Positions 1 through 54,814 of a stretch of DNA of 54,814 nt are shown here, piece by piece. A program made the position numbers and the translations under genes. The stretch is from Zoogloea sp. (lineage in GTDB: Bacteria; Pseudomonadota; Gammaproteobacteria; Burkholderiales; Rhodocyclaceae). A model generated the notes under the pieces. That model saw only the letters and a list, made by a program, of their open reading frames with translations, was not told the origin of the DNA and made no database searches. Location: contig NZ_JAOAUU010000072.1 in NCBI RefSeq assembly GCF_030157465.1, forward strand, positions 1 to 54,814, read 5' to 3'. The stretch's first letter is position 1; each line of letters begins with the position of its first letter.

Positions 1-930
1 GGTGATGCTGACCGTGGCGCTGGCCAGGGTGGCGGTGTCCACGTCGGAGACGGTCAGGCCGGTGTCCACCGCGGTGGCGCTGTCGTTCTCGGTGTAGGCC
101 AGCGCGCTGCCGCTGGTGGTGACAACCGGGGCGTCGTTCACCGCGGTGATGGTGATGTCGCGCGTGGCAGCGCTGCTGCTGGCGCTGCCGTCACTGGTGA
201 CGAAGGAAACCGTGCGGGTGGCCGCGCTCGGATTATCCGAGGTGTTGATGTAAGTAACGCTGCGCAGCGCCGTCTGGTAGTTCGCCAGCGTGGCACTGCC
301 GCTGAGTGTCAGCACGCCGGTGCCGGCGCTCCAGCTGCCGGTGATGCCGTTCTGGTTGGTGAAGGCCAGGGTGTCCTGGCCAGTGACAAAGCCGGCGGTG
401 ATGCTGACCGTGGCGCTGGCCAGGGTGGCGGTGTCCACGTCGGAGACGGTCAGGCTGCTGTCCACCACGGTGGCGGCGTCGTTCTCGGTGTAGGCCAGTA
501 CCGTGCCGGTAGTGGTGACAACCGGGGCGTCGTTCACCGCGGTGACGGCGATGTCGCGCGTGACGGCGGCGCTGCTGGCGCTGCCGTCACTGGTGACGAA
601 GGCAACCGTGCGGGTGGCCGTGCTGGGGGCGTCCGAGCTGTTCAGGTAGGTGACGCTCCGCAGCGCGCTCTGATAGTTCGCCAGCGTGGCGCTGCCGCTG
701 AGCGTCAGCACGCCGGTGCCGGCGTTCCAGCTGCCGGTGATGCCGTTCTGGTTGGTGAAGGCCAGCACGTCCTGGCCACTGACGAAGCCGGCGGTGAGGC
801 TGACCGTGGCGCTGGCGAGGGTGGCGGTATCCACGTCGGACACCGTCAGGCCGCTGTCCACCGCCGTCGCAGCAGCGTTCTCGGTGTAGGCCAGTGCCGT
901 TCCAGTAGTGGTGACAACCGGAGCATCGTT
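1..930 (-). repeat. 396-bp tandem coding repeat in the giant gene
   Basis: Two complete copies and one partial copy recur with an exact 396-bp period. The motif beginning GGTGATGCTGACC occurs at 1 and 397, with a variant at 793. A second anchor, GTGGTGACAACCGG, recurs at the same spacing near 115, 511 and 907. Each unit encodes one 132-residue cadherin-like module starting at NDAPVVTT. The copies have no length differences and are nearly identical in long stretches, so recent duplication or gene conversion is likely. More copies may lie beyond the left edge. Confidence 0.9.
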
Positions 931-3900
931 CACCGCGGTGATGCTCACGGTGGTGCTGCCGGTGGCGGTGAGCGCGCCGCCCGTGCCCTGGGCGCCGGTG
1001 TTGCCGTCGTTGAACGTCCAGTTGATCACGACGCTGGCCGGCGGGGTGTCGGAGCTGTTGGCGTAGGCGATCGAGTTCATCACCTCGTTGATTCGTGCCT
1101 GCGTGGCGCTGGAGTTGAAGGTGAGCAGCAGCGTTCCGGCCGAGTGGGTGGTTACGGTGCCAACCGTGATGCCGCTCAGGACGAGGTTGCCGCCCTGGGT
1201 CAGCGCGGCGAGATTGCCGGTCGCCGAGAACACGTCCTGGGCGCTGGCCCCGCCGCTGCGCACCAGCGTGAGCGTGGCGCCATTGAAGTTGTTGGCGGCG
1301 CTGAGTTCGGTGTCGTAGATGCGGACATTGCTGTCGAGAACGACGGCCGAACCGTTTTCCGTGTAGCTGACGGTGCCGCCAAGCGAGGTGGTGCCCGAAT
1401 TGGCACGGGTATCGAGTTCGCCGCTGCTCGTCAGGCGGGTCAGGACAAAATCCTGGCTACCGCCATCGCTGGTATAGCCCGCCGCAACGATGCGTCCATC
1501 CGGGGCCACATCAACGGCATACAGGATTTCCAGGAATTTCAGATTGATCGTCTGCTTGCCGTCTCCGCTGAAGCTGGTGTCCAGCGAGCCGTCGGACAGG
1601 TAGCGGGCCACCGCAAGGTCGTAACTCCCGGTTCCGCCGGCCACTACGATCTTGTCATCGCTCTGCAGGCTCATGCCCCAAACCGAGTCGCCGCTCCCCC
1701 AGTTGGTGGTGACAATGCCGTCGCCGCCGCCAAAACTGGTGTCGAGTGTGCCGGTGCTCGTGTAGCGGACGATGGTGAAATCGTTGTCGCTTAAACCGCG
1801 CGAATAGCCCCCGACCACGATCTTTCCGTCGGATTGCACCTCGACGGCCTGGGCGATATTCCAGTCGGTGCTGATGGCAGTGGTGACGATGCCGTCGCCC
1901 CCGCCAAAGCCGGTGTCGACGGAGCCATCGGCGTTGTAGCGGACAAGGGCAAAATTCTGCACACCTCCAACAAAGCCCGTACCGGCCTGAACGATCTTGC
2001 CGTCGGTCTGGAGCGCCAGGCCGCGGCCTTCGTCGTTCGCGATGGCGATATCCAGGGTTTGCTTGCCGTCCCCGCTGAACGAGGTGTCGAGCGTGCCGTC
2101 GGACAGGTAACGGGCTACGGCAAAGTCGTTTGCCGAGGTTCCGCCCACCACGATCTTTCCGTCACTCTGCACCAGCACGGCCGACACCGTGTCGTTGCTA
2201 CTGGCGCCGAAATCGGTGATGACAATGCCGTCGCCGCCGCCAAAGGTGGTGTCGAGCAGGCCGTCGGCCGTGTAGCGAAGCACGGCGAAGTCAAAGAACG
2301 TGCCGTTCACCGTGCGACCGGCAACCAGGATCTTTCCGTCGGCCTGGAGCGCCACCGCGTACGCCTCGTCGTCGCCGGTACCGATGGCCTGGGTAACGAT
2401 GCCGTCGCCCCCGCCGAAGCCGGTGTCGAGCGTGCCGTCTGCGTTGTAGCGCACCAGCACAAAATCGAGGTTGCTGCCGTTGTGGGTATAGCCGGCAACG
2501 ACGATCTTGCCGTCAGGCTGGACGACCGTGGCGTAGGCCCGGTCGTTGCCGGCGCCGATGGACGTGGCCGCAACGAAATCCGCCGCATCGAATGTGGGAG
2601 CGTCATTGCCCGCGGTAACCGTAACGGCAATGGCGCTCGTCGCGCGATCGAAGTCGATGGCCAATGCCCCCACCTCGGTGGCCGTCAGCGCGCGGTCATA
2701 GATGCGCACGTCGTCCAGCTGGCCCTCAAAATCGAAGCCCGGCGTGGTGGTGGGGTGACGGCCGATGTAGGTGGTGGTCGCGCCCGTGTAATAGATGGTG
2801 TTGGTGTTGGCCGCCGAAACGATGAGGCTGCCGTCGATATACAGCGAATGCACATCATTGGCATCGTCGAACACATACATCACGTGGTGCCAGCCGGTGC
2901 CGGCAAGAAAGCGGTTCGAGTTCAGGTCGGTCCAGGCCCCGGCCGAGACCTGAACCGAGCCCTTCACACCGCCTGCATCGTCCAGCGCAAGATGCACCCG
3001 GTCGTTGAGCGAAATGAACTCGGCCCTGCCGGACGAGAGCGCAGACAGGTTCACCCAGCCACCGACCGTGACGTTCGGTGCTTGCCCGAACAGGCTGTCG
3101 ATCTGAAGCGCATCCCCATTGCCGTCGAGATTCAGCACCTCGCCCCGGGCAGGGTCAGTCACAACGGTGGCGTTGCCCAGAAGGGTGCCGTTCTGCATGG
3201 TTCCGGCGGCCTGGTCAGCCGCGCTGCCGCCGGAGAACGGGTAGTAGCCCGCCAGGTCTGCGGCCAGCGCAGAGGTGACGCTGATCGACGCGCTGCCGTT
3301 GAAATTGCCGGCAGGCGTGAACACCAGCCCGTTCAGCGCGGCATTGAGCGCGCTCTTGGTGCCCCACAGCACCATGCCAGCGCTGCCGTTGGCGCCGCCC
3401 ATGATCGTGAGACCAGCCGTGCCGCCGAGCGTCAGCGTGCCGTTCGGCGATGCCAGCGCCACCTGCAGTCGTCCGTCGCCGGCCATGCCGTCGCCCACGG
3501 TGATCGCGTTGCCGTTGACGGACGAAAAGACCAGCGAGCCATCCTCGGCCACGGTCTGCGTCGGGGGCACGGAGACCGTTGGCCCCGCCGCAACGGAATT
3601 GATGTTGGCGCTGAATTCCGAGGTACCGCCGTAGGTGCCGCCCCCCAGATCCACCGTGGCCGTCGCGCTCACGACACGGCTGCTTGTCATGCCTGTGCCG
3701 GTCAGGCGCACGCTGAAGCTGGCGTTACCGCTGGAGTCGGTGGTGACGCTGGCGGCCCCCAGGAACACCTGACCCTCGCCATGGGCACTGGCGTCGCCCG
3801 ACACTGAACTGAAAAACTCGAGGCGGAAGGTGGTGGACGCAGTGGAGTTCAGCGTGCCGACAATCAGCACCCGGTCACCCCCATAAGTCGCCGATGTCAG

Positions 3901-6900
3901 GACGGGGTAGTTCTGGAGGGTGTTGGCGCCGGTATCTCCGTCGCCGGTGTCATTGACCTCCACGCTCCCGTTGTCGCCCAGGTCGATGCCCAGAGTGCTG
4001 TTGCCGACGATGGCGTTGCCAAGAATTGTGGCAGTGCCAAGCCTCACGTCCAGACCACGGCCGGTGTTGTACGCAATGAGGTTGCCCAGGCCGGCACCGA
4101 CGCCGCCAATCGTGGCACTCGCGCCGTTGAGTACCAGAACGCCGCCATAGCCGCCGTTGCCCACCGCTGTCGTGCCGTCGCTGCCCGCACCGATATAGTT
4201 GCCTTGCAGCAGGTTGCCGGTAACGGGGGCACCGTTGAAGGAAACCCCGCCCAGGTCGTTGCCGGAGATTACGTTGCGCAAGGCCGCGCTGCTGCCCCCG
4301 ATGACGTTGTTGCCGCCCGAGACTTCCAGGTCTAAGCCCCACTTGGTATTGCCGCGATCAAGCAGGCCGGTGGTGTCGGTACCGATGTAGTTGCCGGTGA
4401 TCAGGTTGCCGCCCGAGCCACCTTCGATACGAATGCCGCTCAGGGAAAAGCGGTTGATGACCAAGCCCTTGACCGTGCTGCCCGAACTGCCGCTGCCCAG
4501 CAAGATGCCACTGGAAGAAGCACCGGCGCCGGCACCGTTGAGCTCAATCACCGGCGTGCCGGCGAAGTCGGGCTCAACGGTGCCGTCGATGATCACGGCC
4601 TGCGTGACGGTGGGCAGGGCCGCGGTGAGGGCGATCGAATGGGGCCCCGGGCCGGCGATGCTGAACTCAATCCGGTCTGCGCCACCCGTGCCGTTGGCGG
4701 TGTTGTTGGCCGCGATGATCGCCTCGCGCAGGCTGACGAAACCATCGCTGCCCTTGTTGGCCAGCAGCGTGCTGAGGCTGGTGGTGTCACCATCGTTAGC
4801 GGCGCTGGTGTCGCTGACGGTATCGACGGTGATGCTTGCCTGGGTGCTCGAAATCGCGGCGACACCGCGTGAAAACTCGGAGGTCTCGAAGGTAAAGCCG
4901 CCGCTGTAGCGCGATGCCGTGGCGGTAATGTACTGGCCCACGGCCACGGCAACCGAGAACGGGTTAGAGAACGTGACATCGCCGCTGGCATTGGTGGTGA
5001 CGACAAAAGTGCCCAGGCTCGTCCTTCCTTCGCCATAGCCGCCAGCATCCAGCGTCGGGTTGGAGAAAACCTCGATCTTGAAGCTGGTACTGGCGGTGCT
5101 GTTCAAGGTGCCGCCCACGGTCAGCGTGTCGCTGCCGTTGGTCTTGGCCAGGGTCAGCACCGGGAAGTTCTGCAGCTGGTTGGGGCCGGTGTCGGCATCG
5201 CCCGCGTCGTTGGCGGTAACGCCGGCAACGCCCAGGTCGATGCCCATCCCCACGTTGGAGTAGATCGAGTTGGCGCTGATGCTGATGTTGGCGCCTCCCG
5301 TGCCGAGCACTGCGATGCCCGCATCGTAGGCACTGCTCTGCCCGCTGAAAGCCACCGTGTTGCTGGAGATGTAAATATTGGTGGGCCCGGCACCGCCAAG
5401 GGAGTTTTCGATCAGGATGCCATTTGCCTGCATGCCCCAGTTGGCTGTGCCCGCCACATCGGTGCCGATGCGGTTGTTGCGAATGTTCGTGCCGGCGGTG
5501 GGGCCATCGACCTCCACCCCCTCCAACCCGGCGGCGATCCAGTTGCCCTCGGCAGCCGTCGAGCCGCCCACATTGGTGCCGTCGGCGCCGGAACTGATGT
5601 AAACACCATCACCGCTGTTGCCCAGCGTGGCCGTGCCGGCGGCATTGATGCCGATCCAGTTGCCCCGCACGGTGTTGTTGTCGGAGGTTTCGCCGTCAAC
5701 CTGGACGCCATCCTGGTTGTTGCCGCTGATGATGTTGCGGTGTCCGGCGGTGCTGCCCCCCAAGGTGTTGCTGCTTGCCCCGGCTTCAATAAGCACACCG
5801 TCCGCGGTGTTGCCGCGATCGAGCAAGCCGGTGCTGTCGGTGCCGATGTAGTTGCCGACGATCAGGTTGCCGGTGGCCGACGCGCCGCTGACGATAACGC
5901 CGCTGGCGTTACCCGAGATGATGTTGCGGGCGCCTGCCGTCGTTCCGCCAATGGTGTTGTTGGCCGAGTAGATCGCCACACCGCCCGCGGCATTGCCCAG
6001 CACCGTACTGCCGTCGGCGGCCAGGCCGATGACGTTGGCGGACACGGTGGTGGACGAGGCAGTCGCGCCCAGCCGAATGCCTTCGAAGTTCAGCGTACCG
6101 GCGATCACGTTGCCGTATGCGGTGCTGCTGCCCCCCACCGTGTTGGACGCACCGGATTCGATCAACACCCCCAAGTTCAAGTTGCCGACGGCAGCCGTGC
6201 CGGCGGCGTTCAGGCCGATGTAGTTGCCGCGAATTTGGTTGCCCGTGCTGGTGGCGTTGTCGGTGCCGATATAAACGCCTTCTCCCGTGTTGCCCGACAG
6301 CACGTTGCGATCGGCGGCGGTAATGCCGCCGATGATGTTGTTGTTGGCGTTCCAGATATTCACGCCCTGCTGGTTGCCGGCCGCCCCCGTGCCGGCGGAG
6401 TTGAGGCCGATCCAGTTTCCGGCGACGGTGTTGCCGCTGGACGAGCCGATGTCGATGCCGTCCTGCGTGAAGCTCTGGATGATCAAACCGCGAATGGTGC
6501 TGCCGCCCGAGCCGGGGTAAAGCCGAAGGCCGTCCTGCACGATATTGCCACCGTCCAGCACGATGGCCGGGCGACTGCCCGCCGCGGTGAAGCTGTCATC
6601 GGTGGTGGCGTCGATGCTGAGCGCGTCGACGATGTCGGGCAGCAGCGAGCCCAGCGTGATGGTGTGGATGCCGGTGCCGCTGATCGCAAAATGAATGCGG
6701 TCGGCGCCACCGGAACCATTGGCCGTGGCGTTGGCCGCGGTGATCGCCTCGCGCAGGCTGATCTTGCCGTCCGTGCCCTTGTTGGCCATCAGCGCGGCGA
6801 TGCTGGTGGTCGTGCCGTCGTTGGCGCCGCTGGTGTCGCTGGTCGTATCGACAACAAGGGTATTCACCGTATCGTTGTCGGTATTGATGAGCGACACGTC

Positions 6901-8487
6901 GGCGGGATTCAGTCCGCTGTAGGCCGGGTCGGTGCTGGTGGCCGCCGCGGTGAGCACCGAAAACGCGGTGTTGCCGTCGATGTAGGTGTCGTCCACGCCC
7001 GTCACCGTCACCGTCTGGGCCACGTTCCAGTTGGCGGTGGTGAAGGTCAGGCTGGAGGCCGACAGCGTGCCTTCCCGGGTGTTGGAACTGGTGAGGCCGA
7101 CCGTGACGTTGGCCGTCGGGGCGCTATCGAGCACAACGCTGAACTGCGCGGTGCCACCGCCTTCGGTCACCGTCAGCCCGCTGATCGGCGTAACCGTGAT
7201 GCCAGCCGCCGCCTTGAGCGACACGGCCCCGATCACCCAGTTGGTGGATGAACCAAAACTGCTGCTCATCTCGACCGACGCCGCGCCGGCTTCCGAGGTC
7301 GAGCCGCCGGTGATGCTCGCGTTCTGCTGCGACCACGTGATGGTCTGCCCCGGACCGGGCGCCCCGCCACTCGGCAGGCCCTGCCACGACTGGGCATCGA
7401 TGACCAGATCGCCAGGCGCACTGGCCACCGTGACCGAAACCGTCGTGCTGTTGCCAAACGCGCTCACGAAACTGCCACGCACCGGCGTCGTCTGATCGAC
7501 CCCGTTGTAGGTCGTCGCCCCGCCGGCCGCCGCGGTCGTCGCCGAAAAACTGGCCACGACGCTGGCCGTACCCACCGTCGGGTTGACCAGTTTCCAGATC
7601 TCGACCGGAACAACGCCGCTGCTGGAACGACCGACAAGCGTCATCCCCACGCCGCCATAGGTCACCCCTGTGGCATATGTTCCGCTCGTACTGATGGACA
7701 GCTCCACGAACATCACGCGATTGCTTCCGGCCGCAACCGTGTGCGACCAGCTCAGGGGCGTCGTGCTGGTGTTGGTGGTGTTGGTGGACGTCGCCGTGCC
7801 GTTGGCGCTGATCGCGAGAATGCCGGACCACGCCTGTTGCTCAAACACGCTGGGCGCAACGGCCGTTTCGATGCTGCCGGTGGTGTATTCCAGGTTCCAG
7901 TCGCCCCCCAGCGCCGCGGCACCGGTGAGGTCGTCACTGGCCGCCACGTCGGCGCCGGTCAGCTGGGCCAGGGCCGATACGAGCGAACGGCCACCCGCGT
8001 CGGCGGCCACGTCACATCCATAAAGCAGCAGATCGGCATCGACGCTCAGCGCATCGCCCCACGCGGCGATCTCGCCGGCCCGCAGGAACACGGATTCCGC
8101 GTCGAGGCGGGTGGCGCCCACTTCGGCCACGCCTGCGCTGCCGTGCCCAAGCACATGCACGGCCGCAATGTCGTGACGCCCGGCAAGGCTTGCGCCGATC
8201 AGCGCAAGCCCATCGTCGTCGCTGCCTACCACGAAGACTTCGACGGTGCGCCCGGCACGCTGCTGGGCAGCCAGATCGTCGAGCAGTTGCTGGATATCCG
8301 GCACCCGCGAGTCGACAAAAACCAGTTCGCTGCCGCCCTGCTGCACCGCGCCGCCGGTGCCGTTCCCCGGCTGCTCGAAACCACCCAGCACGGCCGCGGC
8401 CAGGCCTGCAGGGCCGGGATCGGCCGAATACAGAATGCGCGACTCGAAGGTTTCGATCAGGGCCTTGGGGTGCCGGCGAATGTTCAT
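1..8487 (-). CDS. Giant mosaic surface/secreted protein, LEPR-XLL-like N-terminus plus DUF4347 (3' end outside window)
   Basis: The frame is open for 2829 codons from ATG 8487 to the left edge, so the C-terminus is missing. The N-terminus has no hydrophobic signal peptide but carries FESRILYSAD, close to the LEPR-XLL motif of giant exported proteins. Modules seen, with approximate residues: DUF4347 54-205 (HGSAG, LLYGCDVA, GADVAASDDLTGAAALGGDW); an Ig/Calx-beta-like stretch 420-535; right-handed beta-helix repeats (NxIGG, GNYIG) 616-1096 and 1310-1513; a LamG/concanavalin-like domain 1743-1950; about seven delta-60 beta-propeller repeats (DGKIVVAG, LDTSFGGGDGIV) 1970-2356; then 132-residue cadherin-like repeats to the edge. 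The start lies 12 bp after the adaptor gene, whose stop is embedded in a purine-rich site (TGAGGGG). It is the last visible gene of the operon. The family suggests a secreted adhesin or matrix protein; its ligand is unknown. Confidence 0.92.
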   Translation of the reverse strand, partial: MNIRRHPKALIETFESRILYSADPGPAGLAAAVLGGFEQPGNGTGGAVQQGGSELVFVDSRVPDIQQLLDDLAAQQRAGRTVEVFVVGSDDDGLALIGASLAGRHDIAAVHVLGHGSAGVAEVGATRLDAESVFLRAGEIAAWGDALSVDADLLLYGCDVAADAGGRSLVSALAQLTGADVAASDDLTGAAALGGDWNLEYTTGSIETAVAPSVFEQQAWSGILAISANGTATSTNTTNTSTTPLSWSHTVAAGSNRVMFVELSISTSGTYATGVTYGGVGMTLVGRSSSGVVPVEIWKLVNPTVGTASVVASFSATTAAAGGATTYNGVDQTTPVRGSFVSAFGNSTTVSVTVASAPGDLVIDAQSWQGLPSGGAPGPGQTITWSQQNASITGGSTSEAGAASVEMSSSFGSSTNWVIGAVSLKAAAGITVTPISGLTVTEGGGTAQFSVVLDSAPTANVTVGLTSSNTREGTLSASSLTFTTANWNVAQTVTVTGVDDTYIDGNTAFSVLTAAATSTDPAYSGLNPADVSLINTDNDTVNTLVVDTTSDTSGANDGTTTSIAALMANKGTDGKISLREAITAANATANGSGGADRIHFAISGTGIHTITLGSLLPDIVDALSIDATTDDSFTAAGSRPAIVLDGGNIVQDGLRLYPGSGGSTIRGLIIQSFTQDGIDIGSSSGNTVAGNWIGLNSAGTGAAGNQQGVNIWNANNNIIGGITAADRNVLSGNTGEGVYIGTDNATSTGNQIRGNYIGLNAAGTAAVGNLNLGVLIESGASNTVGGSSTAYGNVIAGTLNFEGIRLGATASSTTVSANVIGLAADGSTVLGNAAGGVAIYSANNTIGGTTAGARNIISGNASGVIVSGASATGNLIVGNYIGTDSTGLLDRGNTADGVLIEAGASSNTLGGSTAGHRNIISGNNQDGVQVDGETSDNNTVRGNWIGINAAGTATLGNSGDGVYISSGADGTNVGGSTAAEGNWIAAGLEGVEVDGPTAGTNIRNNRIGTDVAGTANWGMQANGILIENSLGGAGPTNIYISSNTVAFSGQSSAYDAGIAVLGTGGANISISANSIYSNVGMGIDLGVAGVTANDAGDADTGPNQLQNFPVLTLAKTNGSDTLTVGGTLNSTASTSFKIEVFSNPTLDAGGYGEGRTSLGTFVVTTNASGDVTFSNPFSVAVAVGQYITATASRYSGGFTFETSEFSRGVAAISSTQASITVDTVSDTSAANDGDTTSLSTLLANKGSDGFVSLREAIIAANNTANGTGGADRIEFSIAGPGPHSIALTAALPTVTQAVIIDGTVEPDFAGTPVIELNGAGAGASSSGILLGSGSSGSTVKGLVINRFSLSGIRIEGGSGGNLITGNYIGTDTTGLLDRGNTKWGLDLEVSGGNNVIGGSSAALRNVISGNDLGGVSFNGAPVTGNLLQGNYIGAGSDGTTAVGNGGYGGVLVLNGASATIGGVGAGLGNLIAYNTGRGLDVRLGTATILGNAIVGNSTLGIDLGDNGSVEVNDTGDGDTGANTLQNYPVLTSATYGGDRVLIVGTLNSTASTTFRLEFFSSVSGDASAHGEGQVFLGAASVTTDSSGNASFSVRLTGTGMTSSRVVSATATVDLGGGTYGGTSEFSANINSVAAGPTVSVPPTQTVAEDGSLVFSSVNGNAITVGDGMAGDGRLQVALASPNGTLTLGGTAGLTIMGGANGSAGMVLWGTKSALNAALNGLVFTPAGNFNGSASISVTSALAADLAGYYPFSGGSAADQAAGTMQNGTLLGNATVVTDPARGEVLNLDGNGDALQIDSLFGQAPNVTVGGWVNLSALSSGRAEFISLNDRVHLALDDAGGVKGSVQVSAGAWTDLNSNRFLAGTGWHHVMYVFDDANDVHSLYIDGSLIVSAANTNTIYYTGATTTYIGRHPTTTPGFDFEGQLDDVRIYDRALTATEVGALAIDFDRATSAIAVTVTAGNDAPTFDAADFVAATSIGAGNDRAYATVVQPDGKIVVAGYTHNGSNLDFVLVRYNADGTLDTGFGGGDGIVTQAIGTGDDEAYAVALQADGKILVAGRTVNGTFFDFAVLRYTADGLLDTTFGGGDGIVITDFGASSNDTVSAVLVQSDGKIVVGGTSANDFAVARYLSDGTLDTSFSGDGKQTLDIAIANDEGRGLALQTDGKIVQAGTGFVGGVQNFALVRYNADGSVDTGFGGGDGIVTTAISTDWNIAQAVEVQSDGKIVVGGYSRGLSDNDFTIVRYTSTGTLDTSFGGGDGIVTTNWGSGDSVWGMSLQSDDKIVVAGGTGSYDLAVARYLSDGSLDTSFSGDGKQTINLKFLEILYAVDVAPDGRIVAAGYTSDGGSQDFVLTRLTSSGELDTRANSGTTSLGGTVSYTENGSAVVLDSNVRIYDTELSAANNFNGATLTLVRSGGASAQDVFSATGNLAALTQGGNLVLSGITVGTVTTHSAGTLLLTFNSSATQARINEVMNSIAYANSSDTPPASVVINWTFNDGNTGAQGTGGALTATGSTTVSITAVNDAPVVTTTGTALAYTENAAATAVDSGLTVSDVDTATLASATVSLTAGFVSGQDVLAFTNQNGITGSWNAGTGVLTLSGSATLANYQSALRSVTYLNSSDAPSTATRTVAFVTSDGSASSAAVTRDIAVTAVNDAPVVTTTGTVLAYTENDAATVVDSSLTVSDVDTATLASATVSITAGFVTGQDTLAFTNQNGITGSWSAGTGVLTLSGSATLANYQTALRSVTYINTSDNPSAATRTVSFVTSDGSASSSAATRDITITAVNDAPVVTTSGSALAYTENDSATAVDTGLTVSDVDTATLASATVSIT

Positions 8488-8499
8488 TCGGTCATCCCC

Positions 8500-9426
8500 T
8501 CAGCGCCGGGGTTTTTCCTTGAACGAAGAAAGGCTGGAGTCCATGTGCATGCCACCCACAAGCCTAGCCCCGGTGCCTGCAACGGGCGCTGCCGCAAGCG
8601 GCGCCGGCTCGCTGAAGGTGATCCGGCAGCGCAGACCGGCTGGCAGGCGCTGGTCGGCATTGGGCAGTGCAAGGCGAACCCGGAAGGTGTTGCTGGCCGC
8701 ATCGACCACCTTGTCGACCAGAGCGACAGTGGCCTCCACCGGCCCCGCGCCCGGCAGCTCGGGCTTCACGCTGGCCACGTCGCCGGCACGGATGGTGCCG
8801 AAGCGGGCGGCCGGCACGATCACCTCGATCCGCAGCGGATCGATCTTCGCCACCCTGAAAACCGGCTTTTCCTCAACCCGCTCACCCTGCGACAGGTAGC
8901 GCTCGACCACTACGCCGTCAAAAGGACTGCGAATCACGCGCAAGCCCACCTGGGCCTGGGCCACCCCGAGTTCGCGGCCCCACACCCGCAATTGCTCGCG
9001 GGACTGCAGCATCTTGTGCTCGGCCACCTGAAAATCGGTGCGGGCCTGGTCCAGCGCCTGCTGGGCGATGAAGTTTTTCGCTACCAATTCTTCTGCCCGG
9101 CGCATTTTCTGGCGGGCCAGATCCCGGTTGGCCTCAGCGGCGCGCAAGTCGGCCTCGGTTGTCGCGCGGGAGCGCGCCACTTCGGCGGTGGCCCGCTCCA
9201 CATCACTGCGCAGCGCAGCCAGCACCTGTCCCTTCTTCACCACGTCGCCGCGTTCGACCCGAAGGCTTTCCAGCACGCCAATGACGGAACTCCCAAGATC
9301 AGCCACCCTGTCGGGCTCGATCAGGCAGCCGAGCGTCGACGGCGCGGCGGCCGGGGCAGCAGCGGCAGCCACCCAGGACAAGCTCCAGCAGACACAGCAC
9401 ACAATCCATTTCGACATTGTCATCAT
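8500..9426 (-). CDS. HlyD/RND-type periplasmic adaptor protein with cleavable signal peptide
   Basis: This 308-residue membrane-fusion protein starts at ATG 9426, which overlaps the SecA-like stop as ATGA; ATG 9423 and 9417 are alternatives. An N-terminal hydrophobic stretch (VCCVCWSLSWVAAAAA) looks like a Sec signal peptide with no retained membrane anchor. The lipoyl-type first half follows (GVLESLRVERGDVVKKGQVL), then an alpha-helical hairpin of about 100 residues (AEEL, QALDQARTDF). The returning half is IRSPFDGVVVERYLSQGERV, followed by a beta-barrel segment ending PAGLRCRITF. Known adaptors of this fold bridge an inner-membrane transporter to an outer-membrane channel. No ABC or RND pump and no TolC gene is seen beside it, so the partner here may be the upstream lipoyl-domain membrane proteins. 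The giant gene follows 12 bp downstream. Confidence 0.88.
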   Translation of the reverse strand: MMTMSKWIVCCVCWSLSWVAAAAAPAAAPSTLGCLIEPDRVADLGSSVIGVLESLRVERGDVVKKGQVLAALRSDVERATAEVARSRATTEADLRAAEANRDLARQKMRRAEELVAKNFIAQQALDQARTDFQVAEHKMLQSREQLRVWGRELGVAQAQVGLRVIRSPFDGVVVERYLSQGERVEEKPVFRVAKIDPLRIEVIVPAARFGTIRAGDVASVKPELPGAGPVEATVALVDKVVDAASNTFRVRLALPNADQRLPAGLRCRITFSEPAPLAAAPVAGTGARLVGGMHMDSSLSSFKEKPRR

Positions 9427-11384
9427 TCCCCGGGACCGCAAAAGGACAATCCCTTATCCCACTCGCGATCCGCCGCCAGCAAACTGCGCCGCGCACGTCT
9501 TTCCCTTTGCGCCTGCCCCCACTGGTAACCGGCCAGCACCCAGCGCAACAGACGCGGGCCCAGCACGACCCGACCGTCCTCATCCTGCTTGGCCCGCTTT
9601 GCCAGCGCACCGAGCAGCGACACTTCGGCCACCCGCGGCGTGGCAATGCTGATCCACGTCTCGACGCTTCCCGGATCACCCTGGCGGGCACAACGCCCCT
9701 CCAGCTGCCGGTCGATCCGCCGCGACGCATTGAACTGACAACACATCACATGCAGCCCCCCCGCCGCCGCCACACCGGCAGCCAGCGGAATATCCGTCCC
9801 ACGCCCGGCCATGTTCGTCGCCACCGTAACCTGGCCGGGCTCACCGGCCCGCGCCACAATTGCGGCCTCCTCGGCATCAAAGCGGGCATTGAGCACCGCG
9901 TGCCACACTCCGGCCGCCGTCAAGCGCGCCGACAAGGCTTCAGACTCGGCAACCGAGGCGGTTCCCACCAGCACCGGCCGACCCTGCCCGGAGAGCTCCG
10001 CCACCCTTCGGGTGACAGCATCCCACAAAGCGTTTCCTGCCCCGTATAAACGGCCCGGCGCCGATTTTCTTGAGCTTGGCATACGTGGCGAAATGCACAC
10101 TACATCCAGTCCATACACCTCGCGCAGCTCTGCACGCGCTTCGCGAAGCGTGCCGCTCATGCCACCAAGACGGTGATACCGGGGGAAAAACCGCTGAAAG
10201 GTGATCTGCGCCAGGGTTTCGGCGCCGGGCGAAGGGCGGCAACCCTCCTTCAGCTCGACCAGGCCGTGCAACCCCCGCGACCACACCCGGCCGGGTGCGG
10301 CCCGACCGGTGATCTCGTCGACGATCTCGATCTTTCCGTCGCGCACCAGGTAATGCACATCGCGCCGATACAGGTGCCGAGCGGCCAGCGCCATGCCCAC
10401 CACCTCGTCGCGCAGGCGGGCCGAGCGCCAGCGCCCCCCCAGCGGCAGCGCGCGCTCAAGCAGGCGCGCGCGCCCGGCCCCGGTAAGCTGAACCCGCATG
10501 GCGACGGCATCCGGATGAAAGTCGCGGCCCGATTCCAGCTCGCCCGCCAGTGACCAGGCCTGCCAGAAGAAGGCCCGCGCCGCACTGTCCTGCACCTGGC
10601 GCGAAAGGATCAGCGGCATCATCGCCTCGTCGATCAGCAGGCTGTCGGCTTCATCGACCACGGCCATGCACAAACCGCGCAGCAGCGGCCGGCCCGCTTC
10701 GGTACCGCTCAGGGTGGCGGCCCGGCGCTGCAGATCACTGCGCGCAAAGCCCCGGCGCTGGCCATCACGCAAATAATCGAAAACCAGCTCACGGGCGGTG
10801 ACGTAGCTCACCGACGCCGCGTAGGCGATACGACGCCGGGCCTCGTCCATCGGCCCGGTCACGTAGTCCACCCGCAGCCCCAGGCTGCCGAAGAAGGGCG
10901 CGAGCTGGGTGGCGTCACGCTCCACCAGATAATCATTGGAGGTCAAGACATGCACCGGCATGCCCGCCAGCGCCCCCACGGCCGCGGCCAGCGCAGCGGC
11001 AAGGGTCTTGCCCTCCCCCGTCGCCATCTCGGCGAGGCGGTTGTCGAGCATCACCAGCGCAGCGTGGATCTGGGTGTCGTAGGCGTCCACACCCAGGCTG
11101 CGGCGGGCGGCATCGACGGCTGCAGCAAGCGCCTCGACGACGCGCTCGCCGGTCAGTCCGTCGCGACCGAGCCGCCCCTGCTCAAGCCTCAGGCGCGCCG
11201 CAAAGGCGGCCTCGTCGAGCGCCCGCCACATCACCACGGCGGCCCGCACCGCTGCCAGGCGCTTCCGGTAAGGGGCCCGCTGCCACGGCCAGCGGGTCCG
11301 CGGCGCCTCCCGACGCTCCGGGTAGGCTCCCCACACCAGCCCCGGCAAGGGGGCGCGAAGTTCGAGATGGCGCGGCAAATTCAT
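9423..11384 (-). CDS. SecA-like ATPase, C-terminally shortened
   Basis: The protein has 653 residues from ATG 11384, which overlaps the M50 gene stop as ATGA. It aligns by eye with SecA: AEMATGEGKT (Walker A, residues 121-127), SNDYLVERDA, FDYLRDG, VVDEADSLLIDEA (DEAD 244-247), EIVDEITGRAAPGRVWS, GGMSGT, VLNARFDAEEAAIVA, NMAGRGTDI and QLEGRCARQGDPG. Both nucleotide-binding folds are therefore present with their catalytic motifs. After the last motif only about 80 residues remain, so most of the helical-wing/scaffold region and the C-terminal zinc motif of the roughly 900-residue housekeeping SecA are absent. I infer a dedicated accessory SecA that powers export of an operon product, most likely the giant protein. 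It is not the general SecA, because its neighbours are export and adaptor genes. Confidence 0.9.
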   Translation of the reverse strand: MNLPRHLELRAPLPGLVWGAYPERREAPRTRWPWQRAPYRKRLAAVRAAVVMWRALDEAAFAARLRLEQGRLGRDGLTGERVVEALAAAVDAARRSLGVDAYDTQIHAALVMLDNRLAEMATGEGKTLAAALAAAVGALAGMPVHVLTSNDYLVERDATQLAPFFGSLGLRVDYVTGPMDEARRRIAYAASVSYVTARELVFDYLRDGQRRGFARSDLQRRAATLSGTEAGRPLLRGLCMAVVDEADSLLIDEAMMPLILSRQVQDSAARAFFWQAWSLAGELESGRDFHPDAVAMRVQLTGAGRARLLERALPLGGRWRSARLRDEVVGMALAARHLYRRDVHYLVRDGKIEIVDEITGRAAPGRVWSRGLHGLVELKEGCRPSPGAETLAQITFQRFFPRYHRLGGMSGTLREARAELREVYGLDVVCISPRMPSSRKSAPGRLYGAGNALWDAVTRRVAELSGQGRPVLVGTASVAESEALSARLTAAGVWHAVLNARFDAEEAAIVARAGEPGQVTVATNMAGRGTDIPLAAGVAAAGGLHVMCCQFNASRRIDRQLEGRCARQGDPGSVETWISIATPRVAEVSLLGALAKRAKQDEDGRVVLGPRLLRWVLAGYQWGQAQRERRARRSLLAADREWDKGLSFCGPGE

Positions 11385-13540
11385 GTGCCCGGGTTGAAGT
11401 GGCGCAGGAACAACTGCTTCAGCTGACGCCCCCACTGCACGGCAAGCGGCGCCCAGCCATGGTCGAAGCGCACCCAGGCCCGGCCACCGGCCCGGTCGAG
11501 CACCTGGCCGTCGAGAACGAGGTCGAAGACGAAAACCGGTGCTGGCGTGCGCTGGTGATCCTTGTCGGCCGGGTCAACCGGCAGCGCCCCGCCGGCGTAT
11601 TCGCCCAGCGCAGCACTGGGCAGCTTTTCGGTGGCAGCCGGCACCGCTCGCAGCAGGCGGGCCGGCAGCGCGTGTTCCGGCGCCTCGGCAAGCCGCACCG
11701 AAAAACCGCGCGTACCACTGCGCACAAGGGCGGCCACGTTCTGCTCCACGGCCACCCGAACGGTGGCAGCTTCGCCGGTAAGGATGTGCCCGAGCAGCGC
11801 ACCGCGGGGCACGAAAGCCCCTTCCACGTCGGCCTGCCGAGGCATGGCCAGCTGGCCGCTCACACCGGCCCGCAACACCAGGTAGCCCTGCAACTCCTCG
11901 ACACGCCCAAGCCGCGCCTTGATCCGCTCGATCTCGGCTTCGACGTCGCGGACCTTGACCGGATCGCGCTGCATGGCCTGAAAAAGATCGGCATCGAGGC
12001 CTTCGAGCTGACTGCGCAGCTTGCCGGCCTCGGCCACCAGCCGCGCGTCCTCGAGCCGTGCCAGCACCTGGCCCGCCGCAACGTGTTCGCCGTTACCGGC
12101 CTCCAGCGCCAGGATGAACCCGTCGGTGCCCGCCCGCACCTGGGCCTGCTCGGGAACCCACACGACCCCCAGAGCCGTCGTCGCAAACGGAAACGGCACC
12201 AGGCCGACGAGGACAAACACCGCCAGGCTCAGCACACCGGCAGCACGCAGCGCCCGCCGGCGCTGCTGCACGGGCAGGGCCATGCGCAACAGGTTGCGCC
12301 AGAAGATGAATACGGGCTTGAGAAACAGCGCAATCACCAGCCCGACGCCGGCCAGCGTGCCCAGAACCATCGACCAGCTTCCGACCCAGCCGACGATGGC
12401 AATCGACAGCAGCACCCGGCATACCCACGACGCCGGCGCGTAGAAAAACAGCCAGGGCCGCTCGCCCCGCCCCGGCTCGGGCGAGGGCACATCGGCAAGG
12501 TGCAGCAATTTGCCGAGCAACAGGTGACGCCAGAAGGCCTGGCTGCGGGTTGCCAGATTCGGCAGGTCGAACGCGTCGCACAGCACGTAGTAGCCGTCGA
12601 AACGCAACAGCGGGTTGCCGTTGAACAGCACCGTCGACACCCCGCCGATGACCGCCACCACCAGCGCCACGTCACGCACCAGGCCGGGCTCGACCAGCAC
12701 CCAGACGATCAGCGCAAGGGCCGCCAGAAAGAGTTCGGCAATGATGCCGGCCGCGCTCACGACCAGCCGCTTGCCGGCATTACGCAAGGCCGACGCGGCC
12801 GAAGCATCGACATAAGGTGCCGGCGTGAGCAGCAGCAGACTGATGCCCATCTCGTGCACTTCGCCGCCAAAACGGCGAATCGCCAGCCCGTGGGCCAGTT
12901 CGTGGATCGCCTTGATCGGCGGATAGAGCAGCCAGGCGATCAGCAGGAAGCGCGGCGTCGACATCCAGGTGCGCGCGGCAGAAGTCAGCGCCTCGGCGTA
13001 CATCGCCGCAATCACCACGCCGGCCACCACCACCGCCAGCCACACCAGCAAGGCAGGGATCGAAACAAGGGTGCGCAACCAGGGATCGAAACGGGCCAGA
13101 AGGCTGCTCGGGTCGCCCAGGCGCAGCTTGAAGGCCAGCGGGTTCACGCCCGCACGGCGCACCTGGCGCTGTTCGCTGTCGTGTCGCTTGAAGATCGCCT
13201 CCACGTCCGGCGTGACTTCGCACTGGATCAGGCCGCGCTGATTGAGCTGTACCAGCAGGCGCACGATTTCATCCTGGGTCAGCGCCGTGTCCGGGTCATC
13301 GGCGAGCAAGGCCTCGGCCAGCGCATCGACGCTGCGTGTGCCGTCGCAGCGCCCCACAAACGCGTAGGCCGCGGCGTTCATGCGGTGAAAGCGCCCGCTC
13401 ACCGGATCGGCCAGCACGTACCACGCCTCGTCCCGGTAGATCTGCCGCGTAACCCGCACCTGCGCCCGCAGGCTCGGATGGAGTTTTGCCACCCGGTACC
13501 ACTGGCTGCTGAAGGCGCTGCTGGTTTGACTGGAACTCAA
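11381..13540 (-). CDS. PqqD-like / M50 metalloprotease / HlyD-lipoyl fusion membrane protein
   Basis: I place the start at TTG 13540, one base after the upstream stop and behind GGGGACG, giving 719 residues. Residues 27-106 resemble a PqqD/RRE fold (WYVLADPVSGRFHRMN, then LVQLNQRGLI). A polytopic M50 (site-2 protease-like) core follows, with zinc motif HELAH at 213-217 and the second-ligand motif NGNPLLRFDGYY (Asp315). A further transmembrane helix near 437-458 leads into a lipoyl-type hairpin adaptor (DGFILALEAGNGEHVAAGQVL at about 473-493, a coiled coil at about 500-555, then the returning half). PqqD-type domains bind leader sequences and M50 enzymes cleave within membranes. The fusion therefore suggests recognition and cleavage of an exported substrate while forming part of an envelope conduit; this role is inferred. 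The gene overlaps the SecA-like gene by ATGA. Confidence 0.85.
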   Translation of the reverse strand: MSSSQTSSAFSSQWYRVAKLHPSLRAQVRVTRQIYRDEAWYVLADPVSGRFHRMNAAAYAFVGRCDGTRSVDALAEALLADDPDTALTQDEIVRLLVQLNQRGLIQCEVTPDVEAIFKRHDSEQRQVRRAGVNPLAFKLRLGDPSSLLARFDPWLRTLVSIPALLVWLAVVVAGVVIAAMYAEALTSAARTWMSTPRFLLIAWLLYPPIKAIHELAHGLAIRRFGGEVHEMGISLLLLTPAPYVDASAASALRNAGKRLVVSAAGIIAELFLAALALIVWVLVEPGLVRDVALVVAVIGGVSTVLFNGNPLLRFDGYYVLCDAFDLPNLATRSQAFWRHLLLGKLLHLADVPSPEPGRGERPWLFFYAPASWVCRVLLSIAIVGWVGSWSMVLGTLAGVGLVIALFLKPVFIFWRNLLRMALPVQQRRRALRAAGVLSLAVFVLVGLVPFPFATTALGVVWVPEQAQVRAGTDGFILALEAGNGEHVAAGQVLARLEDARLVAEAGKLRSQLEGLDADLFQAMQRDPVKVRDVEAEIERIKARLGRVEELQGYLVLRAGVSGQLAMPRQADVEGAFVPRGALLGHILTGEAATVRVAVEQNVAALVRSGTRGFSVRLAEAPEHALPARLLRAVPAATEKLPSAALGEYAGGALPVDPADKDHQRTPAPVFVFDLVLDGQVLDRAGGRAWVRFDHGWAPLAVQWGRQLKQLFLRHFNPGT

Positions 13541-13541
13541 T

Positions 13542-14993
13542 TCAACGTCCCCACCAGCCCCACAAGCCGATGCGGACCCAGTCGGTGAGGCGATGGGTCC
13601 ATGCCCACAGCAGCGGTTCGCGGCCAACGGCAATCCTGGCCACGCCGCGCAGGCCCGGGCGCAGGCTGTCCGGCTGGCTGGCCAGCGTTGCCTCCACCTC
13701 GAACACGTTATGCCCTTCCACCGCACTGGCCATGGGCGTGATGCGGATCACCGACAACGGCAGGGTGTCCCAGGGCAGCGCCGACAGGGCCAGGCTGCCC
13801 GCCTGGCCAAGCCGGATGCGCGCGATATCCCGCTCATCGACCTCGACGATCACGCGAAAGCGCTCTCGGGGCGCCACCGTCAGCAGTGCATCACCCCGCT
13901 GCACCGGCGCCCCGAGGGACTGGCTCAGATCGCCACGAATCACCACCCCGTCGAAGGGCGCCTCGATACGGATGCGGCCAAGCTGCTCATCCACCAGCGC
14001 CAGCTGGGCGCGGGCCTCGTCGGCCCTGGACTGGCTGATCACCAGTTGTGCGCGATCCGCCCGCGCCATGGCCGCCGCGTAGGCGTTTTCGTGCTGGGCC
14101 AGTTCGCTGGTCCATTTGCTCCGTTCGAGCTGCAGATCCTGCTCGGCAAGTTCAGCCAGCACCTGGCCGGCTTTCACCAGGTCGCCCGGGCGAACCTCGC
14201 TCGACTTGAGAAAACCATCCACCGGCGCCACCAGCACCCGCTGGATCGCACCTTCGACGCGGGCATTCCCGCCCACGCGGTATTCAAAAGGCACCAGCAG
14301 CAGCACCGCCATGGCCAGAAACACGGCGCCCAGAGCAAGGCGCAAGCGCCCGCTGCCTGGCGCACGCAGACCTGCCCAACTTTGCCGCAGGCGCTTCTGC
14401 AATCGTTTGTTCCAGGGACGCTCGAGCTGCCCCATGAAATGCAGCACCGGCCCGACCAGCGCAATGGCGTCTTCCCACTCGGCAACGCGTCCGGCATCCA
14501 GCGCCACCCCCTGGCGGAACTGGAACAGCACCGCACCCACGAGTTCATGCCTGACGACGATGGGAATGGAGCACACCAACCCGCCTTCACGACGCAGCAA
14601 CTCTTCGTGGGCCAGGATGATGCGCGGCGGCAGATCGGGGCGAGCGGGCGCGATGACGCTCACCGCCTGCTCGATGGCTTCGTCCATGGCTGCACCGATC
14701 GCCCGCAGGGCTTCGGTGTTGCCACCGCCGAGCGCCCCGTGGGAAATGGCGACCACGCGGGAAAACCGGTCCTCGACAAAGCCGACGGCAACCCGCTCAC
14801 AGCCCAGCCGGGTCGCCAGCTCGGTTGCAAACGCCGTGGCAGCCGGGCCGAGCCGCTCATGGGACACCACCGCGGCCTGCAAGGCAATCACGTCAAGGGC
14901 AGAAACCTCAGCGGAAAAAGTCTGGAGCCGGGAGTTCAGGATGGCTGTTCCAAAAAGAATATCGTCCTCGTATTGACGACGCGACAGCCACAA
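13542..14993 (-). CDS. GAF-domain HlyD-like membrane fusion protein
   Basis: This 483-residue protein heads the operon. Residues about 45-190 look like a GAF sensory domain (CERVAVGFVEDRFSRVVAIS; CSIPIVVRHELVGAVLFQF). A single transmembrane helix lies near 216-236 (LALGAVFLAMAVLLLVPFEY). The lipoyl half-motif (VLVAPVDGFLKSSEVRPGDL), a coiled coil, IEAPFDGVVIRGDLSQSLG and a beta-barrel follow. This implies a cytoplasmic GAF domain and a periplasmic adaptor arm. The start is uncertain: TTG 14993 is the first start-like codon after an in-frame TAA at 14997-14999, no strong ribosome site is visible, and no ATG occurs early in the frame. The next gene begins one base after its stop. Coupling of a small-molecule sensor to an export adaptor is inferred. 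Confidence 0.85.
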   Translation of the reverse strand: MWLSRRQYEDDILFGTAILNSRLQTFSAEVSALDVIALQAAVVSHERLGPAATAFATELATRLGCERVAVGFVEDRFSRVVAISHGALGGGNTEALRAIGAAMDEAIEQAVSVIAPARPDLPPRIILAHEELLRREGGLVCSIPIVVRHELVGAVLFQFRQGVALDAGRVAEWEDAIALVGPVLHFMGQLERPWNKRLQKRLRQSWAGLRAPGSGRLRLALGAVFLAMAVLLLVPFEYRVGGNARVEGAIQRVLVAPVDGFLKSSEVRPGDLVKAGQVLAELAEQDLQLERSKWTSELAQHENAYAAAMARADRAQLVISQSRADEARAQLALVDEQLGRIRIEAPFDGVVIRGDLSQSLGAPVQRGDALLTVAPRERFRVIVEVDERDIARIRLGQAGSLALSALPWDTLPLSVIRITPMASAVEGHNVFEVEATLASQPDSLRPGLRGVARIAVGREPLLWAWTHRLTDWVRIGLWGWWGR

Positions 14994-15047
14994 ACTTTAA
15001 GCGGAACAGATGGACTTCCGTGCCATTCGACATGGCCCGGAGCGAAA

Positions 15048-15086
15048 AAAAACCCCACCGACCGCAGTGCGGGAAGTAGGGTTTTT
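15048..15086. terminator. Bidirectional hairpin terminator
   Basis: AAAAACCCCAC (15048-15058) pairs with GTAGGGTTTTT (15076-15086) with one mismatch, giving A and T tracts on both sides. It lies between the 94-residue gene and the export operon, about 55 bp upstream of the operon's first codon, so it probably separates the two units. Confidence 0.65.
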
Positions 15087-15130
15087 GTTTGACTTGCCGG
15101 GTCTGGCCCGGCCGGGTCGCCGCCCGTGAC

Positions 15131-15151
15131 CGATCAGCGATCAGCGATCAG
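15131..15151. repeat. Three tandem copies of CGATCAG across a stop codon
   Basis: The 7-bp unit CGATCAG repeats three times without interruption. The stop codon of the 94-residue minus-strand gene (TGA, 15143-15141) lies inside it, so repeat slippage would change the protein's last residues. No function is apparent. Confidence 0.8.
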
Positions 15152-15425
15152 CCGTAAGCTGGGCGATGAAAGCCGCTTCCTTTTCGGCGGGGAAGGCATG
15201 TTCGGCAAGCACACGCTGCACGGCACGCGGATCGCTGCTCTTGCCTGCCACCGAAAACTCGATACCGAGCGTACGACCGTTGGCGGCCAGGGTCATGAAG
15301 GCCGTTCTCCAGCGCTGGGATTCGGCCAGCCGCTCACGCACTTCGCTCTCGTTGCGGATCACTACGCCTGCGGCTTTGAGGGAATCCAGAAACTCTGCGT
15401 AGGACTCGTTGTAATAACTGCCCAT
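15141..15425 (-). CDS. Hypothetical protein, 94 aa
   Basis: I chose ATG 15425 because AGGAGA lies just upstream; a longer frame to 15548 has no such site. The product begins MGSYYNESYAEFLDSLKAAG and is a soluble-looking alpha/beta protein. It has no signal peptide, membrane segment or cysteine cluster. The middle reads RWRTAFMTLAANGRTLGIEF and the end is a short helical tail (AFPAEKEAAFIAQLTADR). I do not recognise the family. It sits alone between the chemotaxis receptor and the export operon and ends in the CGATCAG repeat. Codon use matches the neighbours and the ribosome site is good, which supports a real gene. Confidence 0.7.
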   Translation of the reverse strand: MGSYYNESYAEFLDSLKAAGVVIRNESEVRERLAESQRWRTAFMTLAANGRTLGIEFSVAGKSSDPRAVQRVLAEHAFPAEKEAAFIAQLTADR

Positions 15426-15544
15426 CGACTTCTCCTGTGAAAACCGGTGATCGCTCACCTGTACAGCCTTAACGCAGGGCTTCGCCCGGTGGATGACACG
15501 AATTTCAAAAATTTCGGGATTTTTTTCGAATCGCCGAAAAACGC

Positions 15545-17056
15545 TCAAAGATGGAAGCGGGCGAGCGCGCTGCGCAGGCTGTCGGCGTTGCCTGTCAGGG
15601 TTTGCGCCTCCAGGGCGATTTCCTCCGTTGCCGCAGCCGAACGGTCCGACATCTGGGAAATGCGCTCCACGTGGCGGGCAATTTCATGAGCGGCAGTCGT
15701 CTGCTCGGACAGTGCATCCGAGATGCTGCTGACAATGTCGCCAACGCCGCAGACCCGGCCGGTGATCAGATCGATAGAATCGCCCGCCTCCCCGGCATGC
15801 CCCACGCCCGTATTGACGAGTGTCACGGCACTTTCGATACACCCCAGCACCGACTCCTTGGCACTGCGCATGTCCTGCATCATGTGGCCGATCTCGTTGG
15901 TTGCCGTGGTGGTGCGTTCGGCGAGCTTGCGCACCTCGTCGGCGACCACCGCAAAACCACGCCCCAGCTCACCGGCCCGCGCAGCCTCGATGGCGGCATT
16001 GAGAGCCAGCAGGTTGGTCTGGTCTGCAATGCCCTTGATGATCGTGACCACTTCGGCGGCCCTTTCCGACTCGCGCCCCAGGGCTTCGACCCGTTCGACG
16101 GCGCTGCCGATCACGCCGGCAATGCCCGACATTTCGCCCACGGCGGCCTTGACGACCTTGCTGCCCTGCCCTGCCGCCTCGCTCGAATCCGACGACAGGC
16201 GCCGCGCCTCGGTGGCATCGCCTGAAATCTGGTTGATGGAAACAGTCATTTCCTCGACCGCCGCCGCCATCGCCGCAGTGGAATTGTTCTGCTCACCCAC
16301 GCTGTCCGCAATCGAGCGCGATGTGGCGGTAAGCCGCACGGACAGCGCCTGCAGACTGTCGGCCGTATTGCGGGCCTCTTCAAGGGTGCCGCGCAGTTCA
16401 GTCTGCATGCGCGCCACGGCGCCGAGCAGGGGCCGGGATGCAATCTGCTTCGGATCGAAGGGGAAATCCAGGTAGCCGGCTGCCACACGGGCCGAGAAGC
16501 TGGAGACGACCACACCGTCTTCCACCATGCCCTTCAGCATGGCCGCGATGTAGCACAGCACGCCGGTTTCGACGACCACGTAGGCCGCGTGAACCAGCAC
16601 CCGGACGACGCTCCCCTCCATCTGGGGAAACACATAGACCCCGGCGCCGGTGGCCTGCAGCCAGGCAAAGCCGAGGTGATGCACGGCGATCAATCCGGCC
16701 GCCGCAACCAGCGGACGCCAGTCGCAGTAAAGCACGATGAAGGCCAGCAGCGCGAAAATGCCGAAGTGGGCTTCAATGGTGCCGTGGGTCTGGTGAATCA
16801 GCAGCGCCGCGAAAACCATCGTGGCACAGGCCACGGCAATGCGCGCCACCAGCCCGCCCGGATCGCTGCGACTGAGCAGCAGCGGCACGGCAAAAGCCGG
16901 AATGCCCACCGACAGGGCCGGGCCCCAGCTATCGGTCATTGCGGCGACAACCAGGCACAGCAACAGATGGGCGCCGAGGGTGCCTACGAGGAGTGTGTCG
17001 GCCCGCGCGCGAAAGGCGGTAAGGCCGTCGATGGACTTGTCTGCGGTCTCGGTCAT
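15545..17056 (-). CDS. Methyl-accepting chemotaxis protein with polytopic N-terminal sensor
   Basis: The protein has 503 residues from ATG 17056, which overlaps the 65-residue gene's stop as ATGA. About five hydrophobic segments fill the first 190 residues. They include a histidine-containing block ([16 protein letters not shown] and AVHHLGFAW) that recurs in some membrane chemoreceptors and may bind a cofactor or sense within the membrane. No large periplasmic ligand domain is present. The C-terminal half is the methyl-accepting signalling hairpin. Its tip, [20 protein letters not shown], followed by [18 protein letters not shown], is the CheA/CheW-binding region. The ligand cannot be read from sequence. 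Confidence 0.92.
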
Positions 17057-17250
17057 CGCTGCGAACCCTCGGACCACAGCGGCTGGCTGGGGGCGGTGCT
17101 GCACAGCTCACCCTTTTGCACCGCCTCGACCTGCAGCGACCATAACTGCCCGGCCGCTATTGCAAGCCAGCTTCCAAGCAGCAGCCAAGGCCATGCACGT
17201 TGCACTCGATGCGGCCCTGCCGGCGGCAAGGCCTTTCCTGAATCAGCCAT
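17053..17250 (-). CDS. Small single-pass membrane protein coupled to the chemoreceptor
   Basis: The product has 65 residues from ATG 17250, with AAGGAG at good spacing. There is one transmembrane segment ([18 protein letters not shown], about residues 20-37) and a short C-terminal tail with a single cysteine. The stop codon overlaps the receptor's start (ATGA), so the two are translationally coupled. I do not recognise the family. The arrangement suggests an accessory subunit of the receptor, but that rests on position alone. Confidence 0.7.
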
Positions 17251-17361
17251 GAGCGACTCCTTGTTTTGAACGTATGTCCAATATCGGAAGTCGCGAACCT
17301 ATCTTGAGCGGAATCAATTTTGCGCCGCGTTGCGGCAGCCGATTCCGCGGCAGCCCTCTCT

Positions 17362-18504
17362 TCAGTCGGCGAGGTGCGCCAGGATGGGGTTGAGCATGGC
17401 GGCGCCAAGGCGCTTGCTGCGCTCGCCGTTCCAGCCGGTGAGGCCGTCGGGCAGATTGGCGTTGTCCTTGAAGGGCATTTCCAGCGTGATCGAAACGCAG
17501 CCGAAGCGGTGCGCCACCCATTTGGAGGCGAGGGTCAGGAGTTCATCCTTGAAGCGGCCGGAGAGATAACCATGCTCGGTCTGGAAATCCGGGCTGGCGG
17601 CCTGGAAGACTTCGACGAAACGGGCCTGGCGGGCGCGCTGCGCATCCGAAAAACCGGGCACTTCCTCGGCCGTGGAAAAGAACACGTAGGGCAGTGCTTC
17701 GTCGCCGTGGATGTCGAGAAAGAGATCAACCCCGCTCGCCTCCATGGCCTGCCTCACCAGCAGCACTTCGGGGCTGCGGGCCAGCGTGGGCTCGCGCCAT
17801 TCGCGGTTGAGGTTGGCGCCTGCGGCGTTGGTACGCAGATTGCCGCGGATGGCGCCGTCCGGATTCATGTTGGGCACGAGGTAGAGCACGGCTTTTTCGC
17901 GGATGCGGCGGGCCACGGGATCGGCGCCGTCGAGCAGGCGTTCCAGCAGCCCCTCGACGAACCATTCGGCCATGCTCTCGCCCGGATGCTGGCGGGCGAT
18001 GATCCAGATCGGCAGCTTGCCGGGCATTGGGCGGCCGATGGTGACGAGATCAAGATCACGCCCATCCACGGTGGCACCGAGATTGCTGACGCTGGCGTAG
18101 GGCGACATTTCCACACGGCCGAGCAGATCGAGGTGGCGCTCGTGGGAGTACGGCTCGAAGTAAGCGTAATAAATGCTGTTGCGCTCAGGCGTGTGCTCGA
18201 CGATCAGCTGGCCGTTTTCAAAGCGGGTTTCGCCGATGCGGAACCAGTTGCGGCGATCATACGAAGCCACACAGCGGTAGCCCGGCCATCCGTCCGGATA
18301 GGCGGCTTCGGCGGCGTTCTCGAAGACCAGCCGCACGGCCTGCCCCGCCGCGCCGTGAAGGCGGAAGTGGAACCACTGGCGAAAGGCCGCGTCGCCACCC
18401 ACGCCCTGGTCGGCCCGAAGGCGCAGGCGGATGTCGTCGGGCTTGTCGATGGAGAGCACCTCGATGGCGCCGGAGTCGAAGTTGCTGCTGATGCGGAGGG
18501 TCAT
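17362..18504 (-). CDS. M14-family (cytosolic carboxypeptidase-like) zinc carboxypeptidase
   Basis: This 380-residue protein has no signal peptide. An N-terminal beta-sandwich domain of about 125 residues (FRQWFHFRLHGAAGQ, RNWFRIGETRFENG) precedes the peptidase domain, as in cytosolic carboxypeptidases. Zinc ligands are His173 and Glu176 (RQHPGES) and His266 (FLDIHGDE). Substrate and structural motifs PNMNPDGAIRGN and GANLNREW are present, and the catalytic glutamate lies in SITLEMPFKD. The family removes C-terminal residues from proteins or peptides; bacterial substrates are poorly known. The gene starts 6 bp after the DUF445 stop and is probably co-transcribed with it. A gap of about 110 bp without a clear gene separates it from the small membrane protein. 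Confidence 0.88.
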   Translation of the reverse strand: MTLRISSNFDSGAIEVLSIDKPDDIRLRLRADQGVGGDAAFRQWFHFRLHGAAGQAVRLVFENAAEAAYPDGWPGYRCVASYDRRNWFRIGETRFENGQLIVEHTPERNSIYYAYFEPYSHERHLDLLGRVEMSPYASVSNLGATVDGRDLDLVTIGRPMPGKLPIWIIARQHPGESMAEWFVEGLLERLLDGADPVARRIREKAVLYLVPNMNPDGAIRGNLRTNAAGANLNREWREPTLARSPEVLLVRQAMEASGVDLFLDIHGDEALPYVFFSTAEEVPGFSDAQRARQARFVEVFQAASPDFQTEHGYLSGRFKDELLTLASKWVAHRFGCVSITLEMPFKDNANLPDGLTGWNGERSKRLGAAMLNPILAHLAD

Positions 18505-18510
18505 GGCAAA

Positions 18511-19779
18511 TCAGGTGATGAGGTGAGTCACGGCGTAGAGCGCCACGCCGATAAGGCCGCCTACGACGGTGCCGTTCAAGCGGATGAATTGCAGGTCGCG
18601 GCCAACGCTGTGCTCGATCTCGCGCACGAGGTCTTCGTCGTTCCAGGCGCGCATGGTGCTGGCGATGTGGCGCGAGAGTCCGTCGCGCAGTTCGGGGGCA
18701 AGGCTTTCGACGGTGTGCTCAATGTGCTCATTGACCGAATCGCGCAGGGCCGGGTTGCCGGCCATGCTGGCGCCAATGGCCGCGGCGGCCGACGCGATCT
18801 TGCTGCGCACGCGGGAATCCGGCCGGCCGATGTCGCGGGCAAGCCAGCCGCGCAGCTCGTCCCACAATTCCTGCAGATAAGCCGCAACGCCGGGGTGGGC
18901 GAGAAAATCGCGCTTGACCTGCTCGATGCGCAGCCGGAAGGCCTCGTCGTGCTTGAGGCGTTCGATGTAGCCGGCAACCAGTTCGTTGAAGGCGGCGCGG
19001 CGCGGGTGTTTCGGGTCGCGGGCCACCTCGTCGAGAAGGCCATTGACGCCGGCCACGATGCCCACCGAAACCTTCTCGCCCAGCTCGGCCGGATTGATGC
19101 CGACGAGGCCCAGCATGGAAACGACCTTGGGGTACTCCTTGCTCGCCACGTCCACGATCATGCCGGCAAAGCCTTCCTTCACGGCGGGGTCGTCAAGCCA
19201 CGCGGCGAGCTTGCGCAGGCCTTCGTCCAGCAGCGCCTGGTGACGGCCATCCTCGGTGAGCACGTCCATGATGCGGCCAACGCCAGCGGCCAGATCGAGC
19301 GTGCCGGCACGCCGCCTGAGGGCGTGAAGGACGAGCCGCCGAACCCGCTTGTCATCCATGAAATCGAGGGATTCGGCCAGCAGCACGGCGATCCGGTCGG
19401 CCAGCAGGCGGGCGTTTTTCTCGTCCTGCAGCCAGGCCGCGATGCGGTCGGCAGGCTGCGCCGCGCGCAGGCGGGCAACGAGGGACTGGGTGTCGAGAAA
19501 GCGGTCACGGATGAAGATCGCCAGGTTGTCGGCCAGCCGTGCCTTGTTGCGCGGCAGGATCGCCGTGTGCGGAATCGGCAGGCCGAGGGGGCGCCGGAAC
19601 AGCGCGACCACCGCAAACCAGTCGGCCAGGGCGCCGATCATCGCCGCCTCGGCAAAAGCCGCCACCCAGGGCCAGCCTTCACGCCGGGCAATGACGAAGA
19701 GAACGGTCACGGCCACGAACAAGACCGTGGCGATGAGTTTCATGCGGGCCAGTGCGGCCATTTTTTCAGGTGTTGCCAT
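18511..19779 (-). CDS. DUF445 family (YjiN-like) membrane-associated protein
   Basis: This protein of 422 residues has an N-terminal hydrophobic segment (KLIATVLFVAVTVLFVIA). Next comes the family hallmark AEAAMIGALADWFAVVALFRRPLGLPI, cut here as AEAAMIGALADW and FAVVALFRRPLG, then HTAILPRNKARLADNLA. A long helical region with DUF445 repeats fills the middle. A terminal hydrophobic segment (VVGGLIGVALYAV) ends the protein. It was formerly grouped with YjiN of Escherichia coli, whose function is not established. It lies 14 bp from the yaaA stop. Confidence 0.9.
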   Translation of the reverse strand: MATPEKMAALARMKLIATVLFVAVTVLFVIARREGWPWVAAFAEAAMIGALADWFAVVALFRRPLGLPIPHTAILPRNKARLADNLAIFIRDRFLDTQSLVARLRAAQPADRIAAWLQDEKNARLLADRIAVLLAESLDFMDDKRVRRLVLHALRRRAGTLDLAAGVGRIMDVLTEDGRHQALLDEGLRKLAAWLDDPAVKEGFAGMIVDVASKEYPKVVSMLGLVGINPAELGEKVSVGIVAGVNGLLDEVARDPKHPRRAAFNELVAGYIERLKHDEAFRLRIEQVKRDFLAHPGVAAYLQELWDELRGWLARDIGRPDSRVRSKIASAAAAIGASMAGNPALRDSVNEHIEHTVESLAPELRDGLSRHIASTMRAWNDEDLVREIEHSVGRDLQFIRLNGTVVGGLIGVALYAVTHLIT

Positions 19780-19793
19780 CTTTCCAGCCCCCT

Positions 19794-20579
19794 TTAATCC
19801 TGCCGGCGCCGGAAAACCCAGCGCGCATCGTCGGAGGCTTCCGGCGCGAAGGCGTAGCCGTCCGCGTCGAAACCCTTGAGTTGCTCGATGTCTTCAATGC
19901 CGCGGGTGATGGCGTAGCGGGCCATCAGGCCGCGGGCGCGCTTGGCGTAGAAGCTGATGATCTTGTAGCGGCCCGCCTTCCAGTCCTCGAAACCGACATT
20001 GAGCAGCCGGCCCTTGAGTCTGGCCGCCTTGACCGACTTGAAATATTCCTCGGAAGCGAGATTCACCAGCACGGCCTCGCGGCCGGCATCCTGCTCGGCC
20101 AGCAGCAGGCGGTTGAGGGCATCGGTCTGGGTCATGCCCCAGAAAGCGTAGAGATCCTTGCCCCGGCTGTTTTTGAAGCGGGTACCCATCTCCAGACGAT
20201 AGGCCTGCATCAGGTCCAGCGGGCGCAGCAGGCCGTACAGACCCGACAGGATGCGCAGGCGGGCCTGGGCAAAATCGAGCTGGGCTTCGGTGAGGGTCCT
20301 GGCGTCGAGCCCGTCGTAAACATCGCCATTGAAGGCCAGCACCGCCGGCCGGGCGTTAGCGGGCGAAAAGGGCCGCGACCATTCGGTGTAGCGGGCCACG
20401 TTGAGGGCGGCGAGCGGGTCGGAAAGATCCATCAGCCCGGCCACTTCGGCGTGCGACAGATCGCGCAGGCCGGCGATGAGTTCGGCTGCGTCGTCGAGGT
20501 ATTCGGGCTGGGTGAAACGGGTAGTGGCGAGCGGCGTCTCGTAATCGAGGGCCTTGGCGGGTGACAGCACGAAAATCAT
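19794..20579 (-). CDS. yaaA: Peroxide stress protein YaaA
   Basis: I chose ATG 20579, where the family's [16 protein letters not shown] begins, over an upstream extension; the product has 261 residues. Conserved blocks are seen in order: [43 protein letters not shown] and [11 protein letters not shown]. YaaA homologues lower free intracellular iron and limit oxidative damage, and they bind DNA in some studies. The protein is cytosolic and close to full family length. The neighbouring cation diffusion facilitator gives a loose metal-homeostasis theme. Confidence 0.95.
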
Positions 20580-20610
20580 GAGGCAAGCGAAATGTGATGA
20601 AGGGGAAAAA

Positions 20611-21474
20611 TCAGGGCAGCGGTTCGAGATGGGTCGTGACTTCGATACCGGGCAAGGCAGTGGCAAGGGCGGACTCGATCTCGTCGAGCAGCGCGTGACT
20701 GGCGCTTACGCTCCAGTCGCCGGGCACCAGCACGACCACCTGCAAAAAGGATGATGCACCCGCGCGACGGGTACGCAGACCCGTAAAGGCAACGCCCCGG
20801 GCATGGAAGGATTCGAGCACCGCGCGCGCGCGAATCTGCTGCTGGCCGTCAAGGCTGCGGTCCATCAGGCCATCCACCGATTCGCGCAGCAGGTGCCAGG
20901 CTTCGCGGGTGATGTTGAGGCCGACGGCGATGGCGATGATCGGGTCGAGGGGCAGCCAGCCGGTCAGCGCAACCAGCGCCACGCCGGCGATGACGCCGAA
21001 CGATGTCCAGACGTCGGTCATCAGGTGGCGGGAATCGGCGGTGAGGGCGATGGAGTTGAAGCGCTCGCCGGCCTGACCAAGCACCCGCGCGACAACGAAG
21101 TTGATGGCGGTGGCCGCTGCCGACCACGCTAGGCCCCAGCCGGGCGATTCGATCGGCTGCGGTGCGGCAAGCCGTTCGGCCGCCGCCCAGATGATGGCGA
21201 ATGCGGCGCCAAGGATGAGGATGCCCTCGAAGCCGCTGGAAAAATACTCGGCCTTGCCATGCCCGAAGGGGTGGCCGCGATCGGCCGGCTCGCGGGTGAC
21301 GAGGATCATCCACAGGGCAAAGGACGCGCCCGCCAGGTTGACGAAGGATTCCAGCGCGTCCGAGAGCAGCCCGACCGACCCGGTGATCCACCAGGCCAGG
21401 GTCTTGAGGGCAATCGTCGCCAAGGCCGCAGCGATGGACAGCCAGGCAAAGTGATGCCGCTCGAGGCGGGACAT
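20611..21474 (-). CDS. Cation diffusion facilitator family transporter
   Basis: The product has 287 residues from ATG 21474; a TTG at 21483 is a possible earlier start. Six hydrophobic segments are visible. The metal-site signatures sit in helices 2 and 5: [14 protein letters not shown] and [33 protein letters not shown] lies in the loop between helices 2 and 3. A cytosolic C-terminal domain ([20 protein letters not shown]) completes the fold. These proteins export zinc, iron or manganese by proton antiport; the metal cannot be assigned here. The gene follows relA by 12 bp and precedes yaaA. Confidence 0.92.
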
Positions 21475-21486
21475 GTCGATCAAGGC

Positions 21487-23697
21487 TCAGCCCCGCTCCA
21501 CGTCGGTTACGCCCTTTACCTCATGCACGAGGGCGACCGCCCGCTGGATCTGCTGCACGCCCTGCACTTCGAGGGTGAAGCGCATCCGCGCGGCGCCCTT
21601 GCGGCTCAGGGTATTGACCGCGATCACGTTGAGTTTTTCGCGGGACAGCACTTCGGAGATGTCACGCAGCAGGCCCTGGCGGTCCATCGCGTGCACCAGC
21701 AGGTCGACCGCGAAGACGGCATCCTTCGGCGCACCGGCCCCGCCACCCCACTCGGCGCTGACGAGGCGCTCCGGGTGGCGTTTGACGAGGGCCTGAAAAT
21801 CCCGGCATTCGACACGGTGGATCGACACCCCGCGGCCGCGGGTGACGTAGCCCTGGATGGCATCGGGCGGCGCCGGCTTGCAGCAGCGGCCGAGGGAGGT
21901 CATCAGCTTGCCGACACCGACGATCAGGATGGTGTCGCCCGCGTCCCCGGTGTGGCTGCGGCCGATGAGCACTTCGGGTGCAGCCGGCGCAGCGGCCTCG
22001 GATTCGGCGCCACGCAGGGCGATCTGGATCGAGCGCGGCCCGACTTCGCCACGGCCGGCCGCAATGAACAGCGCTTCGGCGTTCTTGAAGCCCAGGCGCA
22101 CCGCCAGCTCGTCGATGTTGGCCTGGCCGTGTCCTTCGCGCTGGATTTCCTTGACCAGCACACCGCGCCCGCGCGCCAGCATTTCCTCTTCCTCGAGGGC
22201 GCTGAAATACTGCTTGATCTTCTGCCGCGCCCGCGGCGTGCCAAGGTAGCCCTGCTGCGGGTTGAGCCAGTCACGGGAGGGGCCGCCTTCCTTGGTGGAC
22301 ATGAGTTCCACCGTCTGGCCGTTTTCAAGGGGCGTGTTGAGCGTGACCAGCTGGCCATTGACCTTGGCGCCACGGCAGCGGTGGCCCAGATCGGTGTGCA
22401 CCCGGTAGGCGAAATCGATGGGCGTGGCGCCCCGGGGCATGTCGATGACGCGGCCCTGGGGCGTCAGCACGTAGATCGTGTCGTCCAGCGAGGCGCGCTT
22501 GAACTGCTCCAGCCACTGGGCCGAGTCGGTCACCTCGTCGCGCCACGACAGCAGGCTGCGCAAAAGGGCGATCTTCTCGTCGTAGTCGCTGGCCACCCCG
22601 CCGCCGCTGCCTTCCTTGTAGCGCCAGTGGGCAGCCACGCCGAGTTCGGCATGGTTGTGCATGCCGTGGGTACGGATCTGAACTTCGAGAGCGCGCCCGT
22701 CCGCGGCATACACGGCGGTGTGCAGCGACTGGTAGTTGTTGCCCTTGGGCATCGAGATGTAGTCGTCGAACTCGTTGGGAATCGGCGTCCAGATCTGGTG
22801 CACGATCCCCAGCACGGCGTAGCAATCCTTCACTTCATCGACAAGCACGCGCAGCGCCCGCACGTCGAAGATCTGCGAGAAATCCAGGCGCTTGGCGCGC
22901 ATCTTGTTGTAGATGCTGTAGATGTGCTTGGGCCGGCCATACACGTCGGCTTTGACGCCGATCGCCGCCACCTCGCTTTTGAGGCGCTCGACCGCATCGA
23001 CGATGAACTGCTCGCGCTCGACCCGCCGCTCGTCGAGCATGCGGGCGATGCGTTTGTAGGTGTCCGGCTCGAGAAAGCGGAAGGACAGATCCTCGACTTC
23101 CCACTTGAGCTGCCAGATGCCAAGCCGGTTGGCCAGCGGCGCATAGATGTCGAGGCTTTCGCGGGCAACGGCGTCGCGGGTCTTGCCGGGGTGATCGGTG
23201 AAGTAACGCAGCGTTTGCGTACGCGAGGCCACGCGCAGCAACACCACGCGGATATCCTCGACCATCGCCAGCAACATCTTGCGCAGCACCTCGCTCTGGG
23301 CGCGGATCTCGGGGGCCGTGGCGGTGGTGGTGGTGCGGGTGATGACGCGCAGGCCGTTGAGGCGGCGCAGCCCGTCGACCAGCTGCGCAACCCCCTCGCC
23401 ATAGCGGGATGCGACTTCTTCGATCGGGTGAGGCAGCGCGTCGCCCACCGCGAAGCACAGCGCCGCCAGGCGCGTGTCGGCATCAAGGCGCAGCGAGGCC
23501 GCGATCAGCGCGGTGCCCAGCGCGTGCTGCAACACCGCCTCGCCGGTACCGAGAGTGCGATCGGCGTAAAGCGTCTGCACCCATTCATGGGCCAGGGCCA
23601 CCCTCCGGGCGTCTTCGGGAATGAGGCCTGCGCACAACAGCTCGAGTGCCGAGGAAGGGGACGCGGACGGGGAAATCGAATGAGTGACGGCTACCAT
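21487..23697 (-). CDS. relA: RelA-type (p)ppGpp synthetase
   Basis: This 736-residue stringent-response enzyme makes (p)ppGpp from ATP and GTP/GDP on starved ribosomes. The N-terminal hydrolase domain is degenerate: the HD signature is replaced by CFAVGDALPH near residues 81-90, as in monofunctional RelA. The synthetase domain has KHIYSIYNKM, EFDDYI (Glu309; the EXDD motif that marks RelA rather than SpoT) and ALEVQIRTHGMHNHAELG. A TGS domain (DTIYVLTPQGRVIDMPRGAT), a zinc-finger-like segment (GRCCKPAPPDAIQGY) and a C-terminal ACT domain follow. A SpoT-type hydrolase must be encoded elsewhere. The start ATG 23697 gives MVAV, as in the Escherichia coli protein. It is divergent from mtfA. Confidence 0.95.
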   Translation of the reverse strand: MVAVTHSISPSASPSSALELLCAGLIPEDARRVALAHEWVQTLYADRTLGTGEAVLQHALGTALIAASLRLDADTRLAALCFAVGDALPHPIEEVASRYGEGVAQLVDGLRRLNGLRVITRTTTTATAPEIRAQSEVLRKMLLAMVEDIRVVLLRVASRTQTLRYFTDHPGKTRDAVARESLDIYAPLANRLGIWQLKWEVEDLSFRFLEPDTYKRIARMLDERRVEREQFIVDAVERLKSEVAAIGVKADVYGRPKHIYSIYNKMRAKRLDFSQIFDVRALRVLVDEVKDCYAVLGIVHQIWTPIPNEFDDYISMPKGNNYQSLHTAVYAADGRALEVQIRTHGMHNHAELGVAAHWRYKEGSGGGVASDYDEKIALLRSLLSWRDEVTDSAQWLEQFKRASLDDTIYVLTPQGRVIDMPRGATPIDFAYRVHTDLGHRCRGAKVNGQLVTLNTPLENGQTVELMSTKEGGPSRDWLNPQQGYLGTPRARQKIKQYFSALEEEEMLARGRGVLVKEIQREGHGQANIDELAVRLGFKNAEALFIAAGRGEVGPRSIQIALRGAESEAAAPAAPEVLIGRSHTGDAGDTILIVGVGKLMTSLGRCCKPAPPDAIQGYVTRGRGVSIHRVECRDFQALVKRHPERLVSAEWGGGAGAPKDAVFAVDLLVHAMDRQGLLRDISEVLSREKLNVIAVNTLSRKGAARMRFTLEVQGVQQIQRAVALVHEVKGVTDVERG

Positions 23698-23859
23698 GCA
23701 AACATTATCCTATAGGCTGCCAGCGCAGCGCCTGAACTTCGAGTCTGTAAATCAATTTGCCGAACGACAATTTTCTACAGATGTTTCATCGTTCCGGCGG
23801 TGACGGGCAACACGCCCGGCGCCGGAATATTCCGCCCCTTCGACACCGACCCACGCTTC

Positions 23860-24696
23860 ATGTTCTCCGCCTTTCGAAAATGGCGTCGCAAACGCGCCGC
23901 CAGCCGCATGCAGGTTGCCCCCGAAACCTGGACACAGGTCGAACAGACCCTGCCCTTCCTCGCCTTCCTGCCGGCGGACGATCTTCCCCGGCTGCGCCAG
24001 ATGGCGCTGGAATTTCTTGCAGACAAGAGGGTGCACGGCGCTGACGGCCTCGTCACCAGCGACGCCATGCTGCTCTCCATCGCCCTGCAGGCCTGCCTGC
24101 CGGTGCTCAACATCGGGCTCGACGCCTACGCCGACTGGGTCGGCATCATCGTGTACCCGGGCGATTTCGTGATTCCGCGCAGCGTGGCCGACGAGGACGG
24201 CGTCGTCCATGAATACGAGGACGAGGTGCTCGGCGAAGCCTGGGAAGGCGGCCCCGTGCTGCTCTCGTGGTTCGAGGGCGATGACGTCGCGGCCGGCGCA
24301 GCGGAAGGCATCAACGTCGTCATCCACGAATTTGCCCACAAACTGGACATGGGCAACGGCGAAGTGGACGGCTACCCGCGACTACCGGCCGAAATGAGCG
24401 CTGCCGCCTGGGCCAGCGCCTTTCGACCCGCCTACGAAGATTTTTGCGGACGCGTCGACCGTGGCGACGAAACCCGGCTCGACCCCTACGGCGCCGAGCA
24501 TCCGGCCGAATTTTTTGCCGTCATGAGCGAGGCCTTCTTCGAAACGCCCGGCCTCCTCAAAGGGGAATACCCCGCTGTTTACGAACAACTTTCCCTCTAC
24601 TACCGGCAAGACCCTGCCCCTCGCGAGGCAGCCCTGCCGGCCTCCGGAGTCACATCCCTGAAACATTCTTTTGCTAGTGGCCGAAACGCTGTCTAA
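23860..24696 (+). CDS. mtfA: MtfA-like zinc peptidase (M90 family)
   Basis: I chose ATG 23860, where the family sequence begins (MFSAFRKWRRKRAAS); it gives 278 residues. The zinc motif is HEFAHKLDM, with a downstream glutamate in EHPAEFFAVMSEAFFE that matches the third-ligand region. The middle carries the family block WVGIIVYPGDF and WEGGPVLLSW. In Escherichia coli MtfA binds the repressor Mlc and so derepresses glucose transport, and it has aminopeptidase activity. No Mlc or PTS gene is seen here, so the physiological partner is open. The gene is divergent from relA, across a gap of about 160 bp that should hold both promoters. Confidence 0.92.
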   Translation: MFSAFRKWRRKRAASRMQVAPETWTQVEQTLPFLAFLPADDLPRLRQMALEFLADKRVHGADGLVTSDAMLLSIALQACLPVLNIGLDAYADWVGIIVYPGDFVIPRSVADEDGVVHEYEDEVLGEAWEGGPVLLSWFEGDDVAAGAAEGINVVIHEFAHKLDMGNGEVDGYPRLPAEMSAAAWASAFRPAYEDFCGRVDRGDETRLDPYGAEHPAEFFAVMSEAFFETPGLLKGEYPAVYEQLSLYYRQDPAPREAALPASGVTSLKHSFASGRNAV

Positions 24697-24744
24697 AGTA
24701 ACTAAGCCACACCGGCATTCCTTACTGAAAGTGGAGAGAGATTC

Positions 24745-25185
24745 ATGGCTATAACCTGGATTCTGGTCGCCAACGCAAGCCTCGCCCGTCTGTACGCCAA
24801 CTTCGGCCCCAAACAGGGTCTCCAGTTGGTGAAGGAACTTGTTCATCCCGAAAGCCGAATGAAAAATTCAGAGCTTTCCTCCGACCGCGCCGGACAGATC
24901 CAGTCCAACGGCAGCGGCCACGGCGCGCGGGAGCAGCAAACTCCGCCCAAGCTCAACGCCGCAAAGAATTTCGCCCAGATGCTCGCCAAGGAACTCTACC
25001 TGGGTCGAAGCCGCAACGCCTTCGGCCGCGCCATTCTCGTCGCCCCGCCTGCGTTCATGGGCATGCTCAACGCCACGCTCGACCGCCCCACCGCCCAGAT
25101 GGTGACCGACCGCCTGGAGAAGGACTACACCAAATCGTCCGAACCCGATCTCTGCGGCCGTCTCGAGACCTGCATCATCGTTTGA
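24745..25185 (+). CDS. Host attachment family protein
   Basis: This protein has 146 residues from ATG 24745, with GGAGAGAG upstream. It starts ITWILVANASLARLY and has AAKNFAQMLAKELYLGRS, AILVAPPAFMGML and the ending DRLEKDYTK. This matches the Host_attach family, named after a plant-associated bacterial gene required for attachment. The fold resembles eRF1 domain 3 or archaeal peptidases, and the biochemical role is unknown. The protein is small and soluble and is followed by a strong hairpin at 25195-25227. Confidence 0.85.
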   Translation: MAITWILVANASLARLYANFGPKQGLQLVKELVHPESRMKNSELSSDRAGQIQSNGSGHGAREQQTPPKLNAAKNFAQMLAKELYLGRSRNAFGRAILVAPPAFMGMLNATLDRPTAQMVTDRLEKDYTKSSEPDLCGRLETCIIV

Positions 25186-25194
25186 CCTTCCCCC

Positions 25195-25227
25195 GCGTAG
25201 CCCTGGCGTCATGGGCCAGGGCTACGC
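25195..25227 (+). terminator. Perfect 13-bp hairpin after the host-attachment gene
   Basis: GCGTAGCCCTGGC (25195-25207) pairs perfectly with GCCAGGGCTACGC (25215-25227) across a 7-base loop, 9 bases after the stop codon. There is no clean T tract, so it may be a weak or Rho-assisted terminator or a transcript-stabilising hairpin. Confidence 0.55.
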
Positions 25228-25368
25228 TGCGCTTTCAGGCGGCTGTGACCCGTGTCGCATCCGCCTGTTCTTTGCCTCCAACCCACCGGCATTTCGTGCG
25301 GAAGTGCCTCAGGCCGCGCCCCGCGCCGCCCTATTCTCGCCATCACTCGAACCAGATTGGTGTGCGTC

Positions 25369-26187
25369 ATGAACAAAAACATTCTTGCCGGCCTTGCCCT
25401 TGCCTGTGCCGCGGCAGCGCCCATAACGGCCCACTCGGCCTCGATCAACGTTGATGGCAACTTCGCCGACTGGGGCATCAGGAACAACGGCACCGCGGCC
25501 GGCTGGACGCCGAACGCCGGCGTTCTCTTCACCGTCGAAGACCAGAGCGGCGCCTACCTCGACCCCGGCTGGGGCGGCCAGGCTTATGACGCCGAAGCCC
25601 TCTACCTGAGCTGGCAGACCAAGGCCGACGGCCAGACCTACCTGAACGTCGGCCTCATCACCGGCCACAACCCCGATACCGCCACCGTTGGCAACAGCTA
25701 CGGGCGCGGCGACTTCGCAATCGATTTCGGACGCGACGGAAGCTGGGATTTCGGAATCCTGACCGCCAACCGCACCACCACCCTGCGCCAGGGCGACGTG
25801 GTGGCCACGACCAATGCAAACTGGAGCACCGGCCTGTGGAGCACACCCGGCGTTTACGACCCGGCCAACTCCAAGGACGTCACCAAGGTCACCAGCGGCA
25901 CCGACGTGGGCAACGCCACCCTCGCCATCTCCTCGGGCTTCACGAACATGGGCACCCTCGGCGGCACGCACTGGTTCTACGAAATGGAAATCCCGGTCAG
26001 CGTCTTCGGCACCCACTGGCAAGGGGCCAGCCCGTCCGAAACCTTCGACATCCAATGGACGATGTTGTGCGCCAACGACATCGTCATCCTCGACCCGCCG
26101 GCCGCAGCAATTCCGGAACCGGCGAGCCTGGCCCTTGTGCTCAGCAGCCTCGGCCTGCTTGGCCTGGCCCGGCGCCGCAAACAATAA
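25369..26187 (+). CDS. PEP-CTERM sorting domain protein
   Basis: The product has 272 residues from ATG 25369. A signal peptide (ILAGLALACAAAAPITAHSA) precedes a mature region starting INVDGNFADWG. The body is a beta-rich domain of unknown role (AYLDPGWGGQAYDAEALYLS, DFAIDFGRDGSWDFG). The C-terminus has the PEP motif (AIPEPASLA), a hydrophobic helix (LVLSSLGLLGLA) and an RRRK tail. That is the substrate signal for exosortase. Such proteins are usually exported with extracellular polysaccharide in floc- or biofilm-forming betaproteobacteria. The exosortase itself is not in this window, and no strong ribosome site is visible. Confidence 0.9.
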   Translation: MNKNILAGLALACAAAAPITAHSASINVDGNFADWGIRNNGTAAGWTPNAGVLFTVEDQSGAYLDPGWGGQAYDAEALYLSWQTKADGQTYLNVGLITGHNPDTATVGNSYGRGDFAIDFGRDGSWDFGILTANRTTTLRQGDVVATTNANWSTGLWSTPGVYDPANSKDVTKVTSGTDVGNATLAISSGFTNMGTLGGTHWFYEMEIPVSVFGTHWQGASPSETFDIQWTMLCANDIVILDPPAAAIPEPASLALVLSSLGLLGLARRRKQ

Positions 26188-26213
26188 GAAAAAAGCCGTA
26201 AAGCTGTCGATTC

Positions 26214-26237
26214 GGGCCGGCGCAAGCCGGCCCTTTT
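26214..26237. terminator. Bidirectional terminator between the PEP-CTERM gene and thpR
   Basis: GGGCCGGC (26214-26221), loop GCAA, GCCGGCCC (26226-26233), then TTTT. The stem lies 27 bp after the PEP-CTERM stop. Its T tract overlaps the stop codon of the convergent thpR gene, so it can serve both strands. Confidence 0.85.
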
Positions 26238-26766
26238 ACGTCAGCGGCCAGCCCGCCAGGCGCCGGTAGCCCACCCCGTCGCTCGAGGGGCAGGACACCA
26301 CCAGCACCCACTCGTCCACCGGCCAGTCGATGGGCTCGAAGTCCGGTAGCGCCTCAACCGCATGGGCCTTGCGCAGCAGCGTGACGTGGGGAAAAAACGC
26401 GTTTTCAGCCGCAACGGGCAAGCCGGCATCGGCCAAGGCGCGACGCATGTCGCCCACCAGCGCATCAAGTTGCTCCGGCCAGGCCCGGCCCCCCGCCCAG
26501 ACAATCCGGTTGTGCGCCCAGTAGCCCGACGTGTCGATGCGCAACCGGAAACGCCCGACCTGCAGCGCGGCCATTGCCTCGCCAATCAGCGGCAGGCGGG
26601 ATTCGGCCACCTCACCCAGAAAAGCCAGCGTGATGTGCAGGGTGTCGCGGCGCATGCAGCGGCCGCCGCAGCGTTCTTCGGCTTCAAGCGAAATCTGATG
26701 CAGGCGCGCGGCCACCTCGGGGCCCGGCCACAGGGCCAGAAAGACCCGCTGGCTGGCTTCAGCCAT
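26236..26766 (-). CDS. thpR: RNA 2',3'-cyclic phosphodiesterase (LigT/ThpR)
   Basis: This 176-residue 2H-phosphoesterase carries the two HxTx motifs HITL (about residues 44-47) and HVTL (near 126), which form the active site. It opens [16 protein letters not shown], typical for ThpR. The enzyme opens 2',3'-cyclic phosphates on RNA to 2'-phosphates and can ligate tRNA halves in vitro. Its start overlaps the ispF stop by 8 bp, so it belongs to the ispD-ispF transcript without a metabolic link to isoprenoids. Confidence 0.92.
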
Positions 26767-27250
26767 CCACGCGGCACAGCAGCGCCACGGCCTGCGCCGC
26801 GATGCCCTCGCCGCGGCCGGTGAAACCGAGCTTCTCGGTCGTCTTGCCCTTCACGTTGACGGCCGCCGCATCAACGCCGAGATCGGCCGCAATGTTGGCG
26901 ATCATGGCCGGCACAAAGGGCAAGATCTTCGGCGCGCGGGCGATCACGGTGGCATCCACGTTGACTGTTTGCCAGCCGCTCGCCCGCGCAGCCGCAGCCG
27001 CCTCGCGCAGCAGCACGCGTGAATCGGCGCCCTCGAAGCGGGGATCGGTGTCGGGGAAATGCCGGCCGATGTCGCCCAGGCCCGCCGCACCAAGGATTGC
27101 GTCGGTGATGGTGTGCAGCAGCACATCCGCGTCGGAATGGCCGAGCAGCCCACGGGAAAAGGGAATCGTCACGCCGCCGATGATCAGCGGACGGCCGGGA
27201 ACCAGGGCATGGACATCAAAGCCCTGCCCGATGCGAAACGGAACACTCAT
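26759..27250 (-). CDS. ispF: 2-C-methyl-D-erythritol 2,4-cyclodiphosphate synthase
   Basis: This 163-residue enzyme of the MEP isoprenoid pathway forms the cyclodiphosphate and releases CMP. Start ATG 27250 overlaps the ispD stop (ATGA). Family motifs seen: [12 protein letters not shown] (metal ligands Asp and His), [14 protein letters not shown] (third metal ligand His and catalytic region), [10 protein letters not shown] and the end [21 protein letters not shown]. The length is normal for the trimeric family. It is encoded directly after ispD, the enzyme two steps earlier in the pathway. Confidence 0.97.
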
Positions 27251-27954
27251 TCGTCGCCCTCGCGATGCTGGAGAATCCACTCGGCCAGGTGCAGATCGAG
27301 CGGGTAGGTTACTTTCAGGTTGGTCGGATCGCCACGCACCAGCCGCGGACGCAGGCCCATCGCCTCGATGGCGCTGGCCTCGTCGTTCACGTTGCGGGCG
27401 CTCTCGAGTGCGCGCTTCAACATCACGTAGCGGAACATCTGCGGCGTCTGCGCCTGCCACAGGCCCTCGCGGGGCACCGTGTCGGCAATGCGGTGGGTGC
27501 TGTCCTCGCGCTTGAGGGTGTCGGCCACCGGCACAGCGAGAATGCCGCCCACCTCGTCACTGGACAGCTCACGCACCAGGGTTTCGATGTGCCAGGGCGC
27601 GAGGCACGGACGCGCCGCGTCGTGCACCAGCACCCAGTCGGATTCGGAGGCCTCGTCGGCAATGGCCCGGAGCCCGTTGAGCACGCTGTCGGCCCGCGAG
27701 GCGCCGCCGCAAAAAAGCGGCACCAGGCGCTCGCCGAAGGGGCTCCAGTCGTGGCGGTCCCATTCCTGGTCACCCACCGAAAGCACCACATAAACCCGGT
27801 CGATCACCGGCGAGGCGCACAGCGCGGCCAGGGTGTGACGGATCAGGGGCTGGCCGAGAAGCGGAAGATACTGCTTGGGCTGTTCGCTGCGCATCCGGCT
27901 GCCGCTACCAGCGGCCGGCACGATGGCGTAACAACGTCGGGTCGAAATTCGCAT
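27247..27954 (-). CDS. ispD: 2-C-methyl-D-erythritol 4-phosphate cytidylyltransferase
   Basis: This 235-residue enzyme transfers CMP from CTP to methylerythritol phosphate in the MEP pathway. Motifs: [12 protein letters not shown] (nucleotide-binding P-loop-like region), [23 protein letters not shown] and QAQTPQMFR. The C-terminus reads [20 protein letters not shown], as in the family. The gene is convergently spaced from nothing on its left and is divergent from the DUF4010 gene at 28090, with about 135 bp between them. Confidence 0.97.
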
Positions 27955-28089
27955 CGCGCAATTCTACTATCAAGGAAACGCCCGGCCGCCCCTGCGAACC
28001 CCGCGTACCGCGGCATATCCCGCGGTGGCGCTTCAGTTGGCGTCCTTTTGTGCCGCAGAATGCAGCATCCATCTCCGGGAACGCCCACC

Positions 28090-29361
28090 ATGCTGTTTTC
28101 CCTGCCCTTTGAAGCGCGTCAGCTCGAAGCGCTTGCCCTTGCCACCGCCATCGGGCTCTTGATGGGCCTTGAGCGGGAACGCCGCCCGGCAGCCCGCGCC
28201 GGCGTGCGCACCTTCGGCCTCACCGGGCTGCTCGGGGCGCTGGCGGCACTGCTCGCTGAACTGCTGGCGACGCCGGCCTTCATCGCGATGGGCTTCGCGG
28301 TGGTGGCGGTGATGATCATCGCCGCCTTCATCCGCCACCCCGAACCGGACGACGACCCCGGCACCACTTCGGTCGTCGCGCTGCTGGTGTGCTACAGCCT
28401 CGGCGCGATGGTCTGGCTGGGCCACGGCCGGCTGGCGGTGATGGCTGCGGTGGGGGCCACGATGCTGCTCTACTTCAAGTCCGAACTGCGCGGCGTCGCC
28501 GCCCGACTCACCAGCCAGGACTGGCGCTCGATCCTGCAGTTTTCGGTGCTTTCACTCATCGTGCTGCCGATTCTGCCCAACCGGGGCTTCGGCCCCTACG
28601 AGGCGATCAACCCCCACCAGGTGTGGCTGATGGTGGTGCTGATTTCCGGCGTCAGCCTTGCTGGCTACGCGGCCCTGCGCCTGGTCGGTGCCCGCTATGG
28701 CGCCCCGCTCCTCGGCCTGCTGGGCGGAGTGGTGTCGAGCACCGCCACCACGATGGTGTTCTCCCGCCACGCCCGCGAAAATCCGGCCATGGCCCCCACC
28801 GCCACGCTGGTCATCCTGCTGGCCAACCTCATCATGGTGGTGCGCATCCTTTTCATCGCGTGGGCCCTTGCGCCGAGCGTGGTGGAGCCGCTCGTTACCG
28901 GCTGCCTGCTGGCCATCCTGGTCGGCTTCATGGTCATCGCACTCAACTGGCACAAACTCGCCAGCCAGGGCGAGTTGCCCATTCCGCAAACCCGCAACCC
29001 GACCGAACTGCGCGCCGCCATCGGCTTCGGCCTGCTCTACGCCGGCGTGCTGCTGTGCGCCGCCTGGCTGTCGGACATTGCCGGCAGTGGCGGGCTGTAT
29101 CTGCTGGCCTTTGTTTCCGGGCTCACCGACGTGGACGCCATTGCGCTGTCCACGCTGCGCCTGCTCAACCTGGGCAAGCTGGAGGTCATGCCTACGGCCA
29201 TCGCCATCCTGCTGGCGATGATCGCCAACCTGACCTTCAAGTCCTCCCTGGCCTTCGGGCTCGGCGGCGCAGACCTCGGCCGGCGGGTGCTCGGCGGCAT
29301 GCTCGCCGTTGGCGCGGGGCTCGGCGGAGGCATCGCATGGTTGCTGTACAACTCCCTATAA
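28090..29361 (+). CDS. MgtC/SapB-DUF4010 family membrane protein
   Basis: The product has 423 residues from ATG 28090. The N-terminal part is MgtC/SapB-like (LALATAIGLLMGLERERR, GVRTFGLTGLLGALAALL). The rest is the DUF4010 membrane domain with many hydrophobic segments, including LLGGVVSSTATTMVFSRHAR, MVVRILFIAWALAP and the ending LAVGAGLGGGIAWLLY. The family spans the inner membrane with about a dozen helices and no established transport substrate; its MgtC portion hints at magnesium or envelope homeostasis. It lies 43 bp upstream of amrB and may be co-transcribed with the AmmeMemoRadiSam genes. Confidence 0.88.
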   Translation: MLFSLPFEARQLEALALATAIGLLMGLERERRPAARAGVRTFGLTGLLGALAALLAELLATPAFIAMGFAVVAVMIIAAFIRHPEPDDDPGTTSVVALLVCYSLGAMVWLGHGRLAVMAAVGATMLLYFKSELRGVAARLTSQDWRSILQFSVLSLIVLPILPNRGFGPYEAINPHQVWLMVVLISGVSLAGYAALRLVGARYGAPLLGLLGGVVSSTATTMVFSRHARENPAMAPTATLVILLANLIMVVRILFIAWALAPSVVEPLVTGCLLAILVGFMVIALNWHKLASQGELPIPQTRNPTELRAAIGFGLLYAGVLLCAAWLSDIAGSGGLYLLAFVSGLTDVDAIALSTLRLLNLGKLEVMPTAIAILLAMIANLTFKSSLAFGLGGADLGRRVLGGMLAVGAGLGGGIAWLLYNSL

Positions 29362-29404
29362 TGAAAGGAGAGGTTGCCCACCGCGTTCAAGGCAAGAGGA
29401 AATC

Positions 29405-30223
29405 ATGGCTCAAGCATCACAACGTCCTCCGGCCGTAGCCGGGCTTTTTTACCCGGCCGACCCGCACAGTCTGCATGCCCAGATCTCGGGCTTTCTGGCC
29501 GGAGCGATACCCACCGAAGTCGTGCATGCGCCCAAGGCGCTGGTCGTGCCCCACGCGGGCTACATCTACTCCGGCGCCGTTGCCGCCAGCGCCTACGCCG
29601 AGCTTGTGCAGCGCCGCGACATCATCCGCCGGGTGCTGATCCTCTGTCCGACCCACCGCGTGGCCGTGCGCGGCATGGCGGTGCCGGCATCGCAAAGCTT
29701 CCTCACGCCCCTCGGTGCGGTGTCCATCGACCGGCAGGCCTGGCTTGCCGCACGGGCGCTGCCCGGCGTGATCGTCGACGACCGCCCCCACGCCGAAGAG
29801 CACGCCATCGAAGTCCAGCTGCCTTTCCTGCAATCCACCCTCGACCACTTCGAGATTCTTCCGGTTGCCGTCGGCCAGGTGGATGCCCATCTCGTCGCCG
29901 GGCTGCTCGAAGCCCTGTGGGGCGGGCCGGAAACCCTGATCGTCATCAGCTCCGACCTCTCCCACTACCACCCCTACCGCCAGGCCCAGTGGCGCGACAA
30001 GGCCACCATCGGCAAGATCGCCCAGCTCGACGCGACGCTCGATGGCGAACAGGCCTGCGGAGCCGGCGCCATCAACGGCCTGCTGCTCGCCGCCCAGCGC
30101 CACCACCTTTCGCCCCACCTGCTCGATCTGCGCAACTCGGGCGACACCGCCGGCGACCGCGACCGGGTTGTCGGCTACGCAGCCCTGGCCTTTTCCGAAG
30201 AACACAACCATGCCCACCACTGA
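29405..30223 (+). CDS. amrB: AmmeMemoRadiSam system protein B (Memo family)
   Basis: The product has 272 residues from ATG 29405, with AGAGGA upstream. Memo-family blocks: RPPAVAGLFYPADPHSL, VVPHAGYIYSGAVAASAY, ILCPTHRVAVRGMAVP, HAEEHAIEVQLPFLQ and ISSDLSHYHPYRQA. The conserved histidines resemble a metal-binding site related to extradiol dioxygenases. It is the first gene of a complete three-gene set and overlaps amrA by 14 bp. Human MEMO1 is the eukaryotic relative; the bacterial system's reaction is unknown. Confidence 0.95.
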   Translation: MAQASQRPPAVAGLFYPADPHSLHAQISGFLAGAIPTEVVHAPKALVVPHAGYIYSGAVAASAYAELVQRRDIIRRVLILCPTHRVAVRGMAVPASQSFLTPLGAVSIDRQAWLAARALPGVIVDDRPHAEEHAIEVQLPFLQSTLDHFEILPVAVGQVDAHLVAGLLEALWGGPETLIVISSDLSHYHPYRQAQWRDKATIGKIAQLDATLDGEQACGAGAINGLLLAAQRHHLSPHLLDLRNSGDTAGDRDRVVGYAALAFSEEHNHAHH

Positions 30224-30776
30224 CGCCCTCCTCGGCCGGGGCCTCCTCAGCCAGGCCCGCAAGGCCATCGCCGACGCCCTTGGCCTGGACGCCACCGCCG
30301 GCCTCGATCACCCCGACTTCGCCAAGCGGGGCGCCAGCTTCGTCACCCTCACCATCGACGGCGAGTTGCGCGGCTGCATCGGCAGCCTCAACGCCCACCG
30401 CGCCCTCGGCGACGACGTGCGCAGCAACGCGGTTTCAGCGGCCCTCTCCGACCCGCGCTTTGCGCCGCTTTCGGCAGCCGAATTCGGCAAGGTGCAGGTC
30501 GAGGTGTCGCTCCTGACCGAACCCGAGTTCATGGAATTCCGCGACGAAGCCGACGCCCTCGCCCAACTCGTGCCGGGCCGTGACGGGGTGATCTTCTTCA
30601 ACGGCTGCCAGAAATCCACCTTCCTTCCGCAAGTCTGGGAGCAACTTCCCGAGCCTCACATGTTCATGGCCGCCCTCAAGCAAAAGGCCCGGCTGCCGGT
30701 CGACTTCTGGGGCCCCGGCGTCATGCTGGCGCGCTACCAGGTTCGCAAATGGAAAGAAGGAGACTTCAAGGAGTAA
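30210..30776 (+). CDS. amrA: AmmeMemoRadiSam system protein A (AMMECR1 domain)
   Basis: The product has 188 residues from ATG 30210, starting inside the amrB 3' end. The AMMECR1 signature is LRGCIGSLNAHRALGDDVRS (LRGCIG is its most conserved hexapeptide). Also seen are SDPRFAPLSAAEF, VEVSLLTEPE and PGRDGVIFFNGCQKSTFLP, ending in VWEQLPEPHMFMAAL. The cysteine in the hexapeptide is a candidate catalytic or acceptor residue. Tight overlap with amrB and a 5-bp gap to amrS argue for stoichiometric expression of all three. Confidence 0.95.
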   Translation: MPTTDALLGRGLLSQARKAIADALGLDATAGLDHPDFAKRGASFVTLTIDGELRGCIGSLNAHRALGDDVRSNAVSAALSDPRFAPLSAAEFGKVQVEVSLLTEPEFMEFRDEADALAQLVPGRDGVIFFNGCQKSTFLPQVWEQLPEPHMFMAALKQKARLPVDFWGPGVMLARYQVRKWKEGDFKE

Positions 30777-30781
30777 ACATC

Positions 30782-31852
30782 ATGGACGCGCACCCGGGCC
30801 GTTACTGGCACGCTCTCGACGACGGCCGCATCCAGTGCGACCTCTGCCCGCGGGATTGCCGACTCCACGAAGGCCAGCGCGGCGCCTGTTTCGTGCGCCA
30901 GATGGTCGGCGGAAAAATGCTGCTCACCACCTACGGGCGAAGCTCCGGTTTCTGCATCGACCCCATCGAGAAAAAGCCGCTCAACCATTTTTACCCCGGC
31001 TCCAGCGTGTTCTCCTTTGGCACGGCCGGCTGCAACCTCGCCTGCAAGTTCTGCCAGAACTGGGATATTTCCAAGAGCCGCGACATGGACCGGCTGATGG
31101 ATACAGCCTCCCCCGCCGAGATCGCCGACGTGGCCGCCAAAAACGGCTGCCGGAGTGTCGCCTACACCTACAACGACCCGGTGATCTTCGCCGAGTACGC
31201 CATCGACACCGCCGAGGCCTGCCACGCCCGCGGCATTGCCAACGTGGCGGTCACCGCCGGTTACATCCACCCCGAGGCGCGCCGCGACCTCTTCGCGGTA
31301 ATGGATGCCGCCAACGTCGACCTCAAGGCTTTCACCGATGATTTCTATGTGCACCAGTGCGGCGCCCACCTCGCCCCGGTGCTCGACACCCTCAGCTGGC
31401 TGCACCACGAAAGCGACGTGTGGGTCGAAATCACCACCCTGCTGATTCCCGGCCTCAATGACTCCGAAGCCGAAGTCACCGCACTGTCGAAATGGGTCGC
31501 CACCGAACTCGGGCCCGACGTGCCGCTGCACTTCACTGCCTTTCACCCCGACTACAAACTCGACCAGCTTCCCCCCACCCCGCCGGCCACCCTGACCCGC
31601 GCCCGCAAGATCGCGATGGACGCCGGCCTGCACTATGTTTACACCGGCAACGTGCACGACACCGAAGGCGGCTCGACCCGCTGCCCGTCCTGCGGGCAGA
31701 TCGTCATCGAACGCGACTGGTACGCCATCCTCGCCTACCGGCTCGATGCGCGCGGCGCCTGCCAGGGCTGCGGGCACCCCATCGCCGGACGCTTCGGCGA
31801 ATTTTCCGGTGCATTCGGCCCGCGCCGTGTTCCGGTGCACATCCGGACGTAA
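30782..31852 (+). CDS. amrS: AmmeMemoRadiSam system radical SAM enzyme
   Basis: This 356-residue enzyme starts at ATG 30782, preceded by AAGGAG within the amrA 3' end. The radical SAM cluster motif is CNLACKFC (Cys84, Cys88, Cys91) in FGTAGCNLACKFCQNWDISK. It resembles pyruvate formate-lyase activating enzymes. An N-terminal cysteine group (CDLCPRDC and GACF) and a C-terminal zinc-ribbon-like pair of CxxC motifs (CPSC, CQGC) suggest an extra cluster or metal site. It probably modifies a protein or nucleic acid together with the Memo and AMMECR1 partners; the target is unknown. Confidence 0.95.
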   Translation: MDAHPGRYWHALDDGRIQCDLCPRDCRLHEGQRGACFVRQMVGGKMLLTTYGRSSGFCIDPIEKKPLNHFYPGSSVFSFGTAGCNLACKFCQNWDISKSRDMDRLMDTASPAEIADVAAKNGCRSVAYTYNDPVIFAEYAIDTAEACHARGIANVAVTAGYIHPEARRDLFAVMDAANVDLKAFTDDFYVHQCGAHLAPVLDTLSWLHHESDVWVEITTLLIPGLNDSEAEVTALSKWVATELGPDVPLHFTAFHPDYKLDQLPPTPPATLTRARKIAMDAGLHYVYTGNVHDTEGGSTRCPSCGQIVIERDWYAILAYRLDARGACQGCGHPIAGRFGEFSGAFGPRRVPVHIRT

Positions 31853-31907
31853 GCGCAGTGACGCATTACCTTGTCGACCCACAACAGGGCGTGCCATCGT
31901 CGCAACC

Positions 31908-32606
31908 ATGATGAAACTGCGTCACACCCCGATCAGCATCGCCGCCGGCCCCGTGTGGCTGGAGGCGCTGCAAGCCCATTCGCCCGACGCCGACGGCCTG
32001 ATCCTCATCGCCCAGAATTCCGTCGGCAATCACCGCAACTCCCGCGAGGCCCACTTCGCCCGCTGCCTCCAGAATGCCGGCTTCGCCACGCTGCTGTTCG
32101 ACCTGGAAACCCGCTACGAAGAAACCCGCGACCCGGACACCCGCTACAACACGCCGCTGCTCGGCCACCGCATCAACACGCTGTTTGACTGGCTGCGCCA
32201 CCAGCCGACGCTGGTCAGCATGCCGATCGGGCTGCTCGCCAGCAGCACCGGCAGCGCGGCAGCGGTGCGTGCGCTGGCAAAGGATCCGGAGCTGGTCAGT
32301 GCCCTCGTGTGCCGCGGCGGCCGCCCGGGGCTGGCCGGAATCAGCCCGCTTCGCCAGGTTTCCTGCCCCACGCTGATGATCGTCGGCGACAGGGACGAAG
32401 GCCTCGGCAACATTCGTCAGGCCTACGATTTGCTCGGCTGCACCAAGGCATGGCGGGATGTCCCCGGAACCGACGACTACTTTCGCGAACCCGGCGCCCT
32501 GGACGACGCTGCCACGCTGGCCGCCGAGTGGTTCCACGCCCATCTGGCCCTCACGCCGGCCCAGCGCACCCTGGCCGCCGGCGACTCAAGCCAGCCGGCC
32601 ACCTGA
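31908..32606 (+). CDS. Alpha/beta hydrolase (dienelactone-hydrolase-like)
   Basis: The product has 232 residues from ATG 31908 (31911 is an adjacent alternative). The fold is visible as DGLILIAQNSVGNHRNSREA, FATLLFDLETRYEE, then the nucleophile elbow IGLLASSTGSAAAV, where the serine sits in a small-residue turn. A later strand (CPTLMIVGDRDEG) supplies the acid Asp. The expected histidine is not clearly visible near the C-terminus, where VPGTDDYFREPGALDD is read instead, so activity is uncertain. It lies 55 bp after amrS and could be part of that operon. It ends directly against the convergent GNAT gene with no spacer. Confidence 0.78.
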   Translation: MMKLRHTPISIAAGPVWLEALQAHSPDADGLILIAQNSVGNHRNSREAHFARCLQNAGFATLLFDLETRYEETRDPDTRYNTPLLGHRINTLFDWLRHQPTLVSMPIGLLASSTGSAAAVRALAKDPELVSALVCRGGRPGLAGISPLRQVSCPTLMIVGDRDEGLGNIRQAYDLLGCTKAWRDVPGTDDYFREPGALDDAATLAAEWFHAHLALTPAQRTLAAGDSSQPAT

Positions 32607-33038
32607 TCAAAGCATTCGCACCATCGCCTGGTGCGGCAGGCCCGCCTCGTCGTATTGATCCCCCTCCGGCACAAAGCCAAAACGGGTGTAAAAACCCAGC
32701 GCATGGCTTTGCGCGCTGAGGGCCAGACGCGACATGCCGCGCCGCCCGGCCTCCGCCATCAAGGCCTCGAGCAACGCCGCCCCGACACCACGACCGCGCC
32801 AGCCGGCCAGCACGGCCATGCGCCCGATATGGCCGTCCGGCAGCAGGCGCCCGGTGCCCACCGGCTCGTCGCCCATCCACGCCAGCGCGTGACACGACAG
32901 CCCATCGAACTCGTCCAGCTCCATCTCGGCCGGTACGCCCTGTTCATCCACAAAAACCCGGAAGCGGATCGGCGCGGCCTGCGCTGAAACCTCGGCCCAG
33001 CTCCCCAGCTTTACGCTGACGCCCGCTGCGCGGCTCAT
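32607..33038 (-). CDS. GNAT family N-acetyltransferase
   Basis: This 143-residue protein has the acetyl-CoA-binding motif AGWRGRGVGAALLEALM, preceded by HIGRMAVL. It opens with IRFRVFVDEQGVPAEMELDEFD, cut here as IRFRVFVDEQGV and PAEMELDEFD, a pattern of the YjcF/ElaA-like subgroup. The end is GFYTRFGFVPEGDQYDEAG. The substrate is unknown. The start overlaps the L,D-transpeptidase stop (ATGA), and the stop abuts the convergent hydrolase gene. Confidence 0.9.
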   Translation of the reverse strand: MSRAAGVSVKLGSWAEVSAQAAPIRFRVFVDEQGVPAEMELDEFDGLSCHALAWMGDEPVGTGRLLPDGHIGRMAVLAGWRGRGVGAALLEALMAEAGRRGMSRLALSAQSHALGFYTRFGFVPEGDQYDEAGLPHQAMVRML

Positions 33039-33514
33039 GCCTGGATATCCACCGGTGTGCCAACCGGAACAAGATCGAAGAGTTCGGCCACGTCGCGGTT
33101 GCGCATGCGCACGCAGCCGATGGACAGCGGCACGCCCATCGGCTCGGTGTCAGGCGTGCCGTGGATATAGATATAGCGACGCATCGAATCCACCGTGCCG
33201 AGCCGGTTGAAACCCGGCTCCTTACCCGACAGCCACAGGATCCGGGTCAGGATCCAGTCCCGCCCGGGCCGCTCGGCGGCCAGCTCCGGCGACCACACCT
33301 CGCCCGTCGGCCGTCGCCCGCGAAAAGCCGCCCCGAGCGGCGCACCGGCACCAATCCTGGCCCGGATCACATGCCGGCCGCGCGGCGTGCAATGACTCCC
33401 GCTCTCCTCGCCGGGCCCGTTTCTCGCGGTCGAAACGTTATAACGACGAATGCAGGCGCCATCGTCACCAAACAGGGCCAGCGTCTGAGTGGAAATATCG
33501 ATTCGAATCTGCAT
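33035..33514 (-). CDS. L,D-transpeptidase (YkuD domain) without evident signal peptide
   Basis: The product has 159 residues from ATG 33514. The YkuD catalytic motif is IYIHGTPD (His118) and SIGCVRMRN (Cys134), with the usual SxGCxRM pattern. The family forms 3-3 peptidoglycan cross-links or attaches proteins to peptidoglycan in the periplasm. This copy starts straight into the first strand (MQIRIDISTQTLALFG) and lacks a signal peptide, which is unusual; either it is exported another way or it has a cytosolic role. It sits 5 bp after tadA and overlaps the GNAT gene. Confidence 0.88.
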   Translation of the reverse strand: MQIRIDISTQTLALFGDDGACIRRYNVSTARNGPGEESGSHCTPRGRHVIRARIGAGAPLGAAFRGRRPTGEVWSPELAAERPGRDWILTRILWLSGKEPGFNRLGTVDSMRRYIYIHGTPDTEPMGVPLSIGCVRMRNRDVAELFDLVPVGTPVDIQA

Positions 33515-33519
33515 CCTAT

Positions 33520-37082
<3,563 letters not shown>

Positions 37083-37090
37083 CAGACCAA

Positions 37091-37123
37091 AAAACGGGGC
37101 CAACATATCGGCCCCATTTTTTT
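37091..37123 (+). terminator. Rho-independent terminator after the PAS kinase
   Basis: GGGGCC (37096-37101) and GGCCCC (37110-37115) form a stem with an 8-base loop, flanked by A and T tracts (AAAAC before, ATTTTTTT after). It is placed 14 bp after the kinase stop and 26 bp before the convergent TPM gene's stop. Confidence 0.88.
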
Positions 37124-37148
37124 GAATCACGTCTGGATCGCAACTGCG

Positions 37149-37649
37149 CTACTTCAGCAAAACCGGCCGGTCCGGCAATTCGTTCGGGTTGCTTCCCCGC
37201 GCCGGGAAAGGCCCGGCAAGCAGATCACCCACGGCGCGCACGGCATCCACCGCCCCGTCGCCAAAACGCTTTTCGCGAAACGCAGACTCCATCCGCCGGC
37301 AAACGCGATCCCATTCGGCCTGCGGCACCTGCCGGGCAATCCCCCGGTCCGCAACAATCTCGACCCGGCGGTCAACCCACTGGACGTAGATCAGCACGCC
37401 GGTGTTCTCGTCCGTATCCCACACCCGCAAGCGCGAAAAGACCTCTACCGCGCGCTCGCGGCTATCGATGCCACGCATCAATTCGGACACATCCAGCCCG
37501 GCCTCGACAGCAAAACGGATCTCGCCCCGATGGCGCGCTTCCGAAGCCTTCACGGCGGCATCTATGGCCTTCATGACGGGTGGCGTGAACACCCGCCCCA
37601 GCACCCAAGACGGTGCAATGACATGACGAAGCAAACGTCCGATCTGCAT
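37149..37649 (-). CDS. TPM-domain protein (second of a tandem pair)
   Basis: The product has 166 residues from ATG 37649, which overlaps the upstream TPM gene's stop by one base (TGATG). It shows TPM-domain features: IDAAVKASEARHRGEIRFAV, VFSRLRVWDTDENTGVLIYV and WVDRRVEIVADRGIARQV. There is no signal peptide and no glycine-rich tail, unlike its neighbour. TPM domains occur in Psb32/YgcG-type proteins linked to membrane-protein repair; the exact role in bacteria is not settled. LemA-TPM-TPM clusters of this order are common in Proteobacteria. Confidence 0.88.
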   Translation of the reverse strand: MQIGRLLRHVIAPSWVLGRVFTPPVMKAIDAAVKASEARHRGEIRFAVEAGLDVSELMRGIDSRERAVEVFSRLRVWDTDENTGVLIYVQWVDRRVEIVADRGIARQVPQAEWDRVCRRMESAFREKRFGDGAVDAVRAVGDLLAGPFPARGSNPNELPDRPVLLK

Positions 37650-38530
37650 CACCAGCTCCCCGACGCGCCGCCGCCGCCAAAACCGCCACCACCGCCCGAC
37701 CAGCCTCCGCCACCGCCGCCGCGCCCGAAGCCAGCCATGCCGCCGCCGCCCACCCACGGCCCGCCGCGGCCACCGCCCCCTGAACCGAGAGCAAGCGCGA
37801 AGAAGAAGGCCACCACGCCGGCCACCACGCCGACCAGCAAGGCGCCGGAGAACATCCATCCGCCCACCCCGGCGAGCCCTCCAAGAACGGTCGCACCCAG
37901 CACCCGGCCGAGGATCACCCGCAGCACACTGCCGACGATGACGACCCCGAGCAAGCCAAAGACGAGCACATCCGAAAGCGAGTCGACAGTCACACCGGGC
38001 CCGGCCCCACCTTCTGCAGGCGCCGGCAAGGCCTCGCCGCTGACCCGCGCGGCAATCGCCTCGACGCCAGCCTCAATGCCACCGGAAAAATCCCCGGTCT
38101 TGAAATGCGGCGTCACCACATCGGCGATGATGCGCTTGGCAATGGCGTCGGGAATCGCGCCTTCCAGCCCGCGCCCCACCTCGATGCGCATGCGGCGATC
38201 CTCGCGCGCCACCAGAAACAGCACGCCGTCGTCCACGCCCTTGCGCCCCAGGCGCCAAGCCTCGGCGGCGCGCAGGGCGTAGGCCTCGATGGCCTCGGGC
38301 TGCGTGGTGGACACCACCAGCACCGCAACCTGGGCGCCCTTTTCCTGCTCCAGCCGGATCAGGCGGTTTTCAAGGGCCAGCCGCTGCGGCTCGGGCAGCA
38401 ATCCAAGCGTATCGGTTACATGCGCCGACAACGCCGGAATGGCCTGCAATTCCTGGCCATGCGCCCCCCCGCCGACGATGCCGAGCACCAGCAGCAGAAA
38501 CCGCAAGAAGACCGCCAAAACCCGCCCCAC
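37649..38530 (-). CDS. TPM-domain (YgcG family) exported membrane protein
   Basis: This 293-residue protein has an N-terminal signal peptide (VLAVFLRFLLLVLGIVGGGA). A TPM domain at about 35-170 contains LALENRLIRLEQEKGAQVAV, AEAWRLGRKGVDDGVLFLVA and IEVGRGLEGAIPDAIAKRII. Hydrophobic segments follow (SDVLVFGLLGVVIVGSVL; LLVGVVAGVVAFFFALAL). The tail is low-complexity glycine, with GGGGRGG and SGGGGGFGGGGASGSW. The family is membrane-anchored and co-occurs with LemA. It starts 21 bp after the lemA stop. Confidence 0.92.
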   Translation of the reverse strand: MGRVLAVFLRFLLLVLGIVGGGAHGQELQAIPALSAHVTDTLGLLPEPQRLALENRLIRLEQEKGAQVAVLVVSTTQPEAIEAYALRAAEAWRLGRKGVDDGVLFLVAREDRRMRIEVGRGLEGAIPDAIAKRIIADVVTPHFKTGDFSGGIEAGVEAIAARVSGEALPAPAEGGAGPGVTVDSLSDVLVFGLLGVVIVGSVLRVILGRVLGATVLGGLAGVGGWMFSGALLVGVVAGVVAFFFALALGSGGGGRGGPWVGGGGMAGFGRGGGGGGWSGGGGGFGGGGASGSW

Positions 38531-38551
38531 GACGAAAGCCCCGCGCCGGCC

Positions 38552-39160
38552 TTAGCGGCCTGCCGGAGCCGGGCTGCCGAAATTCACCTTCGGCGGCTCG
38601 CTGATGGTGGCTTCGTTCTCGACGGTGAAGTTGGCCTTGGCCTTGGCGCCGATCACCATCGCGGTAAGGTTGTTGGGGAAGGTGCGCACCGACACGTTGT
38701 AATCCTGCACCGCCTTGATGTAGCGGTTGCGGGCCACGGTGATGCGGTTCTCGGTGCCTTCGAGCTGGGCCTGGAGATCGCGGAAGTTGGCGTCGGCCTT
38801 GAGATTGGGATAGTTCTCGGTGACCACCAGCAGGCGCGAAAGCGCGCCGGAAAGCTCGCCCTGAGCCTTCTGGAATTTGGCCATGGCGTCCGGATCATTC
38901 ACGAGCTCGGGCGTCACCTTCATGCCGGCCACGTTGGCACGGGCTTCGGTCACGCGGGTCAGCACCTCTTTCTCGTGGGACGCGTAGCCCTGAACCACCT
39001 GCACGAGGTTGGGAATCAGGTCGGCCCGGCGTTTGTACTGGTTGAGCACCTCGGACCACGAGGCATTGATCTGTTCGTCGTTGATCTGGATCTGGTTGTA
39101 GCCACAGCCCGAGAGCAGCAGCAAGGACAGGATCATCGACAGGAATAGCTTGATACGCAT
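38552..39160 (-). CDS. lemA: LemA family lipoprotein
   Basis: The product has 202 residues from ATG 39160. A lipoprotein signal (LFLSMILSLLLLSGC, with GYNQIQ after the cysteine) replaces the simple transmembrane anchor of some LemA proteins. The helical domain has INASWSEVLNQYKRRADLIP, NLVQVVQGYASHEKEVLTRV and VVTENYPNLKADANFRDLQA. It ends VSVRTFPNNLTAMVIG. The biochemical function is unknown. It leads a three-gene unit with the two TPM-domain genes. Confidence 0.95.
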   Translation of the reverse strand: MRIKLFLSMILSLLLLSGCGYNQIQINDEQINASWSEVLNQYKRRADLIPNLVQVVQGYASHEKEVLTRVTEARANVAGMKVTPELVNDPDAMAKFQKAQGELSGALSRLLVVTENYPNLKADANFRDLQAQLEGTENRITVARNRYIKAVQDYNVSVRTFPNNLTAMVIGAKAKANFTVENEATISEPPKVNFGSPAPAGR

Positions 39161-39283
39161 GGTGTGTCCTCGAAAAAAAGCAGCCGTTTGAGGCGACCGA
39201 AACAAACATTCTAGCCAAGCGGGATGACGGGCACCGTTCATCTTCGTCTGGCGATCAAATCTTGCACTTCTACGGGCGCCCCG

Positions 39284-40132
39284 TCAGGCCTCGACCTCTT
39301 GCTTGAGGCGACGCATGGTGGCGCGGGCGAAGCACAGGTCTTCCCAGGCCTTGGCCTTGTCGGCCTGGTTACGCAGCAGGTAGGCCGGATGATAGGTGAT
39401 GATCACAGGGATTCCGTTGTACTCAAACAGCTTGCCGCGCATGGCACCAATCTTCACCTCCTGGTTCAGCAGCGCCTGGGCGGCCGGGCGGCCAAGGGCG
39501 ACAATCAGGCGCGGCTGAATCAGCCCGATCTGGCGTTGCAGGTAGGGGAAGCAGGCGGCCAGCTCGGACACTTCAGGCGTGCGGTTGTTGGGCGGACGGC
39601 ATTTCACCGCGTTGCCGATGAACACGTCCTCGCCCCGCTTGAGATCGATGCTCGCCAGCATGTTGTCGAGCAGGCGTCCGGCCTGACCGACGAAGGGCTC
39701 ACCGCGCGCGTCTTCCTCGGCGCCCGGCCCTTCGCCGACAAACAACCAGTCGGCCTGGCGATCGCCGACACCGGGCACCGCCTGCTTGCGGCGCTGGCAC
39801 AGCTCGCAGGCATCGCAGGCACGGATGCGGGCATCCAGTTCGTCCCAATCAAGGCTTGCGATATCGCCCGGCACATCACGGTGCGTTGCGGGTGCTTCGA
39901 TCGGGGGCCCGGACGACAGACCCGCCACCGGCGGCGCAAAGCGGGCCAGCGGTTTGACCGTTGCCTCGTCCACAGCCTGCACGCCAGACGGAAGCATCTC
40001 GGGCGCCCGGACAACCGGCTCAGGCGGGGCGGATTCGACGACCGGAACCTCCTCGACCTCCTCCGCACCGCGCAGCCGCCACAGGGGGGCGAGCCCCATT
40101 TCACGCAGAATGCCGTCGCGCCGGGAATTCAT
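39284..40132 (-). CDS. Type-4/5-like uracil-DNA glycosylase with Fe-S cluster
   Basis: The product has 282 residues from ATG 40132, with AAGG upstream; ATG 40177 is a longer alternative. A low-complexity acidic and proline-rich N-terminus of about 90 residues precedes the glycosylase. The catalytic domain has CDACELCQRRKQAVPG (cluster cysteines), GEGPGAEEDARGEPFVGQAG (motif A), NAVKCRPPNNRTP and TYHPAYLLR (motif B). The enzyme removes uracil from DNA in base-excision repair. It is encoded after tsaB-rimI in an order conserved in betaproteobacteria. Confidence 0.93.
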   Translation of the reverse strand: MNSRRDGILREMGLAPLWRLRGAEEVEEVPVVESAPPEPVVRAPEMLPSGVQAVDEATVKPLARFAPPVAGLSSGPPIEAPATHRDVPGDIASLDWDELDARIRACDACELCQRRKQAVPGVGDRQADWLFVGEGPGAEEDARGEPFVGQAGRLLDNMLASIDLKRGEDVFIGNAVKCRPPNNRTPEVSELAACFPYLQRQIGLIQPRLIVALGRPAAQALLNQEVKIGAMRGKLFEYNGIPVIITYHPAYLLRNQADKAKAWEDLCFARATMRRLKQEVEA

Positions 40133-40202
40133 GAGCACACCCTTGCCGCTGCGCGCCTTTCGGCCATGCGGAAACATTCGCCCTTCAGGCGGCCCTGCGG
40201 CC

Positions 40203-40673
40203 TCATCGCCATAGCGGCAACCTCATCACCAGGGCGTCTTCCCGCCCTTCGGCGGCCGGGTAATAGCCCTTGCGCCGGCCTATCGTTTCAAAGCCGGCCC
40301 GCTGATAGAGCGCCAGCGCCGGCACGTTGGACGGCCGCACTTCGAGAAAGAGCTGGCGCGCGCCGGCCTCACGGGCAACCCGGCCCAGGTGATCGAGCAG
40401 ACGCCGGCCGAATCCGCAGTTCTGACGCGCCGACACCACGCTGATGTTGAGGATGTGGGCCTCGTCGAGCACCATCATCAAGACCGCGTAGCCCACCGGC
40501 TCGGCACCGTCGAACATCATCCAGCAGCCGTAACCTGCACTCATCGAATCGGCAAAACTGATGGCCGACCACGGAAACGGATACAGCAGTCGATCCTGTG
40601 CAGCGACCCATTCGAGGTCGAGCTCGCTCATGGGCGCAAAAACGGGATCGAGGGCAGGCACCACCACGCTCAT
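40203..40673 (-). CDS. rimI: Ribosomal protein bS18 N-alpha-acetyltransferase RimI
   Basis: This 156-residue GNAT enzyme acetylates the N-terminus of ribosomal protein S18. Motif A is SARQNCGFGRRLLDHLGRVA, followed by LEVRPSNVPALALYQRAGFE and GRRKGYYP, which are typical for RimI. The N-terminal region has PFPWSAISFADSM. The start overlaps the tsaB stop (ATGA), which is the usual linkage in this lineage. Confidence 0.94.
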   Translation of the reverse strand: MSVVVPALDPVFAPMSELDLEWVAAQDRLLYPFPWSAISFADSMSAGYGCWMMFDGAEPVGYAVLMMVLDEAHILNISVVSARQNCGFGRRLLDHLGRVAREAGARQLFLEVRPSNVPALALYQRAGFETIGRRKGYYPAAEGREDALVMRLPLWR

Positions 40674-41362
40674 GCCTTGCCTCCGCGGGCGAGGCGCTCG
40701 GCAGTGGTCATCGCAACCTTGTCGCGCACATACAGCGGTGCGGCGAGCGCCGGGTCGATGGCTTCGCCGCGCAGGAAGCGCCCGGCGGCAAGCCGGGCAA
40801 CGGCCGCAGCCAGCTGCGGCGTGGATGCGTCAAAACCGGTCAAGCGATCGCCAAGCGCCGGAACAAGGGTTTTTTCGTAAGCCCGGAAGGCGGAGCCGAA
40901 GCCGAACCACGTGCCGTCAGGCGGCAGTTGCACGCTCGTTGGCACTGCGCAGGCCGGCGCGAGGCATTCCTGCAGCGCGCCATCAACGCGGCGGTAGGCC
41001 GCAAAATAAACCTCGGACATGCGCGCATCGGCCGCGACAAAAATCGCATCGTGCCCGCACAGGCTCGCCAGCGCTTCAAGGGTACCGACGGGAATCACCG
41101 GCTTGCCGGCGCCCATCGCCAGGCCCTGGGCAACCCCGCAGGCAAGCCGCAGACCGGTGAAAGCGCCCGGGCCAGCACCAAAGGCAATCGCATCCACGTC
41201 GCCAAGTGCAAGGCCCGCATCCTTGAGGAGCTGGACAATTTCAGGAAGGATGGTTTCCGAATGGCCGGGGCTACCGGCAACGGAACGTTCGTGCATCCGC
41301 TCGCCGTCCAGAAGGGCGACCGAGGCGGATTCGGAGGAGGTTTCGAGGGCTAGGATCTTCAT
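40670..41362 (-). CDS. tsaB: tRNA threonylcarbamoyladenosine biosynthesis protein TsaB
   Basis: This 230-residue protein partners TsaD and TsaE in making t6A37 of tRNAs. It begins MKILALETSSESASVALLDG, with the ASKHA fold, and continues HSETILPEIVQLLKDAGLAL and GPGAFTGLRLACGVAQGLA. The shorter C-terminal domain ends GEAIDPALAAPLYVRDKVA, as in TsaB. It lacks the metal site of TsaD. It is the first gene of the tsaB-rimI-uracil-DNA glycosylase unit. Confidence 0.95.
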   Translation of the reverse strand: MKILALETSSESASVALLDGERMHERSVAGSPGHSETILPEIVQLLKDAGLALGDVDAIAFGAGPGAFTGLRLACGVAQGLAMGAGKPVIPVGTLEALASLCGHDAIFVAADARMSEVYFAAYRRVDGALQECLAPACAVPTSVQLPPDGTWFGFGSAFRAYEKTLVPALGDRLTGFDASTPQLAAAVARLAAGRFLRGEAIDPALAAPLYVRDKVAMTTAERLARGGKA

Positions 41363-41433
41363 GGCCCGCGCATTCTAACGCCCCGCGGGCCCGCCGGCCG
41401 TGCCGGCACAAGGGCACGCCACGCCAGAGCCCA

Positions 41434-41751
41434 TCAATCAGGCCGGCGCGGCGGTGGGTTACCGTAAACATCGCGCCCCGCGTCATGGACGTCGCGCCGC
41501 AACTGGCGCCGCTCCTCGGGCGACCAGCGACGCGGATTGCGGCTGTCGTCCATGTCCGGACGACGCGCCGGCTCGGCCATGAAGGCCGGCGGCTCACGCA
41601 TCTGGCGATCGACCGGACCCGCATGGGAACGCAGCCAGCCGCCCCCCCGCTCAGGCCCGTTGGCAAACGCAGCGGCACACCACAACTGCCCTGCCAGCAC
41701 GCCTGCCGCCACGAAGCCCACACCACGAAGCAACTTGTTATGCACAGACAT
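41434..41751 (-). CDS. Small secreted Arg/Pro-rich protein of unknown function
   Basis: The product has 105 residues from ATG 41751; a start 12 bases upstream is also possible. A signal peptide is evident (LLRGVGFVAAGVLAGQLWCAAAFA). The mature part is hydrophilic and rich in Arg and Pro. It contains RNPRRWSPEERRQLRRDVHD, which resembles a recurrent motif of small periplasmic proteins in betaproteobacteria. I do not recognise a named family. It stands alone between tsaB and the ompR promoter region. Confidence 0.7.
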   Translation of the reverse strand: MSVHNKLLRGVGFVAAGVLAGQLWCAAAFANGPERGGGWLRSHAGPVDRQMREPPAFMAEPARRPDMDDSRNPRRWSPEERRQLRRDVHDAGRDVYGNPPPRRPD

Positions 41752-41913
41752 CTCGCTTTCCATGTCCCATATCCTAACCCGGCGACAGAATTTCGGACAT
41801 TCAGCCCCCGCTGGATTTGATTCTGGCAGCCCCGCCGCGGATTGAAATCCCCCTTTGTAAGAGGATGTTAGGCCGCCCCGAGCCCTTACTTTTGCTTACT
41901 GCACCCTCGCTAT

Positions 41914-41925
41914 CCGGCTAGCCGG
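41914..41925. promoter_or_regulatory. Palindrome CCGGCTAGCCGG upstream of ompR
   Basis: A perfect 12-bp palindrome lies about 30 bp before the ompR start. It could be an operator or form a small hairpin in the leader. It contains CTAG, which is rare in many proteobacterial genomes. No protein can be assigned to it. Confidence 0.3.
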
Positions 41926-41954
41926 CTGGCAGGCGAAAAGCTAGGATTCGCTCC

Positions 41955-42686
41955 ATGGAAAAAGAAAGCTATCGCATTCTCGTCGTCGACGACGACCTTC
42001 GCCTGCGGGATCTTCTCAAACGCTATCTCGGCGAACAGGGCTTCAACGTCAAGACGGTCAGTGACGCGGCCCAGATGGATCGCGTGCTCCTGCGCGAACA
42101 TTTCGACCTGATGGTGCTCGATCTGATGCTGCCCGGCGAGGACGGCCTGTCGATCTGCCGGCGCCTGCGCGGCACCAATAACCCCATCCCCATCGTGATG
42201 CTCACCGCCAAGGGCGACGACGTCGACCGTATCGTCGGCCTCGAGATGGGCGCCGACGACTACCTGCCCAAGCCCTTCAACCCGCGCGAACTGGTTGCCC
42301 GCATCCACGCCGTGATGCGCCGCCAGCCGCAAACGCCGCCTGGCGCACCCGCCGCCGACGACGAGGACGTCAGCTTCGGCCAGATCGTCGTCCAGCTCGG
42401 CACCCGCATCCTGGTTCGCAGCGGCGAGGAAACCCTGCTGACCACCGGCGAATTTGCGCTGCTCAAGGTACTGCTCCAGCACCCCCGCCAGCCCCTCTCC
42501 CGCGACCGCCTGATGGAACTGGCGCGCGGGCGCGAATACGACGTCTTCGACCGTTCCATCGACGTGCAGATTTCGCGCCTCAGGAAGCTCATCGAAGAAG
42601 ACCCCGGCAAGCCCCGCTACATCCAGACCGTCTGGGGCTTCGGCTACGTCTTCGTTCCCGACGGCAACAAACACGCGGCCCCTTGA
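41955..42686 (+). CDS. ompR: Response regulator OmpR
   Basis: This 243-residue regulator closely follows OmpR. The receiver has VVDDDLRLRDLLKRYL, phospho-acceptor Asp56 in LMVLDLMLPGEDGLSICRRL, and MGADDYLPKPFNPREL with the conserved Lys. The C-terminal winged helix has LTTGEFALLKVLLQHPRQPL, DRSIDVQISRLRKLIEEDPG and the recognition end YIQTVWGFGYVFVPDG. It is paired with envZ 9 bp downstream. The pair senses osmotic or envelope conditions and controls porin and other envelope genes in related bacteria. Confidence 0.95.
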   Translation: MEKESYRILVVDDDLRLRDLLKRYLGEQGFNVKTVSDAAQMDRVLLREHFDLMVLDLMLPGEDGLSICRRLRGTNNPIPIVMLTAKGDDVDRIVGLEMGADDYLPKPFNPRELVARIHAVMRRQPQTPPGAPAADDEDVSFGQIVVQLGTRILVRSGEETLLTTGEFALLKVLLQHPRQPLSRDRLMELARGREYDVFDRSIDVQISRLRKLIEEDPGKPRYIQTVWGFGYVFVPDGNKHAAP

Positions 42687-42695
42687 CCCGGCTTC

Positions 42696-44048
42696 ATGGC
42701 GCACCCCCGCCTTCGAGCGCTCCTGCCCTTGTCACCCCGAACCCTGCTGTGGCGAATCTTCCTGCTGGTGGCCGTACTCATGCTGGCCTCGGTGGCAGTA
42801 TGGTCGGCCATATTCAGCCACTTCGACCAGGCCAGCCGGGGCCGGCAAACCGCCCAGACCGTAGTCAGCATCATCAACCTCACCCGCACGGCCCTGCTCA
42901 ACGCCGACCCGGCACTGCGCAAGGATCTGCTCCTCGACCTGGCCACCCTCGAAGGCATCCGCATCTACCCGGCCGAGGATGACGACAAGACCACGCCCCT
43001 CGACGACACCGCGGTACTGCGCCGGGTTATCGAGGACGTACGCCTCCAGCTCGGTGCCGACACCCGCTTCGCCTCCTCCTGGGAAGGGCTGACCGGTTTC
43101 TGGGTCAGCTTCCGCATCAAGGGCGACGACCCCGCCGACAACGCCGAGTTCTGGGTCATGCTGCCCAGCGAGCGGGTCATGCGCCCCCATGCGCTCGAAT
43201 GGATGTGGTGGGGCGCCGCCGCCCTGTGCCTGGCCATGCTCGGCGCCTACATGATCGTGTCCCGCCTCAACCGCCCCCTCAAGGCCATGGCCGCCGCCGC
43301 CCGCACCGTCGGACGCGGTGAAATGCCGCCACGTCTCTCCGAGAGCGGGCCGACAGAACTGGCGGACCTCGCCCACGCCTTCAACCAGATGTCCCATGAC
43401 CTGCAGCAACTCGACGCCGACCGGGCGCTGATTCTTGCCGGCGTCTCCCACGACCTGCGCACCCCCCTCGCCCGCCTGCGCCTGGGCGTCGAAATGTGCG
43501 GCGCCGACCCCGCGGACGTGGACGCGATGGTCTCCGACATCGAGGACATGGACCGCATCATTGGCCAGTTCCTGGAGTTCTCCCGGGTGGATGGCGGCGA
43601 AACCCTCGCCCCCCTCGATCTTGCCGCGCTCGCCGACGAGCTTTCCGCCCTTTACGCCCGCCGCGGCTTTCCGCTCACGGTGCGCAGCAGCGGCACCAGC
43701 CTTGTGACGGCGCGCCCGCAAGCCCTGCGCCGGGCCATCACCAACCTGATCGAAAACGCCATCACCTACACCGGCGCTGCGCCCGAACTCGAAACCGGCA
43801 GCACTGGCGGCCGGCCCTTCATCCGTGTGCTCGACCGCGGGCCCGGCATCCCGGCATCCGAGACCGAAAGGGTGAAGCGCCCCTTTACCCGCCTGGAATC
43901 CGCCCGCAGCAACACCAAGGGCTCGGGGCTCGGGCTTGCCATCGTCGATCGTATCGTGCGCGGCCAGCACGGCGAATTTCGCCTCAGCCCCCGCGAAGGC
44001 GGCGGACTCGACGCCTGCATCCTGCTCCCGGCCGCGCCAAAAACCTGA
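42696..44048 (+). CDS. envZ: Sensor histidine kinase EnvZ
   Basis: This 450-residue kinase partners OmpR. An N-terminal helix (LWRIFLLVAVLMLASVAVW) and a second one (WMWWGAAALCLAMLGAYMIV) bracket a periplasmic domain of about 130 residues. A HAMP segment (RPLKAMAAAARTVGRGEMPP) follows. The phosphorylated His252 lies in GVSHDLRTPLARLRLGVEMC. The ATP-binding domain has NLIENAITYTGA, DRGPGIP and GSGLGLAIVDRIV. It starts 9 bp after ompR and is followed by the MBL-fold gene. Confidence 0.94.
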   Translation: MAHPRLRALLPLSPRTLLWRIFLLVAVLMLASVAVWSAIFSHFDQASRGRQTAQTVVSIINLTRTALLNADPALRKDLLLDLATLEGIRIYPAEDDDKTTPLDDTAVLRRVIEDVRLQLGADTRFASSWEGLTGFWVSFRIKGDDPADNAEFWVMLPSERVMRPHALEWMWWGAAALCLAMLGAYMIVSRLNRPLKAMAAAARTVGRGEMPPRLSESGPTELADLAHAFNQMSHDLQQLDADRALILAGVSHDLRTPLARLRLGVEMCGADPADVDAMVSDIEDMDRIIGQFLEFSRVDGGETLAPLDLAALADELSALYARRGFPLTVRSSGTSLVTARPQALRRAITNLIENAITYTGAAPELETGSTGGRPFIRVLDRGPGIPASETERVKRPFTRLESARSNTKGSGLGLAIVDRIVRGQHGEFRLSPREGGGLDACILLPAAPKT

Positions 44049-44092
44049 GTTAAAGCTAGAATTGGGCCGAACTCCTTAATGGCGCCGCAACC

Positions 44093-44806
44093 ATGATCCT
44101 CTTCCACCAGTTCTACGATCAGACCAGTTCCACGCTGACCTATCTGCTCGCCGACCCCATCAGCGGCGACGCCGTTGTCATCGACTCGGTCAAGGAGCAC
44201 CTGGGCGCCTACCTCAGCTTTCTGCAAGAGCAGGAGCTGAGCCTGGCGTGGGTGCTCGAAACCCACATCCATGCCGATCACATCACTGGCGCGGCCGGCC
44301 TGCGCGAACTCACCGGCGCCCGCAGCGCCATGGGCCGCAACGGTGCCGCGGGATGCGCCGACCGCCTGCTCGGCGAAGGCGACACCATCGTCTTCGGCAA
44401 CCACGTGATCCGCGTCATTCCCACCCCCGGCCACACCCCCGGCTGCGTCACCTACCAGTGGCGCGACCGCCTGTTCACCGGCGACGCGCTCCTGATCAGC
44501 GGCTGTGGACGAACCGACTTCCAGGGCGGCGACGCAGGCCAGCTCTACGACAGCGTCACCGAGCGCCTGTTCACCCTGCCCGACGAAACCCTGGTCTATC
44601 CCGCCCACGACTACCACGGCGCCCGCGTGTCCTGCATCGGCCAGGAAAAAGACCGCAACCCGCGCTTCGCCGGCCGCAGCCGTCAATCCTTCATCGACTT
44701 GATGGGCAGTCTCAACCTGCCCCGCCCTGAAATGATGGACGAAGCCCTGCCCGCCAACATGAACTGTGGCAACGGCCGGCCCCAGAAGGATCTTCATGGT
44801 GTCTGA
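44093..44806 (+). CDS. MBL-fold hydrolase, ETHE1-like (probable persulfide dioxygenase)
   Basis: This 237-residue protein has the metal motif THIHADHITGA (His58, His60, Asp62, His63). PTPGHTPGCVTYQW, FTGDALLISGCGRTDFQGGD and YPAHDYHGARVSCI follow, a pattern shared with ETHE1-type persulfide dioxygenases. These enzymes oxidise glutathione persulfide to sulfite with an iron centre. The sequence SGCGRTDFQGGDAGQLYDSV is characteristic for ETHE1 rather than glyoxalase II. The globin gene overlaps its 3' end by 11 bp. Confidence 0.9.
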   Translation: MILFHQFYDQTSSTLTYLLADPISGDAVVIDSVKEHLGAYLSFLQEQELSLAWVLETHIHADHITGAAGLRELTGARSAMGRNGAAGCADRLLGEGDTIVFGNHVIRVIPTPGHTPGCVTYQWRDRLFTGDALLISGCGRTDFQGGDAGQLYDSVTERLFTLPDETLVYPAHDYHGARVSCIGQEKDRNPRFAGRSRQSFIDLMGSLNLPRPEMMDEALPANMNCGNGRPQKDLHGV

Positions 44807-45194
44807 ACCCGCCACGCCCTATGCAGAACTCGGTGGCGAAGCCGGCATCCGCCGCCTCGTCCATCGCTTCTACGAATTGATGGATACGCTGCCCGAAGCC
44901 TGGGATGTGCGCCAGATGCACCCTGAAGACCTATCCGGCTCGGAAGAAAAACTCTTCATGTACCTCACCGGCTGGCTGGGCGGCCCGCCACTCTACGAGC
45001 AGGCTCACGGCCATCCGCGCCTCAGGGCCCGTCACCTGCCCTTCACCATCGCCAGCCGCGAGCGCGACCAGTGGCTCATGTGCATGAAGCTCGCCTTCGA
45101 CGAATGCATCCCCGAAAGCCCGCTGCGCGCCCGGCTGTGGACCGCCATCGACGGCCTTGCCGATCACATGCGCAACCGCGCCGACCCCGCCTGA
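44796..45194 (+). CDS. Group II truncated haemoglobin
   Basis: The product has 132 residues from ATG 44796, inside the MBL gene's 3' end. Globin features: YAELGGEAGIRRLVHRFYEL, MFMYLTGWLGG-like KLFMYLTGWLGGPPLYEQAH and RARHLPFTIASRERDQWLMC, where the His of HLPFTI is the proximal haem ligand. The WxxxM-like CM-KLAFDE segment follows. Group II globins bind oxygen or nitric oxide and are often linked to oxygen delivery or NO detoxification. Its coupling to the ETHE1-like dioxygenase, an oxygen-using enzyme, suggests shared regulation. Confidence 0.92.
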   Translation: MVSEPATPYAELGGEAGIRRLVHRFYELMDTLPEAWDVRQMHPEDLSGSEEKLFMYLTGWLGGPPLYEQAHGHPRLRARHLPFTIASRERDQWLMCMKLAFDECIPESPLRARLWTAIDGLADHMRNRADPA

Positions 45195-45221
45195 ACCCAG
45201 CCCCAAGCTCACACCCCGATA

Positions 45222-45758
45222 ATGAAATTTCTCTTCGACCTGTTCCCGATCATCCTGTTTTTCGTCGCCTACAAGTTTGCCGGCATCTTCGCCGCAACCG
45301 CCGTGGCGATCGCCGCCACCGTCGGCCAGATCGGCTGGGTGTGGTTCCGCCACCGCAAGGTCGACACCATGCTGTGGGTCAGCCTCGCCATCGTCACCGT
45401 CTTCGGCGGCGCGACCCTGTTCTTCCAGAACCCCACCTTCATCAAGTGGAAACCCACCGTGCTCTACTGGTTTTTTGCCGGCGCGCTGCTTTTCTCCGCC
45501 GTCGTGCTCAAAAAAAACCTGATCCGCAAGATGCTCGAAGCCCAGATGAAACTGCCCGAACCCATATGGGGCACGCTCAACCTGGTCTGGGCCGGCTTTT
45601 TCGGCCTGATGGGCGTACTGAATCTGTTCATTGCATACAACTTTTCCGAAGATACCTGGGTCAACTTCAAGCTTTTCGGCGGCATGGGCCTGATGATCGT
45701 ATTTGTGCTGGCCCAGGGAATGCTGCTGTCCCGCTACATTGAAGAGGAATCCAACTGA
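45222..45758 (+). CDS. yciB: Septation protein A (YciB family inner-membrane protein)
   Basis: This 178-residue polytopic protein opens [20 protein letters not shown], as in YciB/IspA homologues. Five hydrophobic segments are visible, including [35 protein letters not shown] and [15 protein letters not shown]. It ends [19 protein letters not shown]. YciB proteins affect cell envelope integrity and division in several species. The gene starts 28 bp after the globin and overlaps the YciI-like gene's first base. Confidence 0.95.
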
Positions 45759-46057
45759 TGCTCTACGTTCTGATCGGTGAAGACGTTCCCGGCACCCTCG
45801 ACAAACGTCTCGCGGCCCGCCCCGAACACGTCGCCCGCCTGCAGGCCCTGCAGGCAGATGGCCGCTTGATACTCGCCGGCCCGTGCCCGGCAATCGATTC
45901 GCCCGACCCCGGCCCGGCCGGCTTTACCGGCAGCGTGATCATTGCCGAATTCCCCTCCCTGGCCGAAGCCGAAGCCTGGGCCGCAGCCGACCCCTACGTC
46001 GCCACCGGCGTTTTCGCCCGCTGCACGGTCAAGCCTTTCCGGAAAACCCTGCCGTGA
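45758..46057 (+). CDS. YciI-like family protein
   Basis: This 99-residue protein has the YciI fold: [19 protein letters not shown], then [22 protein letters not shown], whose His and Asp form the family's conserved pair, and [20 protein letters not shown]. It resembles ferredoxin-like muconolactone isomerases, but the reaction in this subgroup is unknown. It follows yciB with a one-base overlap and precedes bolA, an arrangement common in betaproteobacteria. Confidence 0.9.
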
Positions 46058-46062
46058 ACGTC

Positions 46063-46317
46063 ATGGACGAAATCCGCCGTCGCCTCGCCGTCCTCGAGCC
46101 CACCCGGTTCGAACTGATCGACGACAGCGCGCTCCACGCCGGCCATGCCGGCGCCCGCTCCGGTGGCGGCCATTACCGCCTCACCATTGCCTCCGCTGCC
46201 TTCAGCGGCAAAAACACTGTCGCCCGCCACCGGTTGATTTACGATGCGCTGGGCGAGATGATGCGCCGGGAGATCCACGCCCTGGCCATTCAGGCAAACT
46301 TGCCTGAAGAACAGTAA
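46063..46317 (+). CDS. bolA: BolA family protein
   Basis: The product has 84 residues from ATG 46063; GTG 46054 overlaps the YciI stop (GTGA) and would add three residues. The BolA fold is seen as ELIDDSALHAGHAGARSGGG, HYRLTIASAAFSGKNTVARH and RLIYDALGEMMRREIHALAI. The conserved histidine (HAGH) and the RH of VARHR are candidate Fe-S ligands with a monothiol glutaredoxin. BolA proteins act in iron-sulfur handling, morphology and stress response. Confidence 0.93.
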   Translation: MDEIRRRLAVLEPTRFELIDDSALHAGHAGARSGGGHYRLTIASAAFSGKNTVARHRLIYDALGEMMRREIHALAIQANLPEEQ

Positions 46318-46352
46318 AAACTCCAACCCGCCCCACCAAGCAAGGAAAACTG

Positions 46353-47132
46353 ATGAAAATCGTCCCGACCCGTCTGGCTGTGTCCCTTTTTGCAGCCTTC
46401 ATTGCGCTGCCCGCCGTCGCCCAGACCGTCGCCACCGTCAATGGCACCGCCATTCCCCAGGCCCGTGCCGACCTGCTGATCGCCGAGCAAAAGGCCCAGG
46501 GCGCTCCTGATTCCGACCAGCTCCGCACCGCCGTCAAGGATCGCCTGATCGGCCTCGAAGTCGTCGCCCAGGAAGCCCGCAAGAAGGGTCTCGAAAAAAG
46601 CGCCGCCACCCAGACCAAGCTCGACCTGGCCCGCCAGTCCGTCCTCGCGACCACCTACATCCAGGACTACATGAAGTCCCATCCGGTCAGTGACGCCGAT
46701 GTCAAGGCCGAATACGAAAAGATCAAGTCGCAACTGGGCGACAAGGAATACAAGGCCCGTCACGTCCTCGTCGAGAAGGAAGAAGACGCCAAGGCCATCA
46801 TCGCCAAGCTGGACAAGGGCGAAAAATTCGACGAACTCGCCAAGCAATCCAAGGATCCCGGCTCCAAGGACAAGGGCGGCGACCTCGGCTGGGCCAACCC
46901 CGCCGGCTTCGTGAAGCCCTTCGCCGACGCCCTGACCAAGCTCGAAAAAGGCAAATACACGGCCACCCCGGTAAAAACCGATTTCGGCTATCACGTCATC
47001 AAGCTCGAAGACAGCCGCGCCCTCAAGGCCCCGGCCTTCGACGAAGTGAAGGGCCAGCTCAAGCAGCGCCTCGAACAGCAGCACGTCGAGCGCCACGTTG
47101 CCGAACTGCGCACCAAGGCCACCGTCAAGTAA
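46353..47132 (+). CDS. Periplasmic parvulin-type peptidyl-prolyl isomerase
   Basis: This 259-residue protein begins with a signal peptide (LAVSLFAAFIALPAVAQ). An N-terminal SurA-like chaperone segment follows (VNGTAIPQARADLLIAEQKA). The parvulin domain at about 132-222 has ARHVLVEKEEDAKAIIAKLD, FDELAKQSKDPGSKDKGGDL and FGYHVIKLED. It likely helps fold outer-membrane or exported proteins. It is the last gene before a strong terminator. Confidence 0.94.
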   Translation: MKIVPTRLAVSLFAAFIALPAVAQTVATVNGTAIPQARADLLIAEQKAQGAPDSDQLRTAVKDRLIGLEVVAQEARKKGLEKSAATQTKLDLARQSVLATTYIQDYMKSHPVSDADVKAEYEKIKSQLGDKEYKARHVLVEKEEDAKAIIAKLDKGEKFDELAKQSKDPGSKDKGGDLGWANPAGFVKPFADALTKLEKGKYTATPVKTDFGYHVIKLEDSRALKAPAFDEVKGQLKQRLEQQHVERHVAELRTKATVK

Positions 47133-47150
47133 GCTTCAGGTGCCGCATCC

Positions 47151-47182
47151 AAAAGCCGACGGAACGCTCCGTCGGCTTTTTT
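47151..47182 (+). terminator. Strong Rho-independent terminator after the parvulin gene
   Basis: AAAAGCCGACGGA (47151-47163) pairs perfectly with TCCGTCGGCTTTT (47168-47180) across a 4-base loop and ends in a run of six T. It lies 18 bp after the parvulin stop. Confidence 0.95.
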
Positions 47183-47279
47183 CATTCGGCCAGCCCCGCA
47201 GCCCCGGCGCAGCCCGGGCTACAACACCACACCGAAGCCCGTTAAGCTACGCGGCTCCGGTTTTTCCGCTTCGACTGCC

Positions 47280-48299
47280 ATGTCCCGAATCCACGTCCTG
47301 ACCATCGCCGCAGCCCTTGCCGCATTCACAGCCCCCGCCCACGCCGGCAAAACCCTCGACGGCATCAAGTCGCGCGGCCAGCTCGCCTGCGGCGTCAGCA
47401 CCGGCGTGATCGGTTTTTCCGCCGCCGACAGCCAGGGCCAGTGGCGCGGTCTGGACGTGGACGTCTGCCGCGCCATCGCGGCCGCCGTGCTTGGCGACGC
47501 CAACAAGGTGCGCTGGGTGCCCCTGAGCTCCCAGCAGCGCTTCACCGCGCTGCAATCCGGCGAAGTGGACATCCTGTCCCGCAACACCACCTGGAGCCTG
47601 ACCCGCGACGCCGCCCTCGGCCTGCACTTCACCGCGGTAACCTACTACGATGGCCAAGGCTTCCTGGTCTCGAAAAAAACCAGGGTGACGAGCGCAAAGC
47701 AGCTCAAGAACGCCGAAATCTGCGTCCAGTCCGGCACCACCACCGAGAAAAACCTCTCGGACTACTTCCGCGCCCAGGGCATCAAGGTCAAGCCCGTGGT
47801 CTTCGACAAGTTCGAAGCCTCCATCAAGGCCTTCTTCAGCGGCCGCTGCCAGGCCTACACCACCGACGCCTCGGCACTGGCCTTCATCCGCGCCAAGGAA
47901 GCGCCCAATCCCGACGACTACGTCGTGCTGCCGGAAATCATCTCCAAGGAACCCCTCGGCCCGGCCGTTCGCCGTGGCGACGACGAGTGGTTCGCCATCG
48001 TCAAATGGACCATCAATGCGCTGATCGAAGCCGAAGAGCTCGGCATCACCCAAGGCAAGGTGGATGCATTGAAAGGCTCGGCCGATCCGTCGGTACAGCG
48101 TTTTCTCGGTGTTGGCGAAGATCTCGGCAAGAGCCTCGGCCTCGACCGGGAATGGGCCGCCCGCGCGGTGAAGGCCGTTGGCAACTATGGCGAAATCTTC
48201 AACCGCAACGTCGGCGCCGACTCCCCGCTCAAGCTGCCCCGCGGCCTCAACGCCCAGTGGAACAAGGGCGGCATCCTCTACAGCCTGCCGCTGCGCTGA
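47280..48299 (+). CDS. aapJ: General L-amino acid ABC transporter, substrate-binding protein
   Basis: This 339-residue periplasmic binding protein has a signal peptide (LTIAAALAAFTAPAHA). It then reads GKTLDGIKSRGQLACGVSTG, WRGLDVDVCRAIAAAVLGD and VDILSRNTTWSLTRDAALGL, a pattern specific to AapJ/BztA proteins. Later blocks are CVQSGTTTEKNLSDYFRAQG and LPEIISKEPLGPAVRRGDDE. It binds several polar and branched amino acids in related systems. The two permease genes follow closely. Confidence 0.93.
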   Translation: MSRIHVLTIAAALAAFTAPAHAGKTLDGIKSRGQLACGVSTGVIGFSAADSQGQWRGLDVDVCRAIAAAVLGDANKVRWVPLSSQQRFTALQSGEVDILSRNTTWSLTRDAALGLHFTAVTYYDGQGFLVSKKTRVTSAKQLKNAEICVQSGTTTEKNLSDYFRAQGIKVKPVVFDKFEASIKAFFSGRCQAYTTDASALAFIRAKEAPNPDDYVVLPEIISKEPLGPAVRRGDDEWFAIVKWTINALIEAEELGITQGKVDALKGSADPSVQRFLGVGEDLGKSLGLDREWAARAVKAVGNYGEIFNRNVGADSPLKLPRGLNAQWNKGGILYSLPLR

Positions 48300-48304
48300 A
48301 ACTC

Positions 48305-49258
48305 ATGGGTGCCAGTTCCCGCGTCGCGCAGGCGCTGATCCTCGCGGCCGTCGTCGGGCTGTTCGTGCTGCTCGCCGTCACCACGGCCGGGCACCTGGAG
48401 CAGCGCGGCATCCGCAGCGGTTTCGACTTCCTTCTCGAACCGGCAGGCTTCACCCTCGGTGAAAGCGTGCTGCCCGTCGACGCGGCAGATTCCACCCTGC
48501 TCGCCTTTGTCGCCGGGCTGCTCAACACCCTGCGCGCGGCCCTGCCCGGCGCTGCCCTGGCGCTGGGTATCGGCATCCTCGCCGGCTTCGGGCGGCTCGC
48601 CGACAACCCGCTGGTGCGCGGCCTCGCCAGTGCCTACGTCAACGCCTTTCGCAATATCCCGCTGCTGCTCCAGCTGCTCGCCTGGTATTTCATCCTCACC
48701 GACCTGCTCCCCGCAGCCGACGCGGCGATGCGCCTCGCGCCGGGCGTTTTTCTCAGCAAGTCGGGCCTGAGCGTGCCCTGGTGGGGCGAAACCGGGTTCG
48801 AGATTCCCGAGCCGGGCGGCTTCGGCATCGACGGCGGCGCCCGCCTGACGCCCGAATACCTCACCATGCTGATCGGCCTCGCGCTTTACTCCGCGGCCTA
48901 TATCGCCGAAACCCTGCGCGCGGCCGTTCTGGCACTGCCCCCCGGCCAGCGCCTCGCCGCGCTGGCGCTGGGCATGACGCCACGCCGGGCCTTCATCGAC
49001 GTGCTGCTGCCCCAGGCCTGGCGGGCAGCCCTGCCGCCGGTCACCAGCCAGCTCCTCAACCTGTTCAAGAATGCCTCGCTGGCGGTCGCCATCGGCTACC
49101 CCGATCTCGTCTCGGTGGCCGGCACCAGTCTCAACCAGACCGGCCGCGCCATCGAATGCCTGGTCATCGTGATTGCCGTCTATCTGCTGCTGTCGCTTGG
49201 CGCCGCGGCGATCAGCCACCGCCTCGAACAGCGCAACCTGAAGGGGCGCCCCGCATGA
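48305..49258 (+). CDS. aapQ: Amino acid ABC transporter permease (AapQ)
   Basis: The product has 317 residues from ATG 48305, 5 bp after aapJ. It is polytopic. It has the HisM-type ABC permease pattern FRNIPLLLQLLAWYF and the EAA-loop region LRAAVLALPPGQRLAALALG, followed by LLPQAWRAALPPVTSQLLNL. It is somewhat shorter than typical AapQ proteins of about 390 residues. A long periplasmic loop (GVFLSKSGLSVPWWGETGFE) is retained. Its stop overlaps the aapM start (ATGA). Confidence 0.9.
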   Translation: MGASSRVAQALILAAVVGLFVLLAVTTAGHLEQRGIRSGFDFLLEPAGFTLGESVLPVDAADSTLLAFVAGLLNTLRAALPGAALALGIGILAGFGRLADNPLVRGLASAYVNAFRNIPLLLQLLAWYFILTDLLPAADAAMRLAPGVFLSKSGLSVPWWGETGFEIPEPGGFGIDGGARLTPEYLTMLIGLALYSAAYIAETLRAAVLALPPGQRLAALALGMTPRRAFIDVLLPQAWRAALPPVTSQLLNLFKNASLAVAIGYPDLVSVAGTSLNQTGRAIECLVIVIAVYLLLSLGAAAISHRLEQRNLKGRPA

Positions 49259-50286
49259 GGCTGGACGCACTGCGCCGCCGCTTCTTCGGCGATATCGTCA
49301 ATACCGGGCTCACGCTGCTGGTGCTGGCCGCCCTCGTGCTGTGGCTGCCGCCGCTGGTCAGATGGGCGCTGCTCAACGCACGCTTCGCACCCGACATCGC
49401 CGCCTGCGAAGCGCTCGACCATCGCGGCGCCTGCTGGGGCGTGGTCGCCGAAAAGGCCCGTTTCATCCTCCTCGGCCGCTATCCGGCCAATGACGCGTGG
49501 CGGTCGATACTCGCCGCCGGGCTGATTGCCGGAAGCTGGCTGGGAGTGGCGACCGGCGTGCTGCGCGGGCGCTTCGTGATACCGGCGCTCGCGCTTGCCC
49601 CGCTCGTCGCCATTCCGCTCCTCGGCGGCGGCGTTGGCGGACTGGAAAGCGTGCCCACCGAACTCTGGGGCGGCCTGCCGCTCACCCTGCTGCTCACCGC
49701 GGCCGGCATGGCCGGCTCGCTGCCCCTGGGTATAGCCGTGGCCTACGGACGGCGCTCGTCACTGCCGGTGCTGCGCGGCCTGCTCACCGCCTACGTGGAA
49801 CTCGCCCGTGGCATTCCGCTGATCGCCGCGCTGTTCGTGGCTTCGTTCTTGCTGCCGCTGTTTTTTCCGGACGGCGTCGCCCTCGACATGCTGTGGCGCG
49901 TGCTCATCGCCATCGTGCTGTTCGCCGCCGCCTATCTGTCCGAGATCATCCGCGGCGGCTTGCAGGCCCTGCGCACCGAGCAACTCGACGCGGCCGCAGC
50001 GCTGGGCTTCAGCGACTGGCAGACCCAGCGCTGGGTCGTGCTGCCCCAGGTGCTGCGCGCGGTCGCCCCGTCGCTGGCCAACAGCGCCATCGCGCTGTTC
50101 AAGGACACCTCGCTCGTCACCATCGTCAGCCTTTACGAACTCACCGGCTCACTGGGCCTCGCCCTTTCCGGCGACGCCCAGTGGCGGCCCTTCTACCTCG
50201 AGGCCTGGATCTTCATCGCCGCGATCTACTGGGCAGGCTGCGTTGTGCTGGCGCGCATCAGTCGCGCAAAACCGCTACCGCCTTGA
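49255..50286 (+). CDS. aapM: Amino acid ABC transporter permease (AapM)
   Basis: This 343-residue polytopic protein starts at ATG 49255. Blocks include AYVELARGIPLIAALFVASF, LSEIIRGGLQALRTEQLDAA and VVLPQVLRAVAPSLANSAIA, the EAA-loop region that docks the ATPase. It ends in YWAGCVVLARISRAKPLPP. The last 29 bp overlap the 3' end of the convergent Rid-family gene. In aap systems the ATPase gene aapP normally follows here, but none is present. Confidence 0.92.
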   Translation: MRLDALRRRFFGDIVNTGLTLLVLAALVLWLPPLVRWALLNARFAPDIAACEALDHRGACWGVVAEKARFILLGRYPANDAWRSILAAGLIAGSWLGVATGVLRGRFVIPALALAPLVAIPLLGGGVGGLESVPTELWGGLPLTLLLTAAGMAGSLPLGIAVAYGRRSSLPVLRGLLTAYVELARGIPLIAALFVASFLLPLFFPDGVALDMLWRVLIAIVLFAAAYLSEIIRGGLQALRTEQLDAAAALGFSDWQTQRWVVLPQVLRAVAPSLANSAIALFKDTSLVTIVSLYELTGSLGLALSGDAQWRPFYLEAWIFIAAIYWAGCVVLARISRAKPLPP

Positions 50287-50653
50287 TCTCGATGATGTAG
50301 CCCGGCGCCCCGCACAGCTGCGCAGCGCCAATGGCCGTCCAGGCCGGAAAATCGCGGGTCAGGTAACGGTCCTTGACCTGCATGAACAGCGACAGGTCAC
50401 GCATGTCGTCGTGAAAACTGGTCAGGTCGACGATATCGTCCATCGTCGCCCCGCCGGCGGCGAGCACTTTCTTCAGGTTCTCAAAGGCCTGCACGATCTG
50501 CGCTTCACGGCCTTCCACCAGCTTCATGTTCTCGTCGCGCCCGATCTGCCCGGACACATAGATTGTCTTGCCCACGCGCACGGCCGGCGCGTAGTGGATG
50601 TTTTCGTAAACGGCTTCCATCCCCTTCGGGATGATGGCCTTGCGATCTGTCAC
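50258..50653 (-). CDS. Rid (YjgF) family protein lacking the catalytic arginine
   Basis: The product has 131 residues from GTG 50653, with CAGGAGAAAC upstream. The Rid fold is seen as VRVGKTIYVSGQIGRDENMK, EAQIVQAFENLKKVLAAGGA and FMQVKDRYLTRDFPAWTAIG. Where RidA enamine deaminases have Arg in FPARS, this protein has Trp (FPAWTAIG). It therefore belongs to another Rid subgroup, and deaminase activity on 2-aminoacrylate is doubtful. It is convergent with aapM and follows the LysR gene on the same strand. Confidence 0.9.
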   Translation of the reverse strand: MTDRKAIIPKGMEAVYENIHYAPAVRVGKTIYVSGQIGRDENMKLVEGREAQIVQAFENLKKVLAAGGATMDDIVDLTSFHDDMRDLSLFMQVKDRYLTRDFPAWTAIGAAQLCGAPGYIIEIKAVAVLRD

Positions 50654-50699
50654 GGTGTTTCTCCTGTGCTTGGGGCTGCATTTGGGGCTGCAAAGCGTA

Positions 50700-51605
50700 C
50701 TACGAACGCAGGGCCGAATCTGCAACCAGAATTTCCGCCAGCCGGCGCACACCCGGCCCGGCGAAATCGGGGTCAGCCTGCACCAGGTAAAGATCGATGA
50801 AGCGCGCCTCGGCGCCCCCCAGCGGCAGCGGCTTCAGCAAGCCTGCGGCCAGCTCGGCCTGGATGCGCGCTTCGGGATACCACGCAAAGCCATGCCCGGC
50901 GCAGGCCGCGGCAATCGACATGGACATGCTGCTGAAAGTCCAGCGCTGCTCGACCTCGACGGTCGTGGTGCGGCGGTCGCGGGTCGAGCCCGTAGCCCGC
51001 ACCGGCAAATGCCGCCATGGCCGCAAATCCTTCTCGCCCAGCTCGCGCCCCAGCTGATGCAGCGGATGCGACGGTGCCGCCACCGCCACCAGCCGCACGT
51101 TGATCAGCGGCACCCCCAGAAAGCCCGGCGGAATATGCGGCGTGATGGCAATTTCCGCCTGCCCGCCCAGCAGCGCCTCGCCGGTGCCACCCAGCACGGA
51201 TTCGATCACCTCGACCCGCGTGCGCGGCGCCTCGGCCCCAAAACGGGCCAGCGCTGCGATGAGCCGATCGGGCGGATAGAGCACCTCCACCGCCAGGCCG
51301 ATCTCCGCCTCCCAGCCCGCCGACAGCTTGCGCGCCGCCAGCTCCAGGTCACCGGCCTCACCCACCAGCGCCAGTGCGCGGCGGTAAAGCATGTGGCCGG
51401 TTGAGGTCAGCACCGCCTTCCTGCCCTGGATCTCGAAGGCGCTCACGCCCAGCACCGACTCGATCTTCTGCACCGCGTAAGTCACCGAAGACTGGCTCTT
51501 GTGCAGCGCATCCGCCGCCTGCGCATAGCCGCCGGAATCGACCACGGCAATCAGCGCACGCCACTGATCAAGCGCGATATGGGGGGTGGGAAGCACTTTC
51601 ATCAT
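50700..51605 (-). CDS. LysR-family transcriptional regulator
   Basis: This 301-residue regulator has the N-terminal winged helix IALDQWRALIAVVDSGGYAQ, AADALHKSQSSVTYAVQKIE (the recognition helix) and the linker VSAFEIQGRKAVLTSTG. The effector-binding domain follows (EIGLAVEVLYPPDRLIAALA). It is divergent from azoR, the usual layout for a LysR regulator and its target. The inverted repeat at 51621-51666 is a candidate operator. The inducer is unknown. Confidence 0.92.
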   Translation of the reverse strand: MMKVLPTPHIALDQWRALIAVVDSGGYAQAADALHKSQSSVTYAVQKIESVLGVSAFEIQGRKAVLTSTGHMLYRRALALVGEAGDLELAARKLSAGWEAEIGLAVEVLYPPDRLIAALARFGAEAPRTRVEVIESVLGGTGEALLGGQAEIAITPHIPPGFLGVPLINVRLVAVAAPSHPLHQLGRELGEKDLRPWRHLPVRATGSTRDRRTTTVEVEQRWTFSSMSMSIAAACAGHGFAWYPEARIQAELAAGLLKPLPLGGAEARFIDLYLVQADPDFAGPGVRRLAEILVADSALRS

Positions 51606-51620
51606 CTAACCATTCGATGG

Positions 51621-51666
51621 ATTTAAACGAAATCTTGTACTTTTTTATCTCTCCGGTAAATCGTTT
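51621..51666. promoter_or_regulatory. Inverted repeat in the LysR-azoR divergent promoter region
   Basis: TTAAACGA (51621-51628) and TCGTTTAA (51659-51666) form a perfect 8-bp inverted repeat with 30 bases between arms, in an AT-rich gap of 97 bp. It is a candidate LysR-type binding site for both genes, inferred from position. Confidence 0.45.
51633..51660 (+). promoter_or_regulatory. Possible sigma-70-like azoR promoter
   Basis: TTGTAC (51633-51638) and TAAATC (51655-51660) are separated by 16 bases and lie 42 bp before the azoR start. The match to consensus is moderate. It sits between the arms of the inverted repeat, where a LysR regulator could influence polymerase. Confidence 0.35.
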
Positions 51667-51702
51667 AATACAGTCATCGCAACCCGACACGGAGTCACTC
51701 AA

Positions 51703-52305
51703 ATGAGCACCCTTCTCAAGATCAACGCCAGCCTGTTCTCCAGCCACGGTCAGTCCAGCCAGCTCACCGAGCGCTTCGTCGCGGCCTGGCAGGCCAGCCA
51801 CCCCGACACCGCCGTCGTCAGTCGCGATCTCGCCGCCGATCCGGTGCCCCACCTGGATGGCGCCCGCGTCACCGCCTTCTTCGCCAAGCCCGAAGAGCGC
51901 AACGCCGAGCAGCAAGCCGTCGTCGCCTTCTCCGACGCCCTGATCGCCGAACTACGCGCGGCCGACACCGTCGTCATCGGCCTGCCCATGTACAACTTCG
52001 GCGTGCCCTCCACGCTCAAGGCCTACTTCGACCACATCGCCCGCGCCGGCGTCACCTTCCAGTACAACGCCGAAGGCCCCAAGGGTCTCCTCACCGGCAA
52101 GAAGGCCTACATCCTCGCCGCCCGCGGCGGCCGCTACGCCGGCACCCCGAAAGACAGCCAGACCACCTACGTGCGTGACTTCCTCGGCTTCATCGGCATC
52201 ACCGACGTGGAATTTGTTTACGCGGAAGGCCTCAACATGGGCGACGACAGCAAGAACACCGCCCTCGCCGACGCCCACAAGGCCGTCGCCGAACTCACCG
52301 CCTAA
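51703..52305 (+). CDS. azoR: FMN-dependent NADH-azoreductase
   Basis: This 200-residue flavodoxin-like enzyme reduces azo compounds and quinones with NADH. Motifs are KINASLFSSHGQSSQLTERF, the FMN-binding block VIGLPMYNFGVPSTLKAYFD, HIARAGVTFQYNAEGPKGLL and AYILAARGGRYAGTP. The length is normal for AzoR. It is divergent from the LysR gene, and 27 bp separate it from the pirin gene, which may be co-transcribed. Confidence 0.95.
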   Translation: MSTLLKINASLFSSHGQSSQLTERFVAAWQASHPDTAVVSRDLAADPVPHLDGARVTAFFAKPEERNAEQQAVVAFSDALIAELRAADTVVIGLPMYNFGVPSTLKAYFDHIARAGVTFQYNAEGPKGLLTGKKAYILAARGGRYAGTPKDSQTTYVRDFLGFIGITDVEFVYAEGLNMGDDSKNTALADAHKAVAELTA

Positions 52306-52332
52306 GCTCGCAACCCGAACCCGGAGCGCACC

Positions 52333-53190
52333 ATGACGACACGCAGCCTGCTGAAAATCATCCCCTCCATCCCCGTTTCCGACGGGGCCGGTGTCAAGCT
52401 GCGGCGCAGCCTGGGCCAGAGCCAGTGGCTGCGCCTCGACCCCTTCCTGATGCTCGACGAGTTCGCGTCGGACAATCCGGACGACTACATCGCCGGCTTT
52501 CCGGCCCACCCCCACCGGGGTTTCGAGACGGTGACCTACATGCTGGAGGGCGACTTCCAGCATGAGGACCACCTCGGCAACAAGGGCCATCTGCGCGGCG
52601 GCGGCGCCCAGTGGATGACCGCCGGGCGCGGCATCATCCATTCGGAAATGCCGCTGCAGCAGAGCGGCCGTCTGCATGGCTTCCAGTTCTGGATCAACCT
52701 GCCGGCCGCCGAGAAGATGAAGCCCGCCGCCTACCGGGACATCCAGCCGGAAGAAATTCCGCCGATCGGCATTCCGGGCGGAGAAGTGCGGATCATCGCC
52801 GGCACACTCGAAACCGCCGACGGCCAGGTGCGCCCCGGCCCGATCCAGGGCTTGTCCACGGCGCCGCTGTTTCTCGACGTGCGACTCGAAGCCGGCCAGC
52901 GCTTCAGCCACCCCGTACCGGAAGGCCACACGGCCTTCCTCTACCCCCATGCCGGCGAACTGACGGTCGGCGCTGACGACTCCGCCCGCCCCCTTGCCGC
53001 CCGCCAGGCGGGCGTCCTGTCACCCGGCGCCCGTATCGAAGTCACCGCCGGCCAGCACGGCGCGAGCTTTCTGCTGCTGGCCGCCCGCCCCCTCGGCGAG
53101 CCGGTCGTCCAGTACGGCCCTTTCGTGATGAACACCCGCGAGGAAATCGAGCAGGCACTCGACGACTACCGCAGCGGCACGCTGGCCTGA
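52333..53190 (+). CDS. Pirin family protein
   Basis: This 285-residue bicupin has the pirin signature FPAHPHRGFETVTYMLEGDF, HEDHLGNKGHLRGGGAQWMT and AGRGIIHSEMPLQQSGRLHG. The conserved His and Glu residues form the iron site of the N-terminal cupin. GGAGCGCACC precedes the start. Some pirins degrade quercetin and others act as redox cofactors of regulators. The pairing with azoR suggests a role in quinone or redox stress. Confidence 0.93.
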   Translation: MTTRSLLKIIPSIPVSDGAGVKLRRSLGQSQWLRLDPFLMLDEFASDNPDDYIAGFPAHPHRGFETVTYMLEGDFQHEDHLGNKGHLRGGGAQWMTAGRGIIHSEMPLQQSGRLHGFQFWINLPAAEKMKPAAYRDIQPEEIPPIGIPGGEVRIIAGTLETADGQVRPGPIQGLSTAPLFLDVRLEAGQRFSHPVPEGHTAFLYPHAGELTVGADDSARPLAARQAGVLSPGARIEVTAGQHGASFLLLAARPLGEPVVQYGPFVMNTREEIEQALDDYRSGTLA

Positions 53191-53445
53191 ACCACGCACG
53201 CACGATGGCGTTCGATCCGTGGCATCCAACCCCCTATTAACCCAGCCCTTGAATATCTTCTACCCGCTAGCTCCAACCGTGTAGAAAGGCGGAGCCAGCG
53301 CCGGGTTAATAGTCGCTCCTAAAGAAAATCATCCGTGACCATTCTTTGTCCCAGCCTCAAGCCGGCTGATTGTTTTGGGGCGTACGCGCGCGCAGTCAGG
53401 CACCGCAAAAAATGGTCTGGGCAAACTCCTGGAATGGGGGGCCGC
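53191..53445. other. 255-bp stretch without an intact gene; contains a 10-bp inverted repeat
   Basis: No supported coding region is visible between the pirin stop and the stress-protein remnant. CTATTAACCC (53234-53243) and GGGTTAATAG (53303-53312) form a perfect inverted repeat with 59 bases between arms. This could be a scar, a protein-binding site or chance; no transposase or target duplication is seen. Confidence 0.5.
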
Positions 53446-53741
53446 GCGGTCAAGCGTCCGGTCCTGGTGACCACCGAAACCTACCGTGAGCCTACGCGGG
53501 TGCTGTTCGCCTTTGACGGCAGCGGGGTCACCCGCAAAGGGGTGGAGATGCTGGCCGACAGCCCCCTGCTCAAGGGGTTGCCGCTGGGCAAGATGCGATT
53601 GCCAGCGCACTGAGCCCCCAGGGTTTCGACCTCGTGGCCCTGGGGGCATACAGCCATTCTCCCCTGAGAAGCCAGTTCATGAGCAGCAAGACCACCGACT
53701 TGCTGAAGGCCTCCAGGGTGCCGACGCTCTTGCTGCGCTGA
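53446..53741 (+). pseudogene. Universal stress protein (UspA family) remnant
   Basis: Two out-of-frame pieces match the second half of a tandem UspA protein. The first reads VKRPVLVTTETYREPTRVLF, then AFDGSGVTRKGVEMLADSPL, and stops at 53613. The second, in another frame, reads ALSPQGFDLVALGAYSHSPL, then SKTTDLLKASRVPTLLLR, and stops at 53741. Roughly 40-50 residues expected between them are missing, as is the N-terminal half. This indicates an internal deletion with a frame change, so the gene is not functional. Confidence 0.8.
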
Positions 53742-53974
53742 TACGGTGAAATCGGGCTTCGCGCACCGCTCGCAATCACCCGGCGGTGTGAGAGGCAGAC
53801 ATGATCGCGGCCGCCGATGTGATCGGCACTGCACACAACGGCACGCCTGGGTGTCGAACGGCCGATACAGAAGGCCCCTACGCTGATTGCGTAAGCGACT
53901 CCCGAATTATCTCAGGCAGGGCAGATGGGTATATTCGAGCGCCCCCGCCCGAAGTAGAAAGCCGCCCTTCTTGC
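53742..53974. other. 233-bp stretch with no recognisable gene
   Basis: The frame of the rodA-like gene stays open upstream to 53801, but this part lacks family similarity and I see no clear ribosome site. No tRNA, hairpin or repeat of note was found. It may hold the promoter of the rodA-like gene. Confidence 0.4.
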
Positions 53975-54787
53975 ATGAATAACCCGATCCTTTTCAAGGC
54001 CAGAACGGTGTGGCAAAAGCTTAACGCGCCCATCGACCGGCCCTTGATGGTCCTTACCTTCGCCTTGCTCGCTTACGCTACTTTTATTATTGGCAGCGCT
54101 TCGCCACAGCGGATTAGCGCGCACTTTGCCAATCTGGCTGTCGGCCTCTCATGCCTCTTTGTTGCTGCTCATATCACCCCGCAACGCCTGCGCAACATGA
54201 CCCCTTCAATCTACATCGCAGGAGTCATTCTGTTGCTGGCTGTGGCCTTGTTCGGAGATATCTCGAAAGGCGCACAACGCTGGCTGAACATCGGCTTTAC
54301 GCGCATTCAACCCTCCGAAATTCTTAAAATCGCCGCACCATTGATGCTCGCGTGGTTTTACTTTCACCGGGACGAAGGACTGCGCCACCGGGATCACCTG
54401 GTGGCCGTATGCCTGTTGATGCTCCCTGTCCTGCTCATCGCCAAGCAGCCCGACCTCGGGACGGGCATCCTGGTATTTCTGTCCGGATTTTTCGTGCTGT
54501 TTCTGGCGGGAATACCGTGGAAATGGATTTCCCCGCTGGTGATTGCCACCATTGGCATCATTGGCGTGCTGCTGGTTTTTGGCGACACCCTCTGCCAAAG
54601 GGATCAGGTATGGCCACTCTTGCGCGACTATCAAAAACACCGCGTGTGCACGATGCTGAATCCCACCTCGGACCCGCTGGGCAAAGGTTTTCACATCATC
54701 CAGGCAATGATCGCGATTGGCTCGGGAGGCCTTTGGGGCAAGGGTTGGGGGCTGGGCTCCCAGGGCCATCGCATTCGAAACTCATAA
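53975..54787 (+). pseudogene. rodA: RodA/FtsW/SpoVE-family gene with premature stop
   Basis: From ATG 53975 the frame encodes 270 residues of a RodA-like peptidoglycan glycosyltransferase (SEDS family); full-length proteins have about 370. Seen are LLLAVALFGDISKGAQRWLN, FTRIQPSEILKIAAPLMLAW, AKQPDLGTGILVFLSGFFVL and the conserved GKGFHIIQAMIAIGSGGLWG. After KGWGLGSQGH it diverges to RIRNS and a TAA. Four codons later the same frame reads PEHFHT, which resembles the family's PERHTDF motif that should follow. This suggests a nonsense or indel lesion, though a sequencing error or assembly end effect cannot be excluded because the window ends 27 bases later. Codon use appears less GC-rich than in neighbours. 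Confidence 0.75.
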
Positions 54788-54814
54788 CGGATGAATCCCG
54801 AGCATTTTCATACG

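Follow-up and report, generated by a model that had tools for sequence, protein, structure and literature searches.

The five genes at the end of this contig raise the question of what a compact set of adaptor, protease and ATPase genes has to do with the giant gene that follows it, and by which route so large a protein would leave the cell. The window, i.e. the whole stretch of 54,814 nucleotides that was analysed (contig C70 of Zoogloea sp., positions 1-54814), carries all five minus-strand reading frames that had been claimed for it (Table 1). Their tight spacing was also confirmed. One base lies between the stop of gene 1, ending at 13542, and the TTG start of gene 2 at 13540; genes 2 and 3 share an ATGA overlap (start codon at 11384, preceding stop codon complete at 11381), as do genes 3 and 4 (start codon at 9426, preceding stop codon complete at 9423), and the 12 bases 8488-8499 separate gene 4 from the giant gene. 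The first base of the contig cuts the giant gene, so that the sequence left of position 1 is unreadable. The preliminary description had seen neither an ABC transporter nor a TolC gene. Among the window frames this holds for ABC exporters (one seed), and for TolC-type genes in the weaker form that no match is convincing (three seeds), the best one reaching 13 bits in an 81-codon frame.

Table 1. Genes, domains and motifs of the locus, with positions in the window
Feature	Position	Strand	Remark
Gene 1, inner-membrane HlyD-like adaptor, 483 aa	13542..14993	minus	TTG start; GAF-related N-terminal half
Gene 2 (P0004), PqqD-M50 site-2 protease-HlyD fusion, 719 aa	11381..13540	minus	TTG at 13540
PqqD domain of RRE type, proposed to read the LEPR-XLL leader	13226..13420	minus	Pfam PF05402, 3.5e-7, over cut-off
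HExxH zinc motif of the site-2 protease	12890..12904	minus	invariant in relatives
Gene 3 (P0003), shortened SecA-like ATPase, 653 aa	9423..11384	minus	
Walker A of the SecA-like protein	11007..11018	minus	G140, G142 and K143 invariant
Gene 4, HlyD-like periplasmic adaptor, 308 aa	8500..9426	minus	RND_mfp over cut-off
Gene 5 (P0001), giant cargo, N-terminal 2829 residues	1..8487	minus	cut by contig end
LEPR-XLL leader (IETFESRILYSADPGP)	8407..8460	minus	NF012209 match, genome-wide E 3.2e-4, over cut-off
DUF4347 domain	7816..8325	minus	domain match; His115 and Cys158 invariant in 15 aligned giants
Laminin-G-like lectin domain of the giant	2671..3126	minus	PF13385, 3.4e-21

Three of the proteins had been described as HlyD/lipoyl proteins, and such domains were indeed found in P0002, P0004 and P0005. 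Of the label "GAF-adaptor" given to P0005, the HlyD part stood, while no GAF model matched P0005 itself; GAF scored in five of six relatives examined, the one without it being from Zoogloea. Hydropathy gives the gene 1 protein one strong transmembrane segment at about residues 214-242, with the lipoyl/barrel part C-terminal to it, and the gene 4 protein has a hydrophobic segment at its N-terminus.

The gene 2 product was claimed to be an M50 protease that recognizes and cleaves the substrate. The Pfam M50 model stays below its cut-off in P0004 (23.8 vs 27.2 bits), but HExxH is invariant in 20 of 20 and in 67 of 67 aligned sequences, the window's copy included. Profile matches connect the PqqD domain with the PqqD chains 3g2b and 5sxy, and the predicted model of the fusion (mean pLDDT 90) contains a MexA-like part according to Foldseek. 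The nearest named relative is the daptide leader protease, whose model NF041824 matches the PqqD plus M50 part of P0004 with 4e-48 and 164 bits, under the model's cut-off of 300. A role of P0004 in recognition and cleavage is plausible.

The first approximately 25 residues of the giant end in a LEPR-XLL leader. The LEPR-XLL/LEPR-8K match reaches 17.2 bits against a cut-off of 17, and 23.5 bits in the genome search. A cleavage site is predicted just before SAD, near 8427/8428. No hydrophobic stretch was found at the N-terminus of P0001, where the 19-residue maximum is 0.98 in the first 60 residues. In a Foldseek search, the DUF4347 model matched caspase-3 best (2.1e-4, TM 0.34), with flavodoxins lower in the list. 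Giant frames reach 8,000 to 15,000 codons when measured from stop to stop, slightly longer than the proteins. RTX repeats occur in several giants, adhesin-type repeats were also seen, and some giants carry a metzincin motif near their end.

Two further candidates for a common cargo mark were dropped. DUF4347, named beside LEPR-XLL in the preliminary description, is missing in 7 of the 22 class genomes whose LEPR-XLL match reaches E<=1e-3, and 10 of the 36 class genomes with DUF4347 have no M50 gene. A C-terminal signal of the form [IVL][DN]W was noticed before counting. Of 17 complete giants, 9 have it within their final 130 residues (shuffle mean 0.8), but 20 of 160 inner windows contain it too.

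The gene arrangement is conserved far beyond chance in relatives. Among 80 named relatives, picked by similarity of the M50 gene, a GAF-HlyD gene lies upstream of the M50 gene in all 76 assessable loci, and a SecA-like match of >290 bits lies downstream of it in 69 of 77, some of these matches being cut by contig ends or frameshifted and the copy of L192 being shortened (524 codons). The genome of the window carries a second locus, in which TolC-type, HlyD, giant, HlyD and M50 genes lie on one strand. Its giant has a variant leader, LALEQRLVFDGA, together with DUF4347, and its M50 protein gave no Pfam PqqD match.

The link between machine and leader was evident in a survey of 276 genomes of the class. 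LEPR-XLL was found at E<=1e-3 in 22 of them and the PqqD-M50-HlyD gene in 37, with 20 of the 22 carrying both (Fisher 2.4e-18, or 1.6e-17 with the window's own genome removed; these and the following Fisher values ignore kinship, and related genomes are not independent). In a second phylum (197 genomes) the M50 gene was present in 12 genomes, the leader in 11 and both in 8 (1.6e-9, or 1.9e-8 minus the centre genome, which had been picked for its machine); three of the 11 leader genomes were without the M50 gene and four of the 12 M50 genomes without the leader. The sporadic co-occurrence named beforehand as a possible refutation was not observed. LEPR-XLL at E<=1e-3 without any protease-domain match was seen in two of the 276 genomes (G066 and G189), and at E<=0.1, a level at which some matches should arise by chance, it occurred without the M50 gene in 17. 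Conversely, among the 22 class genomes whose M50 match is strong, LEPR-XLL reaches E<=1e-3 in 17; of the remaining five, four carry an adjacent leader of variant form, recognized by eye, and one has a match at 0.004. The split between strong and weak M50 matches (1e-80, 1e-28) was fixed after seeing the matches, and the weaker protease-domain matches of G052, G004, G136, G206, G023 and G167 were counted as negative. The leader statistics rest on NCBI's NF012209, which overlooks some variant leaders, including that of the second locus, so that the leader is undercounted. Our own LEPR profile flagged 26 of the 80 named loci forward and none of the 80 reversed, and is partly circular because its seeds were picked by pattern.

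We also considered 34 further genomes chosen by their machine, 33 of them from the 54 named loci in which our own profile had flagged no leader, plus that of L185, in which it had. A LEPR-XLL match was found in 32 (best E <=6.6e-5 in each), in frames of up to 14,390 codons and in G304 of just 86 codons; no match was found in G299 and G309. Of the 50 M50 genes in these genomes, 27 lie within 12 kb of a LEPR-XLL frame, with gene ends computed from stop-to-stop lengths. The strand is the same in 23 of these 27 pairs (14 upstream, nine downstream). The other 23 M50 genes have no linked LEPR-XLL gene, a number of them being on short contigs. One genome contains three machines, each adjoining its own frame of about 12,500-12,900 codons. 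Copy numbers of machine and leader are equal in 26 of the 34 genomes (rho 0.72), where the M50 counts take in distant-type matches. L123 and L175, with no leader flagged by our profile, have an adjacent giant after all, and a Methylorubrum populi assembly holds both machine and LEPR-XLL giant. Among 14 control genomes, only Deinobacterium chartae gave a weak LEPR-XLL match (E between 0.01 and 0.05). Since L119/G007 and L181/G165 are apparently the same genomes, there is a small overlap between the named set and the class sample.

Machine and LEPR-XLL giant thus form a partnership that is both statistical and positional, with conserved active sites. The locus is likely to encode a machine dedicated to processing and export together with its giant cargo, addressed by the LEPR-XLL leader, and judging from the sequences this common N-terminal tag probably tells the machine which giant to process and export. 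The resemblance of the PqqD-M50 protein to RiPP leader proteases would also fit a RiPP-like or small-molecule system with the giant as a frequent but unrelated neighbour. We consider this highly improbable, given that the partnership extends to genes in trans and to a second phylum, that copy numbers mostly agree, and that 20 neighbouring frames contained no RiPP-type modifying enzyme, one rRNA methyltransferase being found.

The shortened SecA claimed for gene 3 was confirmed by SecA_DEAD, PPXD and P-loop_SecA domains in P0003. The protein consists of NBD1, PPXD, NBD2 and the beginning of the long helix, while the wing and the rest of the C-terminal part are absent; SecA_SW (wing-scaffold) gave no match in the window's protein, and in solved SecA chains, which have 778-844 residues, the SecA-like profile aligns with residues 13-605 only. 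The two-helix finger of SecA sits in the C-terminal part that is missing here.

In the preliminary description this motor was the engine of export. Taken strictly, it would be essential, driving the giant through the three-adaptor conduit independently of SecYEG. Its place after the M50 gene in 69 of 77 named loci and the invariance of the ATPase motifs in 16 aligned SecA-like proteins argue for such a role, whereas the lack of the C-terminal part with its finger and the distribution of the gene argue against it. The SecA-like protein was found in 17 class genomes (at least 805 bits; the next SecA-family match, at 612.5 bits, was taken as ordinary SecA), all among the 22 with strong M50 matches. 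It was not found in the other five, G048, G184, G165, G170 and G081, and the contig of G048 stops within the M50 gene. Nor was an intact copy found in the genomes of L155, L181, L135 and L142, all of which keep the M50 gene. A linked giant is nevertheless kept in G184, G165, G170, G081, L155, L181 and L142, with L135 as the exception. The copy of L142 has altered ATPase motifs and has lost the cross-linking domain, and still a LEPR-XLL giant lies downstream. The second locus in the window's genome likewise gave no SecA-like gene of its own. Because the gene is missing or broken in some genomes that have both machine and giant, the model in which SecA drives export is weakened, and we regard the strict version as doubtful. 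The SecA-like motor is a usual but dispensable part of the machine. It was also dropped as the defining gene of the locus, since it is missing or altered in some loci.

A further possibility is that an ordinary LapB-type type I exporter, with its genes elsewhere in the genome, carries the giant out, and that the role of the module is limited to processing, anchoring or releasing the giant, as a counterpart of Lap-type retention control. RTX and adhesin-type repeats in giants would agree with this, RTX being usual in cargo of type I systems, and so would the LapB-type exporters in the window's own genome and the GGDEF-type genes that flank 13 of the 80 named loci. LEPR-XLL, however, has no clear link to LapB-type ABC genes, which occur in 9 of the 22 LEPR-XLL genomes and in 64 of the 254 others (p=0.13), and are absent at a threshold of 1e-150 from 13 of the 22; a LapB-type exporter was therefore dropped as partner. 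Full-length ABC exporters flank only 2 of the 80 loci and TolC-type genes 8, all flank counts coming from few seeds (ABC one, OEP three, GGDEF four), so members may be missed. By this one-seed count, a conventional ABC exporter is, as had been claimed, not a standing partner, and the LapB-type exporter flanking the giant in all relatives, named earlier as a refuting observation, is not the case. Moreover, three HlyD-type subunits exceed the needs of processing. Exit through a LapB-type exporter is thus unlikely.

Taken together, it is quite possible, if still short of probable, that the locus represents a secretion route of its own for the largest proteins of bacteria, in which the RRE-protease-HlyD protein reads the LEPR-XLL leader, clips it within the membrane and so commits the giant to export, a conduit of three adaptors and a TolC-type channel leads outwards, and the wingless SecA is a replaceable booster. 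As the nearest relative is a daptide leader protease, we propose that the PqqD domain would bind the leader, in the way RRE domains bind RiPP leaders, and that the site-2 protease would clip it, most likely before SAD. The giant would be threaded unfolded across the inner membrane, for which SecYEG or the M50 membrane domain are candidate pores. The push would usually come from the SecA-like ATPase; where this has been lost another source would be needed, possibly the housekeeping SecA. The three HlyD-type adaptors would bridge the periplasm as a conduit and connect to a TolC-type channel, whose gene usually lies outside the locus. DUF4347, where present, may later serve as a caspase-like self-cleaving or anchoring device. 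If this route is real, RiPP maturation and giant-protein export share one recognition logic, and RRE domains, known from RiPP pathways, may address very large proteins too. It would offer a candidate route for proteins with frames of 8,000 to 15,000 codons, and the SecA-free variants point to the place of the true inner-membrane step.

Several known systems share parts of this machine. A second, shortened SecA is also found in Accessory Sec (SecA2); to our knowledge, adaptors and a site-2 protease are foreign to that system. Type I secretion of giant adhesins of the LapBCE/LapA class shares the HlyD-like adaptor, a giant repeat cargo and, in some cargo, RTX. Cargo of that class carries a C-terminal signal. 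The module described here differs in having no ABC exporter, an N-terminal leader and a site-2 protease.

The LEPR-XLL N-terminal domain is also present in a Vibrio protein of approximately 8000 residues that ends in RTX and serralysin domains (PMC10868602), which resembles those giants here that have RTX repeats and a metzincin motif; in the excerpts of that paper, the protein is not tied to an export machine. Daptides are closest in recognition. According to excerpts of PMC10036551 and the preprint PMC12338566, the daptide leader bears an ELExMEAP motif and is removed by an intramembrane peptidase fused to an RRE, which cuts after the motif. Both MpaP and the protein studied here have an N-terminal RRE fused to a site-2 protease, and both leaders are N-terminal and include a short acidic motif. 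The substrates differ, those of daptide systems being short peptides, and the same excerpts mention no HlyD part for MpaP. An exact equivalence of LEPR with the daptide ELE motif was dropped: among 43 leaders, which were chosen by pattern, Glu stands directly before Leu in just 15 and two positions before Leu in 37. Since this register is loose, we speak of a likeness, and a short one. The main texts of two RRE surveys (PMC7470986, PMC12710340) gave no match for M50 or HlyD.

The preliminary description knew of no system with this composition, yet the same four-gene module was published in 2015 by Kamneva, Poudel and Ward (PMC4452313). In the excerpts of that paper, the order in Methylobacterium extorquens AM1 is the one found here, the SecA_DEAD protein is without most or all of the wing-scaffold, a TolC-type neighbour is occasional, an ABC transporter is absent, and SecA is proposed as the ATPase and M50 as the pore. 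The window locus fits this description, with GAF-HlyD, M50-HlyD, SecA_DEAD and HlyD genes clustered, GAF via homology only. No cargo is named in these excerpts, and the text contains no mention of LEPR-XLL, DUF4347 or PqqD. The earlier interpretation was supported as to one functional unit and a dedicated route for the giant, and not as to an undescribed system or SecA as essential engine. To the locus of 2015 our analysis adds the cargo, the leader and the dispensability of the SecA-like protein. As far as our searches reach, the cargo and its possible selection by the leader are new. The secretion locus predicted in 2015 thereby gains a candidate cargo, and the short, mutable leader makes its function testable.

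The five minus-strand genes named in the preliminary description were all found in the window, where they fill positions 1-14993; the table numbers them in the order of transcription. The window spans positions 1-54814 of contig C70 in a draft genome of 4.7 Mb, and its M50 protein is 69-81% identical in the nearest named relatives, which are Zoogloea (named-genome scan, best 80 of 560 relatives). A terminator-like hairpin upstream suggests a separate start of the operon; such sites number 13 in this region against 6.1 by shuffling, about twice the expectation. The M14 carboxypeptidase and DUF445 genes are ordinary chromosomal neighbours.

Features of the window and of two named loci
Feature	Position	Strand	Remark
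Gene 1, membrane HlyD-like protein	13542-14993	minus	GAF-related front half
Gene 2, PqqD-M50-HlyD fusion	TTG start 13540	minus	719 residues
Gene 3, SecA-like ATPase	ATG at 11384	minus	653 residues
Gene 4, HlyD-like adaptor	ATG at 9426	minus	308 residues
Gene 5, giant		minus	first 2829 residues present, then contig end
Terminator-like hairpin and T-run	15056-15069	minus	just upstream of first gene
M14 zinc carboxypeptidase (cytosolic-carboxypeptidase-type N-terminal domain) beside DUF445 protein	17362-18504 and 18511-19779		
Altered SecA-like gene	L142:7306-8943		in motor's usual place
Weakly similar frame, 512 codons	L135:12327-13865		in motor's place

The window's giant has no hydrophobic signal peptide at its N-terminus. 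A comparison of 43 LEPR-XLL leaders, picked by a pattern that itself fixes the core Glu and Arg, gave E.LEPR[LI]L[YLF]SAD, often preceded by a short basic stretch. We surveyed 276 genomes of the window's class for the PqqD-M50 protein, the NCBI LEPR-XLL model, DUF4347, a SecA-like profile and a LapB-type ABC model, counting a genome as M50-positive when the protease domain matched at 1e-28 or better (37/276). Machine and leader went together: LEPR-XLL (E<=1e-3) occurred in 22 genomes, 20 of them M50-positive (Fisher 2.4e-18; 1.6e-17 without the window's genome). At E<=0.01, 24 genomes shared both, 13 had the machine only and 4 the leader only; at E<=0.1 the numbers were 27, 10 and 17. The tie of DUF4347 to the machine is looser, with the M50 gene present in 26 of 36 DUF4347 genomes of this sample and absent in 10. 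LapB-type ABC proteins (E<=1e-150) were found in 9/22 leader genomes versus 64/254 others (p=0.13). The phylum of Desulfoluna served as a second sample: of 197 genomes there, 12 had M50, 11 the leader (E<=0.01) and 8 both (p=1.6e-9; 1.9e-8 without the centre genome).

Moreover, 34 genomes were drawn from the named loci; for 33, no leader had been marked in the flank beforehand, and a LEPR-XLL match was present in 32 of the 34. The matching frames are mostly long, with a maximum of 14,390 codons; some are cut by contig ends and one has 86 codons. On shared coordinates, a LEPR-XLL gene lies within 12 kb of 27 of the 50 M50 genes, on the same strand in 23 of these 27 pairs (14 upstream, 9 downstream). 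Machine and giant copy numbers are equal in 26/34 drawn genomes (rho 0.72), and one genome, G288, pairs three machines with three giants.

The leader also appears to vary with the M50 type. Asp replaces the Ser of SAD in 6/43 leaders, and all six, as well as the leader on contig C27 of the window's genome, belong to genomes with the more distant type; two genomes of that type have a Ser-form leader, and in G267, which has both types, the Asp-form leader adjoins the distant one (all matched by eye). This pairing, small in number, would fit a co-evolution of reader and leader.

The preliminary description had made a SecA-type motor the driver of export, a role that sits poorly with loci that keep the M50 gene and the giant while the motor gene is absent or altered. 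The SecA-like protein aligns to residues 13-605 of SecA and keeps NBD1, PPXD and NBD2, with ATPase motifs invariant in 16 aligned proteins; the missing C-terminal part is the one that, in SecA, contains the wing and two-helix finger. At >=805 bits (the next SecA-family match scores 612.5) it was found in 17/276 genomes, all of them among 22 whose M50 match is strong. No SecA-like gene was seen in the other five of these (G184, G165, G170, G081, G048); a LEPR-type giant adjoins the M50 gene in the first four, and in G048 the contig stops inside the M50 gene. It is also absent from the genomes of loci L155 and L181, the latter apparently G165. In L142, the gene has altered Walker A and DEAD motifs and has lost the PPXD (cross-linking domain), and a LEPR-XLL giant follows directly; in L135 no giant is in view. 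Both may be pseudo-enzymes. In L120, L147, L153, G070 and G273 the gene is missing in place and present elsewhere in the genome. Since five of 22 strong-M50 genomes show no such gene and L142 keeps its giant despite altered motifs, the evidence is that the SecA-like protein is an optional component, not essential to the partnership.

Gene order was followed in the best 80 of 560 relatives, taken as loci. GAF-HlyD lies upstream of the M50 gene in 76/76 assessable loci, and a SecA-like match >290 bits follows it in 69/77; of the rest, five have no match and three a weak one (L135, L142 and L124, where the gene runs into the contig end). HlyD is downstream in 56/71; six loci have it at another place in the flank, and in 9 it was not seen. 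L147, an Omnitrophota MAG, has GAF, M50 and HlyD genes together with a LEPR-XLL giant whose length is roughly 3100 residues or more. GGDEF-type matches lie beside the module in 13 of these 80 loci, with PAS-GGDEF or GGDEF genes adjoining it in L119, L152, L157 and others, and additionally in L049 (GGDEF-EAL), which suggests that giants are under cyclic-di-GMP control.

A second locus of the window's genome, on C27 (loci L069, L248), provides the outer-membrane channel not in view at the window's locus. TolC-type, HlyD, giant, HlyD and distant-type M50-HlyD genes lie there on one strand. The giant is one frame of 4173 codons, as deduced from the coordinates of its pieces, and begins with a basic stretch and the variant leader LALEQRLVFDGA, followed by DUF4347. 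NF012209 gave no score on this leader, Pfam PqqD did not match the M50-HlyD protein, and the locus has no SecA-like gene; ordinary SecA aside, the window's copy is the genome's only one over the family cut-off.

Among the repeats of the giants are cadherin-like, Ig-like, delta-60, lectin and RTX types. Of 17 complete C-termini, four have the whole metzincin motif HExxHxxGxxH about 90-145 residues before the end (L228, L230, L237 and L243), and in the first three an [IVL][DN]W motif follows it; this end is possibly a protease or anchoring module. In the window's giant, DUF4347 stands directly behind the leader; the model of roughly residues 50-180 has high confidence and shows an alpha/beta domain. 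In the structural comparison caspase-3 ranks first (E 2e-4, with modest TM-scores) and a type VI effector second, and flavodoxins appear from rank 10. All 15 aligned sequences share His115 and Cys158, which are spaced much like the caspase dyad. The domain is a plausible candidate for a self-cleaving protease.

The PqqD-M50 part finds its best-named relative in the daptide intramembrane protease model (4.3e-48, under the model's cut-off). Its HExxH and NPLLxxD motifs are conserved without exception, or almost so, across 67 aligned sequences, and profile searches reached PqqD structures. The whole protein was modelled with good confidence (mean pLDDT 90), and its adaptor part resembles MexA. 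By analogy with daptides, we infer that PqqD may bind LEPR-XLL. According to PMC10036551, a site-2 protease fused to an RRE marks daptide clusters, and the precursors share an ELExMEAP motif and are cleaved after a conserved Pro; once Leu(-7) or Met(-4) had been replaced, the RRE-bearing MpaB together with MpaC no longer modified them. A later preprint places cleavage after ELExxxxx (PMC12338566). With this spacing, five residues past LE, the leader is predicted to be cut just before SAD.

The preliminary description knew of no described system of this composition; the four-gene machine has been in print since 2015 (PMC4452313). In the portions of that paper available to us, secondary SecA_DEAD proteins lack the wing-scaffold domain or keep only a fragment; M50-HlyD, HlyD and GAF-HlyD genes adjoin, an ABC transporter is absent, and a TolC-type gene sometimes accompanies the locus. 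Its authors guessed SecA as ATPase and M50 as pore, and these portions name no cargo; the text of the paper contains none of the terms LEPR-XLL, DUF4347 and PqqD. A published link between LEPR-XLL and the machine was not found in the literature searched, which was partly accessible and lies largely outside subscription journals and bioRxiv preprints. Two papers there mention LEPR-XLL, without tying it to a machine in one passage of each, and two use the term 'secondary SecA_DEAD'. Overall, the machine is a known locus without an assigned function, to which our data add its cargo, the leader that marks this cargo, a putative RiPP-derived mechanism of reading it, and evidence for an optional role of the SecA-like part.
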